64,000 bases of DNA from Actinomycetota bacterium. Lineage in GTDB: Bacteria; Actinomycetota; Acidimicrobiia; IMCC26256; PALSA-610. A model generated the notes under the pieces. It ran no database searches. It was not told the origin of the DNA and saw nothing but the letters and a program-made list of their open reading frames with translations. The translations under genes and the position numbers were made by a program. Location: positions 1-64,000 of the forward strand of contig SXHN01000052.1 of assembly GCA_005773635.1 (NCBI GenBank), written 5' to 3'. Below are positions 1-64,000 of the stretch, one piece after another; within the stretch, counting starts at the first letter, position 1; each line of letters opens with the position of its first letter.

Positions 1-189
1 ACCAACATCGATAACGGTGTGATGCTCTGCTACTTCCACCACCGACTCGTCCACGAAGGCAAATGGACCATCAAAATTGATGCCGACGCCACCATCAAAT
101 GGTTCAAACCCGACGGCAGCCACTACGACACCAGCCACCCAAGACCACCAACAACCCCAATCCCACTCCGCAGACAAATACCGAGCTAG
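1..189 (+). CDS. DUF222/13E12-type HNH endonuclease, C-terminal fragment
   Basis: The frame is open from the first base to a TAG at 187-189, so the gene begins before the window. The visible 62 residues carry the end of an HNH fold (LCYFHHRLVHEG) followed by a short strand region ending in a PDG turn. This is the typical end of the actinobacterial DUF222/13E12 repeat family, predicted endonucleases often present in many copies. The tail is rich in Pro and Thr and likely disordered. Function as a nuclease is a family inference; the DUF222 part lies outside the window. Confidence 0.75.
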   Translation, partial: TNIDNGVMLCYFHHRLVHEGKWTIKIDADATIKWFKPDGSHYDTSHPRPPTTPIPLRRQIPS

Positions 190-258
190 ATGAGCTGGAT
201 AAACGCGCCGAGATCAGCGGCAGCTCCCGTTGTACGTGGCGATCTCCCCGACGCGCGG

Positions 259-1236
259 CTAAAGCCATTCGCGTTTGCGAAAGGTGAAGAACAAGGCGAT
301 CGGCGACCCTACCGACGCGAGGGTCGCAACGACTGCGCCCCATGTCGTACCGCTACCGGGATAGGGCACGTTCATCCCGTAATAGCCGGTGACGAGCGTG
401 GGGACTGCAATGATGGCTGCCCAACTCGATACCCGTTTCATCACTTGATTTTGGCGAAAATCGCGCAGACTGAGGTTCGTTTCGACGATTGTCCCGACCA
501 GATCTCGCAGCGATTCAGAGCTTTCACCCACCCGCAGAATGTGGTCGTACACGTCTTGGAAATACGGATACATGTCGGGACTCACGGCACTGTGTTCTCG
601 GCGCATGACACCACTCACCATTTCGCGCATGGGCACTACGAGGCGGTGGAAACGCACCAGTGCTCGACGCATCTGGAACCAGTGCTTCTGTTCAGTTGGA
701 TCGAAAGGATGGCCAGCGAACAACATGCCGCTCGCTTCGTCGTAATACTCATCGAACGCTTCGACGACATCAAAGTAACCATCGACAACGTCATCGATCA
801 TGCCGTACAGCAGGAACATCGCTCCGTGATGACCAAGACTCGAGCTTCGGTCCCAGCGCTCAACCAAATGTGACAGATCGAAGTCGTCGTCTTTGCGGAC
901 TGTGACAAGCCAGTCGCGGTTGACGAACGCGTCGATTTCGCTCTCGAGCAATACCGCGTTGTTCGCGTCGAGTGCCAAGGCATGACAGGACAAGAACAGA
1001 TGAGAATCGTAAAAATCGATTTTGGGTCGCTGACGTTCGCTGAGCGCGTCTTCGACCGCCAATTCGTGCAGACCCAATTCTTTCGCGATCGCATGGAGTT
1101 GACCGGAGTCAGGCGAACAGAGATCTACCCATACAACTACATCGGGCTTCTCAAGCCATTCGGAGAGGTCCTCAAGTTCGATTCCCGACGCGCACAAATC
1201 ACCGTTGAGGTAGGCCCGCGTCTGTATCTCTCCCAT
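259..1236 (-). CDS. corA: CorA-family divalent metal transporter
   Basis: A 325-residue protein of the CorA Mg2+/Co2+ channel family, a homopentamer in the cytoplasmic membrane. A soluble alpha/beta N-terminal domain is followed by a long helix and two C-terminal membrane segments. The signature GMN (residues about 287-289, in YYGMNVP) closes the first one, and the protein ends in a basic KRE tail as in the family. The frame extends to an ATG at 1353, but that start would collide with the divergent P450 gene. The ATG at 1236 has a GAGG 8 bases upstream and gives the usual CorA length, so I chose it. Confidence 0.9.
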   Translation of the reverse strand: MGEIQTRAYLNGDLCASGIELEDLSEWLEKPDVVVWVDLCSPDSGQLHAIAKELGLHELAVEDALSERQRPKIDFYDSHLFLSCHALALDANNAVLLESEIDAFVNRDWLVTVRKDDDFDLSHLVERWDRSSSLGHHGAMFLLYGMIDDVVDGYFDVVEAFDEYYDEASGMLFAGHPFDPTEQKHWFQMRRALVRFHRLVVPMREMVSGVMRREHSAVSPDMYPYFQDVYDHILRVGESSESLRDLVGTIVETNLSLRDFRQNQVMKRVSSWAAIIAVPTLVTGYYGMNVPYPGSGTTWGAVVATLASVGSPIALFFTFRKREWL

Positions 1237-1351
1237 TATCGCAACCTCGCAGGCACTCCTTGCGACTAGGTGTCGCGAACACATCGTAACTGCGCAACGT
1301 CTCCGTCCAGGTGATCGCAAGTATCTGATCCGTTTCTGCAATGATGCCCCC

Positions 1352-2551
1352 ATGACCGCCGGCGATCACGCAGAAATCGATCTCCTGACAATCATGTCAG
1401 CACCCGATCCGTACGTACCCCTTCGCATCCTGCGATGCCACAACCCGGTAACGATGTTGCCCAGCGGATTCTGTGCGATTACCGGTTACGACGCGGCTTT
1501 GGAAGCGATGCATCACCCGACCCTGACCTCCGGGCCGATCGGTCGAAGGTATTTCGACGCGCTACCGCCAGGAGCGGCACGAAACGAGATGAGCAACCGA
1601 ATCAATTTCTTGGATCCGCCCGATCACCCTCGAGTTCGCGGCATTGTCTCGAAAGCGTTCACGCCGCGTCGAATGGCAGAGCTTGCGCCGTGGATTCGAG
1701 CGACAACGGTCGCACTGATAGGGACAATAGACACCAGTGCGCGGTTCGATGCGCTCCACCGTTTCGCCCACATCATTCCATCTTTAGTGATCTCAGAGTT
1801 ACTCGGCATCCCGACCATCGATCGCCATCAATTGACAGCGTGGAGTGACGCGGTCGCCCCGTTACTAGGCGCCGTAGTTACCAGCGAAGCGATGACCGCA
1901 GCAATTACAGCCGCCGAGCATTTTCACAGCTACCTCGATGATCTTGTGTCAACTCGCTCCGAATGCCCTTCGACGGATCTCGTCTCAGCGCTTGTTGCGG
2001 CCGAACACGACGGGGCGAACCTGACTCGACCCGAACTGCTGTCGCTCGCCGCGACCTTGTACTCCGCCGGGCATCGAACAACGCGTGATTCTCTCGCTAA
2101 TGGCTTCGCCCACATCCTTGCGCCTGTGTCAGATGTATTTAGTCAGCTGGTTGCAGGCGAGCTCAACCCATCGGACGTCGCGTCAGAGATATTGCGCCAT
2201 CAGACGCCCACCCTGTACGTCGGTCGCGTGGCGAGCGCAGATTGCGTAATCGCCGATACGACAATCGTCGCAACAACACCAGTGTTGATATTCCTTGGTG
2301 CCGCCAATCGCGATCCCGCGAAGTATGACGATCCCGAATCGTTTCGAGTTGGAGGCGCGGGGCCTGCACCATTGTCGTTTGCGCATGGCGCACACTTCTG
2401 TCTCGGCGCATCGCTTGCGCGCACCGAGATCGAAATCATGTTGGAGCTCGTCGCATCTCACTGGCCGACCTTGCACTTGTCCGATGAACCGTTGCGTTGG
2501 CATCAACGCGGCCCGTTTCGTGGGCTCGACGAACTCATCGTGCAAACCTGA
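1352..2551 (+). CDS. Cytochrome P450 with atypical I-helix
   Basis: A soluble bacterial class I-type P450 of 399 residues. The heme loop is FAHGAHFCLG with ligand Cys350, the K-helix ExxR is E279-R282 (EILR), and the I-helix reads AGHRTT (239-244). In most bacterial P450s the position before the conserved Thr is acidic (AGxETT or AGxDTT) and helps deliver protons to the iron-bound oxygen; here it is Arg242, read clearly as CGA. Substrate is unknown. No ferredoxin or reductase is adjacent. It is divergent from corA and convergent with the ligase operon, so the neighbours do not point to a pathway. Confidence 0.9.
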   Translation: MTAGDHAEIDLLTIMSAPDPYVPLRILRCHNPVTMLPSGFCAITGYDAALEAMHHPTLTSGPIGRRYFDALPPGAARNEMSNRINFLDPPDHPRVRGIVSKAFTPRRMAELAPWIRATTVALIGTIDTSARFDALHRFAHIIPSLVISELLGIPTIDRHQLTAWSDAVAPLLGAVVTSEAMTAAITAAEHFHSYLDDLVSTRSECPSTDLVSALVAAEHDGANLTRPELLSLAATLYSAGHRTTRDSLANGFAHILAPVSDVFSQLVAGELNPSDVASEILRHQTPTLYVGRVASADCVIADTTIVATTPVLIFLGAANRDPAKYDDPESFRVGGAGPAPLSFAHGAHFCLGASLARTEIEIMLELVASHWPTLHLSDEPLRWHQRGPFRGLDELIVQT

Positions 2552-2596
2552 ACGAAGTCGTGTCGTCCGTGCGGCTTGTCCTGATCGCAATTTCGG

Positions 2597-4153
2597 TTAG
2601 GAAGCAGCGGCTTGATCGCGGAGCACTCGGCGCAGAATTTTGCCTGATGCCGATTTGGGAATCACGTCGATGAAGTGCAGTACGCGCACCTGCTTGTAGG
2701 TGGCAACCTGATCGGCGATGAACTGCTGGATTTCTTGGGCTGTGGCCTCGACTCCCGGCTTGAGCACTACGTAACCCACTGGAATCTCTCCGGCTGATTC
2801 GTCGGGCAGCCCGATAACTGCAGCATCGGCTACAGCAGGGTGGGTGAGCAACAGCGCTTCGAGTTCGGCGGGAGGAACTTGAAATCCTTTGAACTTGATG
2901 AGTTCTTTGAGACGATCGACAATGAACAAATGGCCGTCTGCGTCGACGTGGCCGATGTCGCCAGTGTGGAGCCAACCATCGCTGTCAATCGTTTCTGCGG
3001 TTGCCGTGTCGTTGTTGAGGTAGCCCTTCATGACCTGAGGCCCGCGGACCCAGACTTCTCCGTCTTGGTCGATACCCAGCGCTTCATGGGTTGTGGGGTC
3101 GATGATTTGTAGCTGTGTCAAGGGCACAGTGACGCCAGCAGACCCAGGCTTGAACATCCCTGGCGGAGTGAGATGGGTAACTGGAGATAATTCAGTCATG
3201 CCATAGCCCTGTACGACTTCACACCCCAAACGCGCACCGGCTTCGAGTGCCAATTCCGCCGATAGCGGCGCTGCACCCGAAAACACTTGCTCCACCTTCG
3301 ACAGGTCATAGTTATCAACCATTGGGTGTTTCGCCAACGCGACCACAATTGGAGGTGCGACGAACGATCTAGTGATGCCGTGGGTTTGATGGGCTTCGAG
3401 GAACTGTTCGAGATCAAAGCGAGGCATTGTCACGATCGTTGACCCTGCTGCGAGCCCAGTGTTCATCAGCACTTGCATTCCGTAAATGTGAAAGAAAGGA
3501 AGCACTGCGATGATGGTGTCGCGTTCACCGATCTCAGCAGGAACGAGCACCTGCTCGATGTTGGCAACCAGATTGCGGTGCGTGAGCATCACCCCTTTCG
3601 ACAAGCCAGTGGTGCCCGAGGAATAGGGGAGGGCAACCACATCATCTAGGTCAATCACAACTTGCGATGGCAGGGGCGCGCCGAACAGCGAACTCAACGA
3701 GCCTGCCTCGCCGACTGCGCCACCGAGAACGTACAACTCGGTGACGTCGGTGCCGTCTATCGCGGCGCGTGCGACGTCGAGAAACGCTTCCACCGTCACA
3801 AGAATGGTGGCGCCTGCATCGCGTAGTTGGTGTTGCACTTCGTGATCGGTATAGGTGGGATTCACGGTGGTTATCGCGCCGCCCGCAAGCGCTACTGCAT
3901 GGAAGACAACTGCATATTCGGGAGTGTTGGGCGCCATGAGCGCCAGCACGTCGCCCGGCCCGAATCCTTTTGCTACCAGCCCTCCAGCGAGCGACCGGAT
4001 GTCGGCGTCTAGCTGTGCGTATGACAGGACGCGGCCGGTGGGGCCGTCGATGAGCGCTGGCTTATCTCCAAGCCGCTGCGCGTGGCGCATGACGTACTCG
4101 GTGAGCGGCACGGCCGGAATGGTTACTGCGGGAAGGGGGCTCTCGTGAATCAT
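2597..4153 (-). CDS. Acyl-CoA synthetase, 4-coumarate-CoA ligase-like
   Basis: An ANL-superfamily adenylate-forming ligase of 518 residues that should activate a carboxylate with ATP and pass it to CoA. Visible motifs in order are the P-loop-like YSSGTTGLSKG, the GYGMTE motif, HTGDIG and the C-terminal PKSASGKILRR, whose Lys is the adenylation catalytic residue. Sequence style is closest to 4-coumarate-CoA ligases and medium or long-chain fatty acyl-CoA ligases; I cannot assign the acid. It lies 19 bases after the preceding glycosyltransferase-like gene on the same strand and is probably the last gene of that operon. Confidence 0.88.
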   Translation of the reverse strand: MIHESPLPAVTIPAVPLTEYVMRHAQRLGDKPALIDGPTGRVLSYAQLDADIRSLAGGLVAKGFGPGDVLALMAPNTPEYAVVFHAVALAGGAITTVNPTYTDHEVQHQLRDAGATILVTVEAFLDVARAAIDGTDVTELYVLGGAVGEAGSLSSLFGAPLPSQVVIDLDDVVALPYSSGTTGLSKGVMLTHRNLVANIEQVLVPAEIGERDTIIAVLPFFHIYGMQVLMNTGLAAGSTIVTMPRFDLEQFLEAHQTHGITRSFVAPPIVVALAKHPMVDNYDLSKVEQVFSGAAPLSAELALEAGARLGCEVVQGYGMTELSPVTHLTPPGMFKPGSAGVTVPLTQLQIIDPTTHEALGIDQDGEVWVRGPQVMKGYLNNDTATAETIDSDGWLHTGDIGHVDADGHLFIVDRLKELIKFKGFQVPPAELEALLLTHPAVADAAVIGLPDESAGEIPVGYVVLKPGVEATAQEIQQFIADQVATYKQVRVLHFIDVIPKSASGKILRRVLRDQAAAS

Positions 4154-4172
4154 GCAACTGTGCTACCACACA

Positions 4173-5549
4173 TCAATTCGAAGTGTGCACTGCTTCTGGC
4201 GATTCAGAGGCAGCGACAATCGCCGCCGCGCACAACACGCCTATGGCCAACATGTGATAGTTCGCAAACGCCTGCTTTGCGAAAGCAAAAAAGACCAACA
4301 GCAGCAGACCGCTCCCCATGCTGAAGCCGCTCACAGTGCGCGGTGCCTTCCACAGACAAAGGCCCAACACCAACAGCGGGGGAGCAAAGGAAAATACTGT
4401 TCCCGGCACTGAGTTGCCACTGTTCACCCACCATGCAGCAAAGCTGAGGGAATCGTTGCGAAACGGCTGCACGAATTGAATGACCGCGACGCTGTACCAG
4501 TAGCCCTCGACGAACAACGCAGGCACTGCGGCGACCGCAGCTCCACTCAGAACCGGCAGCAGAAACTTGGGGCGCCGCAATTCTGCGAGTGGCACAACGA
4601 GGATGATCAACGGCAAAATTAGGGGCACGTATTGCTTTGTGGTGAGTAGGGCACCGATTGCATAAGGCAGTAGATGCGGCCGCCGCGCCGCGGCATAGAT
4701 AACGAACACGACGCCGAGCAATACGAGCGGCTCGATCCAGCCGAACTGCAAGACGTGAAGTCCTTTCGGACTCGTAATCAGTACTGCCGTCGCCAACGTC
4801 GCGATGCGACGCGAGTTTGAGTTCGTAACGAGCGCGAACATGAGCAGCACGACCCCTACGAGTGAGACCGCGGACGCCCACCGCACATCACCGAGCGCGG
4901 CGCGAGCCCCGGTCACCGCGACCAATGAAGCGACTGGATACGGATACCCGAAATTCAACACCGCACCATCGGTGAGGCTCTCGTCGTAATACTCGCCTTT
5001 GCCTTTGTAGACATCGGGATATTGCACAACGGCAGGATCGTAGGGATTGTCGAGGTTGACAACCGCGGTGGCGGACCGTTCTTGAAATATCAACACGTCG
5101 ATCGTGGGCGCGGGTCCGCGAAAAATCCATGCGCTCATCGCAAGCACGGACGCCGCCACCAGCGCAATCCCGACTCGGCGACCGACGACTCCGCGAGCAG
5201 CGGTGAGCGCTAAGAACCCAAGCACCGGCAACAGCAGCCATCGTGACGGAAAGAGCACACCCCTTCGTCCAAGAAAGTAGAAGTCGTGCTGCGAAACTCC
5301 GTCCACTATCTGCCAACCGATCAGCACGACTACAGCAACACAGGCGGCGCGATCGCTACCAACTGGCAGCCGAGTAACGACCGATCCAAATACTGCAGTC
5401 GCGGCCAATGCGATTGCGACGGTGAGTTGAAGTATCGAACCGGTTTGGTACACCGGACCAGTGGCCTCGAGCGCGACCCCGACGAGGGCCGCGCTTATCA
5501 ACAACATGCACGCGCGAACCGTATGGGCGTCAGCGTGCGGTGCGGTCAC
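4173..5549 (-). CDS. Polytopic membrane protein, GT-C/GT87-like mannosyltransferase
   Basis: A 458-residue integral membrane protein with roughly ten or eleven hydrophobic segments. Acidic and aromatic residues stand in the first large extracytoplasmic region (IDVLIFQERSA, YDPAVVQYPDVY), as in polyprenyl-phosphate-sugar-dependent GT-C enzymes. I infer transfer of a sugar from a lipid-phosphate donor outside the membrane; family membership is likely, the sugar is unknown. It starts with GTG one base after the stop of the upstream glycosyltransferase, so the two are almost certainly cotranscribed and coupled. Confidence 0.65.
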   Translation of the reverse strand: MTAPHADAHTVRACMLLISAALVGVALEATGPVYQTGSILQLTVAIALAATAVFGSVVTRLPVGSDRAACVAVVVLIGWQIVDGVSQHDFYFLGRRGVLFPSRWLLLPVLGFLALTAARGVVGRRVGIALVAASVLAMSAWIFRGPAPTIDVLIFQERSATAVVNLDNPYDPAVVQYPDVYKGKGEYYDESLTDGAVLNFGYPYPVASLVAVTGARAALGDVRWASAVSLVGVVLLMFALVTNSNSRRIATLATAVLITSPKGLHVLQFGWIEPLVLLGVVFVIYAAARRPHLLPYAIGALLTTKQYVPLILPLIILVVPLAELRRPKFLLPVLSGAAVAAVPALFVEGYWYSVAVIQFVQPFRNDSLSFAAWWVNSGNSVPGTVFSFAPPLLVLGLCLWKAPRTVSGFSMGSGLLLLVFFAFAKQAFANYHMLAIGVLCAAAIVAASESPEAVHTSN

Positions 5550-5550
5550 C

Positions 5551-7218
5551 TCAGTGCTGCTTGACCAGCGAACCGTCGGTCAGCATCACCTGGGGATGAA
5601 AATCTGGACTCCGCTGATAGAACCTCGGGTGGTAGTACGGATCGTCATGCAGCACCGAACGCCATTGGTCTTGAATCAGCGCAATTTCGGCCGGACTAAC
5701 CGACGCCTCACGCGTAGCCGACTCGTAGTGAAGGAGCTCAGCGCCAGGGCTGTACACGCTGCGCAAGCCTGCTGCGTGAATTTTGAGGCAAAAGTCGACG
5801 TCGTTGTAATTCACCGGATACGAAATGCTGAAACCACCTACTTGCTCAAACGCTGCTCGCGGAATCATCACGCAAGCGGCCGTCACAGCAATGTAATTGC
5901 ATACAGCATGTGCGTTGGAGAAATAGCCACCATACAGAGAAGGAAATCCCCGATAGGAATGCGATGGCAGACCCCCATGCATCACAACTCCAACATGTTG
6001 CAGGCGCAAGTCGTTGAAGTACAGCTTGGCTCCCACGGCTCCGACGCCCGTTTGTGACGCGTACATCAGCAACGACTCGATCCAATGCGATGTCCCGTGA
6101 AGCTTCGGCCAGCCGTCGCGCCATCCGTTGGGCAGGACCTCTATGTCGTCGTTCAGGAGAAGTACGTAGTCACCTGAGCTGCGAACGAATCCAGCATTGA
6201 TCTTGTCTGAGAAATTGAACGCGGCCGAATAGTCAACGATTCGAAGTGTGGAGCCACCTATGTCTTTGAGTTCTTGTCGAGTCGCGGCCGATACCGATGC
6301 GTCTGCCACAACAATGACTTCGAAATTCCTATAGGTAGAACGGTCGTAGACGCTACGAATTGCATTTGTCACTAAAACCGTCGGCTCGCCGCGAAGCAAC
6401 TGAGAACTGCCGGCGGTCGGCACGACGATACTGACAAGCGGGTGTTCGGACAACGCAGGGTCCACACGAAGAATTCCCGGGACGGAGGATTCGCACGCCG
6501 TTCCGGGAAATTGAGTACGTGCGAAATGCTCATTGACCGCGCGTTCGGCCGCTGCGACTGCGTAGGGTTTCGCATCGACAGACGTCGCAGCTGAATTCGG
6601 TACTGCGCGCCAGTGGTAACACGTTTCACGAACATGCGTAACGCGCCGCGCTCGTTCGGTCACACGGAGCACCAAATCCCAGTCTTGCGATCCTTCAAAG
6701 CCCTCCCGAAAGCCACCAACGTCGGCGACAAGCACGCGACGCAACACGCTGAGATGACATGTGTACATCTGTGAATGCAGCCGCTCGGGCGACCAGTCAG
6801 GTTTAAGAAATAGGTCGAAATGGTTGTTCACTTCATCGATTTTGTCTTCGTCGGTATACAGATAGTCGCTATCGGGAGCACGGGTGATCGCCAGAGATAC
6901 TTGTGCCAACGCATCCTGTGCCAATTCATCATCGTGGTCGAGCAACGCCACAAACTCGCCGCTCGCAAGATTGAGCGCATCATTGCTAGCCACAACAATT
7001 CCGCCTGATTCGGCGCGAAGCAGCAGCCGCACTTGTCGATACTTCGCTGCGTGGGCCTCAAGGATCGCTTTGACGTAGCCAGCGGTTGAGCCATCATCAA
7101 CAATGCAGTGTTCCCAATCCCCACAAGATTGTTCGGCCACCGAAGTAAGCATCGAACGCAGCGCATTTTCGGGCGGGTTATGGACGGGAGTAATTATGGA
7201 AAACAGTGGTCCTGACAT
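5551..7218 (-). CDS. Two-domain family 2 glycosyltransferase
   Basis: A 555-residue cytoplasmic protein with two GT-A-type halves. The first begins SIITPVHNP and has IVDDGST and a TDEDKID metal-binding region. The second begins VSIVVPTAG and has LLLNDDIEVLP. Tandem GT2 proteins of this shape build rhamnan, O-antigen or capsule chains. The frame runs on to 7272, but the ATG at 7218 overlaps the TGA of the upstream methyltransferase as TGATG, a classic coupling signal, and places SIITP near the N-terminus. It is followed one base later by the GT-C-like gene. Confidence 0.88.
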   Translation of the reverse strand: MSGPLFSIITPVHNPPENALRSMLTSVAEQSCGDWEHCIVDDGSTAGYVKAILEAHAAKYRQVRLLLRAESGGIVVASNDALNLASGEFVALLDHDDELAQDALAQVSLAITRAPDSDYLYTDEDKIDEVNNHFDLFLKPDWSPERLHSQMYTCHLSVLRRVLVADVGGFREGFEGSQDWDLVLRVTERARRVTHVRETCYHWRAVPNSAATSVDAKPYAVAAAERAVNEHFARTQFPGTACESSVPGILRVDPALSEHPLVSIVVPTAGSSQLLRGEPTVLVTNAIRSVYDRSTYRNFEVIVVADASVSAATRQELKDIGGSTLRIVDYSAAFNFSDKINAGFVRSSGDYVLLLNDDIEVLPNGWRDGWPKLHGTSHWIESLLMYASQTGVGAVGAKLYFNDLRLQHVGVVMHGGLPSHSYRGFPSLYGGYFSNAHAVCNYIAVTAACVMIPRAAFEQVGGFSISYPVNYNDVDFCLKIHAAGLRSVYSPGAELLHYESATREASVSPAEIALIQDQWRSVLHDDPYYHPRFYQRSPDFHPQVMLTDGSLVKQH

Positions 7219-8279
7219 CAACGGCCTCGCGCTCGTCGAATGGGACCCGCGAGCTTGGATACGAGCTTCCACAGCCGAGAATTCCGCATGAGTTCAAGCT
7301 CGCGGACTGCATCTTGTCGACTCCCAGCAAGACTGGCGAGGCGATCACGTTCGCCCATCGCTTCTCCGACTCGAACCTCAAGTGATGCGACTCGGTCGCG
7401 GCTGACGAGTACGGCATTGCGAGCCTCAGCAAGCGCCTCGGCGAACTGACTCTCGGCAAGATCGTGGGCGAGCCGGGCCTCCGCAAGGTCGTGAGATTCA
7501 GCAACACTCAGGCGGCGTTGAAAGTCGAGCACCGAGCTTCGAAGCTGCTGATTCTCAGTACGCACCGTCCACAGGGAGCGTTCGTAGTTGCGAACGATGT
7601 CAACAATGTTGCCTCCGCTGCGACGATAGACCGCTGCCCACGGAGTGAGGTACGAAGCATCATGATCGACGTCACGAAAAAAACCTCGTTCAGCAAACAG
7701 AGCTGACCATTGTTCGGGAGTCTTGACGTTGATGTGAGTCGCCTCCGCATAATCATGCGGAGACGAAGAAAACAGAATCGTGTCGGTTACGGCACACAAG
7801 TTGTCGAGTGCCCGAATGGCATCCGCTTCGGGAATGTGCTCGATTACCTCGACAGTGACGACGAGGTCATAACGCCCTTCGAGTGGCTCTGCGAGCGAAG
7901 CGACGCTAACCCGGTCGCGCACGGCATCGGGCGCCTGACTAATCGCGTATTCCGAGATATCGATTCCTCTGACATCCATACCTTGCAGAAAGAGTTGCTC
8001 GACAAGTAGTCCCATAGCGCAGCCCGCATCGAGCACAGTCTGAGGTCCCAACTTGCGCGAGATGCTGCGCGCGATCGCCTCAAAAAAGGTCATCCAATGT
8101 TGATTGCGCTCATACGGAATCCCGCAATCGTGCGCGTAGTAGTACTCGTCGTACAGCGAAGAAACTGCTGGGCCGCCCGATCCAGGCATGGCCGAGCCGG
8201 AATCGGTAGTGGAAAGAATATTTTGGTCGGACACGATCGGACTATACCGGCGCGTCACACGCGGAGCGTGTGATGCCAT
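7218..8279 (-). CDS. SAM-dependent methyltransferase with coiled-coil tail
   Basis: A 353-residue protein. Residues about 40-220 form a class I methyltransferase with the SAM-binding VLDAGCAMG loop, an acidic GIDIS at the end of strand 2, and VVTVEVIEHIPE. Residues about 240-340 are a long Ala/Glu/Arg-rich helix predicted to be a coiled coil, ending in a basic stretch (RRARGR). Such fusions occur in glycan export operons, where the coil can set chain length or tether enzymes. Its stop overlaps the start of the GT2 gene (TGATG) and it begins 9 bases after the ABC ATPase. A GTG at 8234 is an alternative start. Confidence 0.82.
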   Translation of the reverse strand: MASHAPRVTRRYSPIVSDQNILSTTDSGSAMPGSGGPAVSSLYDEYYYAHDCGIPYERNQHWMTFFEAIARSISRKLGPQTVLDAGCAMGLLVEQLFLQGMDVRGIDISEYAISQAPDAVRDRVSVASLAEPLEGRYDLVVTVEVIEHIPEADAIRALDNLCAVTDTILFSSSPHDYAEATHINVKTPEQWSALFAERGFFRDVDHDASYLTPWAAVYRRSGGNIVDIVRNYERSLWTVRTENQQLRSSVLDFQRRLSVAESHDLAEARLAHDLAESQFAEALAEARNAVLVSRDRVASLEVRVGEAMGERDRLASLAGSRQDAVRELELMRNSRLWKLVSKLAGPIRRARGR

Positions 8280-8288
8280 CGCTGACGG

Positions 8289-9575
8289 CTAGGGCATTTG
8301 CCAATGACCTTGCAGGTCGATCAGGCCGTAGCGCTCGTCACTCGACCCAGGTTGCACATGCAAACTGAAAGCCTGAACCATGAGATCAAAGGTATGAAGC
8401 ATCGTCGAGTCAACGATCGCCACCCCTATTCGCCAGTTGCCAGGCATGAGCGCAAGGCGGTCGATGACGAAATCGACGTAGCTCGCGCCGGTGATAGTTC
8501 CAAGGCCGACTTTGCCGAATCGCGTGTTTGGTCCAGCAATATGGGCACCACTTTCATGGCGAAACTCCAAGCCGACGACTGGGTCATGAATTGTTTCAGT
8601 CGCCGTAAAGTGCACGCGGACTGTCAACGCCTCTCCGGTCTCGGCGACTGGTCGCGGGGCACCATGCACATCGAGAAATTCAATGTCGTCCACGCGCGCT
8701 TCACCGGTACCTCGCCGCGACGCATCGTTGTGCACCGAATCATGCACTTCGTTGTGATGCTCAAGGTCGTCTTCCACGATGCGGTGCGCCTCTTGCTCAT
8801 TCACTCGACTCATATAGCTATGGATCATGTCGGCCGCTGGCCCGATGCCTTGCACGACTCCGTGGTCAAGCCACGCGACCTGTTCGCACATCGACTCGAT
8901 CACCGAAGACCCATGCGAGACCATCACGATCGTAACTCCCTCTCGCCGCAATCGGTAGAGATGCTCAAAGCAGCGACGCTGAAATGACTCATCGCCCACT
9001 GCAATCACCTCATCGATGAGCAAGATATCCGGATTCACATGTACTGCCACAGAAAAGCCGAGGCGCACGTACATGCCGCTTGAGTAGATCTTGACCGGGG
9101 AGTCGATGAATTCTTCCATCTCGGCGAATTGGATGATGTCGTCGATAACAGAATTGACCTCACGCCGTTTCAAGCCGAGGATAGAACCGTTCAGATAAAC
9201 ATTTTCGCGTCCGGTCAGTTCCGGATGAAATCCTGCGCCCAATTCGAGTAGGGCAGAGATGCGTCCCGTCGTGGTGATCGAGCCCGAAGTGGGCTTGTGA
9301 ATTCCCGCGATCATTCGCAGGAGCGTCGACTTGCCTGATCCGTTGTGCCCGATTAGGCCATAGGTCGTGCCGGATTCAATCTGCAACGAAGCATCGCGAA
9401 CCGCCCAGAAGTCTTTGTGACCAGGCCCGTTCTTGCGCCGATACGTGAGCGCCTCTTTTAACGACGAGGGCCGTTCTTGATAAAGCCGAAACCGTTTCGA
9501 AACAGCTTCGACTCGAATGACGACGTCCGCAGGCCCACGGGCGGGCTCCTGAGATAGCGAATCCAGCGCGCTCAC
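8289..9575 (-). CDS. wzt: ABC transporter ATPase, Wzt-type with C-terminal binding domain
   Basis: A 428-residue nucleotide-binding subunit of a polysaccharide ABC exporter. Walker A is GHNGSGKST, the signature is YSSGMYVRL, Walker B is ILLIDEV, and the H-loop is VSHGSS. After the ATPase (to about residue 260) comes an acidic His-rich linker and a beta-rich domain of about 150 residues resembling the Wzt C-terminal domain that recognises a modified chain end. Its ATG overlaps the permease stop by four bases (ATGA). With the downstream methyltransferase this resembles systems in which end methylation stops the chain and licenses export. Confidence 0.88.
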   Translation of the reverse strand: MSALDSLSQEPARGPADVVIRVEAVSKRFRLYQERPSSLKEALTYRRKNGPGHKDFWAVRDASLQIESGTTYGLIGHNGSGKSTLLRMIAGIHKPTSGSITTTGRISALLELGAGFHPELTGRENVYLNGSILGLKRREVNSVIDDIIQFAEMEEFIDSPVKIYSSGMYVRLGFSVAVHVNPDILLIDEVIAVGDESFQRRCFEHLYRLRREGVTIVMVSHGSSVIESMCEQVAWLDHGVVQGIGPAADMIHSYMSRVNEQEAHRIVEDDLEHHNEVHDSVHNDASRRGTGEARVDDIEFLDVHGAPRPVAETGEALTVRVHFTATETIHDPVVGLEFRHESGAHIAGPNTRFGKVGLGTITGASYVDFVIDRLALMPGNWRIGVAIVDSTMLHTFDLMVQAFSLHVQPGSSDERYGLIDLQGHWQMP

Positions 9576-10375
9576 AATGCTTCGCTCACACTGTCACCAA
9601 AGTTGCGAAAAATCGCCCAGCCGACCGCGAATGTCACGACCGAAATACCAACCAGGTAGCCGAATCGCCCGAATGACGGCCATTGCAACCGGTACACCGA
9701 GTCTCGTAGCGCTTCAACAAATTGGTGGATCGGATTTGCCTGCACGACATTGCGAATCCACTGCGGTCTGTCGTCGAGCAGTTTCACATCCCAAATGATC
9801 GGCGTCGAATAGAAAAGCAAGTTCATCAACACCGCGATGAGATACGCGACGTCGCGGAGGTACACATTCCCAACACTCAAGGCCAGGCCGATCCCAAATG
9901 CGAAAATGCCGATCAGCACGACAATGACCGGCACCAATATCATGGTCCATCCAGCATTGCCGACGATAGCCATGATTGCGACAAGAATCGTCGCCTCGAT
10001 GCAAGCCTGACTCATCGCGACTAGCAGGTTCGCAGCGGGTGCACACTCTGCGGGAAAGTAGACCTTCTTCAACAGCGGTCCGGCGCCGATGAGCGAACCC
10101 ATCGAGCCATTCACGACGGCACTAAAGAAATTCCAGACCACGAGCCCTGCAAATAGGAACATGGCGAAATTGCGAAACTCACCATTGCCAGCCAATTCGG
10201 GTTGCTGTTTGAACAACACCCCGAAAACAATCGCGTACGTTGCCAATGTCGCGGCAGGATTCACCAACGACCAAGCCCATCCCAAAACACTGCGCTTGTA
10301 TCTCGCTTTCAGCTCACGCTGCGCGAGATTGCCGATCAGCCCTCGGTAGGTCCAAAGATCGTTGACGAGCGACAC
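9572..10375 (-). CDS. wzm: ABC-2 type permease, Wzm-like
   Basis: A 267-residue inner-membrane permease with six hydrophobic segments. A cytoplasmic N-terminus contains LAQRELKARYKRSVLGWAW, the coupling-helix motif of polysaccharide ABC-2 exporters. It is the first gene of the minus-strand operon running from here to 2597, and its stop overlaps the ATPase start. Together they should move an undecaprenyl-linked glycan or teichoic-acid-like polymer across the membrane. The divergent spacer to the next gene is 158 bases. Confidence 0.88.
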   Translation of the reverse strand: MSLVNDLWTYRGLIGNLAQRELKARYKRSVLGWAWSLVNPAATLATYAIVFGVLFKQQPELAGNGEFRNFAMFLFAGLVVWNFFSAVVNGSMGSLIGAGPLLKKVYFPAECAPAANLLVAMSQACIEATILVAIMAIVGNAGWTMILVPVIVVLIGIFAFGIGLALSVGNVYLRDVAYLIAVLMNLLFYSTPIIWDVKLLDDRPQWIRNVVQANPIHQFVEALRDSVYRLQWPSFGRFGYLVGISVVTFAVGWAIFRNFGDSVSEAL

Positions 10376-10521
10376 GGCTCCGGCAGTTGTTTTGGCGCCG
10401 CCAACACGGCGCTACGAATACGCGAGATTTCGACTATAGCGGCCAGTCGCAATGCCGCTCGGGATGTCTGGCCGACGCCAATTCGCAGGCCGTTTGACCA
10501 CTTCGCGTTGCAAGCGGGCTT

Positions 10522-10527
10522 TAGAAT
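10522..10527 (+). promoter_or_regulatory. Candidate -10 box (leaderless start) of the DUF2142 gene
   Basis: TAGAAT lies exactly six bases before the ATG at 10534. In actinobacteria a TANNNT box about seven bases from the first base commonly drives leaderless mRNAs that begin at the start codon. No Shine-Dalgarno sequence precedes this ATG, which fits. A -35 candidate (TTGACC at 10494-10499) is too far upstream (22 bases) to be convincing. Confidence 0.45.
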
Positions 10528-10533
10528 CCCGCC

Positions 10534-12192
10534 ATGGTTGGCTCAATGGTGAGTTCCTTGGGCCGTCGGTTCGCACGATGGGCTCCGCCAGCGATTTGGA
10601 GCGTCGTATGCATGCACCTCGCACTGCTCACGCTGTATTCGTTTGCGATGCCCGCGTTTCGCTCGCCGGACGAACCGAACCATATCGACGTCGTGAGATT
10701 GCTTGCCCACGGTGATGCATATCCAGCATTCGATGGACGTCAAACAGATCCGCAAGTGTTGGCCGCCCGCGACGACATGACGTTTGCTAGGAAATCGCGC
10801 AACCTTGCACGGGGCTCGGCGAAACCGCGGATGCTGCGACCCAGTTTTGATGACCTCACTCCGACGCAAGCAATCGAGCTCAATCAGCTCGTGCAGCATC
10901 CACCGCTGTACTACGCATCGCTCGCCGCAGAGTTCCGATTGGCCAACGCGCTCCTTCCCGGCGAACCGTTCCGTGCTTACGACCGCGAGGTCGGTGCACT
11001 TCGCCTCCTGTCCGCATTGTGGCTTGCCCCGCTACCACTCATCGTTTGGAGGACTTCCAAGCGCTTCGGTTTCAGTGACTCAACGTCGCTCGTATCCTCG
11101 CTGATCGTGTTGAGCATTCCTCAACTGCAACATCTCGGAAGCTCGGTCAACAATGACACCTTGTTTATCGCCGTGAGTGGATGCATCACGCTGGCAATCG
11201 CGCGGATTCTCCGCGGGCCGCCATCGCGCAACGTGGTTGCCGCTACAGGTGCGCTCATTGGGCTGGCGTTATTCATCAAGGCGTTTGCGTTCGTCTATCC
11301 GTTGTGGCTCATTGCAGCTTTGATCATTTCGGCGCGTCGTCATGGCAAGCGCTTCGACTACATCGGTGGGGCCATGGCGTGTGTGCTGGCTCTAGCTGCC
11401 GGCGGGTGGTGGTGGATCCGAAACCTGATTCGCTATGGCGAGCTGGCCCCGTCTGTCGAGACGTCGAACCGTTTGCAGGAAGTCCCAAATTTTGATCCCG
11501 CGTGGACGGTCTGGATCAAGGAGGCGATCCTCGGCGTTGGCAAGAGATTCTTCGGTAATTTCGGCTGGTATGACGTTTGGATCCCGTACCGAGTGATGAT
11601 TTTGAACTGGATCGTGATTGCAATTGTTGTTGGGATCGCGCTTTTCGCTCCCCGGCGCCCCGTCGTTCACCAACTCTCAATGAGCCACGCGTCTGAGCCA
11701 GCTACGACACCGAACCCGGCGGCGCGGCGAAATACATCTCGCGTCGATGCGGCAATGATGTTCGCCCCTTTCGTTTTGCTCGCGCTATTCCTTGGGTTCA
11801 ACGCCGCTCGGCTCTACGCCCGGTCAGGAGTGTTCGCGCTGCTGCAGGGCCGCTATCTCTTCGGAAGCATCGTAGGACTTTGCGTCGTTGCTGGAATCGC
11901 CTGCAACGTTGTGTCGGCGCGAGCACCTGCGATCCTTGTGATCGGCCCTGTGGTCGCTTTGCTCGGTGCGGTCGCCATGCAGGTACTCGCGTTTCGGGCA
12001 ATCCTCGGCTTCTATTGGGGCGAGCCGGGAAGTTCGACGGTCGAACAACTCCAGGCCATGTTTGCCTGGAGCCCATGGCCACGATCGTTTACAATCGCCG
12101 TCGTAGCCGTGGCCATGGCAGCGGCGACGTGGATGACAATTTGTATCGCGCGCGTCAGTCGATTCGCCGGTTCGCTTCAACCTGCGAAATGA
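10534..12192 (+). CDS. DUF2142-family polytopic membrane protein
   Basis: A 552-residue protein with about eleven to thirteen hydrophobic segments. After the first membrane segment comes FRSPDEPNH, the hallmark acidic motif of DUF2142, a family found in polysaccharide clusters and thought to be GT-C-like glycosyltransferases. A long extracytoplasmic loop follows, ending near QHPPLYY. Function is unproven. It is divergent from the Wzm/Wzt operon, so a role in the same surface glycan is plausible. A second ATG four codons in (10546) is an alternative start. Confidence 0.75.
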   Translation: MVGSMVSSLGRRFARWAPPAIWSVVCMHLALLTLYSFAMPAFRSPDEPNHIDVVRLLAHGDAYPAFDGRQTDPQVLAARDDMTFARKSRNLARGSAKPRMLRPSFDDLTPTQAIELNQLVQHPPLYYASLAAEFRLANALLPGEPFRAYDREVGALRLLSALWLAPLPLIVWRTSKRFGFSDSTSLVSSLIVLSIPQLQHLGSSVNNDTLFIAVSGCITLAIARILRGPPSRNVVAATGALIGLALFIKAFAFVYPLWLIAALIISARRHGKRFDYIGGAMACVLALAAGGWWWIRNLIRYGELAPSVETSNRLQEVPNFDPAWTVWIKEAILGVGKRFFGNFGWYDVWIPYRVMILNWIVIAIVVGIALFAPRRPVVHQLSMSHASEPATTPNPAARRNTSRVDAAMMFAPFVLLALFLGFNAARLYARSGVFALLQGRYLFGSIVGLCVVAGIACNVVSARAPAILVIGPVVALLGAVAMQVLAFRAILGFYWGEPGSSTVEQLQAMFAWSPWPRSFTIAVVAVAMAAATWMTICIARVSRFAGSLQPAK

Positions 12193-12218
12193 CTATGACC
12201 GCGCGCATGGATCGCTGC

Positions 12219-13724
12219 TCACGCGGCGATCCGAGGCCAGGGAGTTTCACGTTCTGCTGCCAACGCCACATCGAACAGGAGCGCATCGCAGTGATGACGG
12301 CCCAATACCTGCATCCCCAGCGGCAAGCCATCAATGAACCCAGACGGAATTGAAATCGCGGGGTTGCCGTAGATATTGGAAATGATCGTCAGCCCGCCCA
12401 TATTGACCAAATCAGGGAAACGTGCCGCGACAGTTTCGATCATCGCGTTCGGCAGGCGCGGAAATATTCCGCCGAGCACACGCGCGACACCCAAGGCCCC
12501 CCGAAGCCCAACTTGGGCGGCTCCGTTCGATTTCGCCCACGTAATGAAGTTGGATTCCGTACTACTCATCGTTGCTTCGGCCGCGAAGGCCGGCCCCGGA
12601 TTCGTTGCCGATATCACAAGGTCGACCTCATTAAACGCTGCTGCCATCACTTCGTTGGCATGCACGCGTTGTTGTTCTGCGACTGCAGCAAGATTGAGGT
12701 TGTACAGCGACTGTGATAATCGCATTCCGATTGCGACCTCATCGGTAAGTTCCGAAGCGCATCGGGGCCACAACGGGCCCAATTCGGCGAGCAATGTCGC
12801 GAGGTTTCCCATCATCCACTGCGCGGCGAGGTTCGGGGTTTCGATCTTCATCTCGACGAGTTGCATTCCCGAAGATTTCGCCAACCGCTCCGCTGCGTCC
12901 CGGAGGTGCTGTTCAACTCCTGAATCGAGAGTAACCCCGCCCAAATTGGGAATGATCGCCACCTTGAGACCGCGAAGTTCATGCGACCCAAGAGCTCGCT
13001 CCCATCCATCAACCTTCGGAAGCGAAGACGGATCATGCACATCGGGCCCGGCACACACATCGAAATATCGCGCCGCGTCGCGCACTGATCGAGCAAGACA
13101 TCCGACCGCGATCGTGCCAGGACGAAAAAACGCGCCTGGCCCGCGCGGAATTCTCCCGTACGTTCCCTTCATGCCAACTAAGCCGGTGTAACCAGCGGGA
13201 ATCCGGATCGATCCGCCGCCATCGCCACCCGTAGCGAGTGGTACCAACCCGCCAACAACCGCGGCCGCGCTGCCACCCGAAGATCCACCCACGGTCTTTC
13301 CGTGCTGCCAAGGGTTATGCGTGACGCCGTTGAGCTTCGTCACACTCACGTTGAGGCCGCCAAACTCGCTTGCAGTAGTAAGCCCCACCGGCACAGCGCC
13401 GCCGAGGCCTTCCAGTCGGCCAACTGCCGTGCTAGTGAATCCAGCGAGGCGATCGCGATACACGAGAGAGGCTCCGGTGTCGGGCCAGCCTTTGCGATGG
13501 TCAAGTTCTTTGATGCCGACGGGTACGCCACCGAACGGAAGAGTTACATCAGCCTCGGAAGCTGCGGCCAATGCGTGTTCGGCATCCACAAACGAAAAGG
13601 CATTGAGTGCGCTGGAGTCGATCGCGGCCAAGGTGGCCTCGGCTTCTTCTCGCGGCGACCGACGGCCACTTCGAAATTCCTCAACGAGCGAAACCGCATC
13701 TTCGGCCCAGGGTGCATCTGTCAT
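12219..13724 (-). CDS. Amidase-signature family hydrolase
   Basis: A 501-residue cytosolic amidase of the Ser-Ser-Lys triad family. The catalytic Lys is in VGIKELDHRKG, the cis-Ser in GKTVGGSSGGSAAAV, and the nucleophile Ser in GGDGGGSIRIPAG, a slight variant of GTDTGGSIR. The Ala-rich N-terminal helix region is normal. The frame stays open to 14159, but that extension lies antisense to the next gene; the ATG at 13724 has GAGGA seven bases upstream and starts a typical amidase (MTDAPWAED). The substrate could be an amide, an aryl amide or an oligomer and cannot be told from sequence. Confidence 0.88.
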   Translation of the reverse strand: MTDAPWAEDAVSLVEEFRSGRRSPREEAEATLAAIDSSALNAFSFVDAEHALAAASEADVTLPFGGVPVGIKELDHRKGWPDTGASLVYRDRLAGFTSTAVGRLEGLGGAVPVGLTTASEFGGLNVSVTKLNGVTHNPWQHGKTVGGSSGGSAAAVVGGLVPLATGGDGGGSIRIPAGYTGLVGMKGTYGRIPRGPGAFFRPGTIAVGCLARSVRDAARYFDVCAGPDVHDPSSLPKVDGWERALGSHELRGLKVAIIPNLGGVTLDSGVEQHLRDAAERLAKSSGMQLVEMKIETPNLAAQWMMGNLATLLAELGPLWPRCASELTDEVAIGMRLSQSLYNLNLAAVAEQQRVHANEVMAAAFNEVDLVISATNPGPAFAAEATMSSTESNFITWAKSNGAAQVGLRGALGVARVLGGIFPRLPNAMIETVAARFPDLVNMGGLTIISNIYGNPAISIPSGFIDGLPLGMQVLGRHHCDALLFDVALAAERETPWPRIAA

Positions 13725-13776
13725 GGTCCGATCCTCGCATAAGTGCCAGAAGCCGCGCCGTTTGTTACGCTGAGAT

Positions 13777-15120
13777 ATGACTATTCCTCCCAAATCCGAC
13801 ACGGTTCGTCGTACTCGTCGACAAGCGGTCGCCGTGTTTGTCCTTGCAGCGACGCTGGCGTTGGTGGTTCCGGTGCCCGCCGCGGCGCCGGCTGTTGCGG
13901 ATGACTCCAGCGCAATGCACCCAATTGTGGCTGTGCCCCAAGACATGTGGAACCAGCGACGAGTCCTCAACGTGGCACACGCTGGAGGCGATCTCGAGGC
14001 CCCCCATTCCACGCTCTTCGCAATGAAGGAGGCGGTGAAAAACGGTACCGACGTACTCGAAATGGATGTGCGCTTCAGCGCTGATGGCGTCTTAATGGTC
14101 CACCACGATGACACGGTGGATCGAACGACCAACAACACTGGCAACGTCTCGAATTTCACGGCAGCTGAACTTCAGGCAATGGACAACGGGTACTGGTTCT
14201 ACCCCGACTGTTGGAGTTGTCATTCCCAGCCCGCCGGCGACTACGTCTACCGCGGCATCCGCACCGGTTCTGTACCTGCCCCAACCGGCTACACCGCGAA
14301 CGATTTTGGTATCGCTACGTTGGCGGAGGTTGCCGAGGCATTCCCAGGGCGAACACTTGATGTGGAGATCAAAGCGGCACCAAATGCCTACGAGGTGGCC
14401 GCCGAATTAGCAACGTTTATCGCCGCGAATGGGCCGGTGGATCGGTACCTCGTCGCGTCGTTCGACGACGCATTGACCGACTATTTCAAAACCCTCGCGC
14501 CTTCGGTGTCAACGAGTCCTGGCCAATCAACGATGATCGATTGGTTCGTAAATCGCGGCCCAATGCCAGCCCATCGGGTGCTCCAAGTGCCTCCGACCTT
14601 TGGTGGTATCACAGTAGTGACGCAGCAGTTCGTCGACGATGCCCACGCGAACGGTCTCGCGGTTTGGGTGTGGTTCAACGGCAACGAAGAGGAAAACCCT
14701 GCGATGTGGCAAAGCCTCATCGACATGGGAGTGGATGCACTGCTCAACAGCAAACCGAGACAAGCAGAGGCGGTCATCGAGGCCAATTCAGCGGTCTTTA
14801 GATCAACGCCGACCATCGCCACACATGGTTCTGCGTCCGCCGGCTCCGCCAAGGTCGGCTACACGTGCGATCCTGCTCATGTCGCGCTCTGCGAGTCGCT
14901 CGTTGTGGTGGTCGCGAAGAATGCGGGAGGTCGATACGAGATCGTCGGTACCGGGTGGGTGTCAGCGCACCGTGGCAGCACCGCCACCGCCAACCTCACC
15001 CTCACTCGCTTCGGTCGCAGAGAATTGCGCAACGGGCCACTCCAAGGTATCGCTGTTGCATGGCGAGCGAACAGCGATACTGAACATGATGTCGCCGCCA
15101 TCGGTCTATCCATTCCATAG
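13777..15120 (+). CDS. Secreted glycerophosphodiester phosphodiesterase-like protein, variant active site
   Basis: A 447-residue protein with a signal peptide (basic RRTRR, hydrophobic core, AAA/AVA cleavage region near residue 42). A TIM-barrel GDPD domain (about 62-345) has LEMDVRFSADG and VHHDDTVDRTT as expected. But the usual HRG is HAG (His68-Ala69) and the usual PENT is PHST, so the phosphate-contacting Arg and a conserved Glu are missing. A further 100 residues form an extra beta-rich C-terminal domain with one Cys pair. Activity on normal glycerophosphodiesters is therefore uncertain. A TACGCT box five bases before the ATG hints at a near-leaderless transcript. Confidence 0.8.
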   Translation: MTIPPKSDTVRRTRRQAVAVFVLAATLALVVPVPAAAPAVADDSSAMHPIVAVPQDMWNQRRVLNVAHAGGDLEAPHSTLFAMKEAVKNGTDVLEMDVRFSADGVLMVHHDDTVDRTTNNTGNVSNFTAAELQAMDNGYWFYPDCWSCHSQPAGDYVYRGIRTGSVPAPTGYTANDFGIATLAEVAEAFPGRTLDVEIKAAPNAYEVAAELATFIAANGPVDRYLVASFDDALTDYFKTLAPSVSTSPGQSTMIDWFVNRGPMPAHRVLQVPPTFGGITVVTQQFVDDAHANGLAVWVWFNGNEEENPAMWQSLIDMGVDALLNSKPRQAEAVIEANSAVFRSTPTIATHGSASAGSAKVGYTCDPAHVALCESLVVVVAKNAGGRYEIVGTGWVSAHRGSTATANLTLTRFGRRELRNGPLQGIAVAWRANSDTEHDVAAIGLSIP

Positions 15121-15150
15121 CCAACACAGCTCAACACTGAGCGCGCCCAC

Positions 15151-16539
15151 ATGACTCGCGACATTTCCCCATTGATGCGGCGCGTTGCAACCGACGAATT
15201 CGCGGCTCCCCAACACACCCTTGCCGACGCACGCGCCATGGCAACAACAGCTGCATCTCTTGATCGCCTTGCCCAACACGCCACCTCCGAGCCCCTCACC
15301 GTTCTCCACGATCGACGCGCAACTGCAGCTGCGCTTCGAGCGCTCAACGAGGCATGGGACGAGACCTATTTCGATGTACCAGCCGAGGCGACATTCGATA
15401 CCGAAGCAGCAGAAGCGGCATTCGGCGGGTCGGATCCACTGATCGATGTACAGACCCATCTCGTCGATGCGCACAAGTTTCATGGTGAGCTGGCAAAGCC
15501 TCTGTCTGGCTTTTTACACACTGTTGACCCTCAACGATGGGAAGGCAAACTCGATGGTGCGCTCCTCGACGCGGCGGCCTGGGCAGCAACAGTGTTCGGT
15601 ACCAGCGAAACTTCGATCGCTGTACTCACTTCAACGCCAGGCGTGCGCAACGGCAACGTGTTGCACAACGGTCAAATCGCGGCCGTGCGTGAAGTAATGG
15701 ACCGCTACGCAGGAAGCGGACGCTTGCTGTCGCACACAATCGTGCATCCGAACATCGACGGCGAACTCGCAGAGATGGCGCAGTATGCCGAGACGCTGCG
15801 CCCGAATGGTTGGAAGTGCTACACGCTGTACGGACCACCTACACGATCTTGCCCTAAGGGGGGTTGGTTCCTCGATGACCCCGATGTTGGTTTTCCGTTT
15901 CTTGATGCCGTTCGCGCATTGGGACCAAAGCTGGTTGCGACCCACAAGGGGCTCGGCGGGCCAATCCCGAATGCACGTGTGCAAGCGGCATCGCCGCGCG
16001 ACATCGGGCCAGCGGCAGCCGCCTATCCCGACATCACATTCCTGGTGTATCACTCTGGATACGAGATCAACCCCGACGGATACGAAAGCGCGTACGCCGG
16101 CAACGATGATGGCGTCGATCGACTCATTACCAGTTTGCGTAACTCGAATATCCCTTGCAATAGCAACGTGTACGCCGAACTTGGATCGACTTGGTTCTTG
16201 ATGTTGCGCCGACCACGTGAGGCCGCGCACGTGATGGGAAAGCTGCTCAACAGCGTTGGCTCACAACGCATCATTTGGGGGACTGATTCGATCTGGTACG
16301 GATCTCCTCAACCGCTCATCGATGCATTCCGCGCTTTCGTCATACCGGATCGCATGCAGGAAGAATTTGGATACCCTGCGATCAGCGCTGCGATGAAAGA
16401 GCAGATGTTGAGTGCGAATGCGCAGCGCGTATATTCGATCGACGACGCAACGATGCGCGCCGCGGGCCGCGACCGCGATCGTACGTGGATTCCTGAGGCC
16501 TCGAGAGCACTGCTAGCCGCAGTTGACCAGGCGCGATAG
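15151..16539 (+). CDS. Amidohydrolase 2 family metal-dependent hydrolase
   Basis: A 462-residue TIM-barrel protein of the amidohydrolase-related (decarboxylase/lactonase) family. Metal or catalytic signatures are IDVQTHLVDAH, ATHKGLGG, VYHSGYE and IIWGTDSIW; the last Asp is the usual catalytic one. The usual DxHxH start is altered to DVQTH, which occurs in the subgroup acting on carboxylated or lactone substrates. It follows the variant GDPD by 30 bases on the same strand and ends 24 bases before the convergent thrH. Substrate unknown. Confidence 0.8.
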   Translation: MTRDISPLMRRVATDEFAAPQHTLADARAMATTAASLDRLAQHATSEPLTVLHDRRATAAALRALNEAWDETYFDVPAEATFDTEAAEAAFGGSDPLIDVQTHLVDAHKFHGELAKPLSGFLHTVDPQRWEGKLDGALLDAAAWAATVFGTSETSIAVLTSTPGVRNGNVLHNGQIAAVREVMDRYAGSGRLLSHTIVHPNIDGELAEMAQYAETLRPNGWKCYTLYGPPTRSCPKGGWFLDDPDVGFPFLDAVRALGPKLVATHKGLGGPIPNARVQAASPRDIGPAAAAYPDITFLVYHSGYEINPDGYESAYAGNDDGVDRLITSLRNSNIPCNSNVYAELGSTWFLMLRRPREAAHVMGKLLNSVGSQRIIWGTDSIWYGSPQPLIDAFRAFVIPDRMQEEFGYPAISAAMKEQMLSANAQRVYSIDDATMRAAGRDRDRTWIPEASRALLAAVDQAR

Positions 16540-16563
16540 ACGACGCCGACAAACCGCTGCTAA

Positions 16564-17244
16564 CTACGCCGCAGCCAGCGCAGTCGTGATCGACTGCAGT
16601 AACGCATCGAAGTCATCGAGAGCGCGAAACTGCGGATACTCTGCTCGCACATTGTCGGGAGCGTGAAAGAGAAATCCGCAGTGTGCCGCCGAAAGCATCG
16701 CGGTGTCGTTGTAAGAATCACCGGCGGCGACCACGCGATAGTTCAATGAGCGAAATGCTTCAACGGCTCGGCGTTTCTGGTCGGGCTGGCGTAGTTGATA
16801 GTCCACAAGCACTCCGTTGGCGTCCACGATGAGTCGATGGCACATGATGGTTGGAAACGCCAACTGGCGCATCAACGGTTGCGCAAACTGCTCGAAGGTA
16901 TCGGAGAGGATGATGACTTGGCTGCGGAGACGCAGCTCATCGAGAAATGCCTTGGCTCCCGCAAGAGGTTCGAGCGTGTCGATCACCGCAGCAATATCTG
17001 CCATCTTGAGGTCGTGCTTACGCAGTATCTCAAGTCGGCCGCGCATCAACACGTCGTAGTCAGGCTCGTCACGAGTAGTGCGACGCAGCGCATCGATCCC
17101 GGTGCGTTCGGCGAATGCGATCCATATCTCCGGAACGAGCACGCCCTCGAGATCAAGCGTGACGATTGTTTGTTGCGGAATTTGAACTGGTTCGTTTGCC
17201 ATCTCGGCAGTGTTGTTGACGTCGCAGCACCACATCGAATGCAA
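16564..17244 (-). CDS. thrH: Phosphoserine phosphatase / homoserine phosphotransferase (ThrH)
   Basis: A HAD-superfamily enzyme of 226 residues. The nucleophile loop is LDLEGVLVPEIW, with the DxE instead of DxD that marks ThrH. Motif II is IILSDTF, the Lys is in QKRRAV, and motif IV is AGDSYNDTAML. TTRDEPDYDVLM in the cap is also characteristic. ThrH hydrolyses phosphoserine and can move the phosphate to homoserine, linking serine and threonine/methionine supply. The first ATG is kept; ATG at 17202 would trim 14 residues. The divergent neighbour is a homocysteine methyltransferase. Confidence 0.9.
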   Translation of the reverse strand: MHSMWCCDVNNTAEMANEPVQIPQQTIVTLDLEGVLVPEIWIAFAERTGIDALRRTTRDEPDYDVLMRGRLEILRKHDLKMADIAAVIDTLEPLAGAKAFLDELRLRSQVIILSDTFEQFAQPLMRQLAFPTIMCHRLIVDANGVLVDYQLRQPDQKRRAVEAFRSLNYRVVAAGDSYNDTAMLSAAHCGFLFHAPDNVRAEYPQFRALDDFDALLQSITTALAAA

Positions 17245-17418
17245 GAATTTCCATCGGATCGTTGCCTTTGCGTCCCGCAGAGCGGGAAGGCGTTGATGCA
17301 GGGCGGTGATTGCTGCGCGACAACTGCATCGCGACGCTGCACATCCAAAGAAACGCGTCGCAGTTTCGGAGCCCGGGAGTACCTTGTACAGATCATTCCA
17401 TAACGAACATGGTGAATC

Positions 17419-18423
17419 GTGCGCACGTCACTTCAACAACTCTTAGCAACTCGAGCGATCGTCCTTGCGGACGGGGCAACCGGTACGAATTACTTCGAAA
17501 TGGGATTGACATCGGGCGAGCCTCCCGAGTTTTGGAACGTCGATCACCCGCAGCGGGTGCAGTCGTTGCACCAGCGATTCGTCGACGCGGGCGCAGACAT
17601 TATTTTGACGAATACATTCGGCTGCAACCGCAGTCGCCTTTCGTTGCACAACGCGCAGGACCGCACATTCGAATTGGCCAAGCGAGCCGCGGAACTCGCC
17701 GGAGAAGTTGCACTCAACGCGAAACACGGTGTTGTCGTCGCTGGCGCAGTAGGACCCACGGGAGAGCTTTTTACTCCGTTGGGGGAGCTCACGCACGACG
17801 CCGCCGTGGCGATATTTCAAGAACAAATTGAAGGTCTCAAGGCCGGTGGAGCCGATGTGGCATGGATCGAAACAATGTCGGCCGCAGAAGAGCTGCAAGC
17901 TGCCGCCGAAGCCGCGATCAATTGTGACATGCCGTACGTGGCCACGTGTTCCTTTGATACCGCCGGACGGACGATGATGGGCATGCTCCCCGAGCAATTG
18001 GTCGGAGTGTTCGCAACGACGCCCACCGCGCCGCTCGCAGTCGGCGCAAACTGTGGAGTTGGCGCGTCCGACATTTTGGTGACGCTTCTTGCCATGACCG
18101 AACATGACTCGACCACGGCCTTTGTTTCGAAGGGCAATTGTGGTGTTCCGCGTTTTGCCGGTGTTGACATTGTGTATTCCGGCACTCCAGATCTCATGGG
18201 TGAGTATGCCAAACTCGCAATGGACGCCGGAGCTCGGATTATCGGCGGATGCTGTGGCACCTCACCGATGCACCTCGCATCTATGCGCGTCGCGATCGAC
18301 GAGTATTCCGCCGGAGAGCGACCGACCTACGACACGATCATCGACGTCATCGGGCCGCTCGCCAATCAGGCTCCGGCCCCCGATGCCGAACCGCGATCTC
18401 GACGCCGACGAGCGCACGACTAA
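17419..18423 (+). CDS. Homocysteine S-methyltransferase, BHMT/MetH-N-like
   Basis: A stand-alone Zn-dependent homocysteine methyltransferase barrel of 334 residues starting at GTG. DGATGTNYFEMG opens the barrel, and the Zn ligands are one Cys in GANCGVG and two in GGCCGTSP. Like betaine- or other-donor-dependent enzymes it lacks folate and cobalamin domains, so it could use betaine, dimethylglycine-type or S-methyl donors, or be reactivated by a partner elsewhere. The C-terminus is a disordered Arg-rich tail. It is divergent from thrH with a 174-base shared spacer. Confidence 0.86.
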   Translation: MRTSLQQLLATRAIVLADGATGTNYFEMGLTSGEPPEFWNVDHPQRVQSLHQRFVDAGADIILTNTFGCNRSRLSLHNAQDRTFELAKRAAELAGEVALNAKHGVVVAGAVGPTGELFTPLGELTHDAAVAIFQEQIEGLKAGGADVAWIETMSAAEELQAAAEAAINCDMPYVATCSFDTAGRTMMGMLPEQLVGVFATTPTAPLAVGANCGVGASDILVTLLAMTEHDSTTAFVSKGNCGVPRFAGVDIVYSGTPDLMGEYAKLAMDAGARIIGGCCGTSPMHLASMRVAIDEYSAGERPTYDTIIDVIGPLANQAPAPDAEPRSRRRRAHD

Positions 18424-18472
18424 CCAAACGACAATTGTCATTTCGACTCGTTTGCTTTCAAGGAGTTTCTAG

Positions 18473-19246
18473 GTGGATGCGGCACGCTTTTCAACATTGT
18501 TTGATCTCACCGATCGAGTTGCGATCGTCACAGGAGGCACGCGAGGAATCGGACGCGCTTTGGCAGAAGGGCTCACCCTCGCGGGAGCCAAAGTGGTCAT
18601 AGCGAGCCGCAAACCCGACGCTTGTCAATCGACCCAGGACGCGCTGAACGCAATGGGCGGCGATGCATTCGGCGTTGCCACGCATTTAGGCGAACCCGCA
18701 GACATCGAAGAGTTAGTCGCGAAGGTGGCGGCACGCTTCGGCGCGATCGACATCGTGATCAATAACGCAGCGAATGCGCTGACGCAACCCACTGCGGAAA
18801 TCACCCAGGATGCGTGGGATAAGTCCTACGCGGTGAATCTTCAAGGTCCGGTGTTTTTGTGCAAGGCCGCGTACCCGTACCTTGTTGCGAGTTCCCATGC
18901 TGCGGTGTTGAATGTCATCTCAGTCGGCGCAATTACGTGGGCTCCAGGTATGGCAATGTACTCAGCCGGTAAGGCCGCGCTACTTTCGTTCACTCGAAAC
19001 ATGGCAGCGGAGTGGAGCGGCGTCGGGATCCGGGTCAACGCGCTTGCGCCGGGCACCGTCGACACCGACATGGTGCGCAACAACGGCCCCGAGGCCGCGG
19101 CGCGAATGGCCGAGATCAGCTTCATGAAACGCGCCGCGAACGCCGACGAGATGGTTGGTCCTGCGCTGCTACTCGTCTCGGATGCTGGGAGTTTCATCAC
19201 CGGTCAAATGGTTGTCGCCGACGGGGGATACGCCGTTCCGCGATAA
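18473..19246 (+). CDS. Short-chain dehydrogenase/reductase
   Basis: A classical SDR of 257 residues. The cofactor loop is TGGTRGIG, followed by NNAAN, a catalytic Ser in VISVGAI and YSAGK. An Arg after strand 2 (ASRKPD) suggests NADPH. The GTG start has AAGGAG seven bases upstream. It follows the homocysteine methyltransferase by 49 bases. The substrate cannot be predicted; similar enzymes serve as 3-oxoacyl reductases or alcohol dehydrogenases. Confidence 0.87.
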   Translation: MDAARFSTLFDLTDRVAIVTGGTRGIGRALAEGLTLAGAKVVIASRKPDACQSTQDALNAMGGDAFGVATHLGEPADIEELVAKVAARFGAIDIVINNAANALTQPTAEITQDAWDKSYAVNLQGPVFLCKAAYPYLVASSHAAVLNVISVGAITWAPGMAMYSAGKAALLSFTRNMAAEWSGVGIRVNALAPGTVDTDMVRNNGPEAAARMAEISFMKRAANADEMVGPALLLVSDAGSFITGQMVVADGGYAVPR

Positions 19247-19334
19247 ATCAAAACCGTGAGCAATTGCTTCGTTGGTTTCGATTCGATGCGCGGATAGCGT
19301 CGGTAACACGCCTTGCGCGCGCTAAACAACGACT

Positions 19335-20135
19335 ATGCCAATACTTGCGGCCAACGGAATCAACATCTACTACGAACAGCGTGGGGAAGGCCCACCCTTA
19401 CTGTTCTTCAATGGTTCAGGGTCGACGCTGGCCAGTAGTGAATTCTTGGTCGATGTATTCGCGCAACGCTTCACGGTGACCGCCCACGATCAACGGGGCT
19501 TGGGCGCTACCGATATACCCTCAGGACCGTATTCGATGCGAGATTACGCCGACGATGCAAACGAGTTGGTCGCAGCAATCGGCATCGACACGTGTGCCGT
19601 TGTCGGCATCAGTTTCGGCGGAATGGTCGCACAAGAGTTCGCAATTAGGTACCCGGAACGGGTGTCGCGGCTCGCTCTGCTGTGCACTTCCGCGGGCGGC
19701 GATGGGGGAGCGAGCTACCCTCTTCACGAGCTCGCAGATTTGCCGGAATCCGAACGCGCTTCGGTCGCAATGCAATTGCTCGATAGCCGTTTCTGTGACG
19801 CATGGTTCGCAAGCCACGCGGGCGATCGGTATCTGATGAAATCGATGACGCAACGCTCGCTCCTTCCCAAGAGTGATGAACAGGCACGCGGCGAACATGA
19901 ACAAATGCAAGCTCGCGCACATCACGACGTGTACAGCAGGTTGGCGCAGATCGCCACGCCTACCTTCGTCGCAGCAGGACGCTTCGACGGCATCGCACCC
20001 CCTGCCAACGCCATAGCCATCGCCAACGAGATTCCGGGCGCGGTACTCAAGCTCTATGACGGTGGCCACGCGTTCTTTGCCCAGGACTCGGCGGCATTTC
20101 CCGAAATTCTGAGTTTCCTCGCGGCAACGAGTTGA
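19335..20135 (+). CDS. Alpha/beta hydrolase
   Basis: A 266-residue single-domain alpha/beta hydrolase. The oxyanion region is FNGSGST, the nucleophile elbow GISFGGM, the acid AGRFDGIAPP and the base GGHAFFAQD. Overall pattern matches 3-oxoadipate enol-lactonase-like esterases. Its stop overlaps the start of trmL (TTGA), suggesting translational coupling with no obvious functional link. Confidence 0.85.
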   Translation: MPILAANGINIYYEQRGEGPPLLFFNGSGSTLASSEFLVDVFAQRFTVTAHDQRGLGATDIPSGPYSMRDYADDANELVAAIGIDTCAVVGISFGGMVAQEFAIRYPERVSRLALLCTSAGGDGGASYPLHELADLPESERASVAMQLLDSRFCDAWFASHAGDRYLMKSMTQRSLLPKSDEQARGEHEQMQARAHHDVYSRLAQIATPTFVAAGRFDGIAPPANAIAIANEIPGAVLKLYDGGHAFFAQDSAAFPEILSFLAATS

Positions 20136-20611
20136 GCGTGTTCCATGTCGTGTTGGTTGCTCCACAGATTGCGGGTAACACGGGTGCGATCATCCGACTG
20201 TGCGCAAACGCGGGCGCCCAACTCCATTTGATCGAGCCGTTAGGTTTTCACTTCGAAGCTGCCGCTCTACGCAGAGCGGGCCTCGATTACCACGATCTCG
20301 TCGATACAACTGTGTGGCCCACCATTGCTGCGTGTCAAGGCGCATTAGGAAATCTGCAACGATGGTTTGCTGCGAGTGGCCGTGGCGCCACTCGCTACGA
20401 CACCGTCGACTTTGCCGTCGGCGACGTGCTCGTCTTCGGGTGTGAGTCCGATGGTCTCTCGGCGGAGGTGCTCGCCGCGTTTGCGCCGACTCACCGCATT
20501 GCCATCCCGATGTGGCCTGAGAATCGCAGCATCAATTTGGCCAATGCGGTTTCGATCGTGATGTTCGAGGCTTGGCGCCAACTGGGATTTCCAGGCTCTA
20601 CCAACCCGTGA
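20132..20611 (+). CDS. trmL: tRNA (cytidine(34)-2'-O)-methyltransferase
   Basis: A 159-residue single-domain SPOUT (trefoil knot) methyltransferase that 2'-O-methylates the wobble base of tRNA-Leu. Diagnostic motifs are PQIAGNTGAIIRLCAN, IEPLGF, FGCESDGL, and PMWPENRSINLANAVSI, the knotted SAM-binding end. The TTG start overlaps the hydrolase stop; a GTG at 20138 is equally possible. Length is normal for TrmL. Confidence 0.92.
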   Translation: MSVFHVVLVAPQIAGNTGAIIRLCANAGAQLHLIEPLGFHFEAAALRRAGLDYHDLVDTTVWPTIAACQGALGNLQRWFAASGRGATRYDTVDFAVGDVLVFGCESDGLSAEVLAAFAPTHRIAIPMWPENRSINLANAVSIVMFEAWRQLGFPGSTNP

Positions 20612-20673
20612 CCGGACTTCGACCTCCCGACCGTGTAGTTTGCACCTATCGTGCAACAACCAAGGAGACCACG

Positions 20674-21513
20674 ATGATTCGCTTCCGCAACTTGAGTGTC
20701 TTGGCAGTCGGCGTGCTGTTCGCCGCTGCATGCGGGTCGTCGTCGCCCACCAAACCGGCACAAGACCCCACGACGACCACGAAGGCCAGCACCGAAACCA
20801 CGATGGATCCGGATATGGACCACAGTGGTGGCAATGAGCACGGCCACGAAGACGGCGAACACGACGAGAAAGAGGGTAAAGCTCGGCCTCTGGCGCTGTT
20901 ACCCGATGGCACCATCGATCCTGACAAAATCGACCTCAGTGGCACGCAGGGCGTGACGGCCGAGGAGCAAGCCAGGGCCGAGGCGCTCGTACGGGAGAGT
21001 GTGCTGAAGCTGCCGAAGTGGAAGAACTACGACGACGCAATCGCTGACGGGTTCAAATCGATCGGTGACGACATTACGGGCGAAGAACACGTCATTCGAT
21101 ACGACTGGATCGAAGACGACGTGATTCTCGACCCCACCCAACCCGAATCCTTGGTCTACAGCGTGAAGCGCGCGGATGACGGCACCGTCACCAAGACCCT
21201 TGAAGCAGCAATGTATTTGCTGCCTTCGAAGTACACACTCGAGAACCCGCCGGAGGTCGGCGGCAAATTGATGCAGTACCACATCCACAACAACCTGTGC
21301 TTCACCGTCGAAGACGCTCCGAAGGTGCGCGGGATCACCAACGAAAAAGGCGAATGTGCGCCACCGTTGGTGAAAGGCAACGAAAACTCGATGATCCACG
21401 TTTGGATTCGCAGCAATGAATGTGGCCCGTTCGCTGCGCTCGAGAGTGTCATTGCCGCCGGGCAGACCAAGTCTGGGGTCCGGGATTGCGATAAAGAACA
21501 TGGCTCTCACTAA
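20674..21513 (+). CDS. His/Asp-rich lipoprotein, unknown function
   Basis: A 279-residue exported lipoprotein: positive N-terminus, hydrophobic stretch and a lipobox-like AAAC near residue 19, then a Thr-rich linker and a metal-binding-looking segment dense in His, Asp and Glu (DMDHSGG, HGHEDGEHD). The rest is a folded domain with YHIHNNLCF, EMGECAP-like Cys spacing and CGPFAALES; two Cys pairs probably form disulfides. I do not recognise an enzyme; a metal-binding or chaperone role outside the membrane is possible. ATG 20674 has AAGGAGA upstream, so longer in-frame starts are rejected. It sits 25 bases before prcB, where other actinobacteria have pup. Confidence 0.75.
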   Translation: MIRFRNLSVLAVGVLFAAACGSSSPTKPAQDPTTTTKASTETTMDPDMDHSGGNEHGHEDGEHDEKEGKARPLALLPDGTIDPDKIDLSGTQGVTAEEQARAEALVRESVLKLPKWKNYDDAIADGFKSIGDDITGEEHVIRYDWIEDDVILDPTQPESLVYSVKRADDGTVTKTLEAAMYLLPSKYTLENPPEVGGKLMQYHIHNNLCFTVEDAPKVRGITNEKGECAPPLVKGNENSMIHVWIRSNECGPFAALESVIAAGQTKSGVRDCDKEHGSH

Positions 21514-21538
21514 GACGTGTGCAGTCGCTGAGTGAGGG

Positions 21539-22405
21539 ATGGCCATTACTCTTTGCGGCGAACCGATAACCTCCGGCCCAATGCAGACCAGCCCCCTCCC
21601 TCAGTTTTATGGCGCGACCGATCCCGGAGCTTCGTTTTTCGCTCTCATGCGGCGAACGTCTCCCGACATCACGCCGTTGCCGCTCGTCGACAGCATTCCG
21701 TTTGACGTAGCCCATGCCACCACGATTGTGGCGATACGGTGCGCCACCGGCGTGGTGATGGCGGGTGACCGCCGGGCGACTGCCGGTCACGCGATCGCGG
21801 GTCGCAGAATGGAAAAAGTTGCGCCCGCCGACGAATGGAGCGGCGTTGCGATCGCAGGTGCCGCGGGCATGGCAGTTGAGATGGTGCGACTCTTCCAGAC
21901 GCAGCTCGAGCACTACGAAAAGGTGCAGGGCGACGCCTTGAGTCTCGAAGGCAAAGCGAATCAGCTTGCCCAAATGGTACGAGCAAACCTCGGGATGGCG
22001 ATGCAGGGCTTCGTTGTAGTTCCGCTGTTTGCTGGCTACGACACGCGCCGCGACAGTGGGCGCGTATTCACCTTCGACGCCACTGGTGGTCGCTACGAAG
22101 AACTCGACTATGCGACGAGCGGTTCCGGTTCTGTGCACGCTCGCAACTGGATCAAAGCCTCCTGGTACGAGACAATCAGCACCGATGAAGCTGTCGATCT
22201 CGCGATTCGGTCGCTGTTTGCCGCGGCCGACGAAGATGCCGCAACCGGCGGCCCCGATCTGGTGCGGCGTATCTACCCTACGGTAGCGGTCATTGATGCG
22301 AAGGGGTATCAAGCGCTCAGCGACGACGCGATCGAAGAACGAGCCCAAGCGTTGTTATCCGGCCCCGAACGCGGCGCCAACGCACCCGGAGGTGCGGCGA
22401 AATGA
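21539..22405 (+). CDS. prcB: 20S proteasome beta subunit
   Basis: The catalytic subunit of the bacterial proteasome, 288 residues including a propeptide of about 60. The mature end begins at Thr61 (TTIVAIR); Asp17 (AGDRR) and Lys33 (RRMEK) of the mature numbering are present. The residue before the nucleophile is Ala (HA/TTIV), where this family nearly always has Gly. The C-terminal half holds HYEKVQG, MQGFVVVP and TGGPDLV as in other PrcB proteins. An ATG at 21581 would shorten the propeptide to 46. The gene overlaps prcA by four bases. Confidence 0.93.
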   Translation: MAITLCGEPITSGPMQTSPLPQFYGATDPGASFFALMRRTSPDITPLPLVDSIPFDVAHATTIVAIRCATGVVMAGDRRATAGHAIAGRRMEKVAPADEWSGVAIAGAAGMAVEMVRLFQTQLEHYEKVQGDALSLEGKANQLAQMVRANLGMAMQGFVVVPLFAGYDTRRDSGRVFTFDATGGRYEELDYATSGSGSVHARNWIKASWYETISTDEAVDLAIRSLFAAADEDAATGGPDLVRRIYPTVAVIDAKGYQALSDDAIEERAQALLSGPERGANAPGGAAK

Positions 22406-23085
22406 GCATGCCGTTCTACGTTTCCCCCGAACAAGTCATGAAAGACCGTGCGGAATACGCACGCAAAAACATTGCTCGTGGGCGTGATCTGGTTGCGTTG
22501 GAGTGCGCGATTGGCGTCGTGGTGGTAGCGGACAACGCGTCACGCACCCTTTCCAAAATCTCGGAAATTTACGACCGCATTGCGTTCGCGGCAGTGGGGA
22601 AGTACAACGAGTTTCAGATGCTGAAGGTCGCCGGTATCCGCCACGCCGACATGAAGGGATATTCGTACTCCCGAGAAGATGTGTCTGCTCGCGAACTCGC
22701 GTATGCGTACGCTCAGACGTTGGGCAACGTGTTTACCCATGAAATGAAACCGTACGAAGTCGAACTGCTCGTCGCCGAAGTGAGCGAGACTCCCGACGGC
22801 AACAACGAGCTTTATCATGTGTTCTACGACGGCGTTGTGATCGATGAACAGAACTTTTCAGTCCTCGGCGGCCATGCCGAATCGATTACCGAACTCCTCA
22901 AAGAAAAATACTCACCCGGTCTCAGCCTTGGCGACGCGATCAAACTCGGTGCGTTAGTGCTGGGCAATGGTGAGGCTGCCCTCGGTATTGATCGTCTCGA
23001 AGTATCGGCACTCGATCGCGAACGGGGCCGCCGCACATTTCGCCGAATCAAAGGTGATGAACTCGAAGGCTTCCTCGGCGCATAG
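22402..23085 (+). CDS. prcA: 20S proteasome alpha subunit
   Basis: A 227-residue structural subunit forming the outer rings and gate. The N-terminal YVSPEQVMKDRAEYARKNIA is the conserved gating helix H0, followed by ALECAIGVVVVADN. The end is acidic-poor and finishes LEGFLGA, without the GQYL-like tail seen in mycobacteria, so docking of regulators may differ. The ATG overlaps the prcB stop (ATGA). It is convergent with the DUF2007-type gene 21 bases on. Confidence 0.94.
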   Translation: MSMPFYVSPEQVMKDRAEYARKNIARGRDLVALECAIGVVVVADNASRTLSKISEIYDRIAFAAVGKYNEFQMLKVAGIRHADMKGYSYSREDVSARELAYAYAQTLGNVFTHEMKPYEVELLVAEVSETPDGNNELYHVFYDGVVIDEQNFSVLGGHAESITELLKEKYSPGLSLGDAIKLGALVLGNGEAALGIDRLEVSALDRERGRRTFRRIKGDELEGFLGA

Positions 23086-23106
23086 CCCGACTCGCGTGCC
23101 GAGGCA

Positions 23107-23490
23107 TCACAACACCAGATGTGCGAGTGGTGAACACGCAACGACGAGCAGCACTGCCGCGGTTGCTCGCAGGTGCCACTTTGCAGGGTGCTGTTGATTT
23201 CGGAACCGCTCTTCGGGGGTTTCGTCAAGGGCTTCATCGATGGCGGTCACCAACAACACGTAACTCGCCTCGTCAAGTTGATCGACGGGCACAAACACCT
23301 CAACTTCTGCCATTTCACCCACAGTGAGACGATAGGGGTTGCCAACCGCACCACGAAGCTGCACATCGAAACCTTCGTCGATGAGCCGAGCCCTGAGCAC
23401 CTCAGCGCGAAATTCCCCGGTCACAGTCGTGAGCCGCGCTAGCGCGATGTAGAAGGTGTCAGGCACACTCGTATTCTGGTCTGAGACCAT
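23107..23490 (-). CDS. DUF2007-like protein with C-terminal membrane anchor
   Basis: A 127-residue protein starting at ATG 23490 (MVSDQN). The first 85 residues match the pattern of putative signal-transducing DUF2007 domains: a small alpha/beta fold around VLRARLIDEGFDVQLRG and VEVFVPVDQLDEA. A basic segment and one hydrophobic helix at the C-terminus anchor it in the membrane. The frame extends upstream into the divergent pafA gene and that part is rejected. Function unknown; it sits between prcA and pafA but on the other strand. Confidence 0.7.
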   Translation of the reverse strand: MVSDQNTSVPDTFYIALARLTTVTGEFRAEVLRARLIDEGFDVQLRGAVGNPYRLTVGEMAEVEVFVPVDQLDEASYVLLVTAIDEALDETPEERFRNQQHPAKWHLRATAAVLLVVACSPLAHLVL

Positions 23491-23566
23491 CCGCCGATGC
23501 CAATGATTGCCGATCGAAGATACGAGCACGGCCCTACACTGCGGCACCGTTACCGCTGGAGGTTTG

Positions 23567-24925
23567 GTGGATCGTCGAATCTTCGGACTCGAGAATGAAT
23601 ACGGCGTCACGTGCACCCTGCGCGGGCAGCGCCGCCTCAGCCCCGACGAGGTAGCGCGTTACCTGTTTCGACGCGTCGTGAGCTGGGGCCGCTCAAGCAA
23701 CGTCTTTTTGGAAAACGGCGCTCGACTGTATCTCGATGTCGGTAGCCATCCGGAGTACGCGACCCCCGAGTGCGATTCGCTCCGCGACCTTGTGATCCAT
23801 GACAAAGCTGGTGAGCGAATCCTCGAAAGTCTCGTACAAAGCGCAGAACAACGCCTCGCAGAAGAAGGCATCCGCGGCGAGGTCTACCTCTTCAAGAACA
23901 ACACCGATTCTGCTGGCAATAGCTACGGCTGCCACGAGAACTACCTCGTCGAGCGCGACAACGACTTCTCAAAATCCACCGATGTGCTCATTCCGTTTCT
24001 CGTAAGCCGCCAGATTTACGCGGGCGCAGGCAAGGTGCTCCAGACTGCACGCGGCGCGATGTACTGCATTGCCCAAAGATCAGAACACATTTGGGAGGGT
24101 GTTTCGTCGGCGACCACAAGATCGCGACCGATCATCAACACTCGCGACGAGCCCCATGCCGATGCCGAGCGATTCCGCCGCCTGCATGTGATCGTCGGCG
24201 ATTCAAACATGAGCGAATACTCCACCTATTTGAAATGTGGAGCAGCTTCGCTCGTATTGCGCATGCTCGAGGAGGACGCGGCGCCGTGGAGAGACCTCAC
24301 GCTCGAAAATCCGATCCGAGCGATTCGCGAAATCAGCCATGACCCCACGTGCCGTCGCAAGGTGCGCCTTGCCAACGGACGCGAACTCTCGGCTTTTGAA
24401 ATCCAATCCGAGTACCTGACGCGTGCCTTGCGGTTTGCGAAACGCCGCGGCTTTACCGAACAAGAACAGCTTGCGCTCGACATGTGGGAACACGTGATGA
24501 CTGCCATCGAATCCGACCCATTGAAACTCACCACCGAAGTGGACTGGGTCATGAAGTACCACCTCATCGAACAGTACCGAGCCAAGCATGACCTCACCCT
24601 GGCGAGCCCACGGGTATCGCTCGTGGATCTTGCCTATCACGACATCACAAAGTCTCGTTCGTTGTATTCGATGATGGAACGTCGCGGTTTGGTCGAACGC
24701 ATGGTGACCGATGCCGAGATCACCACTGCGATGGACACTCCGCCACAAACCACTCGAGCGCGGCTTCGAGGAGCCTTTATCCAGCGCGCCAAAGAACGTA
24801 AACGCGACTACACCGTCGACTGGGTGCATCTGAAACTCAACGATCAAGCCCAACGCACGGTGCTGTGCAAAGACCCATTCAAGAGCCGCGACGAACGAGT
24901 AGAGCGACTGATCGCCAGCCTCTAG
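23567..24925 (+). CDS. pafA: Pup--protein ligase
   Basis: A 452-residue carboxylate-amine ligase of the glutamine-synthetase superfamily that joins the C-terminal Glu of Pup to substrate lysines. The N-terminal [14 protein letters not shown] holds the ATP/Mg Glu, and [15 protein letters not shown] holds catalytic Asp57. The family-specific C-terminal domain includes RKRDYTVDW. The GTG at 23567 has TGGAGG five bases upstream and gives exactly the length usual for PafA, so an upstream in-frame ATG at 23507 is rejected. The start DRRIFG marks PafA, not Dop. Neither dop nor pup is visible in the window. Confidence 0.95.
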
Positions 24926-25014
24926 CCCAGGGTTGGCGCGTTTGTGTACCGCCCACGGTCGACTTTCGCGCCATCGGTGGTTAGCGGCGGTGCACAGGGA
25001 GTTAGCTTCGCTGC

Positions 25015-26073
25015 ATGCCGTCGTTTCGTAGTGGGGTCGTGACTGAGATCCTGCTCACCAGGCCAGGGTTGCAAAGAATGCGCGTCGATCTTGATGGCGC
25101 GAATGCGTTGGCCTATGCGCTGACTGACGTCACCGGTTTCATTTCGACTGGGGATCGCGTCGTCATGAACACCACCGCTGTTGAACTCGGCTTGGGAACC
25201 GGCGGATGGCATGTCGTCCACTGGAATCTCAGTATCGATCACTTGGTGCAACCCGGCCCTGGCCACATCATGAAGGCTCGCTATACCAGTGTGCAATCCG
25301 ACGTCGGCAGCGCCGAAGAGTTGCATAGCGGAGCGCTCGCACGTCACGTTGTTCTCGCAGGGCTGCCCGTTGTCGTCGCGGTACTCCATAGTCAGGTGGC
25401 GGGGATTGTCGCAGCCGCACGCTCGCTCGCCCCGGGCGCGTGCATCGCGTACATCATGTCCGATGGCGCCGCCCTTCCAATTGCAATATCGGATCTCGTT
25501 TGCGACCTTGGCGACCTCGGCTGGATCGACAGCACGATTACCGCTGGAAACGCGTTCGGCGGGACGTACGAAGCCGTCAACGTTTGGTCGGCGCTCGCGA
25601 TTGCCCGCAACGTTGTACAAGCCGATCTTGTGGTGGTCGCGCCGGGACCGGGGGTTGTCGGTACCGGAACTCTGCTGGGCACAAGCAGTGTGGACATGGG
25701 CAGCCAACTCGATGCGGCCGGGGCCCTCGGCGGCAACGCCATTGCGACTGTGCGGGCGAGCGGTGCCGATGCACGGCCTCGCCACCAAGGTTTGTCGCAC
25801 CATTGTGTAACGGCATTGACGCTGATCACGCAACGCCGATGCACCGTCGCCGTCGCAGCGGGCGACTCCGGTAACGCGGTACGAGTCGAATGCGAGACCG
25901 CGGGAATTGCCGCCAAACACGACATTGTGACAGTTGAGATTCCCGACATCATCGATGTGTTCACCCGTGCTGGCCTCACGATCGCGTCGATGGGACGTCC
26001 GGCAGCCGAAGATCGCATGTTGTTCGAGTGCGCCGCTGCCGCCGGGGCGTTGGCCGCACAACACATTCTCTAG
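25015..26073 (+). CDS. DUF3866 family protein
   Basis: A 352-residue protein of the actinobacterial DUF3866 family, usually found beside paf genes. It is Ala/Gly/Val rich with a probable Rossmann-like core (VVVAPGPGVVGTGT), conserved HVVHWNLS early, GPGHIMKARYT, and LSHHCVTAL. No signal peptide or membrane segment is seen. Function is unknown. Its stop codon TAG forms the start of the likely -10 box of pafB. A long frame on the opposite strand is a shadow. Confidence 0.82.
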   Translation: MPSFRSGVVTEILLTRPGLQRMRVDLDGANALAYALTDVTGFISTGDRVVMNTTAVELGLGTGGWHVVHWNLSIDHLVQPGPGHIMKARYTSVQSDVGSAEELHSGALARHVVLAGLPVVVAVLHSQVAGIVAAARSLAPGACIAYIMSDGAALPIAISDLVCDLGDLGWIDSTITAGNAFGGTYEAVNVWSALAIARNVVQADLVVVAPGPGVVGTGTLLGTSSVDMGSQLDAAGALGGNAIATVRASGADARPRHQGLSHHCVTALTLITQRRCTVAVAAGDSGNAVRVECETAGIAAKHDIVTVEIPDIIDVFTRAGLTIASMGRPAAEDRMLFECAAAAGALAAQHIL

Positions 26074-26076
26074 AAT
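26050..26076 (+). promoter_or_regulatory. Candidate leaderless promoter of pafB
   Basis: TAGAAT at 26071-26076 lies six bases before the pafB ATG at 26083 and overlaps the TAG stop of the preceding gene. TTGGCC at 26050-26055 is a weak -35 with a 15-base spacer. Like the DUF2142 gene, pafB shows no Shine-Dalgarno sequence, so a leaderless transcript is likely. Confidence 0.45.
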
Positions 26077-26082
26077 CACTTC

Positions 26083-27015
26083 ATGGCCGACGGGGTAAGC
26101 AAAGTTGAGCGAGTTCTCAATGTGCTCGCCATCTTGCTCGACACCAGCCGCTTTCTCTCCCGCGCCGAAATTACGTCTTCGGTCGTGGGGTATCCCGAGA
26201 GCGACGTGGCGTGTCGCAGGACGTTCGAACGCGACAAGGAAACCCTGCGCGCCATGGGCGTGCCGATCATCACCCAACCGCTCGCCGACGGCGTCGACAC
26301 TGGTTACCGGGTGCGACCGAGCGATTACTTCCTCGCAGATCTGCATCTCTCCGACGACGAAGCCGCTGCACTCCAACTCGCGGTGAGCGCCGTCGCCCTT
26401 GATTCCCATGCGGGAGCAGGAGCCCTGCTCAAGCTCAGCGGAACACAAACCACGTCAGCTCCGCTTATCGCCGCGCTCCCTACCGCTCCCGCGCTCGCGG
26501 TGGTCTTCGACGCCATCCGCCAACGGGCCGAACTGAAATTCAGTTATCGCAATAAGTCCCGTCAAGTGCACCCGTGGGCACTGAGGTCGGAGCGCGGGCG
26601 TTGGTACCTCATCGCATTCGATCCTGCCGTTGGCGAACGGCGTACGTATCGAGCGGATCGCATCGATGACGTTCCCACCGTGCTGAACCCCGGCACTGTC
26701 GACATTCCCGCCGAAGGTACCTACGACACCTCCATCGGCGATGCCCCGTGGGATATCGGTGGCGGCGAAGCCCAGGAAGTGTGTGTCGCCTTCGACGCAC
26801 CCCATCACCTCGGAGCGCTTGAGCGCCTTGGTCCGGAAGCGACCAGTGAGGCCCTCCAAGACGGCCGATACGCGGTTCGGTTTTCGGCGACGAGCTTGGG
26901 GGCGGTGCGCAGTTTCGTGCTCGGTTTTCTCGAACATGCTGAAGTGATTGAACCGCCCGAATTGCGAGAGTCGATTATCAGCTGGTTGCAGTCGATCGCA
27001 GACGTCGCGTCGTGA
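26083..27015 (+). CDS. pafB: WYL-domain transcriptional regulator PafB
   Basis: A 310-residue regulator with an N-terminal helix-turn-helix (VERVLNVLAILLDTSRFLSR, then CRRTFERDKETLRAMG) and a WYL domain centred on GRWYLIAFDP with Arg-rich YRADRID. In mycobacteria PafB and PafC form a complex that activates DNA-damage genes independently of LexA, with single-stranded nucleic acid proposed as ligand. It overlaps pafC by four bases (GTGA). Confidence 0.92.
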   Translation: MADGVSKVERVLNVLAILLDTSRFLSRAEITSSVVGYPESDVACRRTFERDKETLRAMGVPIITQPLADGVDTGYRVRPSDYFLADLHLSDDEAAALQLAVSAVALDSHAGAGALLKLSGTQTTSAPLIAALPTAPALAVVFDAIRQRAELKFSYRNKSRQVHPWALRSERGRWYLIAFDPAVGERRTYRADRIDDVPTVLNPGTVDIPAEGTYDTSIGDAPWDIGGGEAQEVCVAFDAPHHLGALERLGPEATSEALQDGRYAVRFSATSLGAVRSFVLGFLEHAEVIEPPELRESIISWLQSIADVAS

Positions 27016-27983
27016 GTAACGGTCGCGCGATTGCAGAACATGAAATTCAACGCATTCTGGCGTTAGTTCCATGGCTCGTTGCAAACCCAGGCTCGTTGCG
27101 AACCGACGTAGCGCAGCGCTTCGGCATCTCCAGCGAACAACTCGATCAAGATCTTGATCTCATGCTGATGGTTGGTGTACCGCCCTACACCCCTGGCGAT
27201 TACATCGACGTCGATGACGATGGCGAAACGATCACGCTGCGGATGGCCGATTCATTCCGGCGGCCACCGCAGCTCACGGGCCCAGAAGGCCTTGCCGTTT
27301 TGGCTGCCGGACGGGCATTACTAGCGGTTCCCGGTTCCGACCCTGACGGGCCACTCGCAAGCGCGCTCGCCAAACTCGCCGACGCACTTGGCAACCCAAA
27401 CATTGCGGTGTCGATTGATGAACCACCACACCTCGCTATCGCTCGCGAGGCGGTCGAGGAACGCCGCGAACTCCAAATCACTTACTGGACTGCAAGTCGG
27501 GACGCGCAAACCAATCGTGTCGTGCAACCAAACGCAGTCTTTTTTGCCGAGGGTGCGTGGTATCTCGATGCTTGGTGTCGGCGGGCCGACGATGACCGGC
27601 TCTTTCGCGTGGACCGGATCCGTGCCGCACAACTCACGCCCACGAAGTTTCCTTCGAACGACGACTGGGTGCAGCGAGAAACGTTGTACCAACCCCGAGC
27701 GAACGATCCGCAAGTTTCGCTGGACGTGACGGCTGACGCCCGATGGGTAGGGGAGCAGTATCCCGCTGAGTCGATCGAAGATATGGCGCAAGGTGGCCAA
27801 CGCATCACACTACGCGTCAGCGAAGTCGCGTTCTTGGAACGCTTGGTGTTGCGGCTCGGGCCTAGCGCAAGCGTCGTGAAGGGTACAGGGCCCACAGATT
27901 TCTCAGCACAACAGTCTGCGCTGCGGGTGCTCGCCCGCTACGGTGCGACGACGGGCCACAACACCATGCCCAAACCTCACTAG
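27012..27983 (+). CDS. pafC: WYL-domain transcriptional regulator PafC
   Basis: A 323-residue partner of PafB starting at GTG that overlaps the pafB stop. The N-terminal domain (IQRILALVPWLVANPGSLRTDVAQ) is a winged helix, and the WYL motif is GAWYLDAWCRR with FRVDRIR. As in other species the pair probably acts as one heteromeric unit. The C-terminal extension domain (about 230-320) follows. It is separated from lepB by 77 bases. Confidence 0.92.
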   Translation: MSNGRAIAEHEIQRILALVPWLVANPGSLRTDVAQRFGISSEQLDQDLDLMLMVGVPPYTPGDYIDVDDDGETITLRMADSFRRPPQLTGPEGLAVLAAGRALLAVPGSDPDGPLASALAKLADALGNPNIAVSIDEPPHLAIAREAVEERRELQITYWTASRDAQTNRVVQPNAVFFAEGAWYLDAWCRRADDDRLFRVDRIRAAQLTPTKFPSNDDWVQRETLYQPRANDPQVSLDVTADARWVGEQYPAESIEDMAQGGQRITLRVSEVAFLERLVLRLGPSASVVKGTGPTDFSAQQSALRVLARYGATTGHNTMPKPH

Positions 27984-28060
27984 TCACGCTTTGCGCGAGT
28001 CCCTGTGGTGCCCACCGATCAGGCATAGGGATTGACAGAAACGATTGGCGCCACCGGTAT

Positions 28061-28741
28061 ATGGACGAACAGCCTGAGGATCTTCCCTTCGACTCCGCCA
28101 CTGGTGCTGGCGCAACAGTTGCAACCCATGGAGAAATACTTCCAGATGTCGCGACCAAGGGCCGTCGCAAGCGGTCCAACGCAACCCGCCAAGCGATCGA
28201 GTGGGGATTACTCATCGTTGGAGCCGTGCTCCTCGCGCTCGTCATCCGAGGCACGTTGGTGCAGGCTTTTTACATTCCATCTGAGTCGATGGAACCAACA
28301 TTGCACGGTTGCATGAACTGCAATAACAATGACCGAATACTCGTGAACAAACTCGCCTATAAGTTCGGCGACCCTGAACGGGGCGACATTGTGGTGTTCA
28401 AGAGCCCACCAGGCGAAACCAATTCAAACATCAAAGATCTTGTCAAACGCGTCATCGCCCTACCCGGCGAAAAAATCGAAGCTCGCAACAACGCGATTTA
28501 CATCACCAAGGCGGGCGAAACCGAACCACAAAAGCTCGAAGAGCCCTACATCAACCCGGCGTGCAAGGACCGAGTAGGCAGCCTCACCGCACAAACGTTA
28601 CCGCCCGGCCACTACTTCATGATGGGTGACAACCGGTGCGCTTCATCGGATTCGCGGGTGTTTGGGCCGGTCAAAAGAAGCTCGTTCGTCGGACGAGCCT
28701 TCGTACGAATCTGGCCCATCAGCCGCTTCAAAATCCTGTAG
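28061..28741 (+). CDS. lepB: Signal peptidase I
   Basis: A 226-residue membrane protease that removes signal peptides from Sec and Tat substrates. A cytoplasmic basic N-terminal segment of about 45 residues precedes one membrane helix. The catalytic Ser is in IPSESMEPTL, the Lys in LVKRVIALPGE, and the GDNRCASSDSR box is present. A short insert with two Cys (GCMNCNNND) follows the catalytic Ser. Its 3' end overlaps that of the convergent phosphodiesterase gene by 14 bases. A TTGACA at 28032-28037 lies upstream. Confidence 0.93.
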   Translation: MDEQPEDLPFDSATGAGATVATHGEILPDVATKGRRKRSNATRQAIEWGLLIVGAVLLALVIRGTLVQAFYIPSESMEPTLHGCMNCNNNDRILVNKLAYKFGDPERGDIVVFKSPPGETNSNIKDLVKRVIALPGEKIEARNNAIYITKAGETEPQKLEEPYINPACKDRVGSLTAQTLPPGHYFMMGDNRCASSDSRVFGPVKRSSFVGRAFVRIWPISRFKIL

Positions 28742-29435
28742 CGACTTGGGTCACCGTTTCCACCATGCGTTGAGGCCGGTCGCAGTAGAGGCCATCGATG
28801 CCTATCCTCGTCATTTCGCGAAGATGCCGAATCTCTTGAACATCCCAAGCAAATGCCTTGATATCAAAGCGATGAAATAGCGCCACGAGCCCAGCGGTCC
28901 ATTCGGTGTGGCGGAAATTCATGACGTCAACCCCGGCGACCTGCAGATTACGGGCGTGCTGCTCCAGACCAACCCCAAGGCGCTCCTTCGGAAACGAGTG
29001 CACAAGCCGAGCCGTCGTGTCGGCCCGGATCGCTGCAAGATCCTCGACAATGGGATAACACACCCATAACCGCTGCTCAGCGCCATATTTACGAGCGACC
29101 TGAATCATTGGTTCGATCACTTTGTGATGCTTCGCGTCAATGGAGAACTCGAAATTGGTCCCGAGCGCGTCAAATGCCGCATCGAGCGTCGGTACGCCGT
29201 ATGCAGCCAGCTCTTCAGCTGTGGATTCGCGAACGTTGCGCCGTCGCGGCCGACGGCCTACCCATCGGTCGTGCGCGAGGACCACTGCGCCGTCAAGGCA
29301 CACCCAGGCGTCCGATTCCAGGCCTGTCACGCCCGCGGCGATGGCCGCTTCGAAGGCAGGGATGGTGTTTTCGGGGTAGTCAATTCGTGCGCCACGATGA
29401 GCGAACATGATCGGTTGGGTGAGGTCCGGTGCCAC
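28728..29435 (-). CDS. ugpQ: Glycerophosphodiester phosphodiesterase, canonical
   Basis: A 235-residue cytosolic GDPD with complete active-site motifs: FAHRGARIDYPENT, GLESDAWVCLDG and VLAHDRW. It should split glycerophosphodiesters into glycerol-3-phosphate and an alcohol. No signal peptide is seen. The start is GTG at 29435; an ATG nine codons in is possible. It contrasts with the secreted variant at 13777. It sits between lepB and the zinc-ribbon gene but on the other strand. Confidence 0.9.
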   Translation of the reverse strand: MAPDLTQPIMFAHRGARIDYPENTIPAFEAAIAAGVTGLESDAWVCLDGAVVLAHDRWVGRRPRRRNVRESTAEELAAYGVPTLDAAFDALGTNFEFSIDAKHHKVIEPMIQVARKYGAEQRLWVCYPIVEDLAAIRADTTARLVHSFPKERLGVGLEQHARNLQVAGVDVMNFRHTEWTAGLVALFHRFDIKAFAWDVQEIRHLREMTRIGIDGLYCDRPQRMVETVTQVATGF

Positions 29436-29578
29436 AGTCGCCCTTTGCCTAGTCGTTGACAGTGGATTCCATCACAACCAACCCATTGGCTACTCAAGGC
29501 ATCCCGTTTGGCTGCCGAGAGGTACGACATCATCGCAGCACAGCGGTGCGGGGCCAACCAGGGATGGAGCACAAGGCC

Positions 29579-29935
29579 GTGACGACCATTAGGGCGAATT
29601 GTCCAAGTTGTGGGGACGTACAACTCAGGGCGAATGATCTCACCGTTCGGGTGTGTTCAGACGATGAGAGCGGTGCCTATTGTTTCCGGTGTCCGGATTG
29701 CGAAATGCCGGTCGCCAAAGAGGCCAGCCGGCGGATAGTCGATCTCCTAGTCGGATCCGGAGTACGCATGCAGGTGTGGCGGCTTCCTGCCGAACTCAAG
29801 GAACATCGCCCGGGTCCATCACTCGAACCCGACGATCTGCTCGACTTCCATCTGCATCTCCAGACCGAAGACTGGTTTGCACACCTTGCGGCGACCGTGC
29901 ACGACGCCTTGAATCCCGACGTCGGCGAACGCTGA
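29579..29935 (+). CDS. Small zinc-ribbon protein, unknown function
   Basis: A 118-residue protein. Two CxxC knuckles (NCPSCGD and FRCPDCEM) about 30 residues apart should bind one Zn. Then comes a helical acidic segment (LEPDDLLDFHLHL) and TEDWFAHLAA. I recognise it only as a conserved actinobacterial hypothetical. GTG 29579 (VTTIRANCP) is preferred, with a GGAG ten bases upstream; in-frame ATGs at 29456 and 29564 are alternatives. It begins the stretch of small genes leading to tatA. Confidence 0.65.
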   Translation: MTTIRANCPSCGDVQLRANDLTVRVCSDDESGAYCFRCPDCEMPVAKEASRRIVDLLVGSGVRMQVWRLPAELKEHRPGPSLEPDDLLDFHLHLQTEDWFAHLAATVHDALNPDVGER

Positions 29936-29955
29936 TAGACGGGTACGCTGCCGTG

Positions 29956-30171
29956 ATGATCGTTGCCGTGCTTGTTGTCACGACGTTGAGTCTTGGCATT
30001 ATTCTGCTCTGTTCGAATCTGGCCCGCGGCTCGGTCAACGCGACTGTCGATCTCCTTGCCAGCACCCGTCATGAATTGCGCCCCGCGTTGCTTCGGGTTC
30101 GCACCGATGCCCAGCGAAGCGCAGAGCTGCGCGCCGCGCTGATGGGCGACGCGGCGGATCGCTCCCGGTAA
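29956..30171 (+). CDS. Small single-span membrane protein
   Basis: A 71-residue protein with an N-terminal hydrophobic helix (MIVAVLVVTTLSLGIILL) and a charged helical tail rich in Arg, Glu and Ala (LLASTRHELRPALLRVRTDAQR). It fits between the zinc-ribbon gene and tatA on the same strand with small gaps. Function unknown. A GTG immediately before the ATG could also serve as start. Confidence 0.55.
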   Translation: MIVAVLVVTTLSLGIILLCSNLARGSVNATVDLLASTRHELRPALLRVRTDAQRSAELRAALMGDAADRSR

Positions 30172-30215
30172 CATCGTCAGCGATCATCACACGAGATCGC
30201 GAAAGGACGTAGCTG

Positions 30216-30524
30216 ATGGGGTTCCCCGGCGGAGGAGAATTCCTCGCCATCTTGGTGGTTGCGCTGGTGGTCTTCGGACCTCACCGACTCCCTGAGATCG
30301 CCCGCCAGCTTGGCGACGCGATGGGCAAGCTGCGTGGGATGCAGGCCACCGTCAAACGTGAAATCAACGACGCCATCAACCTCAATCCTGCCAACACGAG
30401 CGCGATTGGGCATTCGTCGAGCGCTCCAAGCTATGGCGAATATGGCATGGATGAACCGCCGCCGCCACCATCTGTCGGCGCGGCGCCTGACCGCATTGAA
30501 CCGCCGACCAGCAGCTTCGACTGA
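30216..30524 (+). CDS. tatA: Sec-independent translocase TatA/TatB-like subunit
   Basis: A 102-residue protein with an N-terminal membrane helix, the FGPHRLPEIARQLG hinge and amphipathic helix, and a disordered Pro-rich tail (PPPPP). The FGP hinge with LPE is closer to TatB-type proteins, so this may be the TatB or a bifunctional TatA. AAAGGA stands 8 bases before the ATG. TatC follows 30 bases later. Confidence 0.85.
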   Translation: MGFPGGGEFLAILVVALVVFGPHRLPEIARQLGDAMGKLRGMQATVKREINDAINLNPANTSAIGHSSSAPSYGEYGMDEPPPPPSVGAAPDRIEPPTSSFD

Positions 30525-30554
30525 GCAGCAGAGCTCAACGACAGACATGTTCAC

Positions 30555-31349
30555 ATGGCACACGGAATAACTGAAGAACCTGGCGCCTCCGGTGACGCCG
30601 AGCTCGAACGAGATGCACGTATGACGCTCATGGAGCATCTTGTCGAACTGCGCAACCGAATTGTGATTTCGTTGGCGGCGGTTTTTGCCTTCAGCATCAT
30701 CGGATTCATGCTGTACGAAACCATCACGGATTTTCTCACTGGGCCGCTCACCAACGCCAGCAGCAACCTCAAACAGTGCAAAGCGGCCGACGCGAACTGC
30801 AGCAAACTCATCACAACCGACTTTTTGTCACCGTTCGTTGTACGGCTCAAGCTCGCGAGCTATTTCGGAGTGCTGTGTTCATCGCCCATCGTGATGTGGC
30901 AAATATGGCGGTTCGTCACGCCCGCACTCAACGCCAAAGAACGCAAATACGCGCTCCCGTTCATCGCGACTTCCACGACCTTGTTCGCAGCCGGGGTTAC
31001 CACCGCATGGTTTACCCTGGAAAAGGCCCTGCAGTTCCTGATCTCGATCGGGGGCGGCAACATCAATGTGCAGTCGACAGCCGATTCTTACGTCACCTTG
31101 GTAGGCCTCATCTTTCTCGGCTTCGGATTGTCGTTTCAGTTCCCGGTGCTCCTCGTATGCTTGCTGCTCGCTCGAGTGGTCACCACGGCATCGTTGCGAA
31201 AATACCGGCGCCATGCAATTGTTGGCATCGTCGTTTTCGCGGCAGTCATCACTCCGAGCCAAGATCCCTATACGTTGTTTCTCATGGCAGGGCCAATGTG
31301 GCTCTTTTATGAAACATCCATTGTCATCGGAAGGGTAATGAAACGATGA
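30555..31349 (+). CDS. tatC: Twin-arginine translocase subunit TatC
   Basis: A 264-residue, six-span membrane receptor for twin-arginine signal peptides. HLVELRNRIVISL near the start is the family signature, then the periplasmic loop with SPFVVRLKLA, the second TatC motif FVTPALNAKER, and FGLSFQFPVLL. A Cys-containing insert (NLKQCKAADANCSKL) lies in the first periplasmic loop. The stop overlaps the next gene's ATG. Confidence 0.93.
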   Translation: MAHGITEEPGASGDAELERDARMTLMEHLVELRNRIVISLAAVFAFSIIGFMLYETITDFLTGPLTNASSNLKQCKAADANCSKLITTDFLSPFVVRLKLASYFGVLCSSPIVMWQIWRFVTPALNAKERKYALPFIATSTTLFAAGVTTAWFTLEKALQFLISIGGGNINVQSTADSYVTLVGLIFLGFGLSFQFPVLLVCLLLARVVTTASLRKYRRHAIVGIVVFAAVITPSQDPYTLFLMAGPMWLFYETSIVIGRVMKR

Positions 31350-31924
31350 GCGCGCGGAGCCGCAAGTCTCGCAATCAGCCAGCACTGAACGCCGTATCGC
31401 GACGTGACCGGGCGATCGCGATTGGAGGCTCATTCGGCATTGTCTTGATCAGCGCGGTCCTGATCTGGGCCATGCGACCTGGCAATGTCCGGCCCGGATC
31501 CGGCGGCATTATTTATCGTCAGCCGCGAGCCTCATGGCTGGTCTTGTTGTTCATCGCCGGCGTCTCCCTCTGCTGGTGGTTTGCCAAGCGTTCCGACTCA
31601 AAATTTCGAAATACATCTCGAGCCGCGGCACTCATGATTGCGGGAGTGACTCTCACCGCGGTGGCAGTTGTGGTGTTTTGGGACGTGAAATGGGACGGCA
31701 TCGTGCGCACTTACACTCCGCCGCCCACCTTCCCCACAGCGCCGATACCTACATCGACGACAACGGCCCCTGGGGCCACAACTACGACGGCTTCCTCGAC
31801 CGGTCCAGGCGCAACGACCACGACGCTGCTCGGGCCAACCACGACGGCCGATACGTCAGCCAGCACAACGACTGCCACCTCGACCCCGACCCCGACGGTC
31901 GCACCAACGACCACAGGCGGATGA
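31346..31924 (+). CDS. Membrane protein with Thr/Pro-rich extracellular tail
   Basis: A 192-residue protein. Three hydrophobic segments (about 27-45, 57-73, 88-108) are followed by a tail of about 65 residues made mostly of Thr, Pro, Ala and Ser. Such low-complexity Thr tails in actinobacteria are often O-mannosylated wall spacers. Function unknown. It overlaps both tatC and the helicase gene by four bases, so it belongs to that operon. Confidence 0.68.
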   Translation: MSARSRKSRNQPALNAVSRRDRAIAIGGSFGIVLISAVLIWAMRPGNVRPGSGGIIYRQPRASWLVLLFIAGVSLCWWFAKRSDSKFRNTSRAAALMIAGVTLTAVAVVVFWDVKWDGIVRTYTPPPTFPTAPIPTSTTTAPGATTTTASSTGPGATTTTLLGPTTTADTSASTTTATSTPTPTVAPTTTGG

Positions 31925-34557
31925 CCACGCCGGCGTCGCCGGAGTCTTTTGCCGCGGCGCTCAGCTTCGATCTTGATGAGTTTCAACTTCACGCGATTCG
32001 GGCCCTAGCCGAAGGCGATTCGGTGCTCGTCGCTGCACCAACGGGTGCCGGCAAGACTCTCGTCGCAGAGTACGCGATCGCGCGCGCGATTGCCGCGGGC
32101 CGCAAGACGTTTTACACGACGCCGCTCAAAGCGCTGTCGAATCAAAAGTACGGTGATTTGGTGCGGGCGTACGGCCCAGATGCGGTCGGACTTCTCACCG
32201 GCGATAATGCCATCAACGGCGATGCCTCGGTAGTCGTAATGACCACCGAGGTGTTGCGCAACATGATTTACGCAAATAGCCCTGCCCTGCACAACCTGCA
32301 GTATGTGGTGTTGGACGAAGTGCACTATCTCCAAAACCCGTACCGCGGTTCGGTGTGGGAGGAGGTCATCATTCATCTCGATCTCGACGTTGAGTTGGTG
32401 TGTCTGAGCGCAACGGTCTCCAACGCTGAAGAATTCGCTGAATGGTTGCGCACCGTACGGGGCAGTACGACTGCGGTAATTGAGGAGAAACGCCCCGTCG
32501 AGCTGCGGCATTTGTACGCAGTTGGCGATCGCACAGCCGAGAGCCTGCACCTGTTGGCTACCTTCGTGGGAGAAGGCGCCGGCGAGCTTCGGCCGAATCC
32601 CGAGGCCGCTCGCCTCGACCGCAAGGCGGTTGGGCCCAAGGCTCACCGGCCGCGCGGGTCAAAGCTGTACGCGCCGCGACGCGCCGAGCTTGTGGAACGG
32701 CTCGGCGATGAGTCGTTGCTGCCGGTCATCTACTTCATCTTCAGCCGCGCTGCCTGCGATGACGCGGTCCGCCAATGTTTGCGCGATGGTCTGCGCCTCA
32801 CAAAGCCCCATGAACGTCGCGAACTGCGCCGGATTGCTGAACAACATGTTGCTGCACTGTCTGACAATGATCTCGATGTCCTTGACTACGACTCGTGGTT
32901 TGCTGGCTTCGAGCAAGGCATCGCTTCGCACCATGCTGGCCTCGTTCCACCAATGAAAGAGGCCGTCGAGCACGCGTTCATGTTGGGGCTCGTCAAGGTT
33001 GTCTTCGCTACCGAAACATTGTCGTTGGGCATCAATATGCCAGCCCGGTCGGTGGTCATCGAAAAGCTCTCAAAATTCACCGGCGAACACCACGAGAACT
33101 TGACCCCCGGCGAGTACACCCAACTCGCAGGGCGCGCGGGCCGCAGAGGACTCGACGAACTCGGATATGCAGTCGTTTGTTGGAACCCCTTCGTACAGTT
33201 CGAACAAGTCGCAAGTCTCGCGTCCAAACGCACCTACGCACTGCGGTCGAGCTTTCGTCCCACCTACAACATGGCCGTCAATCTCGTACAGCGATGCGAC
33301 CGCGAACGAGCGCATCATCTTTTGAACCTGTCGTTCGCGCAGTACCACGCGGATCGCGACGTGGTCGCGCTGGAACGACAACTCCAACGATCGAAAGATC
33401 AATTGCATAAGGCCGAAGCTCTGATCAATAACGGGCGCGGAGATCTGGAGCTCTATCGCCGATTAGTGAGCGAGTACGACAACGCCAAGCTCAACGCGGT
33501 TGCGCATCGGGGTGCGCGATTGGAATCACTTCGGCCTGGCGACGTAGTGCGATCGGCGAGAACGGGTCCCGTTGCGGTGCTCAAACAAGATCGGGGGCGT
33601 TCGCCTGGTCGGATCATGGTAGTAACTGAGACCGCAAAGATACTTCGTCTCGGTTCAGCCGACTTTGCAACTTCGCCGCGGCGTGACGGCACGATCGAAC
33701 TTCCTCGGCCCTACGACGTTCGTGATCCCAAATTTCTTGCGGAAGCCGCGCACAGGCTTCGGAACTACCAATCCGATGACGCCCGAGCGGACCAAGACCG
33801 GGAGCTAGTTGATCTCGTGGCGGCCGAGGCCGCGTTGTCTGCGCATCCGGCAGCTCGCGATCCGGAGCTGAAAGCCCGACTCAAAGCAGCGAACTCGCTT
33901 GAGCGCCTGAACCGAGAAATCCGGAAACTTGAAAGCCGCGTCGACGGCCGCACCGAAACCTTGGCTCGCACCTTCGATCGCGTGCTCGGTTTGCTCGAAG
34001 GTTGGGGATATGTGCAGGAGTGGACGCTGACCGATGCTGGTGCCATGCTGGCTCGTCTGTACACCGAGGGGGATCTGCTACTTGCAGAAGCCATCCGCCG
34101 GGGCATACTCGATGATCTCGATCCTGGAGGGGTCGCGGCAATGGTTTCGTGTATCGCATATGAGCGACGCGGACCCGACAGCGACGTTCCGGTGCCGCCG
34201 CGCAAATGGCCTTCGAAAGAAATTTCGACCCGCGCCAAACGCCTCGACGGAGTATGGCAACAACTACTGCTCGCCGAACGCGATGCCCGACTCCCCGAAA
34301 CGCGCCAACCCGATCCGGGGTTCACCGCCGTGATCTCGGGGTGGGTAAATGGCACCGAACTGATCAAACTCCTGGATGACCACGACATGACTGGCGGAGA
34401 TTTCGTACGCACGATTAAGCAGATCATCGATCTCCTGCGACAAGTTGGCCAAATCGCGCTGGAACCGTCAACTGCAGCAGCGGCACGCGCGGCCGCCGAG
34501 GCATGCATGCGTGGCGTCGTGTTGGCATCCAGCCACATCGGCGTTGTGGAGTACTGA
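31921..34557 (+). CDS. helY: Ski2/Mtr4-type RNA helicase, HelY-like
   Basis: An 878-residue superfamily 2 helicase. Motif I is APTGAGKT, II is DEVH (VVLDEVHYLQNP), III is LSATVSN, and VI is QLAGRAGRRGLD. The helicase core is followed by an arch-like insertion and a helical C-terminal DSHCT-like domain (ALEPSTAAAARAA end). Relatives unwind RNA for decay by exonucleases. The frame extends back to 31534, but the ATG at 31921 overlaps the previous stop (ATGA) and starts just before FDLDEFQLHAI, the Q-like motif. Linkage to tatC is conserved in actinobacteria. Confidence 0.92.
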   Translation: MTTPASPESFAAALSFDLDEFQLHAIRALAEGDSVLVAAPTGAGKTLVAEYAIARAIAAGRKTFYTTPLKALSNQKYGDLVRAYGPDAVGLLTGDNAINGDASVVVMTTEVLRNMIYANSPALHNLQYVVLDEVHYLQNPYRGSVWEEVIIHLDLDVELVCLSATVSNAEEFAEWLRTVRGSTTAVIEEKRPVELRHLYAVGDRTAESLHLLATFVGEGAGELRPNPEAARLDRKAVGPKAHRPRGSKLYAPRRAELVERLGDESLLPVIYFIFSRAACDDAVRQCLRDGLRLTKPHERRELRRIAEQHVAALSDNDLDVLDYDSWFAGFEQGIASHHAGLVPPMKEAVEHAFMLGLVKVVFATETLSLGINMPARSVVIEKLSKFTGEHHENLTPGEYTQLAGRAGRRGLDELGYAVVCWNPFVQFEQVASLASKRTYALRSSFRPTYNMAVNLVQRCDRERAHHLLNLSFAQYHADRDVVALERQLQRSKDQLHKAEALINNGRGDLELYRRLVSEYDNAKLNAVAHRGARLESLRPGDVVRSARTGPVAVLKQDRGRSPGRIMVVTETAKILRLGSADFATSPRRDGTIELPRPYDVRDPKFLAEAAHRLRNYQSDDARADQDRELVDLVAAEAALSAHPAARDPELKARLKAANSLERLNREIRKLESRVDGRTETLARTFDRVLGLLEGWGYVQEWTLTDAGAMLARLYTEGDLLLAEAIRRGILDDLDPGGVAAMVSCIAYERRGPDSDVPVPPRKWPSKEISTRAKRLDGVWQQLLLAERDARLPETRQPDPGFTAVISGWVNGTELIKLLDDHDMTGGDFVRTIKQIIDLLRQVGQIALEPSTAAAARAAAEACMRGVVLASSHIGVVEY

Positions 34558-34562
34558 GCCCC

Positions 34563-35195
34563 GTGGGGATTCGACCCGGCGAGCCGTGGGGTGTCATCTG
34601 CGACGCCGACCCCGACGTCACAGTCTCAGGCGACGACGCCGCGCTCTTGGCCGCCGCGACCTTGGCACCAGGCAGGCTGATTCGGTTCAAACCCGGCCCC
34701 AGCAGCCAGATCGGACCAGCGATAGGTCTCAGCGCAACGACGCGGTCAATCGGCATCGCGGTCCCAATGGACCTCCTGGCACTTTCCGACGGCCGCACTG
34801 CGGTCAATATGGTCATCTTGGGGACCACGCCCCAGCACCAACGTTGGTACACCAAGGATGTAGACCTCGGTCCGAGTATCGGCAAGGCTACGGGCATAGT
34901 CGTTGCGAACGGACAGTTTCTTGGCGGTTTGGACGTGGTGCCAAGGGGCCACCCCGGAGATGGGCGTGCCGAAGTGCACACCTACCGGATGCTGCGCCGT
35001 GAACGGGCAGGCATGCGGAGCCTGCTTGCGTCGGGCGGCCACGTGCCGCATCCCAGAATCGAGACGCGTTCAGTGCGGTCAATCACGATCTCGCCCCCGC
35101 GCCACATCGCCATTGAACTCGACGGACGGCCCGCGGGCAGGGTGGCTGAGATCACCATCACGGTCATCGAGAACGCGTACCGTCTGCTGCTATGA
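34563..35195 (+). CDS. DAGK/YegS-like C-terminal domain protein
   Basis: A 210-residue protein starting at GTG. IGIAVPMDLLALSDGRTAV and VVANGQFLGGLDVVPRG resemble the beta-sandwich domain of YegS/diacylglycerol-kinase-like lipid kinases, and DGRAEVHTYR, LASGGHV and AIELDGRPAG follow in the expected order. The N-terminal GGDGT nucleotide-binding domain is missing and no relic of it is seen upstream. It may work with a separate domain or have another role. It is packed between helY and the ThyX-like gene with a four-base overlap to the latter. Confidence 0.5.
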   Translation: MGIRPGEPWGVICDADPDVTVSGDDAALLAAATLAPGRLIRFKPGPSSQIGPAIGLSATTRSIGIAVPMDLLALSDGRTAVNMVILGTTPQHQRWYTKDVDLGPSIGKATGIVVANGQFLGGLDVVPRGHPGDGRAEVHTYRMLRRERAGMRSLLASGGHVPHPRIETRSVRSITISPPRHIAIELDGRPAGRVAEITITVIENAYRLLL

Positions 35196-36844
35196 AGCCC
35201 AGCGGAATACACCCCAGCGAGGTGGGCCGCCGGTACCATCGCCCTTCCATGTATGCAGTCGAGCGTTTCACCGATGAAGAACAGGACATCCTCCGCCCGT
35301 ACTTCACCAATCTCGATCTGCCAGTTTTCGCTTTAGTCAACTTGCCTGAGGTTGTTAAGGGTGCTCTCTTTGCTCGTTACTCGCGATCAGATAAGAGCCT
35401 GCGACGCCTCTTTCTCGATGAGTTCGTCGGTGATCTCGACGTCTCGGGCGATCTCAGCTTCGACGCGAGCGTCGGGCTCCAACGCGCCGAACAGCTCTAC
35501 GACCGAGTGTTTCTCGAGTACGGCGACGATTCCGTTGCGCAACTTGGCGGAGTACATCTGGCATGTGAGCAAGCATCCAATCTGTTAACGAAGGTGCTGG
35601 AGTGGGGACGACTCATGTCCTACCTGGAGCAATCCACTCGCTACATCCCGTACGACACCACACTCAGTGGGCGGTTCCGTTACTTCCGTCCACCAGTGTT
35701 ACTTGGGTCGAGTTATGGCGCTCGCTACGTGGGCGCGATGGACACCATGTTCGAAACGTACAAAGCGATGTTGCCCACGATGATGGAGTGGGCACGCGAG
35801 AAATATCCAAAAGCACCAACTGATTCCGACTTCGTGTACAAACAAACGATTAAGGCCAAGGCCTGTGATGCCGTTCGCGGCATTCTTCCTGCGGCGACGT
35901 TGTCGAATGTCGGCATCTATGGCAGTGGCCAAGCTTTTGAAGCTCTGGTATTGCGGATGCGTAGTCATGCTCTGCCCGAAGCGCGCGACTACGCGGAGCT
36001 TGTGCTCGATGAGCTTCGCAAGGTTGTGCCCTCATTCTTGTCGCGCATCGATCGCCCCGAACGTGGGGGTGCGTGGGTCAAGTACCTTGAGGCGACGCGC
36101 GACGAGACCGCACAACTCGCGGCAACATTCTTCGTCGACGACGCGCCAGATCCAGTCAGCGAAGTCGTCCTTGTAGATTTTGACCCCGAAGGCGAAGACA
36201 AAGTCATCGCCGCGATCTGTTATCCACACACCCATCTCAGTGAAACACAGGTCCTTGACCGGGTACAACGCATGTCGGGCGCCGAGCGGATGGCGCTGGT
36301 CGAGGCCTACGTCGGCACCCGTGAGAATCGGCGGCACAAGCCTGGGCGAGCGTTTGAGCGCACCAACTATCGCTTCGACGTGCTCGGAGACTACGGCGCA
36401 TTCCGAGACCTTCAGCGCCACCGTATGCTGACGATTGAGTGGCAGTCGCTGACCCCACGCCACGGATATGACACACCACCGGCGCTCAGCGAAGCCGGTA
36501 CCGAAAACGCGTTCGCGCACGCGATGGAGCGCTCTGCGGAATTCTACGACGACCTCGCACCTACATTCCCGCATGAAGCGAGCTACGCAGTGGCGCTTGC
36601 GTATCGGATGCGTTACGTGATGCAGATGAACGCTCGTGAGGCGATGCATCTCACTGAGTTGAGGAGCTCACCGCAAGGCCACGCAACGTATCGAAGAGTT
36701 GCTCAGGCAATGCACGCGCTCATCGCGCAACGCCACCCCGCGATCGGCGCCGCGATGAAGTATGTCGACTACGGCGAATACGAACTCGAACGATTAAGTT
36801 CAGAACGGGCCGCTGAAGCACGTCGGATACGATCCAACCAATAA
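35192..36844 (+). CDS. thyX: FAD-dependent thymidylate synthase-like, two ThyX domains
   Basis: A 550-residue protein about twice the length of a normal ThyX. Both halves carry pieces of the ThyX signature RHRxxSxNExSxRY. The first half reads WGRLMSYLEQSTRY, keeping the Ser/Glu/Ser/Arg-Tyr part. The second reads QRHRMLTIEWQSLTPRH, keeping the RHR. This looks like a fused internal duplication making a pseudo-tetramer from two chains. It should methylate dUMP using folate and FADH2, but the shared motif leaves this unproven. ATG 35192 overlaps the previous stop; ATG 35249 (MYAVERF) is a strong alternative start. Confidence 0.72.
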   Translation: MKPSGIHPSEVGRRYHRPSMYAVERFTDEEQDILRPYFTNLDLPVFALVNLPEVVKGALFARYSRSDKSLRRLFLDEFVGDLDVSGDLSFDASVGLQRAEQLYDRVFLEYGDDSVAQLGGVHLACEQASNLLTKVLEWGRLMSYLEQSTRYIPYDTTLSGRFRYFRPPVLLGSSYGARYVGAMDTMFETYKAMLPTMMEWAREKYPKAPTDSDFVYKQTIKAKACDAVRGILPAATLSNVGIYGSGQAFEALVLRMRSHALPEARDYAELVLDELRKVVPSFLSRIDRPERGGAWVKYLEATRDETAQLAATFFVDDAPDPVSEVVLVDFDPEGEDKVIAAICYPHTHLSETQVLDRVQRMSGAERMALVEAYVGTRENRRHKPGRAFERTNYRFDVLGDYGAFRDLQRHRMLTIEWQSLTPRHGYDTPPALSEAGTENAFAHAMERSAEFYDDLAPTFPHEASYAVALAYRMRYVMQMNAREAMHLTELRSSPQGHATYRRVAQAMHALIAQRHPAIGAAMKYVDYGEYELERLSSERAAEARRIRSNQ

Positions 36845-37491
36845 TCATTGGTGTTTTGCGCTTGACCACTTTGTAACGGTACGTCGCATCGCGCACAGTT
36901 GCATGGAAATATTTCACGGATTTCTTCTCTAAAATTCACCGCGCTCTGACCAGGATCAACGCGCGAAGTTGCAGGTCATGGACACACGATCAACGGTACG
37001 TTGAACTTGACAAGCGCACTGTATTTTTGGCTCACTGTTGCAGCCCCGCCACCGATACCCAGCCATCGGTCGGTACGAAACGCGGAGGAGGGGCTTCACG
37101 AAGTACGTCGGTCCAGGATCTCCTAGTAGAAAAACGCTGCGCTGTTACCGCCCGCGCCGGGTTGGCCTCCCAGCGGCCCCAACGGTTTTCCTGGACCACG
37201 TTCCTCTCGCCACATTCACGACGTCAGAATCTGGGCCTCTGAATCTGCGTGCCGGTAGCAAGATTCCCGCTGCAACCTGAAGAATCTTGGCGATTTCGGG
37301 AATTCTGGGCTTTGGTCCGACCGTTGGGGAGCTTGCCTCTATACTCCCGCGCCTTGTGACCTCCGGCGCACGCATGGGAACAACCCAATTTGGGGGCGCC
37401 GCGCCGGACAAACTCACGATCGCACCACCACACCCAATGCACGCAATACGAACCACCCGACAACACCACGACTGACGATGAGCACAACACG
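36845..37491. other. 647-base intergenic stretch rich in inverted repeats
   Basis: No convincing gene is visible on either strand; the short frames have no family features. Inverted repeats are frequent: TCAACG/CGTTGA at 36990-37004, ACCGAT/ATCGGT at 37051-37070, GGTCCAGGA (37110-37118) with TCCTGGACC (37189-37197) enclosing a GTTGG/CCAAC stem, AAGATTC/GAATCTT at 37260-37288, and TCCGGCGC (37362-37369) with GCGCCGGA (37401-37408) around CCCAATTTGGG. A structured RNA gene, or a leader for the DUF4193 gene, could lie here. It is neither a tRNA nor tmRNA by eye. Confidence 0.5.
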
Positions 37492-37956
37492 ATGAGTGAC
37501 GACGATTACGACGACGAACCCGATATCGACGAAGAGTTTGACGACGACACCCTCGACGACGATGCTCTCGACGACTCCGATATCGATGAGGCTTCAGTGG
37601 TTGACGAGGTGCTTGTTGCCGACTTGGCGATCGTTGTCGATGCCGACATTGACGACGATGACGACGACACCGTTGCGGCCGCTCTGAAAGATGACGACGA
37701 CGAAGTCATCGATCTCGACGAGGAACTCCACCCCGACGACGTCGAGGAGGCCTTAGACGTTGTGTTGCGAGAACGCACCGCCAAAGCTGGGCTCGAAGAC
37801 GAAGAGGAAGACGACGAACCCGAAGACCGCACCGAAGCAGGCAACAAGATCGTTCCTCGCCGGCCCGGTGAATTCGTCTGCTCGAGCTGCTTTCTCGTAC
37901 TACCGGGGCACATGTTGGCCGATGAGGCCAATCGCTTATGCCAGGATTGTCTCTGA
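37492..37956 (+). CDS. DUF4193 protein, acidic with C-terminal zinc ribbon
   Basis: A 154-residue protein. About 110 residues are dominated by Asp and Glu. The C-terminus is a compact Cys4 ribbon (FVCSSCFLV then LCQDCL) like actinobacterial DUF4193. The acidic part may bind basic proteins or mimic nucleic acid; the family role is unknown. ATG 37492 (MSDDDYDDE) is chosen over upstream in-frame starts because composition changes there. It overlaps lnt by 19 bases. Confidence 0.8.
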   Translation: MSDDDYDDEPDIDEEFDDDTLDDDALDDSDIDEASVVDEVLVADLAIVVDADIDDDDDDTVAAALKDDDDEVIDLDEELHPDDVEEALDVVLRERTAKAGLEDEEEDDEPEDRTEAGNKIVPRRPGEFVCSSCFLVLPGHMLADEANRLCQDCL

Positions 37957-39524
37957 CCACTGGTCACAACATCATTGCTGGTCGATGGGCCCAGCGGGGT
38001 AGCGCTGCGCTCACAGGAGTTCTGCTCGGACTCAGCCGCCCAGGGCCCGACATCGGAGTGTTGGCGTTCGTTGGCTGTGTTCCGCTGCTTGTCGCCCTGC
38101 GTGGAGTGCGCCCACGCACAGCCGCCGCCCTAGGTCTGGTTGCTGGCAGCGTGTACTACGCGATCGTGGTGTCATGGGCCTGGTATTTCGGTGCCATCGC
38201 AATCGTGCCATTCGCGTTGGTGTTAGCCACCTACTGGGCCGCCGCGTGCGCGTGCATCAGTGCCCTCGCTACGAGCAATTCCAGCCGCGTCGCCCGGCAC
38301 AGCCTGACTGTCGCCTTCGCAACCGCAGCCCTGTTCACACTCTGGGAAGGCGTTGTAAGCCGCTGGCCGTTTGGCGGGTTCTCATGGGGTGAAATTGGAT
38401 ACGCAATGCACGATCTTGCCCCGATGCGGAGCTTGGCTGCCATTGGAGGATTGCCGCTTGTTTCCTTCATCGTCATTTTGATCAACGCGCTGATCGCGCA
38501 GAGCATCGCGGCACCACGTCGCGTCCAGCTCCGCGGTGCTGCGTCGATGGTCGCAATAATTTCTCTCATTGGCCTGTGGTTCGCGTCGTGGCCTCGCATG
38601 ACTAGCACCGGCACGTCGCGCGTCGCGATGCTGCAAGGCAACGACATCAACCGGGACTTAACTGCGCAAGAAATCGCCAGCTTGACGCTGCCTCGACGTC
38701 ATTTTGCGCTTGCCGACAAGCTGCAAGGGGAGTACGACCTCATCGTATTTCCGGAGTCGGGATTTCATCCTGAGGTCATCGACGATCCCCTGATTGTTGC
38801 TCGTGTGCAGCAGTACGCCCGAAAGCACACCTCGTTTGTACTCGCGAATGGCGTCGCGGAGGCCGACGATGGGCGGGCCTTCAATCGCAATGTGCTGTTC
38901 GACCGCACGGGCAGTCAGGTTGGCACCTACGAGAAGCGGCATTTGGTGCCGTTCGGGGAATGGGTCCCGTGGCGCAACACACTGCAGCGATACATCGGGT
39001 CGCTCGAACGGATTCCGCGGGACTTCAAAGCGGGATCACAAGATGGGATATTTTCGATCGGATCCCACAAAATCGCCACCGTCATTTGCTTCGAATCTGC
39101 CTTCGGGCCGCAGGTACGAGCCAGCGCACGCGCGGGTGCGGAACTCATCGTCGTTTCCACGAACAACCGGTCATATCGCCGTTCCGCGAATTCCGCACAG
39201 CACATCGCACTGGGCCAGATTCGGGCTGCAGAGACTGGGCGTAGCGTGCTGCACGCGTCGGTATCGGGAGCCAGCGCAGTGATCGACGACAGAGGTCGTA
39301 TCACGCACCGCACCGAGATGTTCCGCAACGACATCGTCAGTATTGATACACACAGCCGCAGTGGCCACACCCTGTACATGCGATGGGGCGAATGGGTGCT
39401 GTGGGCCTGTGGCAGTTTCATCGCGGCCCTCGTAGTCGCCAACATCCGACACCGGACTACGGGCCGTCGCATCCCGGGCCCGGCTTCTACACTCGGCCTT
39501 GTGGACCAGGATCCGATCCCGTGA
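37938..39524 (+). CDS. lnt: Apolipoprotein N-acyltransferase
   Basis: A 528-residue membrane enzyme that adds the third acyl chain to lipoproteins. About seven or eight membrane segments, with LSRPGPDIG in the first loop, surround a nitrilase-like domain. The catalytic triad is visible as Glu in VFPESG, Lys in YEKRHLVPFGE and Cys in VICFESAF. In this window it would act on products such as the His-rich lipoprotein. It starts inside the end of the DUF4193 gene and overlaps the next gene by GTGA. Confidence 0.9.
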   Translation: MPGLSLTTGHNIIAGRWAQRGSAALTGVLLGLSRPGPDIGVLAFVGCVPLLVALRGVRPRTAAALGLVAGSVYYAIVVSWAWYFGAIAIVPFALVLATYWAAACACISALATSNSSRVARHSLTVAFATAALFTLWEGVVSRWPFGGFSWGEIGYAMHDLAPMRSLAAIGGLPLVSFIVILINALIAQSIAAPRRVQLRGAASMVAIISLIGLWFASWPRMTSTGTSRVAMLQGNDINRDLTAQEIASLTLPRRHFALADKLQGEYDLIVFPESGFHPEVIDDPLIVARVQQYARKHTSFVLANGVAEADDGRAFNRNVLFDRTGSQVGTYEKRHLVPFGEWVPWRNTLQRYIGSLERIPRDFKAGSQDGIFSIGSHKIATVICFESAFGPQVRASARAGAELIVVSTNNRSYRRSANSAQHIALGQIRAAETGRSVLHASVSGASAVIDDRGRITHRTEMFRNDIVSIDTHSRSGHTLYMRWGEWVLWACGSFIAALVVANIRHRTTGRRIPGPASTLGLVDQDPIP

Positions 39525-40174
39525 ACCCCAACCCCGCACACCGAACCTCAGGTGACCGCGCCACCGAGTCGCGACCTGTACCGTCGCCGATTGCGCTCGC
39601 GGTTCTGTTGCCCATAGGAGCGCTCGCCAATTTGTTCGACCCGAAGTCCGACGGCAATCCGCACTGCGTCGCTCGGGGTCGCGACGAGCTCGACATCGCG
39701 GCCCTGAAGGTCACGCAACACATCGCAACGGCCAAAGGCACTGGGCAACTCGCGATCGCATTCGGTGTGCCGATGTTGCAGCGCAAGCTCATCGCGCGCG
39801 TTGACGCGGCCCGGGGGCGACCGCCGCGCCCGGAACCTGAACCAGGGGAGTGGCCTACCCAACCCGACGCCCAAGCCGACGTCCAAGTTGAGACCCGCAT
39901 CGAGGGGCCACCAGCATCACAAGGTCCCGACACTGCATCAGTTTCTCGGACTGCCCCTATCGCCCAAACGCACCTTGACGCTATCGACGCCAGCAACGAT
40001 GCCTCGGCGTTGGCGATTCCCAGCTACGACACGCTGTCAGCCTCACAAATTGTCGAACGCCTTGCGGGCCTCAACGAACGTGATCGCGATCTTTTGCGAC
40101 GCTATGAACTGGCGAACCGCAAACGTCGAACGATCCTCGGCAAGATCGATCAACTTCAAGCCGCGAGCTCATAG
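39521..40174 (+). CDS. Hypothetical protein with conserved C-terminal helical domain
   Basis: A 217-residue protein starting at GTG, overlapping the lnt stop. The N-terminal part is a short helical region (ALAVLLPIGALANLFD) that could bind membrane or lipid. A long Pro/Gln/Ala linker follows. The C-terminal 45 residues (LSASQIVERLAGLNERD, YELANRKRRTILGKID) form a helical hairpin repeatedly seen at the ends of otherwise unrelated actinobacterial proteins. Function unknown; the GNAT gene follows three bases later. Confidence 0.6.
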   Translation: MNPNPAHRTSGDRATESRPVPSPIALAVLLPIGALANLFDPKSDGNPHCVARGRDELDIAALKVTQHIATAKGTGQLAIAFGVPMLQRKLIARVDAARGRPPRPEPEPGEWPTQPDAQADVQVETRIEGPPASQGPDTASVSRTAPIAQTHLDAIDASNDASALAIPSYDTLSASQIVERLAGLNERDRDLLRRYELANRKRRTILGKIDQLQAASS

Positions 40175-40177
40175 TCG

Positions 40178-40654
40178 ATGGACATCGCGGCTCGCAGTGG
40201 CGATGTCGAAGACCTCGACGCCATCGTCGCGTTGAGTGCGGCATTCCGAGCAGAACAGCGACTGGCTCGCGGCGGTGTTCTCTGGGACAGCCGCGAAGCT
40301 CCAGACCCATCTCGCGACTTCCTACTTGCAGCGATCACCTCTGCCGATCACCTTTGCGTCGTCGGGACGATCGACGACGCCATCCTCGCGTTCGCAATCG
40401 CGGGGTGCGAGACCACGCGTGGCGGGACGGTTATAGGTCGTATTGAATTGTTGTACGTAGATCAAGGGGCCAGAGAGGTGGGGGTCGGCGAGGCTGTTAT
40501 CGAGGCCGTCGGCAACTGGTGTAAAGCCCAGGGCTGTGCAGGCATCGATGCGTACGCATTGCCTGGCGAAAGGCTCACGAAGAACTTCTTCGAAAGTAAC
40601 GGTTTCGTTGCCCGTCTACTTACGATGCACCACCGTTTCGATTCTGCGTCGTAG
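40178..40654 (+). CDS. GNAT-family N-acetyltransferase
   Basis: A 158-residue single-domain GNAT. Strand 4 (RIELLYVDQGAREVGVGEAVIEAV) holds a degenerate acetyl-CoA-binding R/Q-x-x-G-x-G/A loop, and FFESNGFVARLLTMH is the usual end. Substrate is unknown. It forms part of the lnt operon. Its TAG stop overlaps the probable -10 box of the next gene. Confidence 0.82.
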   Translation: MDIAARSGDVEDLDAIVALSAAFRAEQRLARGGVLWDSREAPDPSRDFLLAAITSADHLCVVGTIDDAILAFAIAGCETTRGGTVIGRIELLYVDQGAREVGVGEAVIEAVGNWCKAQGCAGIDAYALPGERLTKNFFESNGFVARLLTMHHRFDSAS

Positions 40655-40657
40655 ATT
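40652..40657 (+). promoter_or_regulatory. Candidate -10 box (leaderless start) of pepF
   Basis: TAGATT lies seven bases before the ATG at 40665 and includes the stop codon of the GNAT gene. No Shine-Dalgarno sequence is present. The arrangement repeats that found before pafB. Confidence 0.4.
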
Positions 40658-40664
40658 CGCTGGC

Positions 40665-42479
40665 ATGCCTGCAACCGAAGAATTCGCCCCTAACGAAACT
40701 GATCGCTTGGCCCTTGACGTCTCGTGGAATATCGAAACTTTGCTCCCGCAACCGGGCGACGCCGGGGTTGATGCATTGCTCGACACTGCAGCTGCCACAG
40801 GGGAGCGGTTAGCGGCACAACGCGGCACCGTTGCCGACATGACCAGCGCCCAACTCGCCGCCTTCATGCAGGGCTTGGCGGAAATCGGCGAGACCATCGG
40901 ACGAGTCGGCAATTACGCGCACTTAGCCTTCGCGACCGACACTGAAGCTCCCGAACATGGAGCTCGTCTGATGAAAGTCGAGGAGCGGTCGACTGCAATC
41001 AACACCCAACTCCTCTGGTTCGAATTGGAGTGGGCGGAACTGACCGACGAGCGCGTCGATGCACTGTTGCGCGACCCTGCGCTCGATTTTGCCGCCCACC
41101 ATTTACGTTCACAGCGTCGCTACCGCCCGCACTTGTTGACCGAACCCGAAGAGATTGTGCTGTCGGAAAAATCTGTTACCGGCTCGGGTGCATGGGTACG
41201 ACTCTTCGAAGAACTCACCTCGGCCGTGAGCCTCGAAATTGACGGAAAACCGGCGAAACTCGAGTCGGGCCTTGCGTTACTCGGTTCCCCCGACCGAGCG
41301 GTACGCCAGCAAGCCGCGGCCGCCGTTACAGCCGGACTTGCACCAGGGTTACGCACTCGCGCCTACGTCTTCAACACGTTGCTGGCCGACAAGAGCATCG
41401 ACGACCGCATGCGAAAATTTCCTTCGTGGGTATCGAGTCGCAACTTGGCCAACGAAGCTAGTGATGCTTCGGTAGAGGCGCTTGTGGCTGCCGTGCAGGC
41501 CCGTAATGCGATCCCGCAGCGGTGGTACACCCTCAAGGCACAATTACTTGGCCTCGACCAGCTTGCGGACTACGACCGAATGGCGAGCGTTGCGTCGAGT
41601 GAATCGCAAATTGGCTGGGGCGAGGCGCGCGACATCGTCCTAGATGCGTATTCGTCGTTTTCACCAGAGCTATCCAACATCGCCCGGGTGTTTTTCGATG
41701 ACAATTGGATCGACGCCCCGGTACGCGGTGCAAAACGACCCGGCGCGTTTTGTGCGTATACCGTCCCGTCGCATCACCCGTACCTGATGCTCAACTGGAC
41801 GGCTCGGCGCCGCGATGTGCTGACATTGGCCCACGAGCTTGGCCACGGGATCCACGCGTACCTCTCACGCCCCCAAGGAGTTTTCCATCAGTCGACTCCG
41901 CTCACACTGGCCGAGACCGCTTCGGTTTTCGGCGAAACGGTCACATTCGGTCGGCTCCTCGAAGCTACAACGGAGCCAAACGAACGACTCGCGTTGTTGG
42001 CGGAAAGTCTGGAAGGAACAATCGCAACTGTGTTCCGCCAAGTCGCGATGAACCGATTCGAGGCATCGGCACATACGGCACGACGTGAGGAGGGGGAGTT
42101 ATCGGTTGATCGTTTCGGCGAGCTCTGGCACGATTCACAGCACCACATGCTCGGGGATTCGGTTGAGATCACCGACGGATACCGCAGCTGGTGGTCTTAC
42201 GTGCCGCACTTCATTGGCTCGCCCGGATACGTCTACGCGTACGCCTACGGCCAACTGCTCGCATTGTCGGTCTATGCACGCTATGAAACTGCCGGCGCCT
42301 CGTTTGTACCGCAGTATCTCGAGCTCCTGAGCGCCGGCGGCTCGCTACCGCCGGAGGAACTCGGCAAGATCGTTGACTGCGATCTCACTGACCCTGGATT
42401 TTGGGACGCCGGACTCGACATCGTGCAACGCCAACTCGACGACACCATCGAAGCCGCGAGGGCAGCAGGGCGGCTGTAG
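40665..42479 (+). CDS. pepF: M3-family oligoendopeptidase
   Basis: A 604-residue cytosolic zinc metallopeptidase. The active site HELGH begins at His390 (LAHELGHGIHAYLS), and the third ligand Glu follows in LAETASVFGE. The helical N-terminal half (QLAAFMQGLAEI and so on) is normal for the oligoendopeptidase F group, which cuts peptides of roughly 7-17 residues. ATG 40665 (MPATEEF) is chosen because in-frame upstream starts lie within the GNAT gene. It could degrade peptides released by the proteasome, an inference only. Confidence 0.9.
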   Translation: MPATEEFAPNETDRLALDVSWNIETLLPQPGDAGVDALLDTAAATGERLAAQRGTVADMTSAQLAAFMQGLAEIGETIGRVGNYAHLAFATDTEAPEHGARLMKVEERSTAINTQLLWFELEWAELTDERVDALLRDPALDFAAHHLRSQRRYRPHLLTEPEEIVLSEKSVTGSGAWVRLFEELTSAVSLEIDGKPAKLESGLALLGSPDRAVRQQAAAAVTAGLAPGLRTRAYVFNTLLADKSIDDRMRKFPSWVSSRNLANEASDASVEALVAAVQARNAIPQRWYTLKAQLLGLDQLADYDRMASVASSESQIGWGEARDIVLDAYSSFSPELSNIARVFFDDNWIDAPVRGAKRPGAFCAYTVPSHHPYLMLNWTARRRDVLTLAHELGHGIHAYLSRPQGVFHQSTPLTLAETASVFGETVTFGRLLEATTEPNERLALLAESLEGTIATVFRQVAMNRFEASAHTARREEGELSVDRFGELWHDSQHHMLGDSVEITDGYRSWWSYVPHFIGSPGYVYAYAYGQLLALSVYARYETAGASFVPQYLELLSAGGSLPPEELGKIVDCDLTDPGFWDAGLDIVQRQLDDTIEAARAAGRL

Positions 42480-42593
42480 CCCGCCAGTGGATTGACCAAC
42501 GTCCAGCATAAGTTTACATAACGTGGATTATCGGCGTTATGGAGAATCTGCCATGCGCTGTGAGCGCAACCGACCGGAGTGGGTCTTGTTTGA

Positions 42594-42618
42594 GGCTCAA
42601 CAGCATTCCTGTTGAGCC
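42594..42618. terminator. Perfect 10-bp inverted repeat between pepF and the NRPS gene
   Basis: GGCTCAACAG and CTGTTGAGCC flank a five-base loop (CATTC). It lies 115 bases after the pepF stop and 98 before the NRPS start. No T run follows, so it may be an actinobacterial-type terminator, a processing site, or an operator for the NRPS gene. The rest of this 236-base spacer shows nothing else that I recognise. Confidence 0.5.
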
Positions 42619-42715
42619 AGATCATTGACTCGCCGATAGCATCCGCATCCAGTCGGCCGACCGCGGGTCACCGGGCCTCTATCTGGGTCTCAATCTGTGA
42701 AAGGGATTACCGAAG

Positions 42716-45700
42716 ATGGGCGACGATCACGATCCTCGCATCGCGTCGGGTGACGATTCGTCAACTCCAAAAGTTGCGCTGACTGCGGCACAACGGGCAA
42801 AGCTCGCCGCCAAGTTGGGAGTCAAAACTCGCCCTAGCGCCCAACAACCAATCGTTCGGCGCCCTGATGGACTCGATGTCGTGCCGCTGTCGCATCCGCA
42901 GGAACTCTTGTGGCTGCTTGACCAGGTCTCCGGCGGCGGATGGGCCTACAACGCTCCAGAAGCTGTGCGATTCGTTGGACCAATCGATCTCGACGCATTG
43001 CACCAGGCCTATGACGCACTGGTTGCTCATAACGAAATATTGCGCACGACCTACCAACTCAACGAACGCGATGAGCCAATGCAAGTCATTGGCCCACCAG
43101 GCCCGGCCGAGTATCAAGTGGTCGATTTGAGCGAACTCGACCCAACATCCGCAGACGCTCGGCTCCAACTGCTCCTTCGGGATGCTGCCGAACGGCCGTT
43201 TGATTTAGCCGTCGATCCAATCATGCGTGTCCTCGTCGTCCGGCTCAGCCCACTGGAACATGTCGTGCTGTCGGTGTTGCACCACATCGCGATCGACGGT
43301 TGGTCGCGGGCACCATTTTGGCAACAACTTGGGGAGCTGTATCGCCGCGCACAATCGGGTGCAACTCTGCGACTCGACCCACAACCAATCGAATACGCCG
43401 ACTTTGCGTTGTGGCAGCGCGAACGCCTCGAAGGCGGCCTCCAGGACGCTCAGCTGGCGTTTTGGAGGCGCGAGCTCGAGGGGGCCCCGGCTTCGCTCGA
43501 TCTGCCAACCGATCGAGCCCGCCCACCCGTGCAGTCATTTCAGGGCGCCCACATCCACCGGAAGTTTTCGCCGGACCTGCTGCAAGCGATTCGCGACGTC
43601 GGCCAACGCGAAGGCTGCACACTCTTCATGACCGCGACCGCATTGTTCGCAGTATTTCTGCACAAACTCAGCGGCCAAGACGACATCGTGATTGGCACCC
43701 CGATCGCGAACCGCAATCGCACTGATCTCGAATCAATTATTGGATATTTTGCAAACACCATCGCGCTCCGCACACCATTGCACGGCGACCCGACCTTTCA
43801 AGAAGTGTTGACGACGGTTCGAACGCGTGCCATTGCGGCCCTCACACACCAAGAGGTGCCATTCGGGAAAGTCGTAATCGAGGTCTCCCCCGACCGCGAC
43901 TTATCCAGAACCCCGATTTTCCAAGCACTTCTTGTAGTACACACTGAACAAGCCGCCGATCGCGTGCTGGGAGAAGCAACAGGCGAACGTCTCGCTTTCG
44001 AACGACGCTGGTCGAAGTTCGACATCACCCTCGCCATGGGCGAACACTCAGATGGGCTCGCAGTCGGATTCGAATACGCCACTGACCTCTTCGACACCGC
44101 AACGGTCGAGCGCATGGCAACACAATTTGAACAACTCACTCGCCGCGCCGTCGAACACCCGGATCTGCGAATCTCAGAACTCGTACTTCAGTCGCGTCGT
44201 GATGAACGCGATATGTTGCGCCTCGCTGAGGGACCGCAATCGAAGGGCTATCCCGCCTGTTTGCATGAGCTTTTTGAACATTCTGTTGCCGCCGCGCCTG
44301 AAAAAGTCGCAATCGAATTTGAAGATCGGTCCCTCACCTACCGGGAGCTCAATGCAGTCGCGAACGCACTCGCTGCTGAACTCGTAGACGTCGGCGTCGG
44401 ACCCGACGTGCCCGTTGGCATCTGCGCGCCACGCGGTATCGAAATGATCGTCGGCCTCATCGCCACCCTCAAAGCGGGCGGAGCATGTTTGCCGCTCGAC
44501 CCTGACTACCCCATCGACCGGCTAGCCCACATGCTGGCCGATTCCGAGGCATCGGTGCTCATCAGTGTGTCTGCCACGAGCCCTCATCTCTCTCATTTGA
44601 ATATCGCCAATGAAATCGTGGTCGATCACGCTTGGCCACGGCTTGTGTCGGCAGCGCCAGATACTCCCCCATTGCCGATCACCGTCACCGAAGCGCACCT
44701 CGCGTACCTCGTCTACACCTCTGGGTCAACCGGAAAGCCCAAGGGCGTCATGCTCACCCATCGTGGCCTCGTCAACCACGCACGAGCAGCTATCGATCTC
44801 TATGGCCTCAACGCCGATGATCGCGTGCTGCAATTTTGTTCCACAAGCTTCGATATCAGCATCGAAGAGATCTTCCCGACGCTCGCGGCGGGAGCGACGA
44901 TCGTCGTTCGCACCGAAAGCATGCCGCTTGGTGGCATCGGTCTGTGTGACTGGCTTCGACAACGAGCCATCACCGTGCTGGATCTTCCAACGGCGTTCTG
45001 GCACGAATGGGTTGGCGATCTCCAGTCGCTAGCAGTGCGGCCGCACGATGCCCTTCGTGTCGTGATCGTTGGAGGCGAGACCGCGAACGCGTCGACCTTT
45101 GCGGCCTGGCTCAGCATTGTTGGAGACCGCGTCCGCTGGTTCAACACCTACGGGCCTTCTGAAGCCAGCGTGATTGCGACCGCGTATGAAGCTTCAAGAC
45201 ACTGGGATCAAGATTCAGGCCGCGAACTTTCAATCGGCTGGCCCATCAACAACAGCGTGGTGCACATCCTCGACTCGGCCCGCCGTCCAGCCCCGATTGG
45301 CGTACGGGGCGAGATCTATCTCGGTGGCCCTGGGGTCGCCCGTGGCTATCTCAATCAACCCGAGCTCACCGCAGATAGGTTTGTTGCCGATCCTTTCAAT
45401 CTCGATTCAGGCCGCAACCTGTATAGAACCGGTGACATCGGCCGACGTCTTCCCGATGGCTCGATCGACTTCGTCGGGCGAGCGGATCAGCAGATCAAGA
45501 TTCGTGGATTTCGCATTGAACCCGGTGAGATCGAAACCGTTCTTGGCGAACATAGCGAAGTAGCCGAAGTGGTCGTAGTTGCAATCGACGACCCCACGAA
45601 AGGCAAGGTCCTTGTCGCGTACGCGACACGCAGTTCAGCGCCGGCTGCACAAGACAATTTCGGTGCCACCGACGACATCGAACACGAAATCCGCAGGTTT

Positions 45701-46933
45701 GGCGAAGCGCGCCTGCCCACGTACATGATCCCTTCAGCGGTGATTATTCTCGATCAACTTCCGCGAACACCCAATGGCAAGATCGACACGCGCGCCCTTC
45801 CGAAACCACAGTTGTTTACCAGTGGGTCCGCGGCGACCGTCCCGCCCCGCGACGACATCGAACGCCAACTCGCGTCCATGTGGTGCGACGTCCTCCGCAT
45901 CGATTCAGTGGGCATTTTCGAGAGCTTCTTCGACGTCGGCGGGCATTCTTTGCTCGCAGTGCGCCTCTTCGCGCAGATCGAACGACGCTTTGGTGAACGA
46001 CTTCCACTCGCGTCGCTCATCCAGAATCAAACAATCGCGCAACTCAGCGAGCTGTTACGCAACGACCGGGTCGTTGAGTTCGAGACACTGATTGCGCTGC
46101 AACCAACGGGCAGTGGCACACCGATCTTCTTGGTACACGGACCCGTGGGCGAGGGCATTATCTATCTTGACCTTGTGCGTCGACTCGGCGGCGACCAACC
46201 TGCATACGCGTTCCAAGACCGCGGGCTCGATCGCACCCGCGCGCAGTTTTCTTCCATTCCCGCAATGGCTCGTTCCTACGTCGACGAACTACAAAGTGTC
46301 CAACCCCATGGCCCATACGTTGTCGGCGGATTTTGCATGGGCGGAGTTGTCGCATTCGAAATGGCACACCAACTGCGGCTCAGGGGTGAAGAGATCGCGA
46401 CGGTGTTACTGATCGATGCTGCACCGTTGGGACACCTCGCCGGCGGCGAGGTGTACACCACCAAAGGCCGTATCAGAACCCATCTCTCGGAGTTCATCGA
46501 ATTCAAAGGCAAGCAACGTTGGCTGCACGTTTGGGAGACGAGCCGCAACGTCGGTGACCGGTTAACACGCGCGTACTGGTGGAAATTTGTGAAGGCGCGT
46601 TACCTCGATAAAGGCAAACCATTGCCAAAAATTCTCCACGATGTCGAAGCCGTAAATTGGCGCATCGGAACCGACTATGTCGTACCAGAATTTCACGGCC
46701 GGGTTGCGCTACTACGAAAGTCGAACGGTGCCGAATCGTTTCACGAGCGATTTCGGCGTGAGAAATGGGAAGGGCTTGTCGGAGAAACCTTCAAGGTCTA
46801 CGACATCGACAGTCCGGCTGTGAGCCACACGACGCTACTCAAGGAGCCGCACGTGCGCCTCCTGGCCGACGCCGTCCGCGACGCTCTGGACGATGCATTG
46901 GCTCGCGACGTCGCCGACACTCCGATTTCTTGA
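42716..46933 (+). CDS. Single-module nonribosomal peptide synthetase (C-A-T-TE)
   Basis: A 1405-residue NRPS. Condensation domain: HHIAIDGWS with His189, His190 and Asp194. Adenylation domain: YTSGSTGKPKG from residue 667, NTYGPSEAS, LYRTGDIGR, GRADQQIKIRGFRIEPGE and RTPNGKID. Carrier domain: DVGGHSLLA with phosphopantetheine Ser1078. Thioesterase: elbow GGFCMGG with Cys1207 where Ser is usual, Asp1234 (LLIDAAP) and His1371 (VSHTTL). My reading of the eight core pocket residues is D-I-E-D-I-G-T-V, then I. Acidic positions 239 and 278 tentatively suggest a basic or polar amino acid. AAAGGGA lies upstream of ATG. Starting with C, it needs an acyl donor not encoded nearby. The Sfp-type enzyme at 61284 can prime it. 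Confidence 0.93.
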   Translation: MGDDHDPRIASGDDSSTPKVALTAAQRAKLAAKLGVKTRPSAQQPIVRRPDGLDVVPLSHPQELLWLLDQVSGGGWAYNAPEAVRFVGPIDLDALHQAYDALVAHNEILRTTYQLNERDEPMQVIGPPGPAEYQVVDLSELDPTSADARLQLLLRDAAERPFDLAVDPIMRVLVVRLSPLEHVVLSVLHHIAIDGWSRAPFWQQLGELYRRAQSGATLRLDPQPIEYADFALWQRERLEGGLQDAQLAFWRRELEGAPASLDLPTDRARPPVQSFQGAHIHRKFSPDLLQAIRDVGQREGCTLFMTATALFAVFLHKLSGQDDIVIGTPIANRNRTDLESIIGYFANTIALRTPLHGDPTFQEVLTTVRTRAIAALTHQEVPFGKVVIEVSPDRDLSRTPIFQALLVVHTEQAADRVLGEATGERLAFERRWSKFDITLAMGEHSDGLAVGFEYATDLFDTATVERMATQFEQLTRRAVEHPDLRISELVLQSRRDERDMLRLAEGPQSKGYPACLHELFEHSVAAAPEKVAIEFEDRSLTYRELNAVANALAAELVDVGVGPDVPVGICAPRGIEMIVGLIATLKAGGACLPLDPDYPIDRLAHMLADSEASVLISVSATSPHLSHLNIANEIVVDHAWPRLVSAAPDTPPLPITVTEAHLAYLVYTSGSTGKPKGVMLTHRGLVNHARAAIDLYGLNADDRVLQFCSTSFDISIEEIFPTLAAGATIVVRTESMPLGGIGLCDWLRQRAITVLDLPTAFWHEWVGDLQSLAVRPHDALRVVIVGGETANASTFAAWLSIVGDRVRWFNTYGPSEASVIATAYEASRHWDQDSGRELSIGWPINNSVVHILDSARRPAPIGVRGEIYLGGPGVARGYLNQPELTADRFVADPFNLDSGRNLYRTGDIGRRLPDGSIDFVGRADQQIKIRGFRIEPGEIETVLGEHSEVAEVVVVAIDDPTKGKVLVAYATRSSAPAAQDNFGATDDIEHEIRRFGEARLPTYMIPSAVIILDQLPRTPNGKIDTRALPKPQLFTSGSAATVPPRDDIERQLASMWCDVLRIDSVGIFESFFDVGGHSLLAVRLFAQIERRFGERLPLASLIQNQTIAQLSELLRNDRVVEFETLIALQPTGSGTPIFLVHGPVGEGIIYLDLVRRLGGDQPAYAFQDRGLDRTRAQFSSIPAMARSYVDELQSVQPHGPYVVGGFCMGGVVAFEMAHQLRLRGEEIATVLLIDAAPLGHLAGGEVYTTKGRIRTHLSEFIEFKGKQRWLHVWETSRNVGDRLTRAYWWKFVKARYLDKGKPLPKILHDVEAVNWRIGTDYVVPEFHGRVALLRKSNGAESFHERFRREKWEGLVGETFKVYDIDSPAVSHTTLLKEPHVRLLADAVRDALDDALARDVADTPIS

Positions 46934-46974
46934 CGAGGCCGCGGCTCCGCTCCGAAGCCAATGCTCCCCGACCC

Positions 46975-47004
46975 AGAAGCACGCCGACGCAGAAGCACGC
47001 CGAC
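46975..47004. repeat. Two 14-bp tandem direct repeats
   Basis: AGAAGCACGCCGAC occurs at 46975-46988 and again at 46991-47004, separated by GC, giving a 16-base period. They lie just after the NRPS stop and before the DnaA-box-like cluster. They could be iterons for a DNA-binding protein or a chance duplication. Confidence 0.6.
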
Positions 47005-47006
47005 CT

Positions 47007-47059
47007 ATATCCACAGCACACGCGCAGGTTTCCACACAGAGAGCCACTTGTGATCCACA
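47007..47059 (+). promoter_or_regulatory. Cluster of three DnaA-box-like sites
   Basis: ATATCCACA (47007-47015), GTTTCCACA (47028-47036) and TGATCCACA (47051-47059) match the DnaA box TTATCCACA in 8, 7 and 8 of 9 positions. All point the same way with start-to-start spacings of 21 and 23 bases, about two helical turns. No dnaA, dnaN or AT-rich unwinding element is near, so this is not an obvious origin. It could titrate DnaA or regulate the small gene that follows. Confidence 0.4.
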
Positions 47060-47083
47060 GGCGCGCCGGGTTACAACAATCAC

Positions 47084-47335
47084 ATGGGATTCGATGTGAA
47101 GACGCTCGAAGGCGACACCGAGATAGTTGCCGATGCCAATGCGTATCAAATGGAAGGACCGTTCACGACGTTCTTCATTGCCGACGGCGGACACGGCAAA
47201 ATCTCGGGATGGTCCGTTCGGGTTGCGAGCCTACGAACCGACAGCATCGCTAGCATTCGCCGCCGAGAAGCCGACGCGACAACCACGGCAGTAACAGTCG
47301 ATAGCAGCCCGCTCGTTGGCCTCCGGGCGGTCTGA
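47084..47335 (+). CDS. Small hypothetical protein
   Basis: An 83-residue soluble protein. The first 60 residues read as alternating short strands (EIVADANAYQMEG, FTTFFIADGG, SVRVASLRTDSIASI); the last 20 are probably disordered. No Cys, signal peptide or known domain. Codon usage resembles the neighbours and the start fits the gap, so it is likely real. It lies directly downstream of the three DnaA-box-like sites. Confidence 0.5.
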   Translation: MGFDVKTLEGDTEIVADANAYQMEGPFTTFFIADGGHGKISGWSVRVASLRTDSIASIRRREADATTTAVTVDSSPLVGLRAV

Positions 47336-47347
47336 TTCGACGGTGCC

Positions 47348-47374
47348 TTGCCGGGCGGAACGCTCGGTTACCGT
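47348..47374 (+). promoter_or_regulatory. Candidate leaderless promoter of the aldo/keto reductase operon
   Basis: TTGCCG (47348-47353) and TACCGT (47369-47374) stand 15 bases apart, and the ATG at 47381 follows after six bases. No Shine-Dalgarno sequence is present. Confidence 0.4.
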
Positions 47375-47380
47375 ACGCGC

Positions 47381-48268
47381 ATGACAACTACGCCTAAGAC
47401 CCGTCGGCTCGGCCCAACCGGCCCCACAGTTGGCTCGATCGCGTATGGCTGTTGGAGATTCGGCGGCACCGAGACCAGCATTGCCACTGCGAAAATTGAC
47501 GCGGCGTTGGCATGCGGCATGACACTCATCGACACCGCAGATATCTACGGCTATGGAGACCAAAGTGCTGGCTTCGGAGGCGCAGAGAAGCTGCTCGGTG
47601 ACGTACTTCGTAGCGCGCCGTCGCTACGTGGCGAAATGGTTATCGCAACGAAAGGCGGCATCCAACCCGGAGTGCCCTATGACAGCACTCGGACCTACCT
47701 TCTCAATGCGTGCGACGAGTCGTTGACCCGACTCGGAGTCGAATCAGTCGATCTGTATCAGGTCCACCGTCCTGATCTCTTCGCGCATCCGGCCGAAGTG
47801 GCCGCGACGCTCGCCGAAATTGTGCAAAGCGGCCGTGCCGCGCAGGTCGGAGTCTCGAACTACACCGTCTCACAACTTGCGGCACTCAATGAATTCGCTC
47901 CTGGCCTCGTCACCACAATCCAACCTGAACTCTCATTGTGGCACTACGACCCGATCGACGACGGCACGCTGAATCAAGCGATGCAACATCACCTAGTGCC
48001 TCTGGCATGGAGCCCTCTTGGGCGCGGCGCAATTGGTGACGAAGGGTCGGACCTCACCGCGGCCATCTCCACAGTCGCGGAGACACACAACGTCTCGCCC
48101 ACTGCCATTGCGATCGCTTGGGTCTTGCACCATCCCGCACGTCCCATCCCAATTATCGGAACTCAACAGATAGCTCGAATTCGTGATGCGGCAACCGCGA
48201 CACAGGTAGTACTGAGTCGTTCTGAATGGTATTCACTGCTAAGCGCCGCGGGCCGCGAACTTCCATGA
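47381..48268 (+). CDS. Aldo/keto reductase
   Basis: A 295-residue TIM-barrel NADPH-dependent reductase. The catalytic Asp and Tyr are in LIDTADIYGYG, the Lys in VIATKGGI, the His in YQVHRPDLF, and the cofactor end in IIGTQQIARI. The in-frame TTG at 47348 lies in the promoter region and is rejected. Its stop overlaps the next gene (ATGATG), so the reductase, the flavin-dependent oxygenase and the PAP2 gene form an operon. Confidence 0.9.
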   Translation: MTTTPKTRRLGPTGPTVGSIAYGCWRFGGTETSIATAKIDAALACGMTLIDTADIYGYGDQSAGFGGAEKLLGDVLRSAPSLRGEMVIATKGGIQPGVPYDSTRTYLLNACDESLTRLGVESVDLYQVHRPDLFAHPAEVAATLAEIVQSGRAAQVGVSNYTVSQLAALNEFAPGLVTTIQPELSLWHYDPIDDGTLNQAMQHHLVPLAWSPLGRGAIGDEGSDLTAAISTVAETHNVSPTAIAIAWVLHHPARPIPIIGTQQIARIRDAATATQVVLSRSEWYSLLSAAGRELP

Positions 48269-49341
48269 TGAACAAGGCATCTGATCATCCGGTTGAGGTC
48301 GCATGGTTTAGTGCGCTGTGCGATGACGACTACGAGTTTCTGGGCGTGCCCGATCCAGCGCTACGCAGCAGTTGGCGACATTGCGCAGACATCGTCGCCG
48401 AAGCCCGGATACACGGATTCGACAACATCCTGCTCCCCTCCGGCTACGAGCTGGGCATCGACGCAATCGCGTTCGCCGGAGGAATAGCGGCATCGCTTGG
48501 CGCCACGATGCGCATGCTGGTCGCAGTACGAATGGGCGAGATGTGGCCACCGCAGTTGGCGCGCCAAATCGCGACACTCAGCCAAATGTGCGATGGAAAA
48601 TTGACGATCAACATCATTTCGAGCGACTTGCCGGGAGCCACGTTGGCAAGCGAACCTCGATATCGGCGCACGTTGGAAGCGATGATGATTCTGCGAGATC
48701 TGTTGAACAATCGCCCGGTCGACACTCACGGCGAGTTCTTCGATATCACGCTGCGGCCGCCCACCGCTTCCGCCGCGATAGAACGGGCTCCGTTGTTCTA
48801 TTTTGGTGGGCTGTCCGAGGCGGCGCGTGAGGTTGCCGCGCAAGCCGCGGATGTATATCTGATGTGGCCCGAGACCGAAAAGGCGGCGGCTGAACTCATC
48901 ACCGACATGACGGCGCGTGCCGCCGTACATGGGCGCACCTTGAAATTCGGTTTTCGAAGCCACGTCGTAGTGCGCGACACCGAAGCCAACGCACGTCAAG
49001 CCGCCGCGCTACTACTTTCAAAGCTTGATGAGGAACAAGGAAATCGCATTCGCTTGCAGTCACTTGATTCTGGTTCCGTCGGAGTCTCCCGACAGCGCGA
49101 TTTACGAAATGCAAGCGATGACGACGGCTACGTCGAACCGCACCTTTGGACTGGCATCGGTCGAGCCCGATCTGGATGTGGAGCCGCAATCGTCGGCAAC
49201 CCACAACAGGTGCACGCCAAACTGTTGCGGTACCGTGATCTTGGAATCGATTCATTTATTCTCTCGGGCTACCCCCACCTAGATGAATGTCGACGGTTCG
49301 GTTCGATGGTCTTGCCGCTACTGAGCCACAGCCCTCTATGA
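48265..49341 (+). CDS. LLM-class flavin-dependent monooxygenase, SsuD-like
   Basis: A 358-residue bacterial luciferase-like monooxygenase. HGFDNILLPSGYELGID, RMLVAVRMGEMWPPQLARQ and GKLTINIISSDLPG match the alkanesulfonate monooxygenase (SsuD) group, which uses reduced FMN. The C-terminal GNPQQVHAKLLRYRDLGIDSFIL is standard. A flavin reductase is not nearby. Two ATG codons overlap the previous stop; upstream in-frame starts are rejected. Confidence 0.86.
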   Translation: MMNKASDHPVEVAWFSALCDDDYEFLGVPDPALRSSWRHCADIVAEARIHGFDNILLPSGYELGIDAIAFAGGIAASLGATMRMLVAVRMGEMWPPQLARQIATLSQMCDGKLTINIISSDLPGATLASEPRYRRTLEAMMILRDLLNNRPVDTHGEFFDITLRPPTASAAIERAPLFYFGGLSEAAREVAAQAADVYLMWPETEKAAAELITDMTARAAVHGRTLKFGFRSHVVVRDTEANARQAAALLLSKLDEEQGNRIRLQSLDSGSVGVSRQRDLRNASDDDGYVEPHLWTGIGRARSGCGAAIVGNPQQVHAKLLRYRDLGIDSFILSGYPHLDECRRFGSMVLPLLSHSPL

Positions 49342-50201
49342 CACCAGCGCAACGCAGACAGTTGATTGGCAAGTCACTCGGGGCGGCAGTCGTGCTCTAT
49401 GGAGTGTTCATAGGCACTCGTTGGGGCCAGCGTGCCGACAGCGCCGCCAAGGTCTACGCACAGGTACACCGATACACGCCTCGGTTGCGGAGTCGCGGAC
49501 TTCCTCCGCTTCGAGATATCAGCCTCGTCATTCCACTCGTAGCAACCGCGATCACTTTGGTGTTGTTAGCCATGCAACCGCGGACCCAGAGGTGGCGGGC
49601 CGTCGTCGCGGTCGCCGCCGTGGTCATTCCCGGGGTCATGATTTGCCAGGCGTTGAAGGTCGTGCTGCCATACCCCGCTCTCACGAAATACCCTGACTGG
49701 ATCGGAAGCTCCACGTTTCCCAGCGGGCACACCGCATTTGTCAGTGGCCTCGCGTTGAGCTGCTACGGGCTGATGCCTCGACGGATGCGCTTTTACGGGA
49801 GCTATCTCAGCGCCGTAATGGTTTTCGCGATCACGGTAGGGGTCGTGGTCGACGGGCGTCATCGCCCAAGCGAAACCGCGTCCGCAGTTGCGGTTGTAGT
49901 GGCCTGGTACCTCAGCATCAGCCCATTCGTCACAGTTATGGCCCGTTCGCCAGGTGCACACCGCAGCCCAACGTTTCGGGTTTCTGGATACGCGGCAGGT
50001 GCCTGCAGCCTGGGCCTCGCGGCGTCGGTCAGACTCGACGATTTCCCCCCGGCGGTCGCTTCAGTCGATCGAGCGTTCGCTGCAGCGGTGCTCTTGGCAG
50101 CATCGACATCGCTGTTGTTCCACGATCTCATCACGGTGTACTTCAGCGATCGCGACCTCCGTTGGACGCGGCGAATTGCCGAAAGCACGACGGCTTTGTG
50201 A
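49338..50201 (+). CDS. PAP2-family membrane phosphatase
   Basis: A 287-residue membrane protein with about seven hydrophobic segments. The second phosphatase motif is FPSGHTAF and the third VDGRHRPSET; the first (KxxxxxxRP) is reduced to KVVLPYP. It may dephosphorylate undecaprenyl-diphosphate or another lipid phosphate, which would connect it to glycan assembly. Its ATG overlaps the previous stop. It is convergent with the APH-like gene 37 bases away. Confidence 0.78.
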   Translation: MTPAQRRQLIGKSLGAAVVLYGVFIGTRWGQRADSAAKVYAQVHRYTPRLRSRGLPPLRDISLVIPLVATAITLVLLAMQPRTQRWRAVVAVAAVVIPGVMICQALKVVLPYPALTKYPDWIGSSTFPSGHTAFVSGLALSCYGLMPRRMRFYGSYLSAVMVFAITVGVVVDGRHRPSETASAVAVVVAWYLSISPFVTVMARSPGAHRSPTFRVSGYAAGACSLGLAASVRLDDFPPAVASVDRAFAAAVLLAASTSLLFHDLITVYFSDRDLRWTRRIAESTTAL

Positions 50202-50238
50202 TCTCACTTCGCCAGGCCCGGATTGCCCGGTGCAGGAT

Positions 50239-51132
50239 TCAACGACGGACCGGCGCGCCAAGCAGCGTGGCGAGCAAACGATCATCAAGTTCGGGATCGG
50301 TTTGTGAAGACAAACGATGCGTGAGAAATTCGCGCCAAAACTCGCGCGATTCCTCATCGATCGCATGCGACAACGGTTGGCCCTTCAGCGTGGCAGTGGC
50401 GACCATCCAGAAGACCGCGTCGCCAGACGGCGGGCCGTATCGAGCATCTTCGTAATCAAACAATGTGTGTGAACCAAACCAAAGTCGGCGCAGGTTCCAT
50501 GGCGCGAAATCGCCATGCATCGGTACCCAGTGCGCAGGCCCAACTCGCGGCAACACATCTGCAAGACTGAGTTGCAGCCACTCCAGAATTGGAGCGACGT
50601 TGCCCCAAAACGGTCGATGCGGGCGGGGCGGCAGTGCCGACATCGCTGTGAATTGCAATCCGTGGGCCGTACCGCCTACGAGTAATCGAGGAACGATGAC
50701 AGGAGCTCGTTTTGCGTTCGACAACTCCGTGAGACAGCGTTGTTCAACCCCGAACGAAACGGCGCTCGACTCACCCGCGATCTTGCAGAACGTAATAGGT
50801 GAACCATCGCGAAACGCCAGAATTAGGTGCGCACCACGATGATCTTGGCGTCGAGACAGCAATGCAAAGGCGTCAAGGCCCCCGACGACGTCTGCCACCA
50901 CATCAAGGACGCCGCGCACCGCGACAGGAAGGTCGAGCGCCTGGCGCTTGCCCGGAATGAGATGCGACCCTGTGGTTCTTGCGACACACCAAGCAAGATG
51001 ATGCGCTGCAACTGCGCTAGCTCGACAGGACATTGCCGTAGCTACTGCACCCGCTGCGCCGCGCCCGACCGATGTTGGAATCAAGAGGCGGCGATTCAGT
51101 GGATACGGAACCACTCGCCCCGCTACTCCCAT
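50239..51132 (-). CDS. Aminoglycoside phosphotransferase (APH)-like kinase
   Basis: A 297-residue protein-kinase-fold phosphotransferase. The catalytic loop is VPMHGDFAPWNLRR (HGD....N), and the metal-binding Asp is in LFDYEDARYG, matching APH and choline-kinase enzymes. The N-lobe Lys may be that in ITFCKIAG. The frame extends to 51237, but ATG 51132 overlaps the sulfotransferase stop by about ten bases and is preferred. As third gene after the giant surface protein, it may phosphorylate a sugar or small precursor of the same system; resistance is less likely. Confidence 0.78.
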   Translation of the reverse strand: MGVAGRVVPYPLNRRLLIPTSVGRGAAGAVATAMSCRASAVAAHHLAWCVARTTGSHLIPGKRQALDLPVAVRGVLDVVADVVGGLDAFALLSRRQDHRGAHLILAFRDGSPITFCKIAGESSAVSFGVEQRCLTELSNAKRAPVIVPRLLVGGTAHGLQFTAMSALPPRPHRPFWGNVAPILEWLQLSLADVLPRVGPAHWVPMHGDFAPWNLRRLWFGSHTLFDYEDARYGPPSGDAVFWMVATATLKGQPLSHAIDEESREFWREFLTHRLSSQTDPELDDRLLATLLGAPVRR

Positions 51133-52031
51133 CCGATTCCAACTTCTCGTTCGAGGTGAGCCATATCGGGCGCAAAACGATCGACCAATTGCGCGCGGAT
51201 GGCATCCGCGACCGCTGACTTGGGAGCGGCGTTCCACGGCTCGACATTGGTCAAATTCTGCTGTTCGATGTCCAGGAACGAAGTCACTTGATCAAAAACA
51301 AGCTGGGTCGTCTGATAGAAGTCTTCGCTACGCAGTATGAGTACGGCATCACGACCGTACAGACCCAGCCAACGCTGCAACGAAGGCCAGTAGTGACTCT
51401 GCGCCGCATACGACTGCTGTTCGTGAGGAAACGACCTACCGATCTCGCCAGCAAGGAGCCGCTGTTGGTCGTCGCCTACACGATGTTGTTCAGCTGCAAG
51501 CGCCGCTTCGAACGACAACGTCTCGACTCCGTTCCGGGTCTGTTCACTCCAGTGAGAGAACGTCCGCTCCACGGGCTCGCGCAGCATCACGATGATCTTT
51601 GCGCGGGGAAGTAACTCACTCGCTCGTTGCGCGGCGAGGGGATGGAACAAGTAATACGGCGAGGCCTCTCCAGCGAGTTGAGCGTGGCGCCGCCGTGCAG
51701 ACGATGTCAGGAAATGCCCCTGATACCACGAAGGTCCATGGTGATAGTTCGAATCGAAATAATGAACCCCCTTTTGATTTTCGCGCATCATCGGAAGACG
51801 CGAGGTTGGGAACAGCGGCGCGATCTGGCGGTGAGTCTCGAGGTATCGAAACAGTGATGTTGACCCACTGCGCTTCGTACCGACGATCAGAAAATCAGGA
51901 AGTGGCCGCCAGCGAGCGGTCACAGTGCCGAACCCTTGCACCGCGGCCCGACCGTAACGGCGGACCTGCGTGGCGACGCGCGGAACCAGGACCTTGCTGG
52001 CGCTGTGTGATGATTGTGCTTGCGCGACCAC
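51123..52031 (-). CDS. PAPS-dependent sulfotransferase
   Basis: A 302-residue cytosolic sulfotransferase of the heparan-sulfate/carbohydrate type. The 5'-phosphosulfate loop is IVGTKRSGSTSLFRYL, the 3'-phosphate site LREPVERTFSHW. YFDSNYHHGPSWY matches the substrate region of the Stf0/NDST type. The GTG start follows the giant gene's stop by five bases, so they share an mRNA. Acceptor unknown: a glycan, lipid or the surface protein's sugar chains. Confidence 0.86.
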   Translation of the reverse strand: MVAQAQSSHSASKVLVPRVATQVRRYGRAAVQGFGTVTARWRPLPDFLIVGTKRSGSTSLFRYLETHRQIAPLFPTSRLPMMRENQKGVHYFDSNYHHGPSWYQGHFLTSSARRRHAQLAGEASPYYLFHPLAAQRASELLPRAKIIVMLREPVERTFSHWSEQTRNGVETLSFEAALAAEQHRVGDDQQRLLAGEIGRSFPHEQQSYAAQSHYWPSLQRWLGLYGRDAVLILRSEDFYQTTQLVFDQVTSFLDIEQQNLTNVEPWNAAPKSAVADAIRAQLVDRFAPDMAHLEREVGIGWE

Positions 52032-52036
52032 TGCGC

Positions 52037-55000
52037 TCAGGTTACGGTCACCGATTGGGCCAAGACCGTCTTGACGCCGAGATTGTCAGTGACCGTCAAT
52101 GTCACACTTCTGGGTCCTGGCACCAGGTACACATGGCTTGAGGTCACACCCGTCGTCACTGTCCCGTCGCCCCATACCCATTCGTAGCTCACGATCGAAT
52201 CGTCGTCGATGGACCCACTTGCATCGACGTTGCAGGTCAACGCGCCAGCGCAGTCGGCAGTGAAGGCCGCGACTGGAGGCAAGTTTGCGGGTCGAACTGC
52301 GAAGTCATCGAACGAGAACACCAACGGATAACTCTGGTTCGCGGAATAGCCCTGCAGACCCGCAACGCCAGCTACTTGCAGCGACGCGGTGCTGTCGGTG
52401 ACGCTCACCAACCACGAAGAAGGTTCACTGGTGCCATCCATCCAGACCTTGATGCGAATCGTGGTCGGATTCGTACCACTCACATTCATGCGCACTCGAT
52501 AGACCGCGTTCACGGTTGCCGAAAGCCCGGTGCTGACTTCGCTACCAATCACTTGTGCAGCGCCGCCGGCCTGTCTGTAGGCGGCCGCGTGAACCGAGGC
52601 ACTCGAGAATCGAATACGAGCCCGATATTCCTGACTCGTTGCGATATATCGGCCCGAGATGCTGGCCCACGAGCCTGCGCCCGTCTGGGCCACATTGAAA
52701 CTGACCTTGGTTTGCACGTCGAGGTCGGTACCCGAAACCGTCGCCAAACGCGCCGCAAGGTTCGTACCACTCGATGGGATGGTCATCTTCGCAGAACCGC
52801 CATTGACGCCGAAATTGCTCGCCGTACCGGGGGTCGTCCAAACACCGCCAAGATCTGAAGTACCCCAACCGCTGGTCGTCGTTCGACTAAACGCATCCGA
52901 AGCGAACAGTGTCGGGCTCACCGCAGGGGCAACCACGATGAGCGCCGAGACTGTCGTAGATGCACCGTCGTCATCGACGACGGTGAGTGTTACTGGCCAT
53001 TCGCCAGCAAGCGCGTAGGTGTGGTTGGTCGTGACGCCAGTGGCGGTGCCACCATCGCCCAACGTCCACACATACGACACGATTGTGCCGTCAGGGTCAC
53101 CCGATGCGGCAGCATCGAACGTACATGACAGCAGCGTGCAGTTCGGGGGAAAGGCAGCTACTGGCGGAGCGTTGACAGAAACCGTCAGGGAAGTGCTGTC
53201 GGTGCCACCCAGATCATCGGTGACAGTGAGCGTAACTAGATAGCTCCCACCAGTTGCGTACGCGTGGCTAGCCGACGCGGTCGTCGAAGTTGCTCCGTCA
53301 CCGAAGTCCCAGAGGTATCCAACTACTACCCCATCGGCGTCGGCGGACGTCGCAGCGTCAACATCGCACGTCAACGCAGCGCATACTTCGCTGAAGCTCG
53401 CTGTGGGCGCTACGTTCGCGATTGCATTCGCGGTGAAGCTGTCTGTGGCCCCAACGTCATCTGTGACCGTAAGCGTCACAACGTACAAGCCCGCAGCCGC
53501 GTAGGTGTGCGTTGGAGCGACACCAGCAGCGTTCTGCGCGTCGCCGAGGTCCCAGTCGTAAGTCACAATCGAACCACCGGGGTCGACAGATGTAGCTGCG
53601 TCGAAGTCGCACAGGTACTCACTACACGAAACCGTAAATGCTGCCGTTGGCGCACTGTTCACAACCACATCATGGAGTGTGGTGTTGGTTCCACCCAGAT
53701 CATCGGTAATCGTGAACGCGACCGAATACGTGCCCGCTGCAGCGTAAACATGATTGGGTTGGGCACCCGTGCCGCTCGCCGATGCGTCTCCGAAATCCCA
53801 GGCGTACGAAGCGATGATGCCGTCGGTGTCCGTCGACGCCGAGCCGTCGAAATCACAGGAAAGCTCTGTGCACACCTCGCCAAATGAAGCAGCTGGAGCA
53901 ACATTCGCGACCGCGGCACTCACCTCATCATCGGTCGCGCTCTGGTCGTCGGTGACCGTGAGCGTCACGACATACGAACCCGCCGCTGCATAGGTGTGCG
54001 TTGGAGATACGCCGGTGTCGAATTGTCCGTCTCCAAAATCCCACGAATACGATTGAATCGTGCCATCGATGTCACTCGATGCCGACGCGTCGAATTGACA
54101 ATCGTAGTTCGCGCATACGGAGGTAAAGCTTGCAACTGGAGGAGTGTTCACTTGCACTGAGACAGTTTCGGTATCGGTGAGACCCAGAGCGTCGGTGACG
54201 GTCAGGAGTACGTCGAAGGTTCCCGATGTCGCGAAGGTGTGCTGTGCCGTGACACCGACAGCCGATCCGCCGTCGCTGAACGCCCACTCGTACGAGGCAA
54301 TGCTTCCTTCGGGGTCACTCGATGATGAAGCATCAAAGTCGCACAGCAACGAAGTGCAATTGTGTATGAATGCTGCAACCGGTGGACCATTCACGACGGC
54401 TACGCGAGTGGTCACCGACGCAAGGCCGGTGTTGTCGACAACGGTAAGCGTCACGGTATAGGTACCGGGCGCAGAGTAGATGTGTGCCGGGTTGACTCCG
54501 ATGCCAGTCCCACCGTCGCCGAAGCTCCAGATATACGACGCGATCGCGACGTCGTCACTCGATGCAGCGGCATCGTTGTCACAGGTCATCGCGGTGCAAC
54601 TCACCACAAACGACGCCACCGGAGCGGTATTTGCTGGTCCGACTACAAAATCGTCGAAGCTAAAGATCACCGGCGCAACAGTTCCGGCGTCGTAACTGCT
54701 GAGCCCAACCGCTCCAGCCCCTTGAATCGACGCGGTCGAATCGGTTCGAACCAAGAGCCATGCCGCGGGCTCCGAAGTGCCATCGACCCACACCTTGGCG
54801 CGGATAGTCGTGGGGTTCACACCGACCGCCTGCGCGCGAACTCGGTAAAACTGATTCGGCACGTACGCGAGACCCGTGCTGATTTCGGCACCGATCAATG
54901 TACTGTTACTTGATCCAGCCAGCTTCGCCGCGGCCAAGAACACCCCGCTCGAGTTTGTCTTGACGCGCACACGATATTCCTGATTCGTGGCAACTTTGCG

Positions 55001-58000
55001 CACCGTTACATTCGACCAATGTCCCGATCCCGTTGCCGCTTTGTCTGCTGCGATCCGCACTCGAACATCAAGGTCATTTCCAACCAAACCGTTGAGAGCG
55101 CTCGCCATCCCGCTGCCGATGGTGGGCGTGCGCTGGGTACCGACAGTTCCATTGACGTTGAAATTGTTCGCCGTACCAGTGTTCGTCCACGTGCCACCAG
55201 AATTGGCATTACCCCATTGTGATGACAGCGTTCGGGTGAAGTCGTCGTTACCGGTAACAAAGGTTGGCAGAACCGGCGCGACGACAGCGAACCGCTGGAT
55301 CGAAGTTGGTTCTCCATCGTCGTCAACGAGGGTGAGCGTAACTGGCCAGGTACCGGCGATGCTGTAAGAGTGCGACGCCACCGCCGTCGTCGCCGACGTT
55401 CCGTCGCCGAATGTCCATAGGTATGTACTGATCACACCGTCGGGATCGAAGGAACCAACGGAGTCATAATTGCACGACATTGCAGTGCAGGTAACAGTTG
55501 CTTGTGCGGTGGGACCGACATTCGGTCCAACAACTGCGATCGACTGGGTTTCGGCATCCGCACCGCCTCGATCATCGATGACAGTCAATTGAACATCGAA
55601 GCTGTTAGTGAAGCCGAAAGTGTGCGTCGCCGTGGGACCGGTCGCGGTGTTTCCGTCACCGAAATCCCATGCATAGCTCTGAATTACACCATCACTGTCG
55701 GTCGATCCTGAACCGTCGAACGAACAAGTCAGTAAGACGCAGCTGTAGCCGTAGGTGCTGGTCGGCAATGCGTTCGGGCCCAACACGGTAATGGTTTGGG
55801 AATCGGCATCTTGTGCCGCGTCGTCATCGGTCACGTTCAACACGATGCTGTAGATGTCGGGGCCTGCGAACGTATGCACCACGCTCACACCGGTACCACC
55901 AAGTCCGTCGCCAAAATCCCAGTCGTAGTTTGTGAGCGAGCCATCTGGATCAACGGACCCAGAACCATCGAACGTGCATGTGAGATCCACGCAATCGCTG
56001 GTGAACGAAGCAGTCGGTGCCTCGTTGACTACGTCAAGACTCTGTGATTCGGTGTCGGTTGCGCCGTAGTTATCCGTGACCGTCAGCACTGGCTGATACG
56101 TCCCGAACGCACTGCCATAGTCGTGCGACGCAGTCAAACCAGTTCCGTTCGAGCCGTCGCCGTAGTCCCACGAATACGTCTGAATGGTGCCATCAGAATC
56201 CGTCGATGCCGCCGCGTTGAATGAACACGTGCTGTTCACGCACGACGCCGAATACGCAGCAGTTGGGGCGGTATTCACAACCTGCATCCGGTAATTGTCG
56301 AGAGTCGTGGTCACCGGAGCATTCGTGGCGCTACCGCTGAGATACGTACGCACACCGTGCGCACCAGCCACTTGCAGTTCGGGCTGGCTGTCCATAGCAA
56401 CGATCCCCCACGCGCCCGGCTCGGCCGTGCCGGTTGTCCACGCCTTCGCCTCGAGCGTGGTCGGATTCGTGCCGGTGACTCGAAGACGTGTCGTAAATAG
56501 TCGCCCGGTTGCATAGGTGGCGCCCGCAACATTTATTTCTGAGCCAATTTGCACTTCGGTCGAGGAATTGACGACCTTTGCGAGCGACAGCTTCACACCG
56601 CCGCCTGGAGGAAACCGCAGGCGCAAACGGTATTCGAGGGTGGTTCCTTGCCGGCGCGCAGTCAGGCCAGCGACCTCGCCGTACGTTCCACCGGTTGGCG
56701 CCTTGTTGGTGGAGATGTCAACCACTGTGTCGCTGTCCATCACAAGGGTGCTCGGCAAATACGCAATACGCGCCGCGCCAGCCGTCGCAGAAATGATCCG
56801 ACCGGTGCCGCTGCCGACGCTGTAATCAGCAGGGGCAGAACTCAGAGTCCATGGGCCACCGATATCGGCGCTCCCCCATGCATTCGTCGTGGTTCGACCA
56901 AACGCGTCAAAGCCGAGTGTGCCGAGCGGCAAAACAGTGACAGTGAATTGCGAACTAGTTTGTGCGGTTGCACCGTTGCCGTCATCAACGACGAGGTTCA
57001 CCGTGTAGGTACCGGAAGCAGCGAACGAGTGCGTCGTGGTGACACCCGAGCCAGTCGTTGAATCCCCGAAATCCCATGCGTAGCTCTCAATCGGCGCATC
57101 CGGGTCAGTCGAGGCGGACGCGTCGAAGGTACACAGCTGAAACGCACACGAACCGGAGAAACTTGCGGTCGGAGCGAGATTGACCGAGGTCGCGGTGGCG
57201 TAGACCGAACCAGTGGCCGCGTCATTGTCGGTCACTGTCAACGCGACCGTGAAGTCGCCTCCAACGGAGTAGGTATGAACCGCCGTCGGCCCGCTTGCCG
57301 TTTGACCGTCGCCGAAGTCCCAGGAATACTGAACGATGTACCCGTCAGGGTCGCCAGAACCTGTCGACCCAAACGTGCACGTAAGATGTGAGCACGATAC
57401 TGACATCACGGCGCTCGGGGCTACGTTGCCGGGGTCTGGTAGCGGAATCGCGACGTTGCGAGAAAACTCACTCGTACTTCCACTCGGGTTCGTCGTGGTC
57501 GCCGTGACCGGCGAGCCCTGCGCAAATGCGGGCACCGGCAAGCGTGCGAATCCTGAACTGTTCGCGACGCCAGTTGTGATGTAGGTAATCCCAGACCCAA
57601 ACTGGCTCGCTGGGCGGTCGGCGACGAACAGTTCAATGGTGCAACTCCCGCACGTCTGGGCGTCGACTGAAGCAGACGTGGCGTTGGAAAGAGTCGGCCC
57701 GACAATTGCCTCGTTCACATCGGGATCGGCGTTGCCGGAATTGTTCACGACCCCGAGCGGGGCCAAATCAATTCCAAGCGCCGCAGTCGACCCAACGCCG
57801 TTGTCGTGAATCGAGTTTTGCGTAATGGTGTTGAAATTCGTGGGTGAAATAACTGAGCTCGGTGGGCTCGCTCCAGTTGGAATTATCTGGATGCCACTAT
57901 CGTTATGCGCCACTTCGTTTTGGCTGATAACGGTGTCGAACGCCCCAGCCTCGACGCGGATGCCGGAGAACCCGTTGCCAATGTCGTTGCCCGATGGGCT

Positions 58001-59782
58001 GATGCCCACATCATTGCCTTGGACGGTCGAGTGGTGGGTGCCTTTATCGATCCAGATGCCAGCGTCGCTGGCGTTGCCAATGACGTTGTCGATCACCGAT
58101 TGGTACGAAATATCTGGATCGCATGCTGTTGAGCAGAATGGATTGCCCTCAAGGCGTACGCCCACCTGACCATGAGCAGTCGCCGCACTGATCGACTCGC
58201 CGTCGAGCGAGGTCCCGATGAAATTGCCAACGACTTGATTGAACATCGTGCCGACGCCGTGAGAAATCTCGACGCCGTTGCCCAGGTTGCCTGAGATGAC
58301 GTTGCGTTCGCCCGGCGCAGAACCGCCAATCAAGGTATAGCTCGACCACGTGTTGATATCGATGCCGTGTGACTTTGCGCCGCGCCTCAACAATCCAGTT
58401 GGATCAAGCCCAACAATGTTGTTCTGAATGACGTTGTAATCAGTGTCGTTGTCGTATGTCGCGACGTTTTGGTGCGGGCAACCTGAAATCACGTTGCGAT
58501 TAGCGACACCGGGTACGCCAACGTTGTTGTGATGTGCACCACCCTGTATGACAACGCACGTCTTGGAAGCAATGGTCGTGACCAAAGGATCGGTCGCGCC
58601 GTTGGGCAACAAACCAATCAAAGAGCCGACAATGGTGTTGTGATGCGCGTCTGCGCCCAAAAACCAGATGGACCGTCCGAAACTATGAATATTCAGGCCG
58701 CGAAACGTGAAGTTGGACCCGGTGACCAAGAAGGCATCGAACGCTGAGGGGCCTTGGCCTGCTATTTCGATGCCGTAGTCCGCGTTCGAAGCAAGTGCGT
58801 CAGTATTTGGCGATGAGCCCGGTTGCGAGAATCCATCGATGAGCACCGATGTCACTGAGTTCGTGAGCGTCGGGTAGCGACTTGCCGGCGTTAACGTCTT
58901 CAGGCCACCCCCTGGAATATCGAACTGGATCTCTACAGGAAAGGTGCTGAGATTCGCTTCTTGAATGGCACCCCGAAGCGAACATCCTCCGCCGCTGATC
59001 GCGCAAACACCGTTGCCAACATTCGAGTCGGTCGCATCGCTGGTGGTGTTGACGACGAAGCTGACTGTCGGACCAGACATCGATTGCGCGCTCGGCGGGC
59101 CAGCCTCGGTCGCAGCCTGTTGTACATCGGCTATTGATACACAGTCGGTCCCGTCACAACTCCCGGCTTCCGTCGCCAGCGTCCACTCCGCTTGGGCGGC
59201 ACCGGCGCTAACGCTCGCTTCCAGAGGCAACGCTGCTTTCGGCGCTTCGGATCGCACCGCCACCGGCGCAGGGTGCCGCGTGCGACTACTCCCTACGGTG
59301 ATCGATGACTCAACCTCAACCGAGGCAGGAATGACGCGCCCGTTTCGGTCAACCAACACTACGTCGCGGAGTTGCAATTCGAAATTGCCAAGTGCGCGTG
59401 GAGAGAGCACTACATCGGTCACTAATTCCGAGACTGGCGCGCCGCGCTCGGCGTAGAACCCCGTCGTGAGGCCTTCGGCGTGCTCTATCGTCGTGAGGGC
59501 AACGCGATCACTCGGGGATTGCACGCCGTCAAAAGCCAGACCGCCACGGTCGTAGGCCAATGTGAACTGGGCGCCAGCTACATATTCACCGTTGCTGATC
59601 ACTACTTTTGCGTGGATAAGGGAGCCACGCATAATCGCCCCCGGCATTTCGATGGAAACACTTGGTGCGCCGGCACTGCTGGCTTGCTGCGGTGTAGCGG
59701 CGATGAATCCGCCGAGACCCAGCGCAGCCGCACCGATGAAAGCGACCGCGCGGCGACCAACCGGATGTCCCATATTCCCCAT
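52037..59782 (-). CDS. Giant secreted modular protein (cohesin-like, CSLREA/beta-helix, 14 PKD, 3 LamG-like)
   Basis: A 2581-residue protein. Layout by approximate residues: signal peptide 1-38; cohesin-like beta-sandwich 41-180; CSLREA segment (CSLRGAIQEAN) about 255-275; right-handed beta-helix 280-720 (repeated GNVIG/NTIVGS-type turns); short linker 720-785; then PKD domains with three LamG/laminin-like modules at about 953-1165, 1507-1715 and 2293-2498. The order is 2 PKD, L, 4 PKD, L, 7 PKD, L, 1 PKD. Nearly every PKD has WDFGDG-like core and a Cys pair (C-4 or 5 residues-C). It ends after the last PKD with no sorting signal or membrane anchor. ATG 59782 is chosen because the -35/-10 promoter lies inside the longer frame to 59953; ATG 59773 is possible. 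A role in adhesion or matrix is inferred. Confidence 0.88.
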   Translation of the reverse strand: MGNMGHPVGRRAVAFIGAAALGLGGFIAATPQQASSAGAPSVSIEMPGAIMRGSLIHAKVVISNGEYVAGAQFTLAYDRGGLAFDGVQSPSDRVALTTIEHAEGLTTGFYAERGAPVSELVTDVVLSPRALGNFELQLRDVVLVDRNGRVIPASVEVESSITVGSSRTRHPAPVAVRSEAPKAALPLEASVSAGAAQAEWTLATEAGSCDGTDCVSIADVQQAATEAGPPSAQSMSGPTVSFVVNTTSDATDSNVGNGVCAISGGGCSLRGAIQEANLSTFPVEIQFDIPGGGLKTLTPASRYPTLTNSVTSVLIDGFSQPGSSPNTDALASNADYGIEIAGQGPSAFDAFLVTGSNFTFRGLNIHSFGRSIWFLGADAHHNTIVGSLIGLLPNGATDPLVTTIASKTCVVIQGGAHHNNVGVPGVANRNVISGCPHQNVATYDNDTDYNVIQNNIVGLDPTGLLRRGAKSHGIDINTWSSYTLIGGSAPGERNVISGNLGNGVEISHGVGTMFNQVVGNFIGTSLDGESISAATAHGQVGVRLEGNPFCSTACDPDISYQSVIDNVIGNASDAGIWIDKGTHHSTVQGNDVGISPSGNDIGNGFSGIRVEAGAFDTVISQNEVAHNDSGIQIIPTGASPPSSVISPTNFNTITQNSIHDNGVGSTAALGIDLAPLGVVNNSGNADPDVNEAIVGPTLSNATSASVDAQTCGSCTIELFVADRPASQFGSGITYITTGVANSSGFARLPVPAFAQGSPVTATTTNPSGSTSEFSRNVAIPLPDPGNVAPSAVMSVSCSHLTCTFGSTGSGDPDGYIVQYSWDFGDGQTASGPTAVHTYSVGGDFTVALTVTDNDAATGSVYATATSVNLAPTASFSGSCAFQLCTFDASASTDPDAPIESYAWDFGDSTTGSGVTTTHSFAASGTYTVNLVVDDGNGATAQTSSQFTVTVLPLGTLGFDAFGRTTTNAWGSADIGGPWTLSSAPADYSVGSGTGRIISATAGAARIAYLPSTLVMDSDTVVDISTNKAPTGGTYGEVAGLTARRQGTTLEYRLRLRFPPGGGVKLSLAKVVNSSTEVQIGSEINVAGATYATGRLFTTRLRVTGTNPTTLEAKAWTTGTAEPGAWGIVAMDSQPELQVAGAHGVRTYLSGSATNAPVTTTLDNYRMQVVNTAPTAAYSASCVNSTCSFNAAASTDSDGTIQTYSWDYGDGSNGTGLTASHDYGSAFGTYQPVLTVTDNYGATDTESQSLDVVNEAPTASFTSDCVDLTCTFDGSGSVDPDGSLTNYDWDFGDGLGGTGVSVVHTFAGPDIYSIVLNVTDDDAAQDADSQTITVLGPNALPTSTYGYSCVLLTCSFDGSGSTDSDGVIQSYAWDFGDGNTATGPTATHTFGFTNSFDVQLTVIDDRGGADAETQSIAVVGPNVGPTAQATVTCTAMSCNYDSVGSFDPDGVISTYLWTFGDGTSATTAVASHSYSIAGTWPVTLTLVDDDGEPTSIQRFAVVAPVLPTFVTGNDDFTRTLSSQWGNANSGGTWTNTGTANNFNVNGTVGTQRTPTIGSGMASALNGLVGNDLDVRVRIAADKAATGSGHWSNVTVRKVATNQEYRVRVKTNSSGVFLAAAKLAGSSNSTLIGAEISTGLAYVPNQFYRVRAQAVGVNPTTIRAKVWVDGTSEPAAWLLVRTDSTASIQGAGAVGLSSYDAGTVAPVIFSFDDFVVGPANTAPVASFVVSCTAMTCDNDAAASSDDVAIASYIWSFGDGGTGIGVNPAHIYSAPGTYTVTLTVVDNTGLASVTTRVAVVNGPPVAAFIHNCTSLLCDFDASSSSDPEGSIASYEWAFSDGGSAVGVTAQHTFATSGTFDVLLTVTDALGLTDTETVSVQVNTPPVASFTSVCANYDCQFDASASSDIDGTIQSYSWDFGDGQFDTGVSPTHTYAAAGSYVVTLTVTDDQSATDDEVSAAVANVAPAASFGEVCTELSCDFDGSASTDTDGIIASYAWDFGDASASGTGAQPNHVYAAAGTYSVAFTITDDLGGTNTTLHDVVVNSAPTAAFTVSCSEYLCDFDAATSVDPGGSIVTYDWDLGDAQNAAGVAPTHTYAAAGLYVVTLTVTDDVGATDSFTANAIANVAPTASFSEVCAALTCDVDAATSADADGVVVGYLWDFGDGATSTTASASHAYATGGSYLVTLTVTDDLGGTDSTSLTVSVNAPPVAAFPPNCTLLSCTFDAAASGDPDGTIVSYVWTLGDGGTATGVTTNHTYALAGEWPVTLTVVDDDGASTTVSALIVVAPAVSPTLFASDAFSRTTTSGWGTSDLGGVWTTPGTASNFGVNGGSAKMTIPSSGTNLAARLATVSGTDLDVQTKVSFNVAQTGAGSWASISGRYIATSQEYRARIRFSSASVHAAAYRQAGGAAQVIGSEVSTGLSATVNAVYRVRMNVSGTNPTTIRIKVWMDGTSEPSSWLVSVTDSTASLQVAGVAGLQGYSANQSYPLVFSFDDFAVRPANLPPVAAFTADCAGALTCNVDASGSIDDDSIVSYEWVWGDGTVTTGVTSSHVYLVPGPRSVTLTVTDNLGVKTVLAQSVTVT
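52130..57430 (-). repeat. Array of 14 PKD repeats and three LamG-like modules within the giant gene
   Basis: Each PKD unit is about 80-85 codons with the landmarks PxA-F at the start, Cys-x4/5-Cys, D(S/P)DG, the WDFGDG-like strand, H-x-Y and VTLTVTDD. The three LamG-like units (near 56290-56925, 54640-55262 and 52290-52905) share a start pattern (F-R-T-x3-W-G-x2-D-x-G-G-W), TNPTT and a dense FDDF end. Units are diverged, so this is an old protein-level amplification and not a recent DNA duplication. Confidence 0.85.
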
Positions 59783-59918
59783 CGTTGTTGATGCGCGTAC
59801 AGCGAACGTTGCCCCGTTCGATCGCCATTCCGCCTTTTCGCGCCGCGAAAAAATGGCTGGCTCCTTAGAAATCCTCGCCTCTCCGCCCGCAAATGACCCG
59901 GCGAGATCAGTCATTCGC
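59783..59918 (-). promoter_or_regulatory. Predicted structured 5' leader of the giant gene (riboswitch candidate)
   Basis: The expected 135-nt leader has four sets of complementary arms on the minus strand. AATGAC (59915-59910) pairs with GTCATT (59897-59892), and CTCGCC (59905-59900) with GGCGAG (59879-59874); the two interleave as a pseudoknot or as alternatives. GCCATT plus TTTTCGC (59857-59845) pairs with GCGAAAA (59841-59835) plus AATGGC (59829-59824). CGAACG (59820-59815) pairs with CGTTCG (59808-59803), close to the start codon. I do not recognise a known class by eye. Confidence 0.45.
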
Positions 59919-59924
59919 GCCTCA

Positions 59925-59953
59925 AGTATGGCCCATGCCAGGGCCCGATTCAA
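59925..59953 (-). promoter_or_regulatory. Promoter of the giant surface-protein gene
   Basis: On the minus strand TTGAAT (59953-59948) is followed after exactly 17 bases by CATACT (59930-59925). Both match the vegetative sigma factor consensus reasonably, and the spacer is ideal. Transcription should begin near 59918, giving a leader of about 135 nt before the ATG at 59782. Confidence 0.6.
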
Positions 59954-60194
59954 GCCGAAACTGCGATTTCGGTGACACTCTCTTCCTCGGTAAGAATTCG
60001 TTCAAGTTGCAACGCGTATCCATCGATGATGTGCGTGCCAGACATGCCGAGCGACCGACGCTTCTCAATGCTCGAAACCATGGTTGCGTGCCTGATTCGA
60101 TACCGTTGCTGCTACCCCTGCGCCCAAAGCGTGTACGGGCACGCAGCTACCACGGTGGTCTGCCGATATGAGGGCACAACGTTGGGAGACTTCG
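59954..60194. other. Divergent spacer between the giant gene and the TauD-like gene
   Basis: No gene is visible. It contains a perfect 10-bp palindrome AACCATGGTT (60076-60085) and a GCGTGCC/GGCACGC inverted repeat (60086-60092 with 60138-60144), possible operator sites for either gene. A ribosome-binding site (GGGAG, 60184-60188) precedes the GTG at 60195. Confidence 0.4.
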
Positions 60195-61268
60195 GTGACA
60201 AGTAATGACTCATTTCACATAAGCCCAACCCCGAGACCAACCGCCATGCGCGGTCGGCGTCGGCCCATCGCCGCAGATGGGCCTGCATCGCTGGTCTCAA
60301 CCTCAACCCTCGGCAATGAATCGACCCTGCCGCTTGTCGTGCGACCGGCCACCGCAGGCGTCGATCTCGCAGCTTGGGCAGAGACAAACCGCGAGCAGTT
60401 CGAAGCCTGGCTCGTCGAATATGGCGCTGTCCTATTGCGAGGGTTTGGTCTCGTCACACCACCGCAATTCGAGGCAGTTGTGAGTGCTCTGGTTCCTGAC
60501 CTCTTCGGCGATTATGGCGATCTCCCGAAGGAGGAAAGCGGTCAACGGATCTACCACTCGACTCCATATCCGAACGATATGGCGATCTTGTTCCACAACG
60601 AGAGTTCTCATCTCCCTTCGTGGCCCACCCGCCAATTCTTTTTTTGCGTCCAACCGTCGCCTGTCGGTGGCAATACTCCCCTGCTCGACTGCGAACTCGT
60701 GATGCACCGAATTAACCCCGAATTCGTGGAGCGGCTGGCCACCAAGAAACTCTGCTACGTCCGTAATTTCGTGCCCGGTATCGATGTGAGTTGGCAGGAC
60801 TTTTTCAAAACCGAAGACCGCGATCGAGTCGAGCATCAATGCGCGGCGGAGGGTATGACCTGCGAATGGCTCGGAGAGGTGCTGCGGGTCAAGAACCGCA
60901 CTGAGGCAATTCGCACCCACCCCCAACGACACACGCAGGTATTTTTCAATCAGGTGCAGCTGCATCATTCGAGTTGTCTCGACGTCTCGACGCGTGCTGC
61001 GCTACTCGACCTCTGCGGATCGGAGATCGCGATGCCACGCAACGTGCTCTACGGTGACGAATCTCCCATAGCCGATGAAGACATGCAGCACCTCAACGAA
61101 GTTTTTTTCGAAAACTGCATACAATTCGCATGGGAGGCAGGAGACATCATCGCGGTCGACAACATGCGGGCATCACATGCGCGATTGCCCTTTGAGGGGG
61201 CGAGAAAAATTACGGTGGCGATGGGTCGCATGGCGTCGCACGACGAGTTTCAATCTGCGACTCCGTGA
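60195..61268 (+). CDS. TauD/TfdA-family (SyrP-like) Fe(II)/2-oxoglutarate dioxygenase
   Basis: A 357-residue oxygenase. The iron ligands are His and Glu in FHNESSH and the distal His in RASHARLPFEG; the 2-oxoglutarate Arg is probably in ARKITVAMGR. Glu replacing Asp in the HxD motif is common in the SyrP-like subgroup that hydroxylates carrier-bound amino acids in NRPS pathways. GTG 60195 has GGGAG six bases upstream and is preferred to ATG 60168. It is followed 15 bases on by the phosphopantetheinyl transferase, which supports a secondary-metabolism role. Confidence 0.82.
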   Translation: MTSNDSFHISPTPRPTAMRGRRRPIAADGPASLVSTSTLGNESTLPLVVRPATAGVDLAAWAETNREQFEAWLVEYGAVLLRGFGLVTPPQFEAVVSALVPDLFGDYGDLPKEESGQRIYHSTPYPNDMAILFHNESSHLPSWPTRQFFFCVQPSPVGGNTPLLDCELVMHRINPEFVERLATKKLCYVRNFVPGIDVSWQDFFKTEDRDRVEHQCAAEGMTCEWLGEVLRVKNRTEAIRTHPQRHTQVFFNQVQLHHSSCLDVSTRAALLDLCGSEIAMPRNVLYGDESPIADEDMQHLNEVFFENCIQFAWEAGDIIAVDNMRASHARLPFEGARKITVAMGRMASHDEFQSATP

Positions 61269-61283
61269 CAGATCTGTGGCGCT

Positions 61284-62012
61284 ATGACTCCCTTTTCTCT
61301 TCCCGGCTGCGCGCAACTCGATGCACGCCAACCAACCGCCGTGACGATTGAGGTCGTTCACTTCGATCTCAACGACTCGTCGCATGACCAATTCCTGTCA
61401 GGTCTCAGCGCGGACGAACGCGCCCGCGCATCTCGTTACAAATTCGACCGCGATCGAATCCGCTACACCCGCGGCCGAGGCGTTCTGCGTGACATCCTCG
61501 CGAAACGGGTAGGAATTGCCGCCGACGAAATCGCACTTGGCTACGGACCGAAGGACAAGCCATTCCTCGCCAATGGGCACCTGCATTTCAACGTCGCTCA
61601 TAGTGAGAATGTCGCTGTAGTAGCGATATCTCACCGAGAGCTCGGTATCGACGTCGAGCTCCTGCGGGAAGGATTCGCCGACGACACGATTGCTGAGAGG
61701 TTCTTCGCACCAACGGAAGTTCAACAATTACGCGCCCTGCCTGTGTCCGACCAGGAACCCGCGTTTTTTCGGTGCTGGACACGCAAAGAGGCGTACCTCA
61801 AGGCAATCGGCGATGGCCTATCGATTCCCTTGGATGATTTCACTGTGGAGTTCGCCAGCACTCGCCAACCAAGCATTACCTGGATCCGCAACCGACCTGA
61901 CGAGCCCCAACGATGGACGGTCATCGACTGTTCAGAACAGCTGAACTGCAACGCAACCGCGGCAATTGCGATTCGCGATTCGATCCCAACTGTGCAGTTC
62001 AGTCGGCGCTGA
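61284..62012 (+). CDS. Sfp-type 4'-phosphopantetheinyl transferase
   Basis: A 242-residue pseudodimeric transferase that loads phosphopantetheine onto carrier proteins. Motifs: FNVAHSENVAV, the Mg-binding GIDVE and WTRKEAYLKA, all expected for the Sfp group rather than AcpS. The natural partner in this window is Ser1078 of the NRPS at 42716. Its 3' end overlaps the convergent ABC ATPase gene by 14 bases. It shares an operon with the TauD-like oxygenase. Confidence 0.92.
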   Translation: MTPFSLPGCAQLDARQPTAVTIEVVHFDLNDSSHDQFLSGLSADERARASRYKFDRDRIRYTRGRGVLRDILAKRVGIAADEIALGYGPKDKPFLANGHLHFNVAHSENVAVVAISHRELGIDVELLREGFADDTIAERFFAPTEVQQLRALPVSDQEPAFFRCWTRKEAYLKAIGDGLSIPLDDFTVEFASTRQPSITWIRNRPDEPQRWTVIDCSEQLNCNATAAIAIRDSIPTVQFSRR

Positions 62013-63183
62013 ACTCCCAGGTGTTCTTGACTTGTACTGGCGACAGCCGCACAACCGAGCGAGGCGTGCTTTCCACGTTGGGTCCGCTCACGTCGAATGC
62101 CTTCGCGGGATGCCATTTCACGAGATCGTGCGCACGAGTTGCCTCGTGAATCGCCGTCCAGAGAAAAAAACGACCGCGAGGTAATGGCAGATGTTCAAAC
62201 GTGCACAGCACACTGTTCGAACCGCTTGACAACTTTGCTGACCCCTGCGCCACGAAAATCGGGGTTGCGGGGCCCTCGCTCACGCCCATATACACAACGC
62301 AGCCTCGTGCAATGTCAGAATCAACAGCCAACTCGACAGTCATACTGCCGTAACTTTGGACCCCATTACCTGCTGTCCCAGTCACTGTCGTTGAAGTAAC
62401 GCGAACTGGGCCAGTTTGATCAGAGCCAACCTCGGCAGAGTGTTCGATCCATTCACGATAACTACCGAGCACTTCGCGAATCGGAGAATCTTCAACCAAC
62501 ATGCCATCACGCAGCCACAGACCTCGTGTGCATGTCGCTTCCATCGTCGCCAGGTCGTGGCTGACAAACAGCAACGTGGTGCCGTCAGCCTGCACTTGGC
62601 GCATCCGCTCAAGACAACGCTGTTGAAACGTCGAATCGCCGACCGCCAACACCTCATCGACAAGCAAAACCGCAGGCTCCAAGAAAGCAGCAACCGCGAA
62701 CCCCAACCGTAATTGCATTCCGGTCGAATAAAATTTGACTTGGCGATCGATAGCTGATTCGATTTGCGCGAACTCAACGATCTGATCGAAAACTTGTGCA
62801 ACGCGCTTACGTTTCAGTCCGAGCAGTGTGCCGTAGAGGAAAATGTTTTCTCGTCCAGTGAGGTCGGAGTGCAGCCCAGCGCGCACCTCAATCAGCGCGC
62901 CGATTCGACCGCCGACATGTACGTTCCCGGCGCTGGGATACATCACGCCGGCGATCATTTTGAGCATCGTCGATTTGCCAGCACCGTTCGAACCGATGAG
63001 CCCGACTGACTCACCCGGTTCAATCTTGAAATCGACATCGCGTAAGGCCCACCGATAGTTGTTGCTGGTGTCACCTCGTAGACGGTCTCGCAAGAATTCG
63101 ATTCGGTCAATGAGAAACGGATTCCGCAGATCGGCCCGAAACCGCTTCCAGACTCGATCGATATTCAGGGCGCCTGTAAGCAC
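61999..63183 (-). CDS. wzt: ABC transporter ATPase, second Wzt-type
   Basis: A 394-residue polysaccharide-export ATPase. Walker A GSNGAGKST, signature YSTGMQLRL, Walker B VLLVDEV, H-loop VSHDLA. Residues after about 245 form a second domain of beta strands, diverged from the one at 8289, so a different chain end is probably recognised. The GTG at 63183 has AGGGG five bases upstream and lies just after the permease stop; an ATG at 63267 would overlap the permease by 53 bases. Confidence 0.85.
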   Translation of the reverse strand: MLTGALNIDRVWKRFRADLRNPFLIDRIEFLRDRLRGDTSNNYRWALRDVDFKIEPGESVGLIGSNGAGKSTMLKMIAGVMYPSAGNVHVGGRIGALIEVRAGLHSDLTGRENIFLYGTLLGLKRKRVAQVFDQIVEFAQIESAIDRQVKFYSTGMQLRLGFAVAAFLEPAVLLVDEVLAVGDSTFQQRCLERMRQVQADGTTLLFVSHDLATMEATCTRGLWLRDGMLVEDSPIREVLGSYREWIEHSAEVGSDQTGPVRVTSTTVTGTAGNGVQSYGSMTVELAVDSDIARGCVVYMGVSEGPATPIFVAQGSAKLSSGSNSVLCTFEHLPLPRGRFFLWTAIHEATRAHDLVKWHPAKAFDVSGPNVESTPRSVVRLSPVQVKNTWEFSAD

Positions 63184-63214
63184 GCCGCCCCTAGCAGCAA
63201 TAATGTCATCGGCT

Positions 63215-64000
63215 CTAGAGGAGATCGGCAAAGCTCGACTCCAATCGCTTGAATACCTTGAAGCCAACGAAAAACACCACGACGGCCGAAACCGATGCGT
63301 AGCCCAAGAGCGCGAGGTCAGGCGCCAAGCCTTTCAACGCGGTGCGACGGATACTGTCGATGACTGGCCCGATCGGATTCGCTATCGAGTAAACGATCTG
63401 CCACTTCCGCTCCAGCCCGTCAAGCGACCAAATCACCGGTGTCGCGACCAGACCCATCTGGATGATCACAGGCAACACGTGGCGGATATCGCGCAGATGC
63501 ACAACCATCGACGAGATCAAAAGCACGACACCCATCGTGAACACGATTTCAATCAGAATCAGCGGGACGACCCACGCGAGCACGAGCGCGTGGGGCATTG
63601 TCGTCTTCGCCGCGAACAGCACGACTACCGCAACCATTGATGTCAATGTGTCAACGGCAGATACGCCCACAATCGAAAGCGGGAACACCTCTCTTGGGCA
63701 GTTGATCTTGTTGATGAGTTGCAGATTGGACAACAGCGAAAGGCCGCCTTGACCTACTGCCGAGGCAAAAAAGGTCCACGGCAGCAACCCACAGATCGCG
63801 AACAACGCGTACTCCGGGTAATGCGTCTCAACATTGGCAACCTTGCTGAGGAATATCGTCAGGGTAAAGATCAGTACGACCGGCTGCAGGAGCGCCCAAG
63901 CAACGCCGAGAATCGCCTGTTTGTAGCGAACGCGTAGCTCCCGTTCTGTGAGGGTCGTGACCATTTCCCAGGCGGCAAATGTGGATTTCAGCGCGCCAAG
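63215..64000 (-). CDS. wzm: ABC-2 type permease, second Wzm-like, 5' end outside window
   Basis: The visible 261 residues include the coupling motif LTERELRVRYKQAILGVAW and six hydrophobic segments. The frame stays open through to base 64000 (residues LGALKSTFAAWEM before the internal ATG), so the real start lies beyond the window and the ATG at 63964 is probably internal. Paired with the ATPase above, it forms a second surface-polymer exporter. Confidence 0.87.
   Translation of the reverse strand, partial: LGALKSTFAAWEMVTTLTERELRVRYKQAILGVAWALLQPVVLIFTLTIFLSKVANVETHYPEYALFAICGLLPWTFFASAVGQGGLSLLSNLQLINKINCPREVFPLSIVGVSAVDTLTSMVAVVVLFAAKTTMPHALVLAWVVPLILIEIVFTMGVVLLISSMVVHLRDIRHVLPVIIQMGLVATPVIWSLDGLERKWQIVYSIANPIGPVIDSIRRTALKGLAPDLALLGYASVSAVVVFFVGFKVFKRLESSFADLL

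Follow-up and report, generated by a model that had tools for sequence, protein, structure and literature searches.

A giant secreted protein, a sulfotransferase and a kinase in a conserved predicted operon of Acidimicrobiia, with a probable role in sulfated exopolysaccharide synthesis

Why should a giant secreted protein be encoded head to tail, on one strand, with a sulfotransferase (ST) and a phosphotransferase-like kinase, and on what would these two enzymes act? The question arises from a 64,000-nt stretch of an Acidimicrobiia genome (hereafter, the window; contig SXHN01000052.1), for which a sequence-only reading had proposed a dedicated machine that sulfates and phosphorylates glycans on, or bound by, the giant. 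It touches on a broader one, as sulfated polysaccharides were long held to be nearly confined to cyanobacteria among bacteria, until a 2026 mutant study of Actinoplanes suggested otherwise. Our comparisons make it fairly probable that the giant, the ST, and the kinase form an operon of a sulfated exopolysaccharide (EPS) locus, in which the ST and the kinase would act on the repeat unit and the giant would serve as matrix.

The gene trio and its products

The giant gene runs from an ATG at 59782 to 52037 on the minus strand (2581 aa) and is followed, on the same strand, by the ST gene (52031, GTG, to 51123; 302 aa) and the gene for a kinase of the APH/fructosamine-kinase fold (51132, ATG, to 50239; 297 aa). 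These coordinates agree with the tight junctions described earlier: 5 nt separate the giant's stop from the ST start, and the first 10 nt of the kinase gene lie within the end of the ST gene. The longest open reading frame of the giant begins further upstream, at a TTG at 59953, and a signal-peptide-like segment, GRRAVAFIGAAALGLGGFIAATPQQASSAGA, lies immediately after the ATG at 59782. Scanning the giant-ST and ST-kinase junctions returned no consensus promoter and no consensus terminator; two weak matches, one promoter-like and within the kinase gene, the other terminator-like, were at the level of shuffled sequence. Within the family of the source genome (14 genomes), the trio recurs in the same order, with equally tight junctions, in a genome of the same genus (G001; giant, ST, and kinase at 57, 57, and 47% identity) and in one of another genus (G003; ~50, 56, and 39%). 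Because this order is kept at 39-57% identity, the linkage goes beyond chance, and the trio is a conserved operon as predicted from gene order and spacing. In G003, a second sulfotransferase gene (Sulfotransfer_3; L022 14033-14965, G003:C90) directly follows the kinase, which looks like the gain of an additional sulfation step by the operon.

The giant is acidic (237 D+E vs 84 K+R), shows no C-terminal anchor, and contains 14 PKD stretches (Pfam PF18911, E 7e-247). For the putative beta-helix once assigned to it, the one supporting match is an N-terminal CSLREA signature (58952..59059, minus strand; TIGR04214, 28.5 bits against a cut-off of 25), which is typical of CSLREA beta-helix surface proteins; none of the Pfam beta-helix models, PF13229 included, matched the protein. 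Self-comparison revealed three overlooked LamG/CBM66-like domains of ~205 aa (56294..56917, 54650..55252, and 52304..52906, all on the minus strand). The second was modeled by AlphaFold (pLDDT 90) as a beta-sandwich whose top Foldseek match is the CBM66 of Bacillus subtilis (4b1m; TM-score 0.71 on the target), although sequence identity is only ~16%; other concanavalin-like carbohydrate-binding folds also match the model, and the domain sequence had no significant match in the PDB. As modeled, the LamG-like domains have a CBM66-like fold, with sugar binding putative. As a marker of the system, the domain was rejected, being present in unrelated giants and among phage-tail-like genes. A second LamG-like giant of the same genome (2012 aa; G000:C93 8875-14913, L109) lies outside any EPS locus, and ~1250-aa proteins bearing the domain occur amid phage-tail-like genes in large Actinomycetes genomes (L119 9124-12885; L120 9408-13277).

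The ST scored above the Pfam cut-offs for Sulfotransfer_1/3 (PF00685/PF13469; 44.7 and 44.4 bits, E 1e-11) and keeps the 5' and 3' PAPS-binding motifs (K53-R54, R151, S159). Its closest solved structures are 3rnl and the heparan-sulfate enzymes NDST1/3-OST, the latter being the best characterized of its solved relatives (E 1e-25 to 1e-18). Lys614 of the NDST1 PAPS site aligns with K53, and the 3' motif matches too, but the position of Glu642, the catalytic residue of NDST1, is occupied in the ST by Gly88, invariant in all 23 family members compared. The ST thus lacks the Glu of the NDST/3-OST catalytic type, and its general base must be another residue. The kinase, which scored 28.4 bits against Pfam APH (PF01636; cut-off 23.2), retains the Brenner motif HGDxxxxN (H206-G207-D208, N213), the metal-binding Asp (D226), and the ATP-site Lys and Glu (K117, E130), all invariant in 22-23 of the 23 loci compared. 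Its Foldseek matches include FN3K and APH(2''), with a capreomycin phosphotransferase at rank 20; the TM-scores were low (0.4-0.5) and the sequence matches weak, and the kinase carries an extra N-terminal helical segment. For neither enzyme was a signal peptide or a clear transmembrane segment predicted.

The ST-kinase pair across Actinomycetota

The linkage had been thought rare, and the kinase itself at first appeared so (3 matches to the first profile in 396 genomes of the phylum), an impression rejected as a sensitivity artefact; with a broader profile, divergent kinases adjoin most STs. A class-level search found the kinase in 18 of 375 Actinomycetes genomes, and, among the carriers examined, an ST lies within ~0.3 kb in all but one (G907). 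From the ST side, a kinase-family gene was found next door in G534, G590, G034, G036, G033, G011, and G013, within 3 kb in G015, and within 10 kb in G012, while the ST flanks fetched from G454, G580, G002, G004, G005, and G006 and around a second ST of the source genome held no kinase. The last kinase profile was iterated, with drift possible, and adjacency played no part in the search. The gap within the pair is below 0.3 kb in most loci, and the ST and kinase distance matrices from 23 loci correlate at r=0.97 (0/5000 permutations), a correlation that in part reflects common descent and that vertical descent alone can yield.

The neighborhoods of the pair are mostly those of EPS synthesis. 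In four Actinomadura species matched by a kinase search of genome contigs (kinase ~33%, ST ~45% identity to the window proteins), Wzx, Wzy, and glycosyltransferases (GTs) lie within ~20 kb of the ST and the kinase, together with a secreted protein that has the LamG-like domain at its C-terminus (37-44%) and a separate right-handed beta-helix protein. By homology, the A. litoris, A. macra, and A. terrae loci also hold ATP-sulfurylase/APS-kinase and TauE permease genes, the former tested with Pfam in A. litoris and A. macra and the latter in A. litoris. Another member of the Acidimicrobiia (G169) has the kinase and the ST (50% identity) inside an EPS cluster, and the Bac_transf, WecG, epimerase, Wzz, Wzx, and Wzy genes of this cluster have homologues at 64-75 kb of the window contig. 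Similar pairs occur in the EPS loci of further Acidimicrobiia families and of Actinomycetes, many of the latter adding ATP-sulfurylase/APS kinase, TauE, and WecG and Wzz/Wzy, and G884 presents a single run, Wzz-Wzy-kinase-ST-Wzx, in an order frequent in other loci. Judged by gene content, the pair belongs to Wzx/Wzy EPS loci as a module that is widespread and spans at least two actinobacterial classes. Hence, recurrence in distant genomes, the test that the earlier reading had set for its linkage, was observed, and the supposed rarity gave way to a pair that is widespread in actinobacterial EPS loci.

The window contig carries such a locus. It begins beside the trio with a Wzt-like ABC transporter ATPase (61999..63267, minus strand) and a Wzm-like ABC-2 permease (63215..64000, minus strand, extending past the window to contig position 64069) and reaches position 74995; the stretch from 64243 to 74995 (L020) encodes Bac_transf, GT4, WecG, an epimerase, Wzz, Wzx (assigned by homology), two GTs, and Wzy. 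The Wzx/Wzy/Wzz/GT genes lie 10-23 kb from the trio and have homologues that surround the pair of Actinomadura and of G169. The pair in the window genome appears to have been moved ~10 kb out of the EPS cluster to a place behind the giant, a history that we infer from this comparison. For PAPS supply, an APS kinase is encoded in the same genome (G000:C16).

The giant is the less constant partner. About two thirds of the loci also encode a secreted PKD, LamG, or propeller protein. A large secreted PKD/LamG/fn3/propeller protein is present in the source genome (G000), G001, G003, G011, G012, G169, G505, G584, G015, G534, G806, G880, G615, G618, G844, and the four Actinomadura; none was seen in nine Actinomycetes loci (G868, G650, G716, G828, G723, G891, G784, G884, and G732). 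Partner architecture varies as well, the window giant having a CSLREA-type N-terminus, whereas that of the Actinomadura protein is a propeller, the beta-helix there being a separate protein. Given the nine loci without a giant, this varied domain make-up, and the LamG-like giant elsewhere in the source genome, the giant is, as far as gene content indicates, a recurrent but dispensable or exchangeable partner of the pair. In G505, the kinase gene is interrupted by the ends of two contigs, C92 and C73 (L055 and L056 ends), which overlap each other; this locus probably has a propeller protein, the kinase, and a second-type sulfotransferase in succession.

A probable sulfated exopolysaccharide and competing readings

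On what, then, would the enzymes act? Without a signal peptide or a clear transmembrane segment, and in need of cytoplasmic PAPS and ATP, the ST and the kinase are predicted to work in the cytoplasm, where the step within reach is the lipid-linked EPS repeat unit before its flip by Wzx, which we regard as the likelier substrate. Specifically, the ST would move sulfate from PAPS onto a sugar of the undecaprenyl-linked repeat unit, and the kinase would phosphorylate a sugar of that unit, with chain ends and free precursor sugars as less likely targets. The unit, specified by the genes at contig 64-75 kb, would then be flipped by Wzx and polymerized by Wzy, and the Sec-exported giant, better read as a polysaccharide-associated matrix protein, would bind and space the anionic polymer outside the cell via its CBM66-like and PKD domains. 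Most likely, the trio would thereby build and organize a sulfated surface slime.

Several observations argue for this reading: the trio order kept in three genomes of two genera; the closely spaced pairs in EPS loci elsewhere; the sulfate-activation and TauE genes in those loci, along with the APS kinase of the source genome; the correlated ST and kinase distances and the kinship of the ST to polysaccharide sulfotransferases; the homology between the nearby EPS genes and the neighbors of the pair in Actinomadura and G169; and the CBM66-like domains that the giant has in common with Actinomadura EPS-locus proteins. The earlier expectation of a carbohydrate sulfotransferase and a phosphotransferase working on glycans is in keeping with the ST relatives, the kinase fold, and the sulfate-activation genes. 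Against the EPS reading, the window pair lies outside the Wzx/Wzy block, with TauD and PPTase genes between them and an NRPS on the other side; the invariant Gly at the catalytic Glu position of NDST1 implies that catalysis would have to differ; and LamG-like giants also occur outside EPS loci, as does the paralogue in the source genome. Sulfation of the polymers from these loci is predicted from their genes.

The EPS reading has a counterpart in wps-1 of Actinoplanes missouriensis, a Wzx/Wzy/Wzz EPS cluster in which consecutive genes encode WpsG (Wzx), WpsH (a heparan-sulfate-type ST), WpsI (protein-kinase-like), WpsJ (Wzy), and WpsK (Wzz), and in which wpsH and wpsI nulls form squashed sporangia, as do the Wzx, Wzy, and Wzz nulls (PMC13390465). 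Its sulfated polysaccharide was deduced by the authors from genes and mutant phenotypes, without demonstration (Tezuka & Ohnishi 2026, PMC13390465). The G-H-I-J-K order, Wzx-ST-kinase-Wzy-Wzz, is identical to that of Actinomycetes loci such as G884. Unlike in the window, no giant PKD/CBM protein is described for wps-1, and the window pair lies apart from the Wzx/Wzy block, behind the giant; homology between WpsI and the window kinase rests on position and fold class. The xss (synechan) locus of Synechocystis PCC 6803 is likewise a Wzx/Wzy EPS locus bearing sulfotransferases, and its sulfated EPS was chemically shown, but it is cyanobacterial, its two STs belong to other subfamilies, and the excerpted report describes no APH-like kinase or PKD giant (PMC8205485). 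Beyond these systems, the locus comparison indicates a pair widespread in actinobacterial EPS loci and draws attention to an unassigned kinase step and to a part for secreted PKD/LamG proteins as partners in the matrix, all of which makes sulfated EPS a testable matter in culturable Actinomadura and Actinoplanes strains.

The flanks of the trio raise an alternative that we consider unlikely, in which the ST and the kinase tailor or detoxify the product of an adjacent NRPS cluster, with the giant as an unrelated passenger. Some antibiotic clusters use sulfotransferases and APH-type self-resistance kinases, and the capreomycin phosphotransferase is among the folds matched by the kinase. Genes for an NRPS, a TauD-like oxygenase, a PPTase, and a luciferase-like monooxygenase flank the trio (window 42716-46933 and 60168-62012), and the same NRPS-type flanks, conserved in genus and family, are found in G001 (G001:C4 47394-50762 and 64074-79998). 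Since NRPS and TauD genes adjoin the trio in all three family members (G000, G001, and G003), the enzymes could act on the NRPS product. Among the other families covered, however, the pair stands beside EPS genes, with no NRPS homologue seen next to it; the ST is nearest to heparan-sulfate-type enzymes; and the recurrent partners are sulfate-activation genes and Wzx/Wzy/Wzz. The flanking NRPS genes probably serve a separate peptide pathway.

Two further possibilities concern the giant more directly. One, speculative and rather unlikely, is a bacterial counterpart of the proteoglycan matrix, in which a giant, a heparan-sulfate-type ST, and a sugar kinase on one transcript would allow the protein and a sulfated, phosphorylated glycan to be made in step and to assemble covalently or via the CBM66-like domains. 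The other is the dedicated machine of the sequence-only reading, with the giant or its attached glycans as substrate, which now looks improbable. The tight translational coupling seen for the trio in three genomes and the recurrence of PKD/LamG giants near ST-kinase pairs would suit it, but the enzymes are predicted to be cytoplasmic and the giant is exported, about nine loci have the pair without a giant, and the operon holds no protein-glycosylation gene.

Quite improbable, too, is a WbdD-like role, in which the kinase would cap the non-reducing polysaccharide end with phosphate before Wzm/Wzt export (61999-64069) and the ST would act on the same chain. A Wzm/Wzt pair adjoins the trio in both G000 and G001, and the WbdD kinase domain gave a profile match to the kinase, but the match is marginal and partial (E ~0.001 over 95 positions), APH(8) scores higher, and most loci with the pair have Wzx/Wzy, with no Wzm/Wzt detected. 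Finally, although LamG-like giants are found in many contexts, it is highly improbable that three unrelated genes were merely stacked by genome compaction, given the same order and tight junctions in three genomes at 39-57% identity and ST-kinase adjacency across many families, which already refutes chance for that pair.

Other genes in the window with possible polysaccharide roles

Convergent with the kinase gene lies a gene for a PAP2-like membrane protein (window 49287-50201; below the Pfam cut-off), which has ~30% homologues at the equivalent place in G001 and G003 and is possibly related to undecaprenyl pyrophosphate. Another polysaccharide locus is suggested at the left end of the window (8289-10375), where a GT2 gene accompanies a second transporter of the Wzm/Wzt type, which has a Wzt_C domain.
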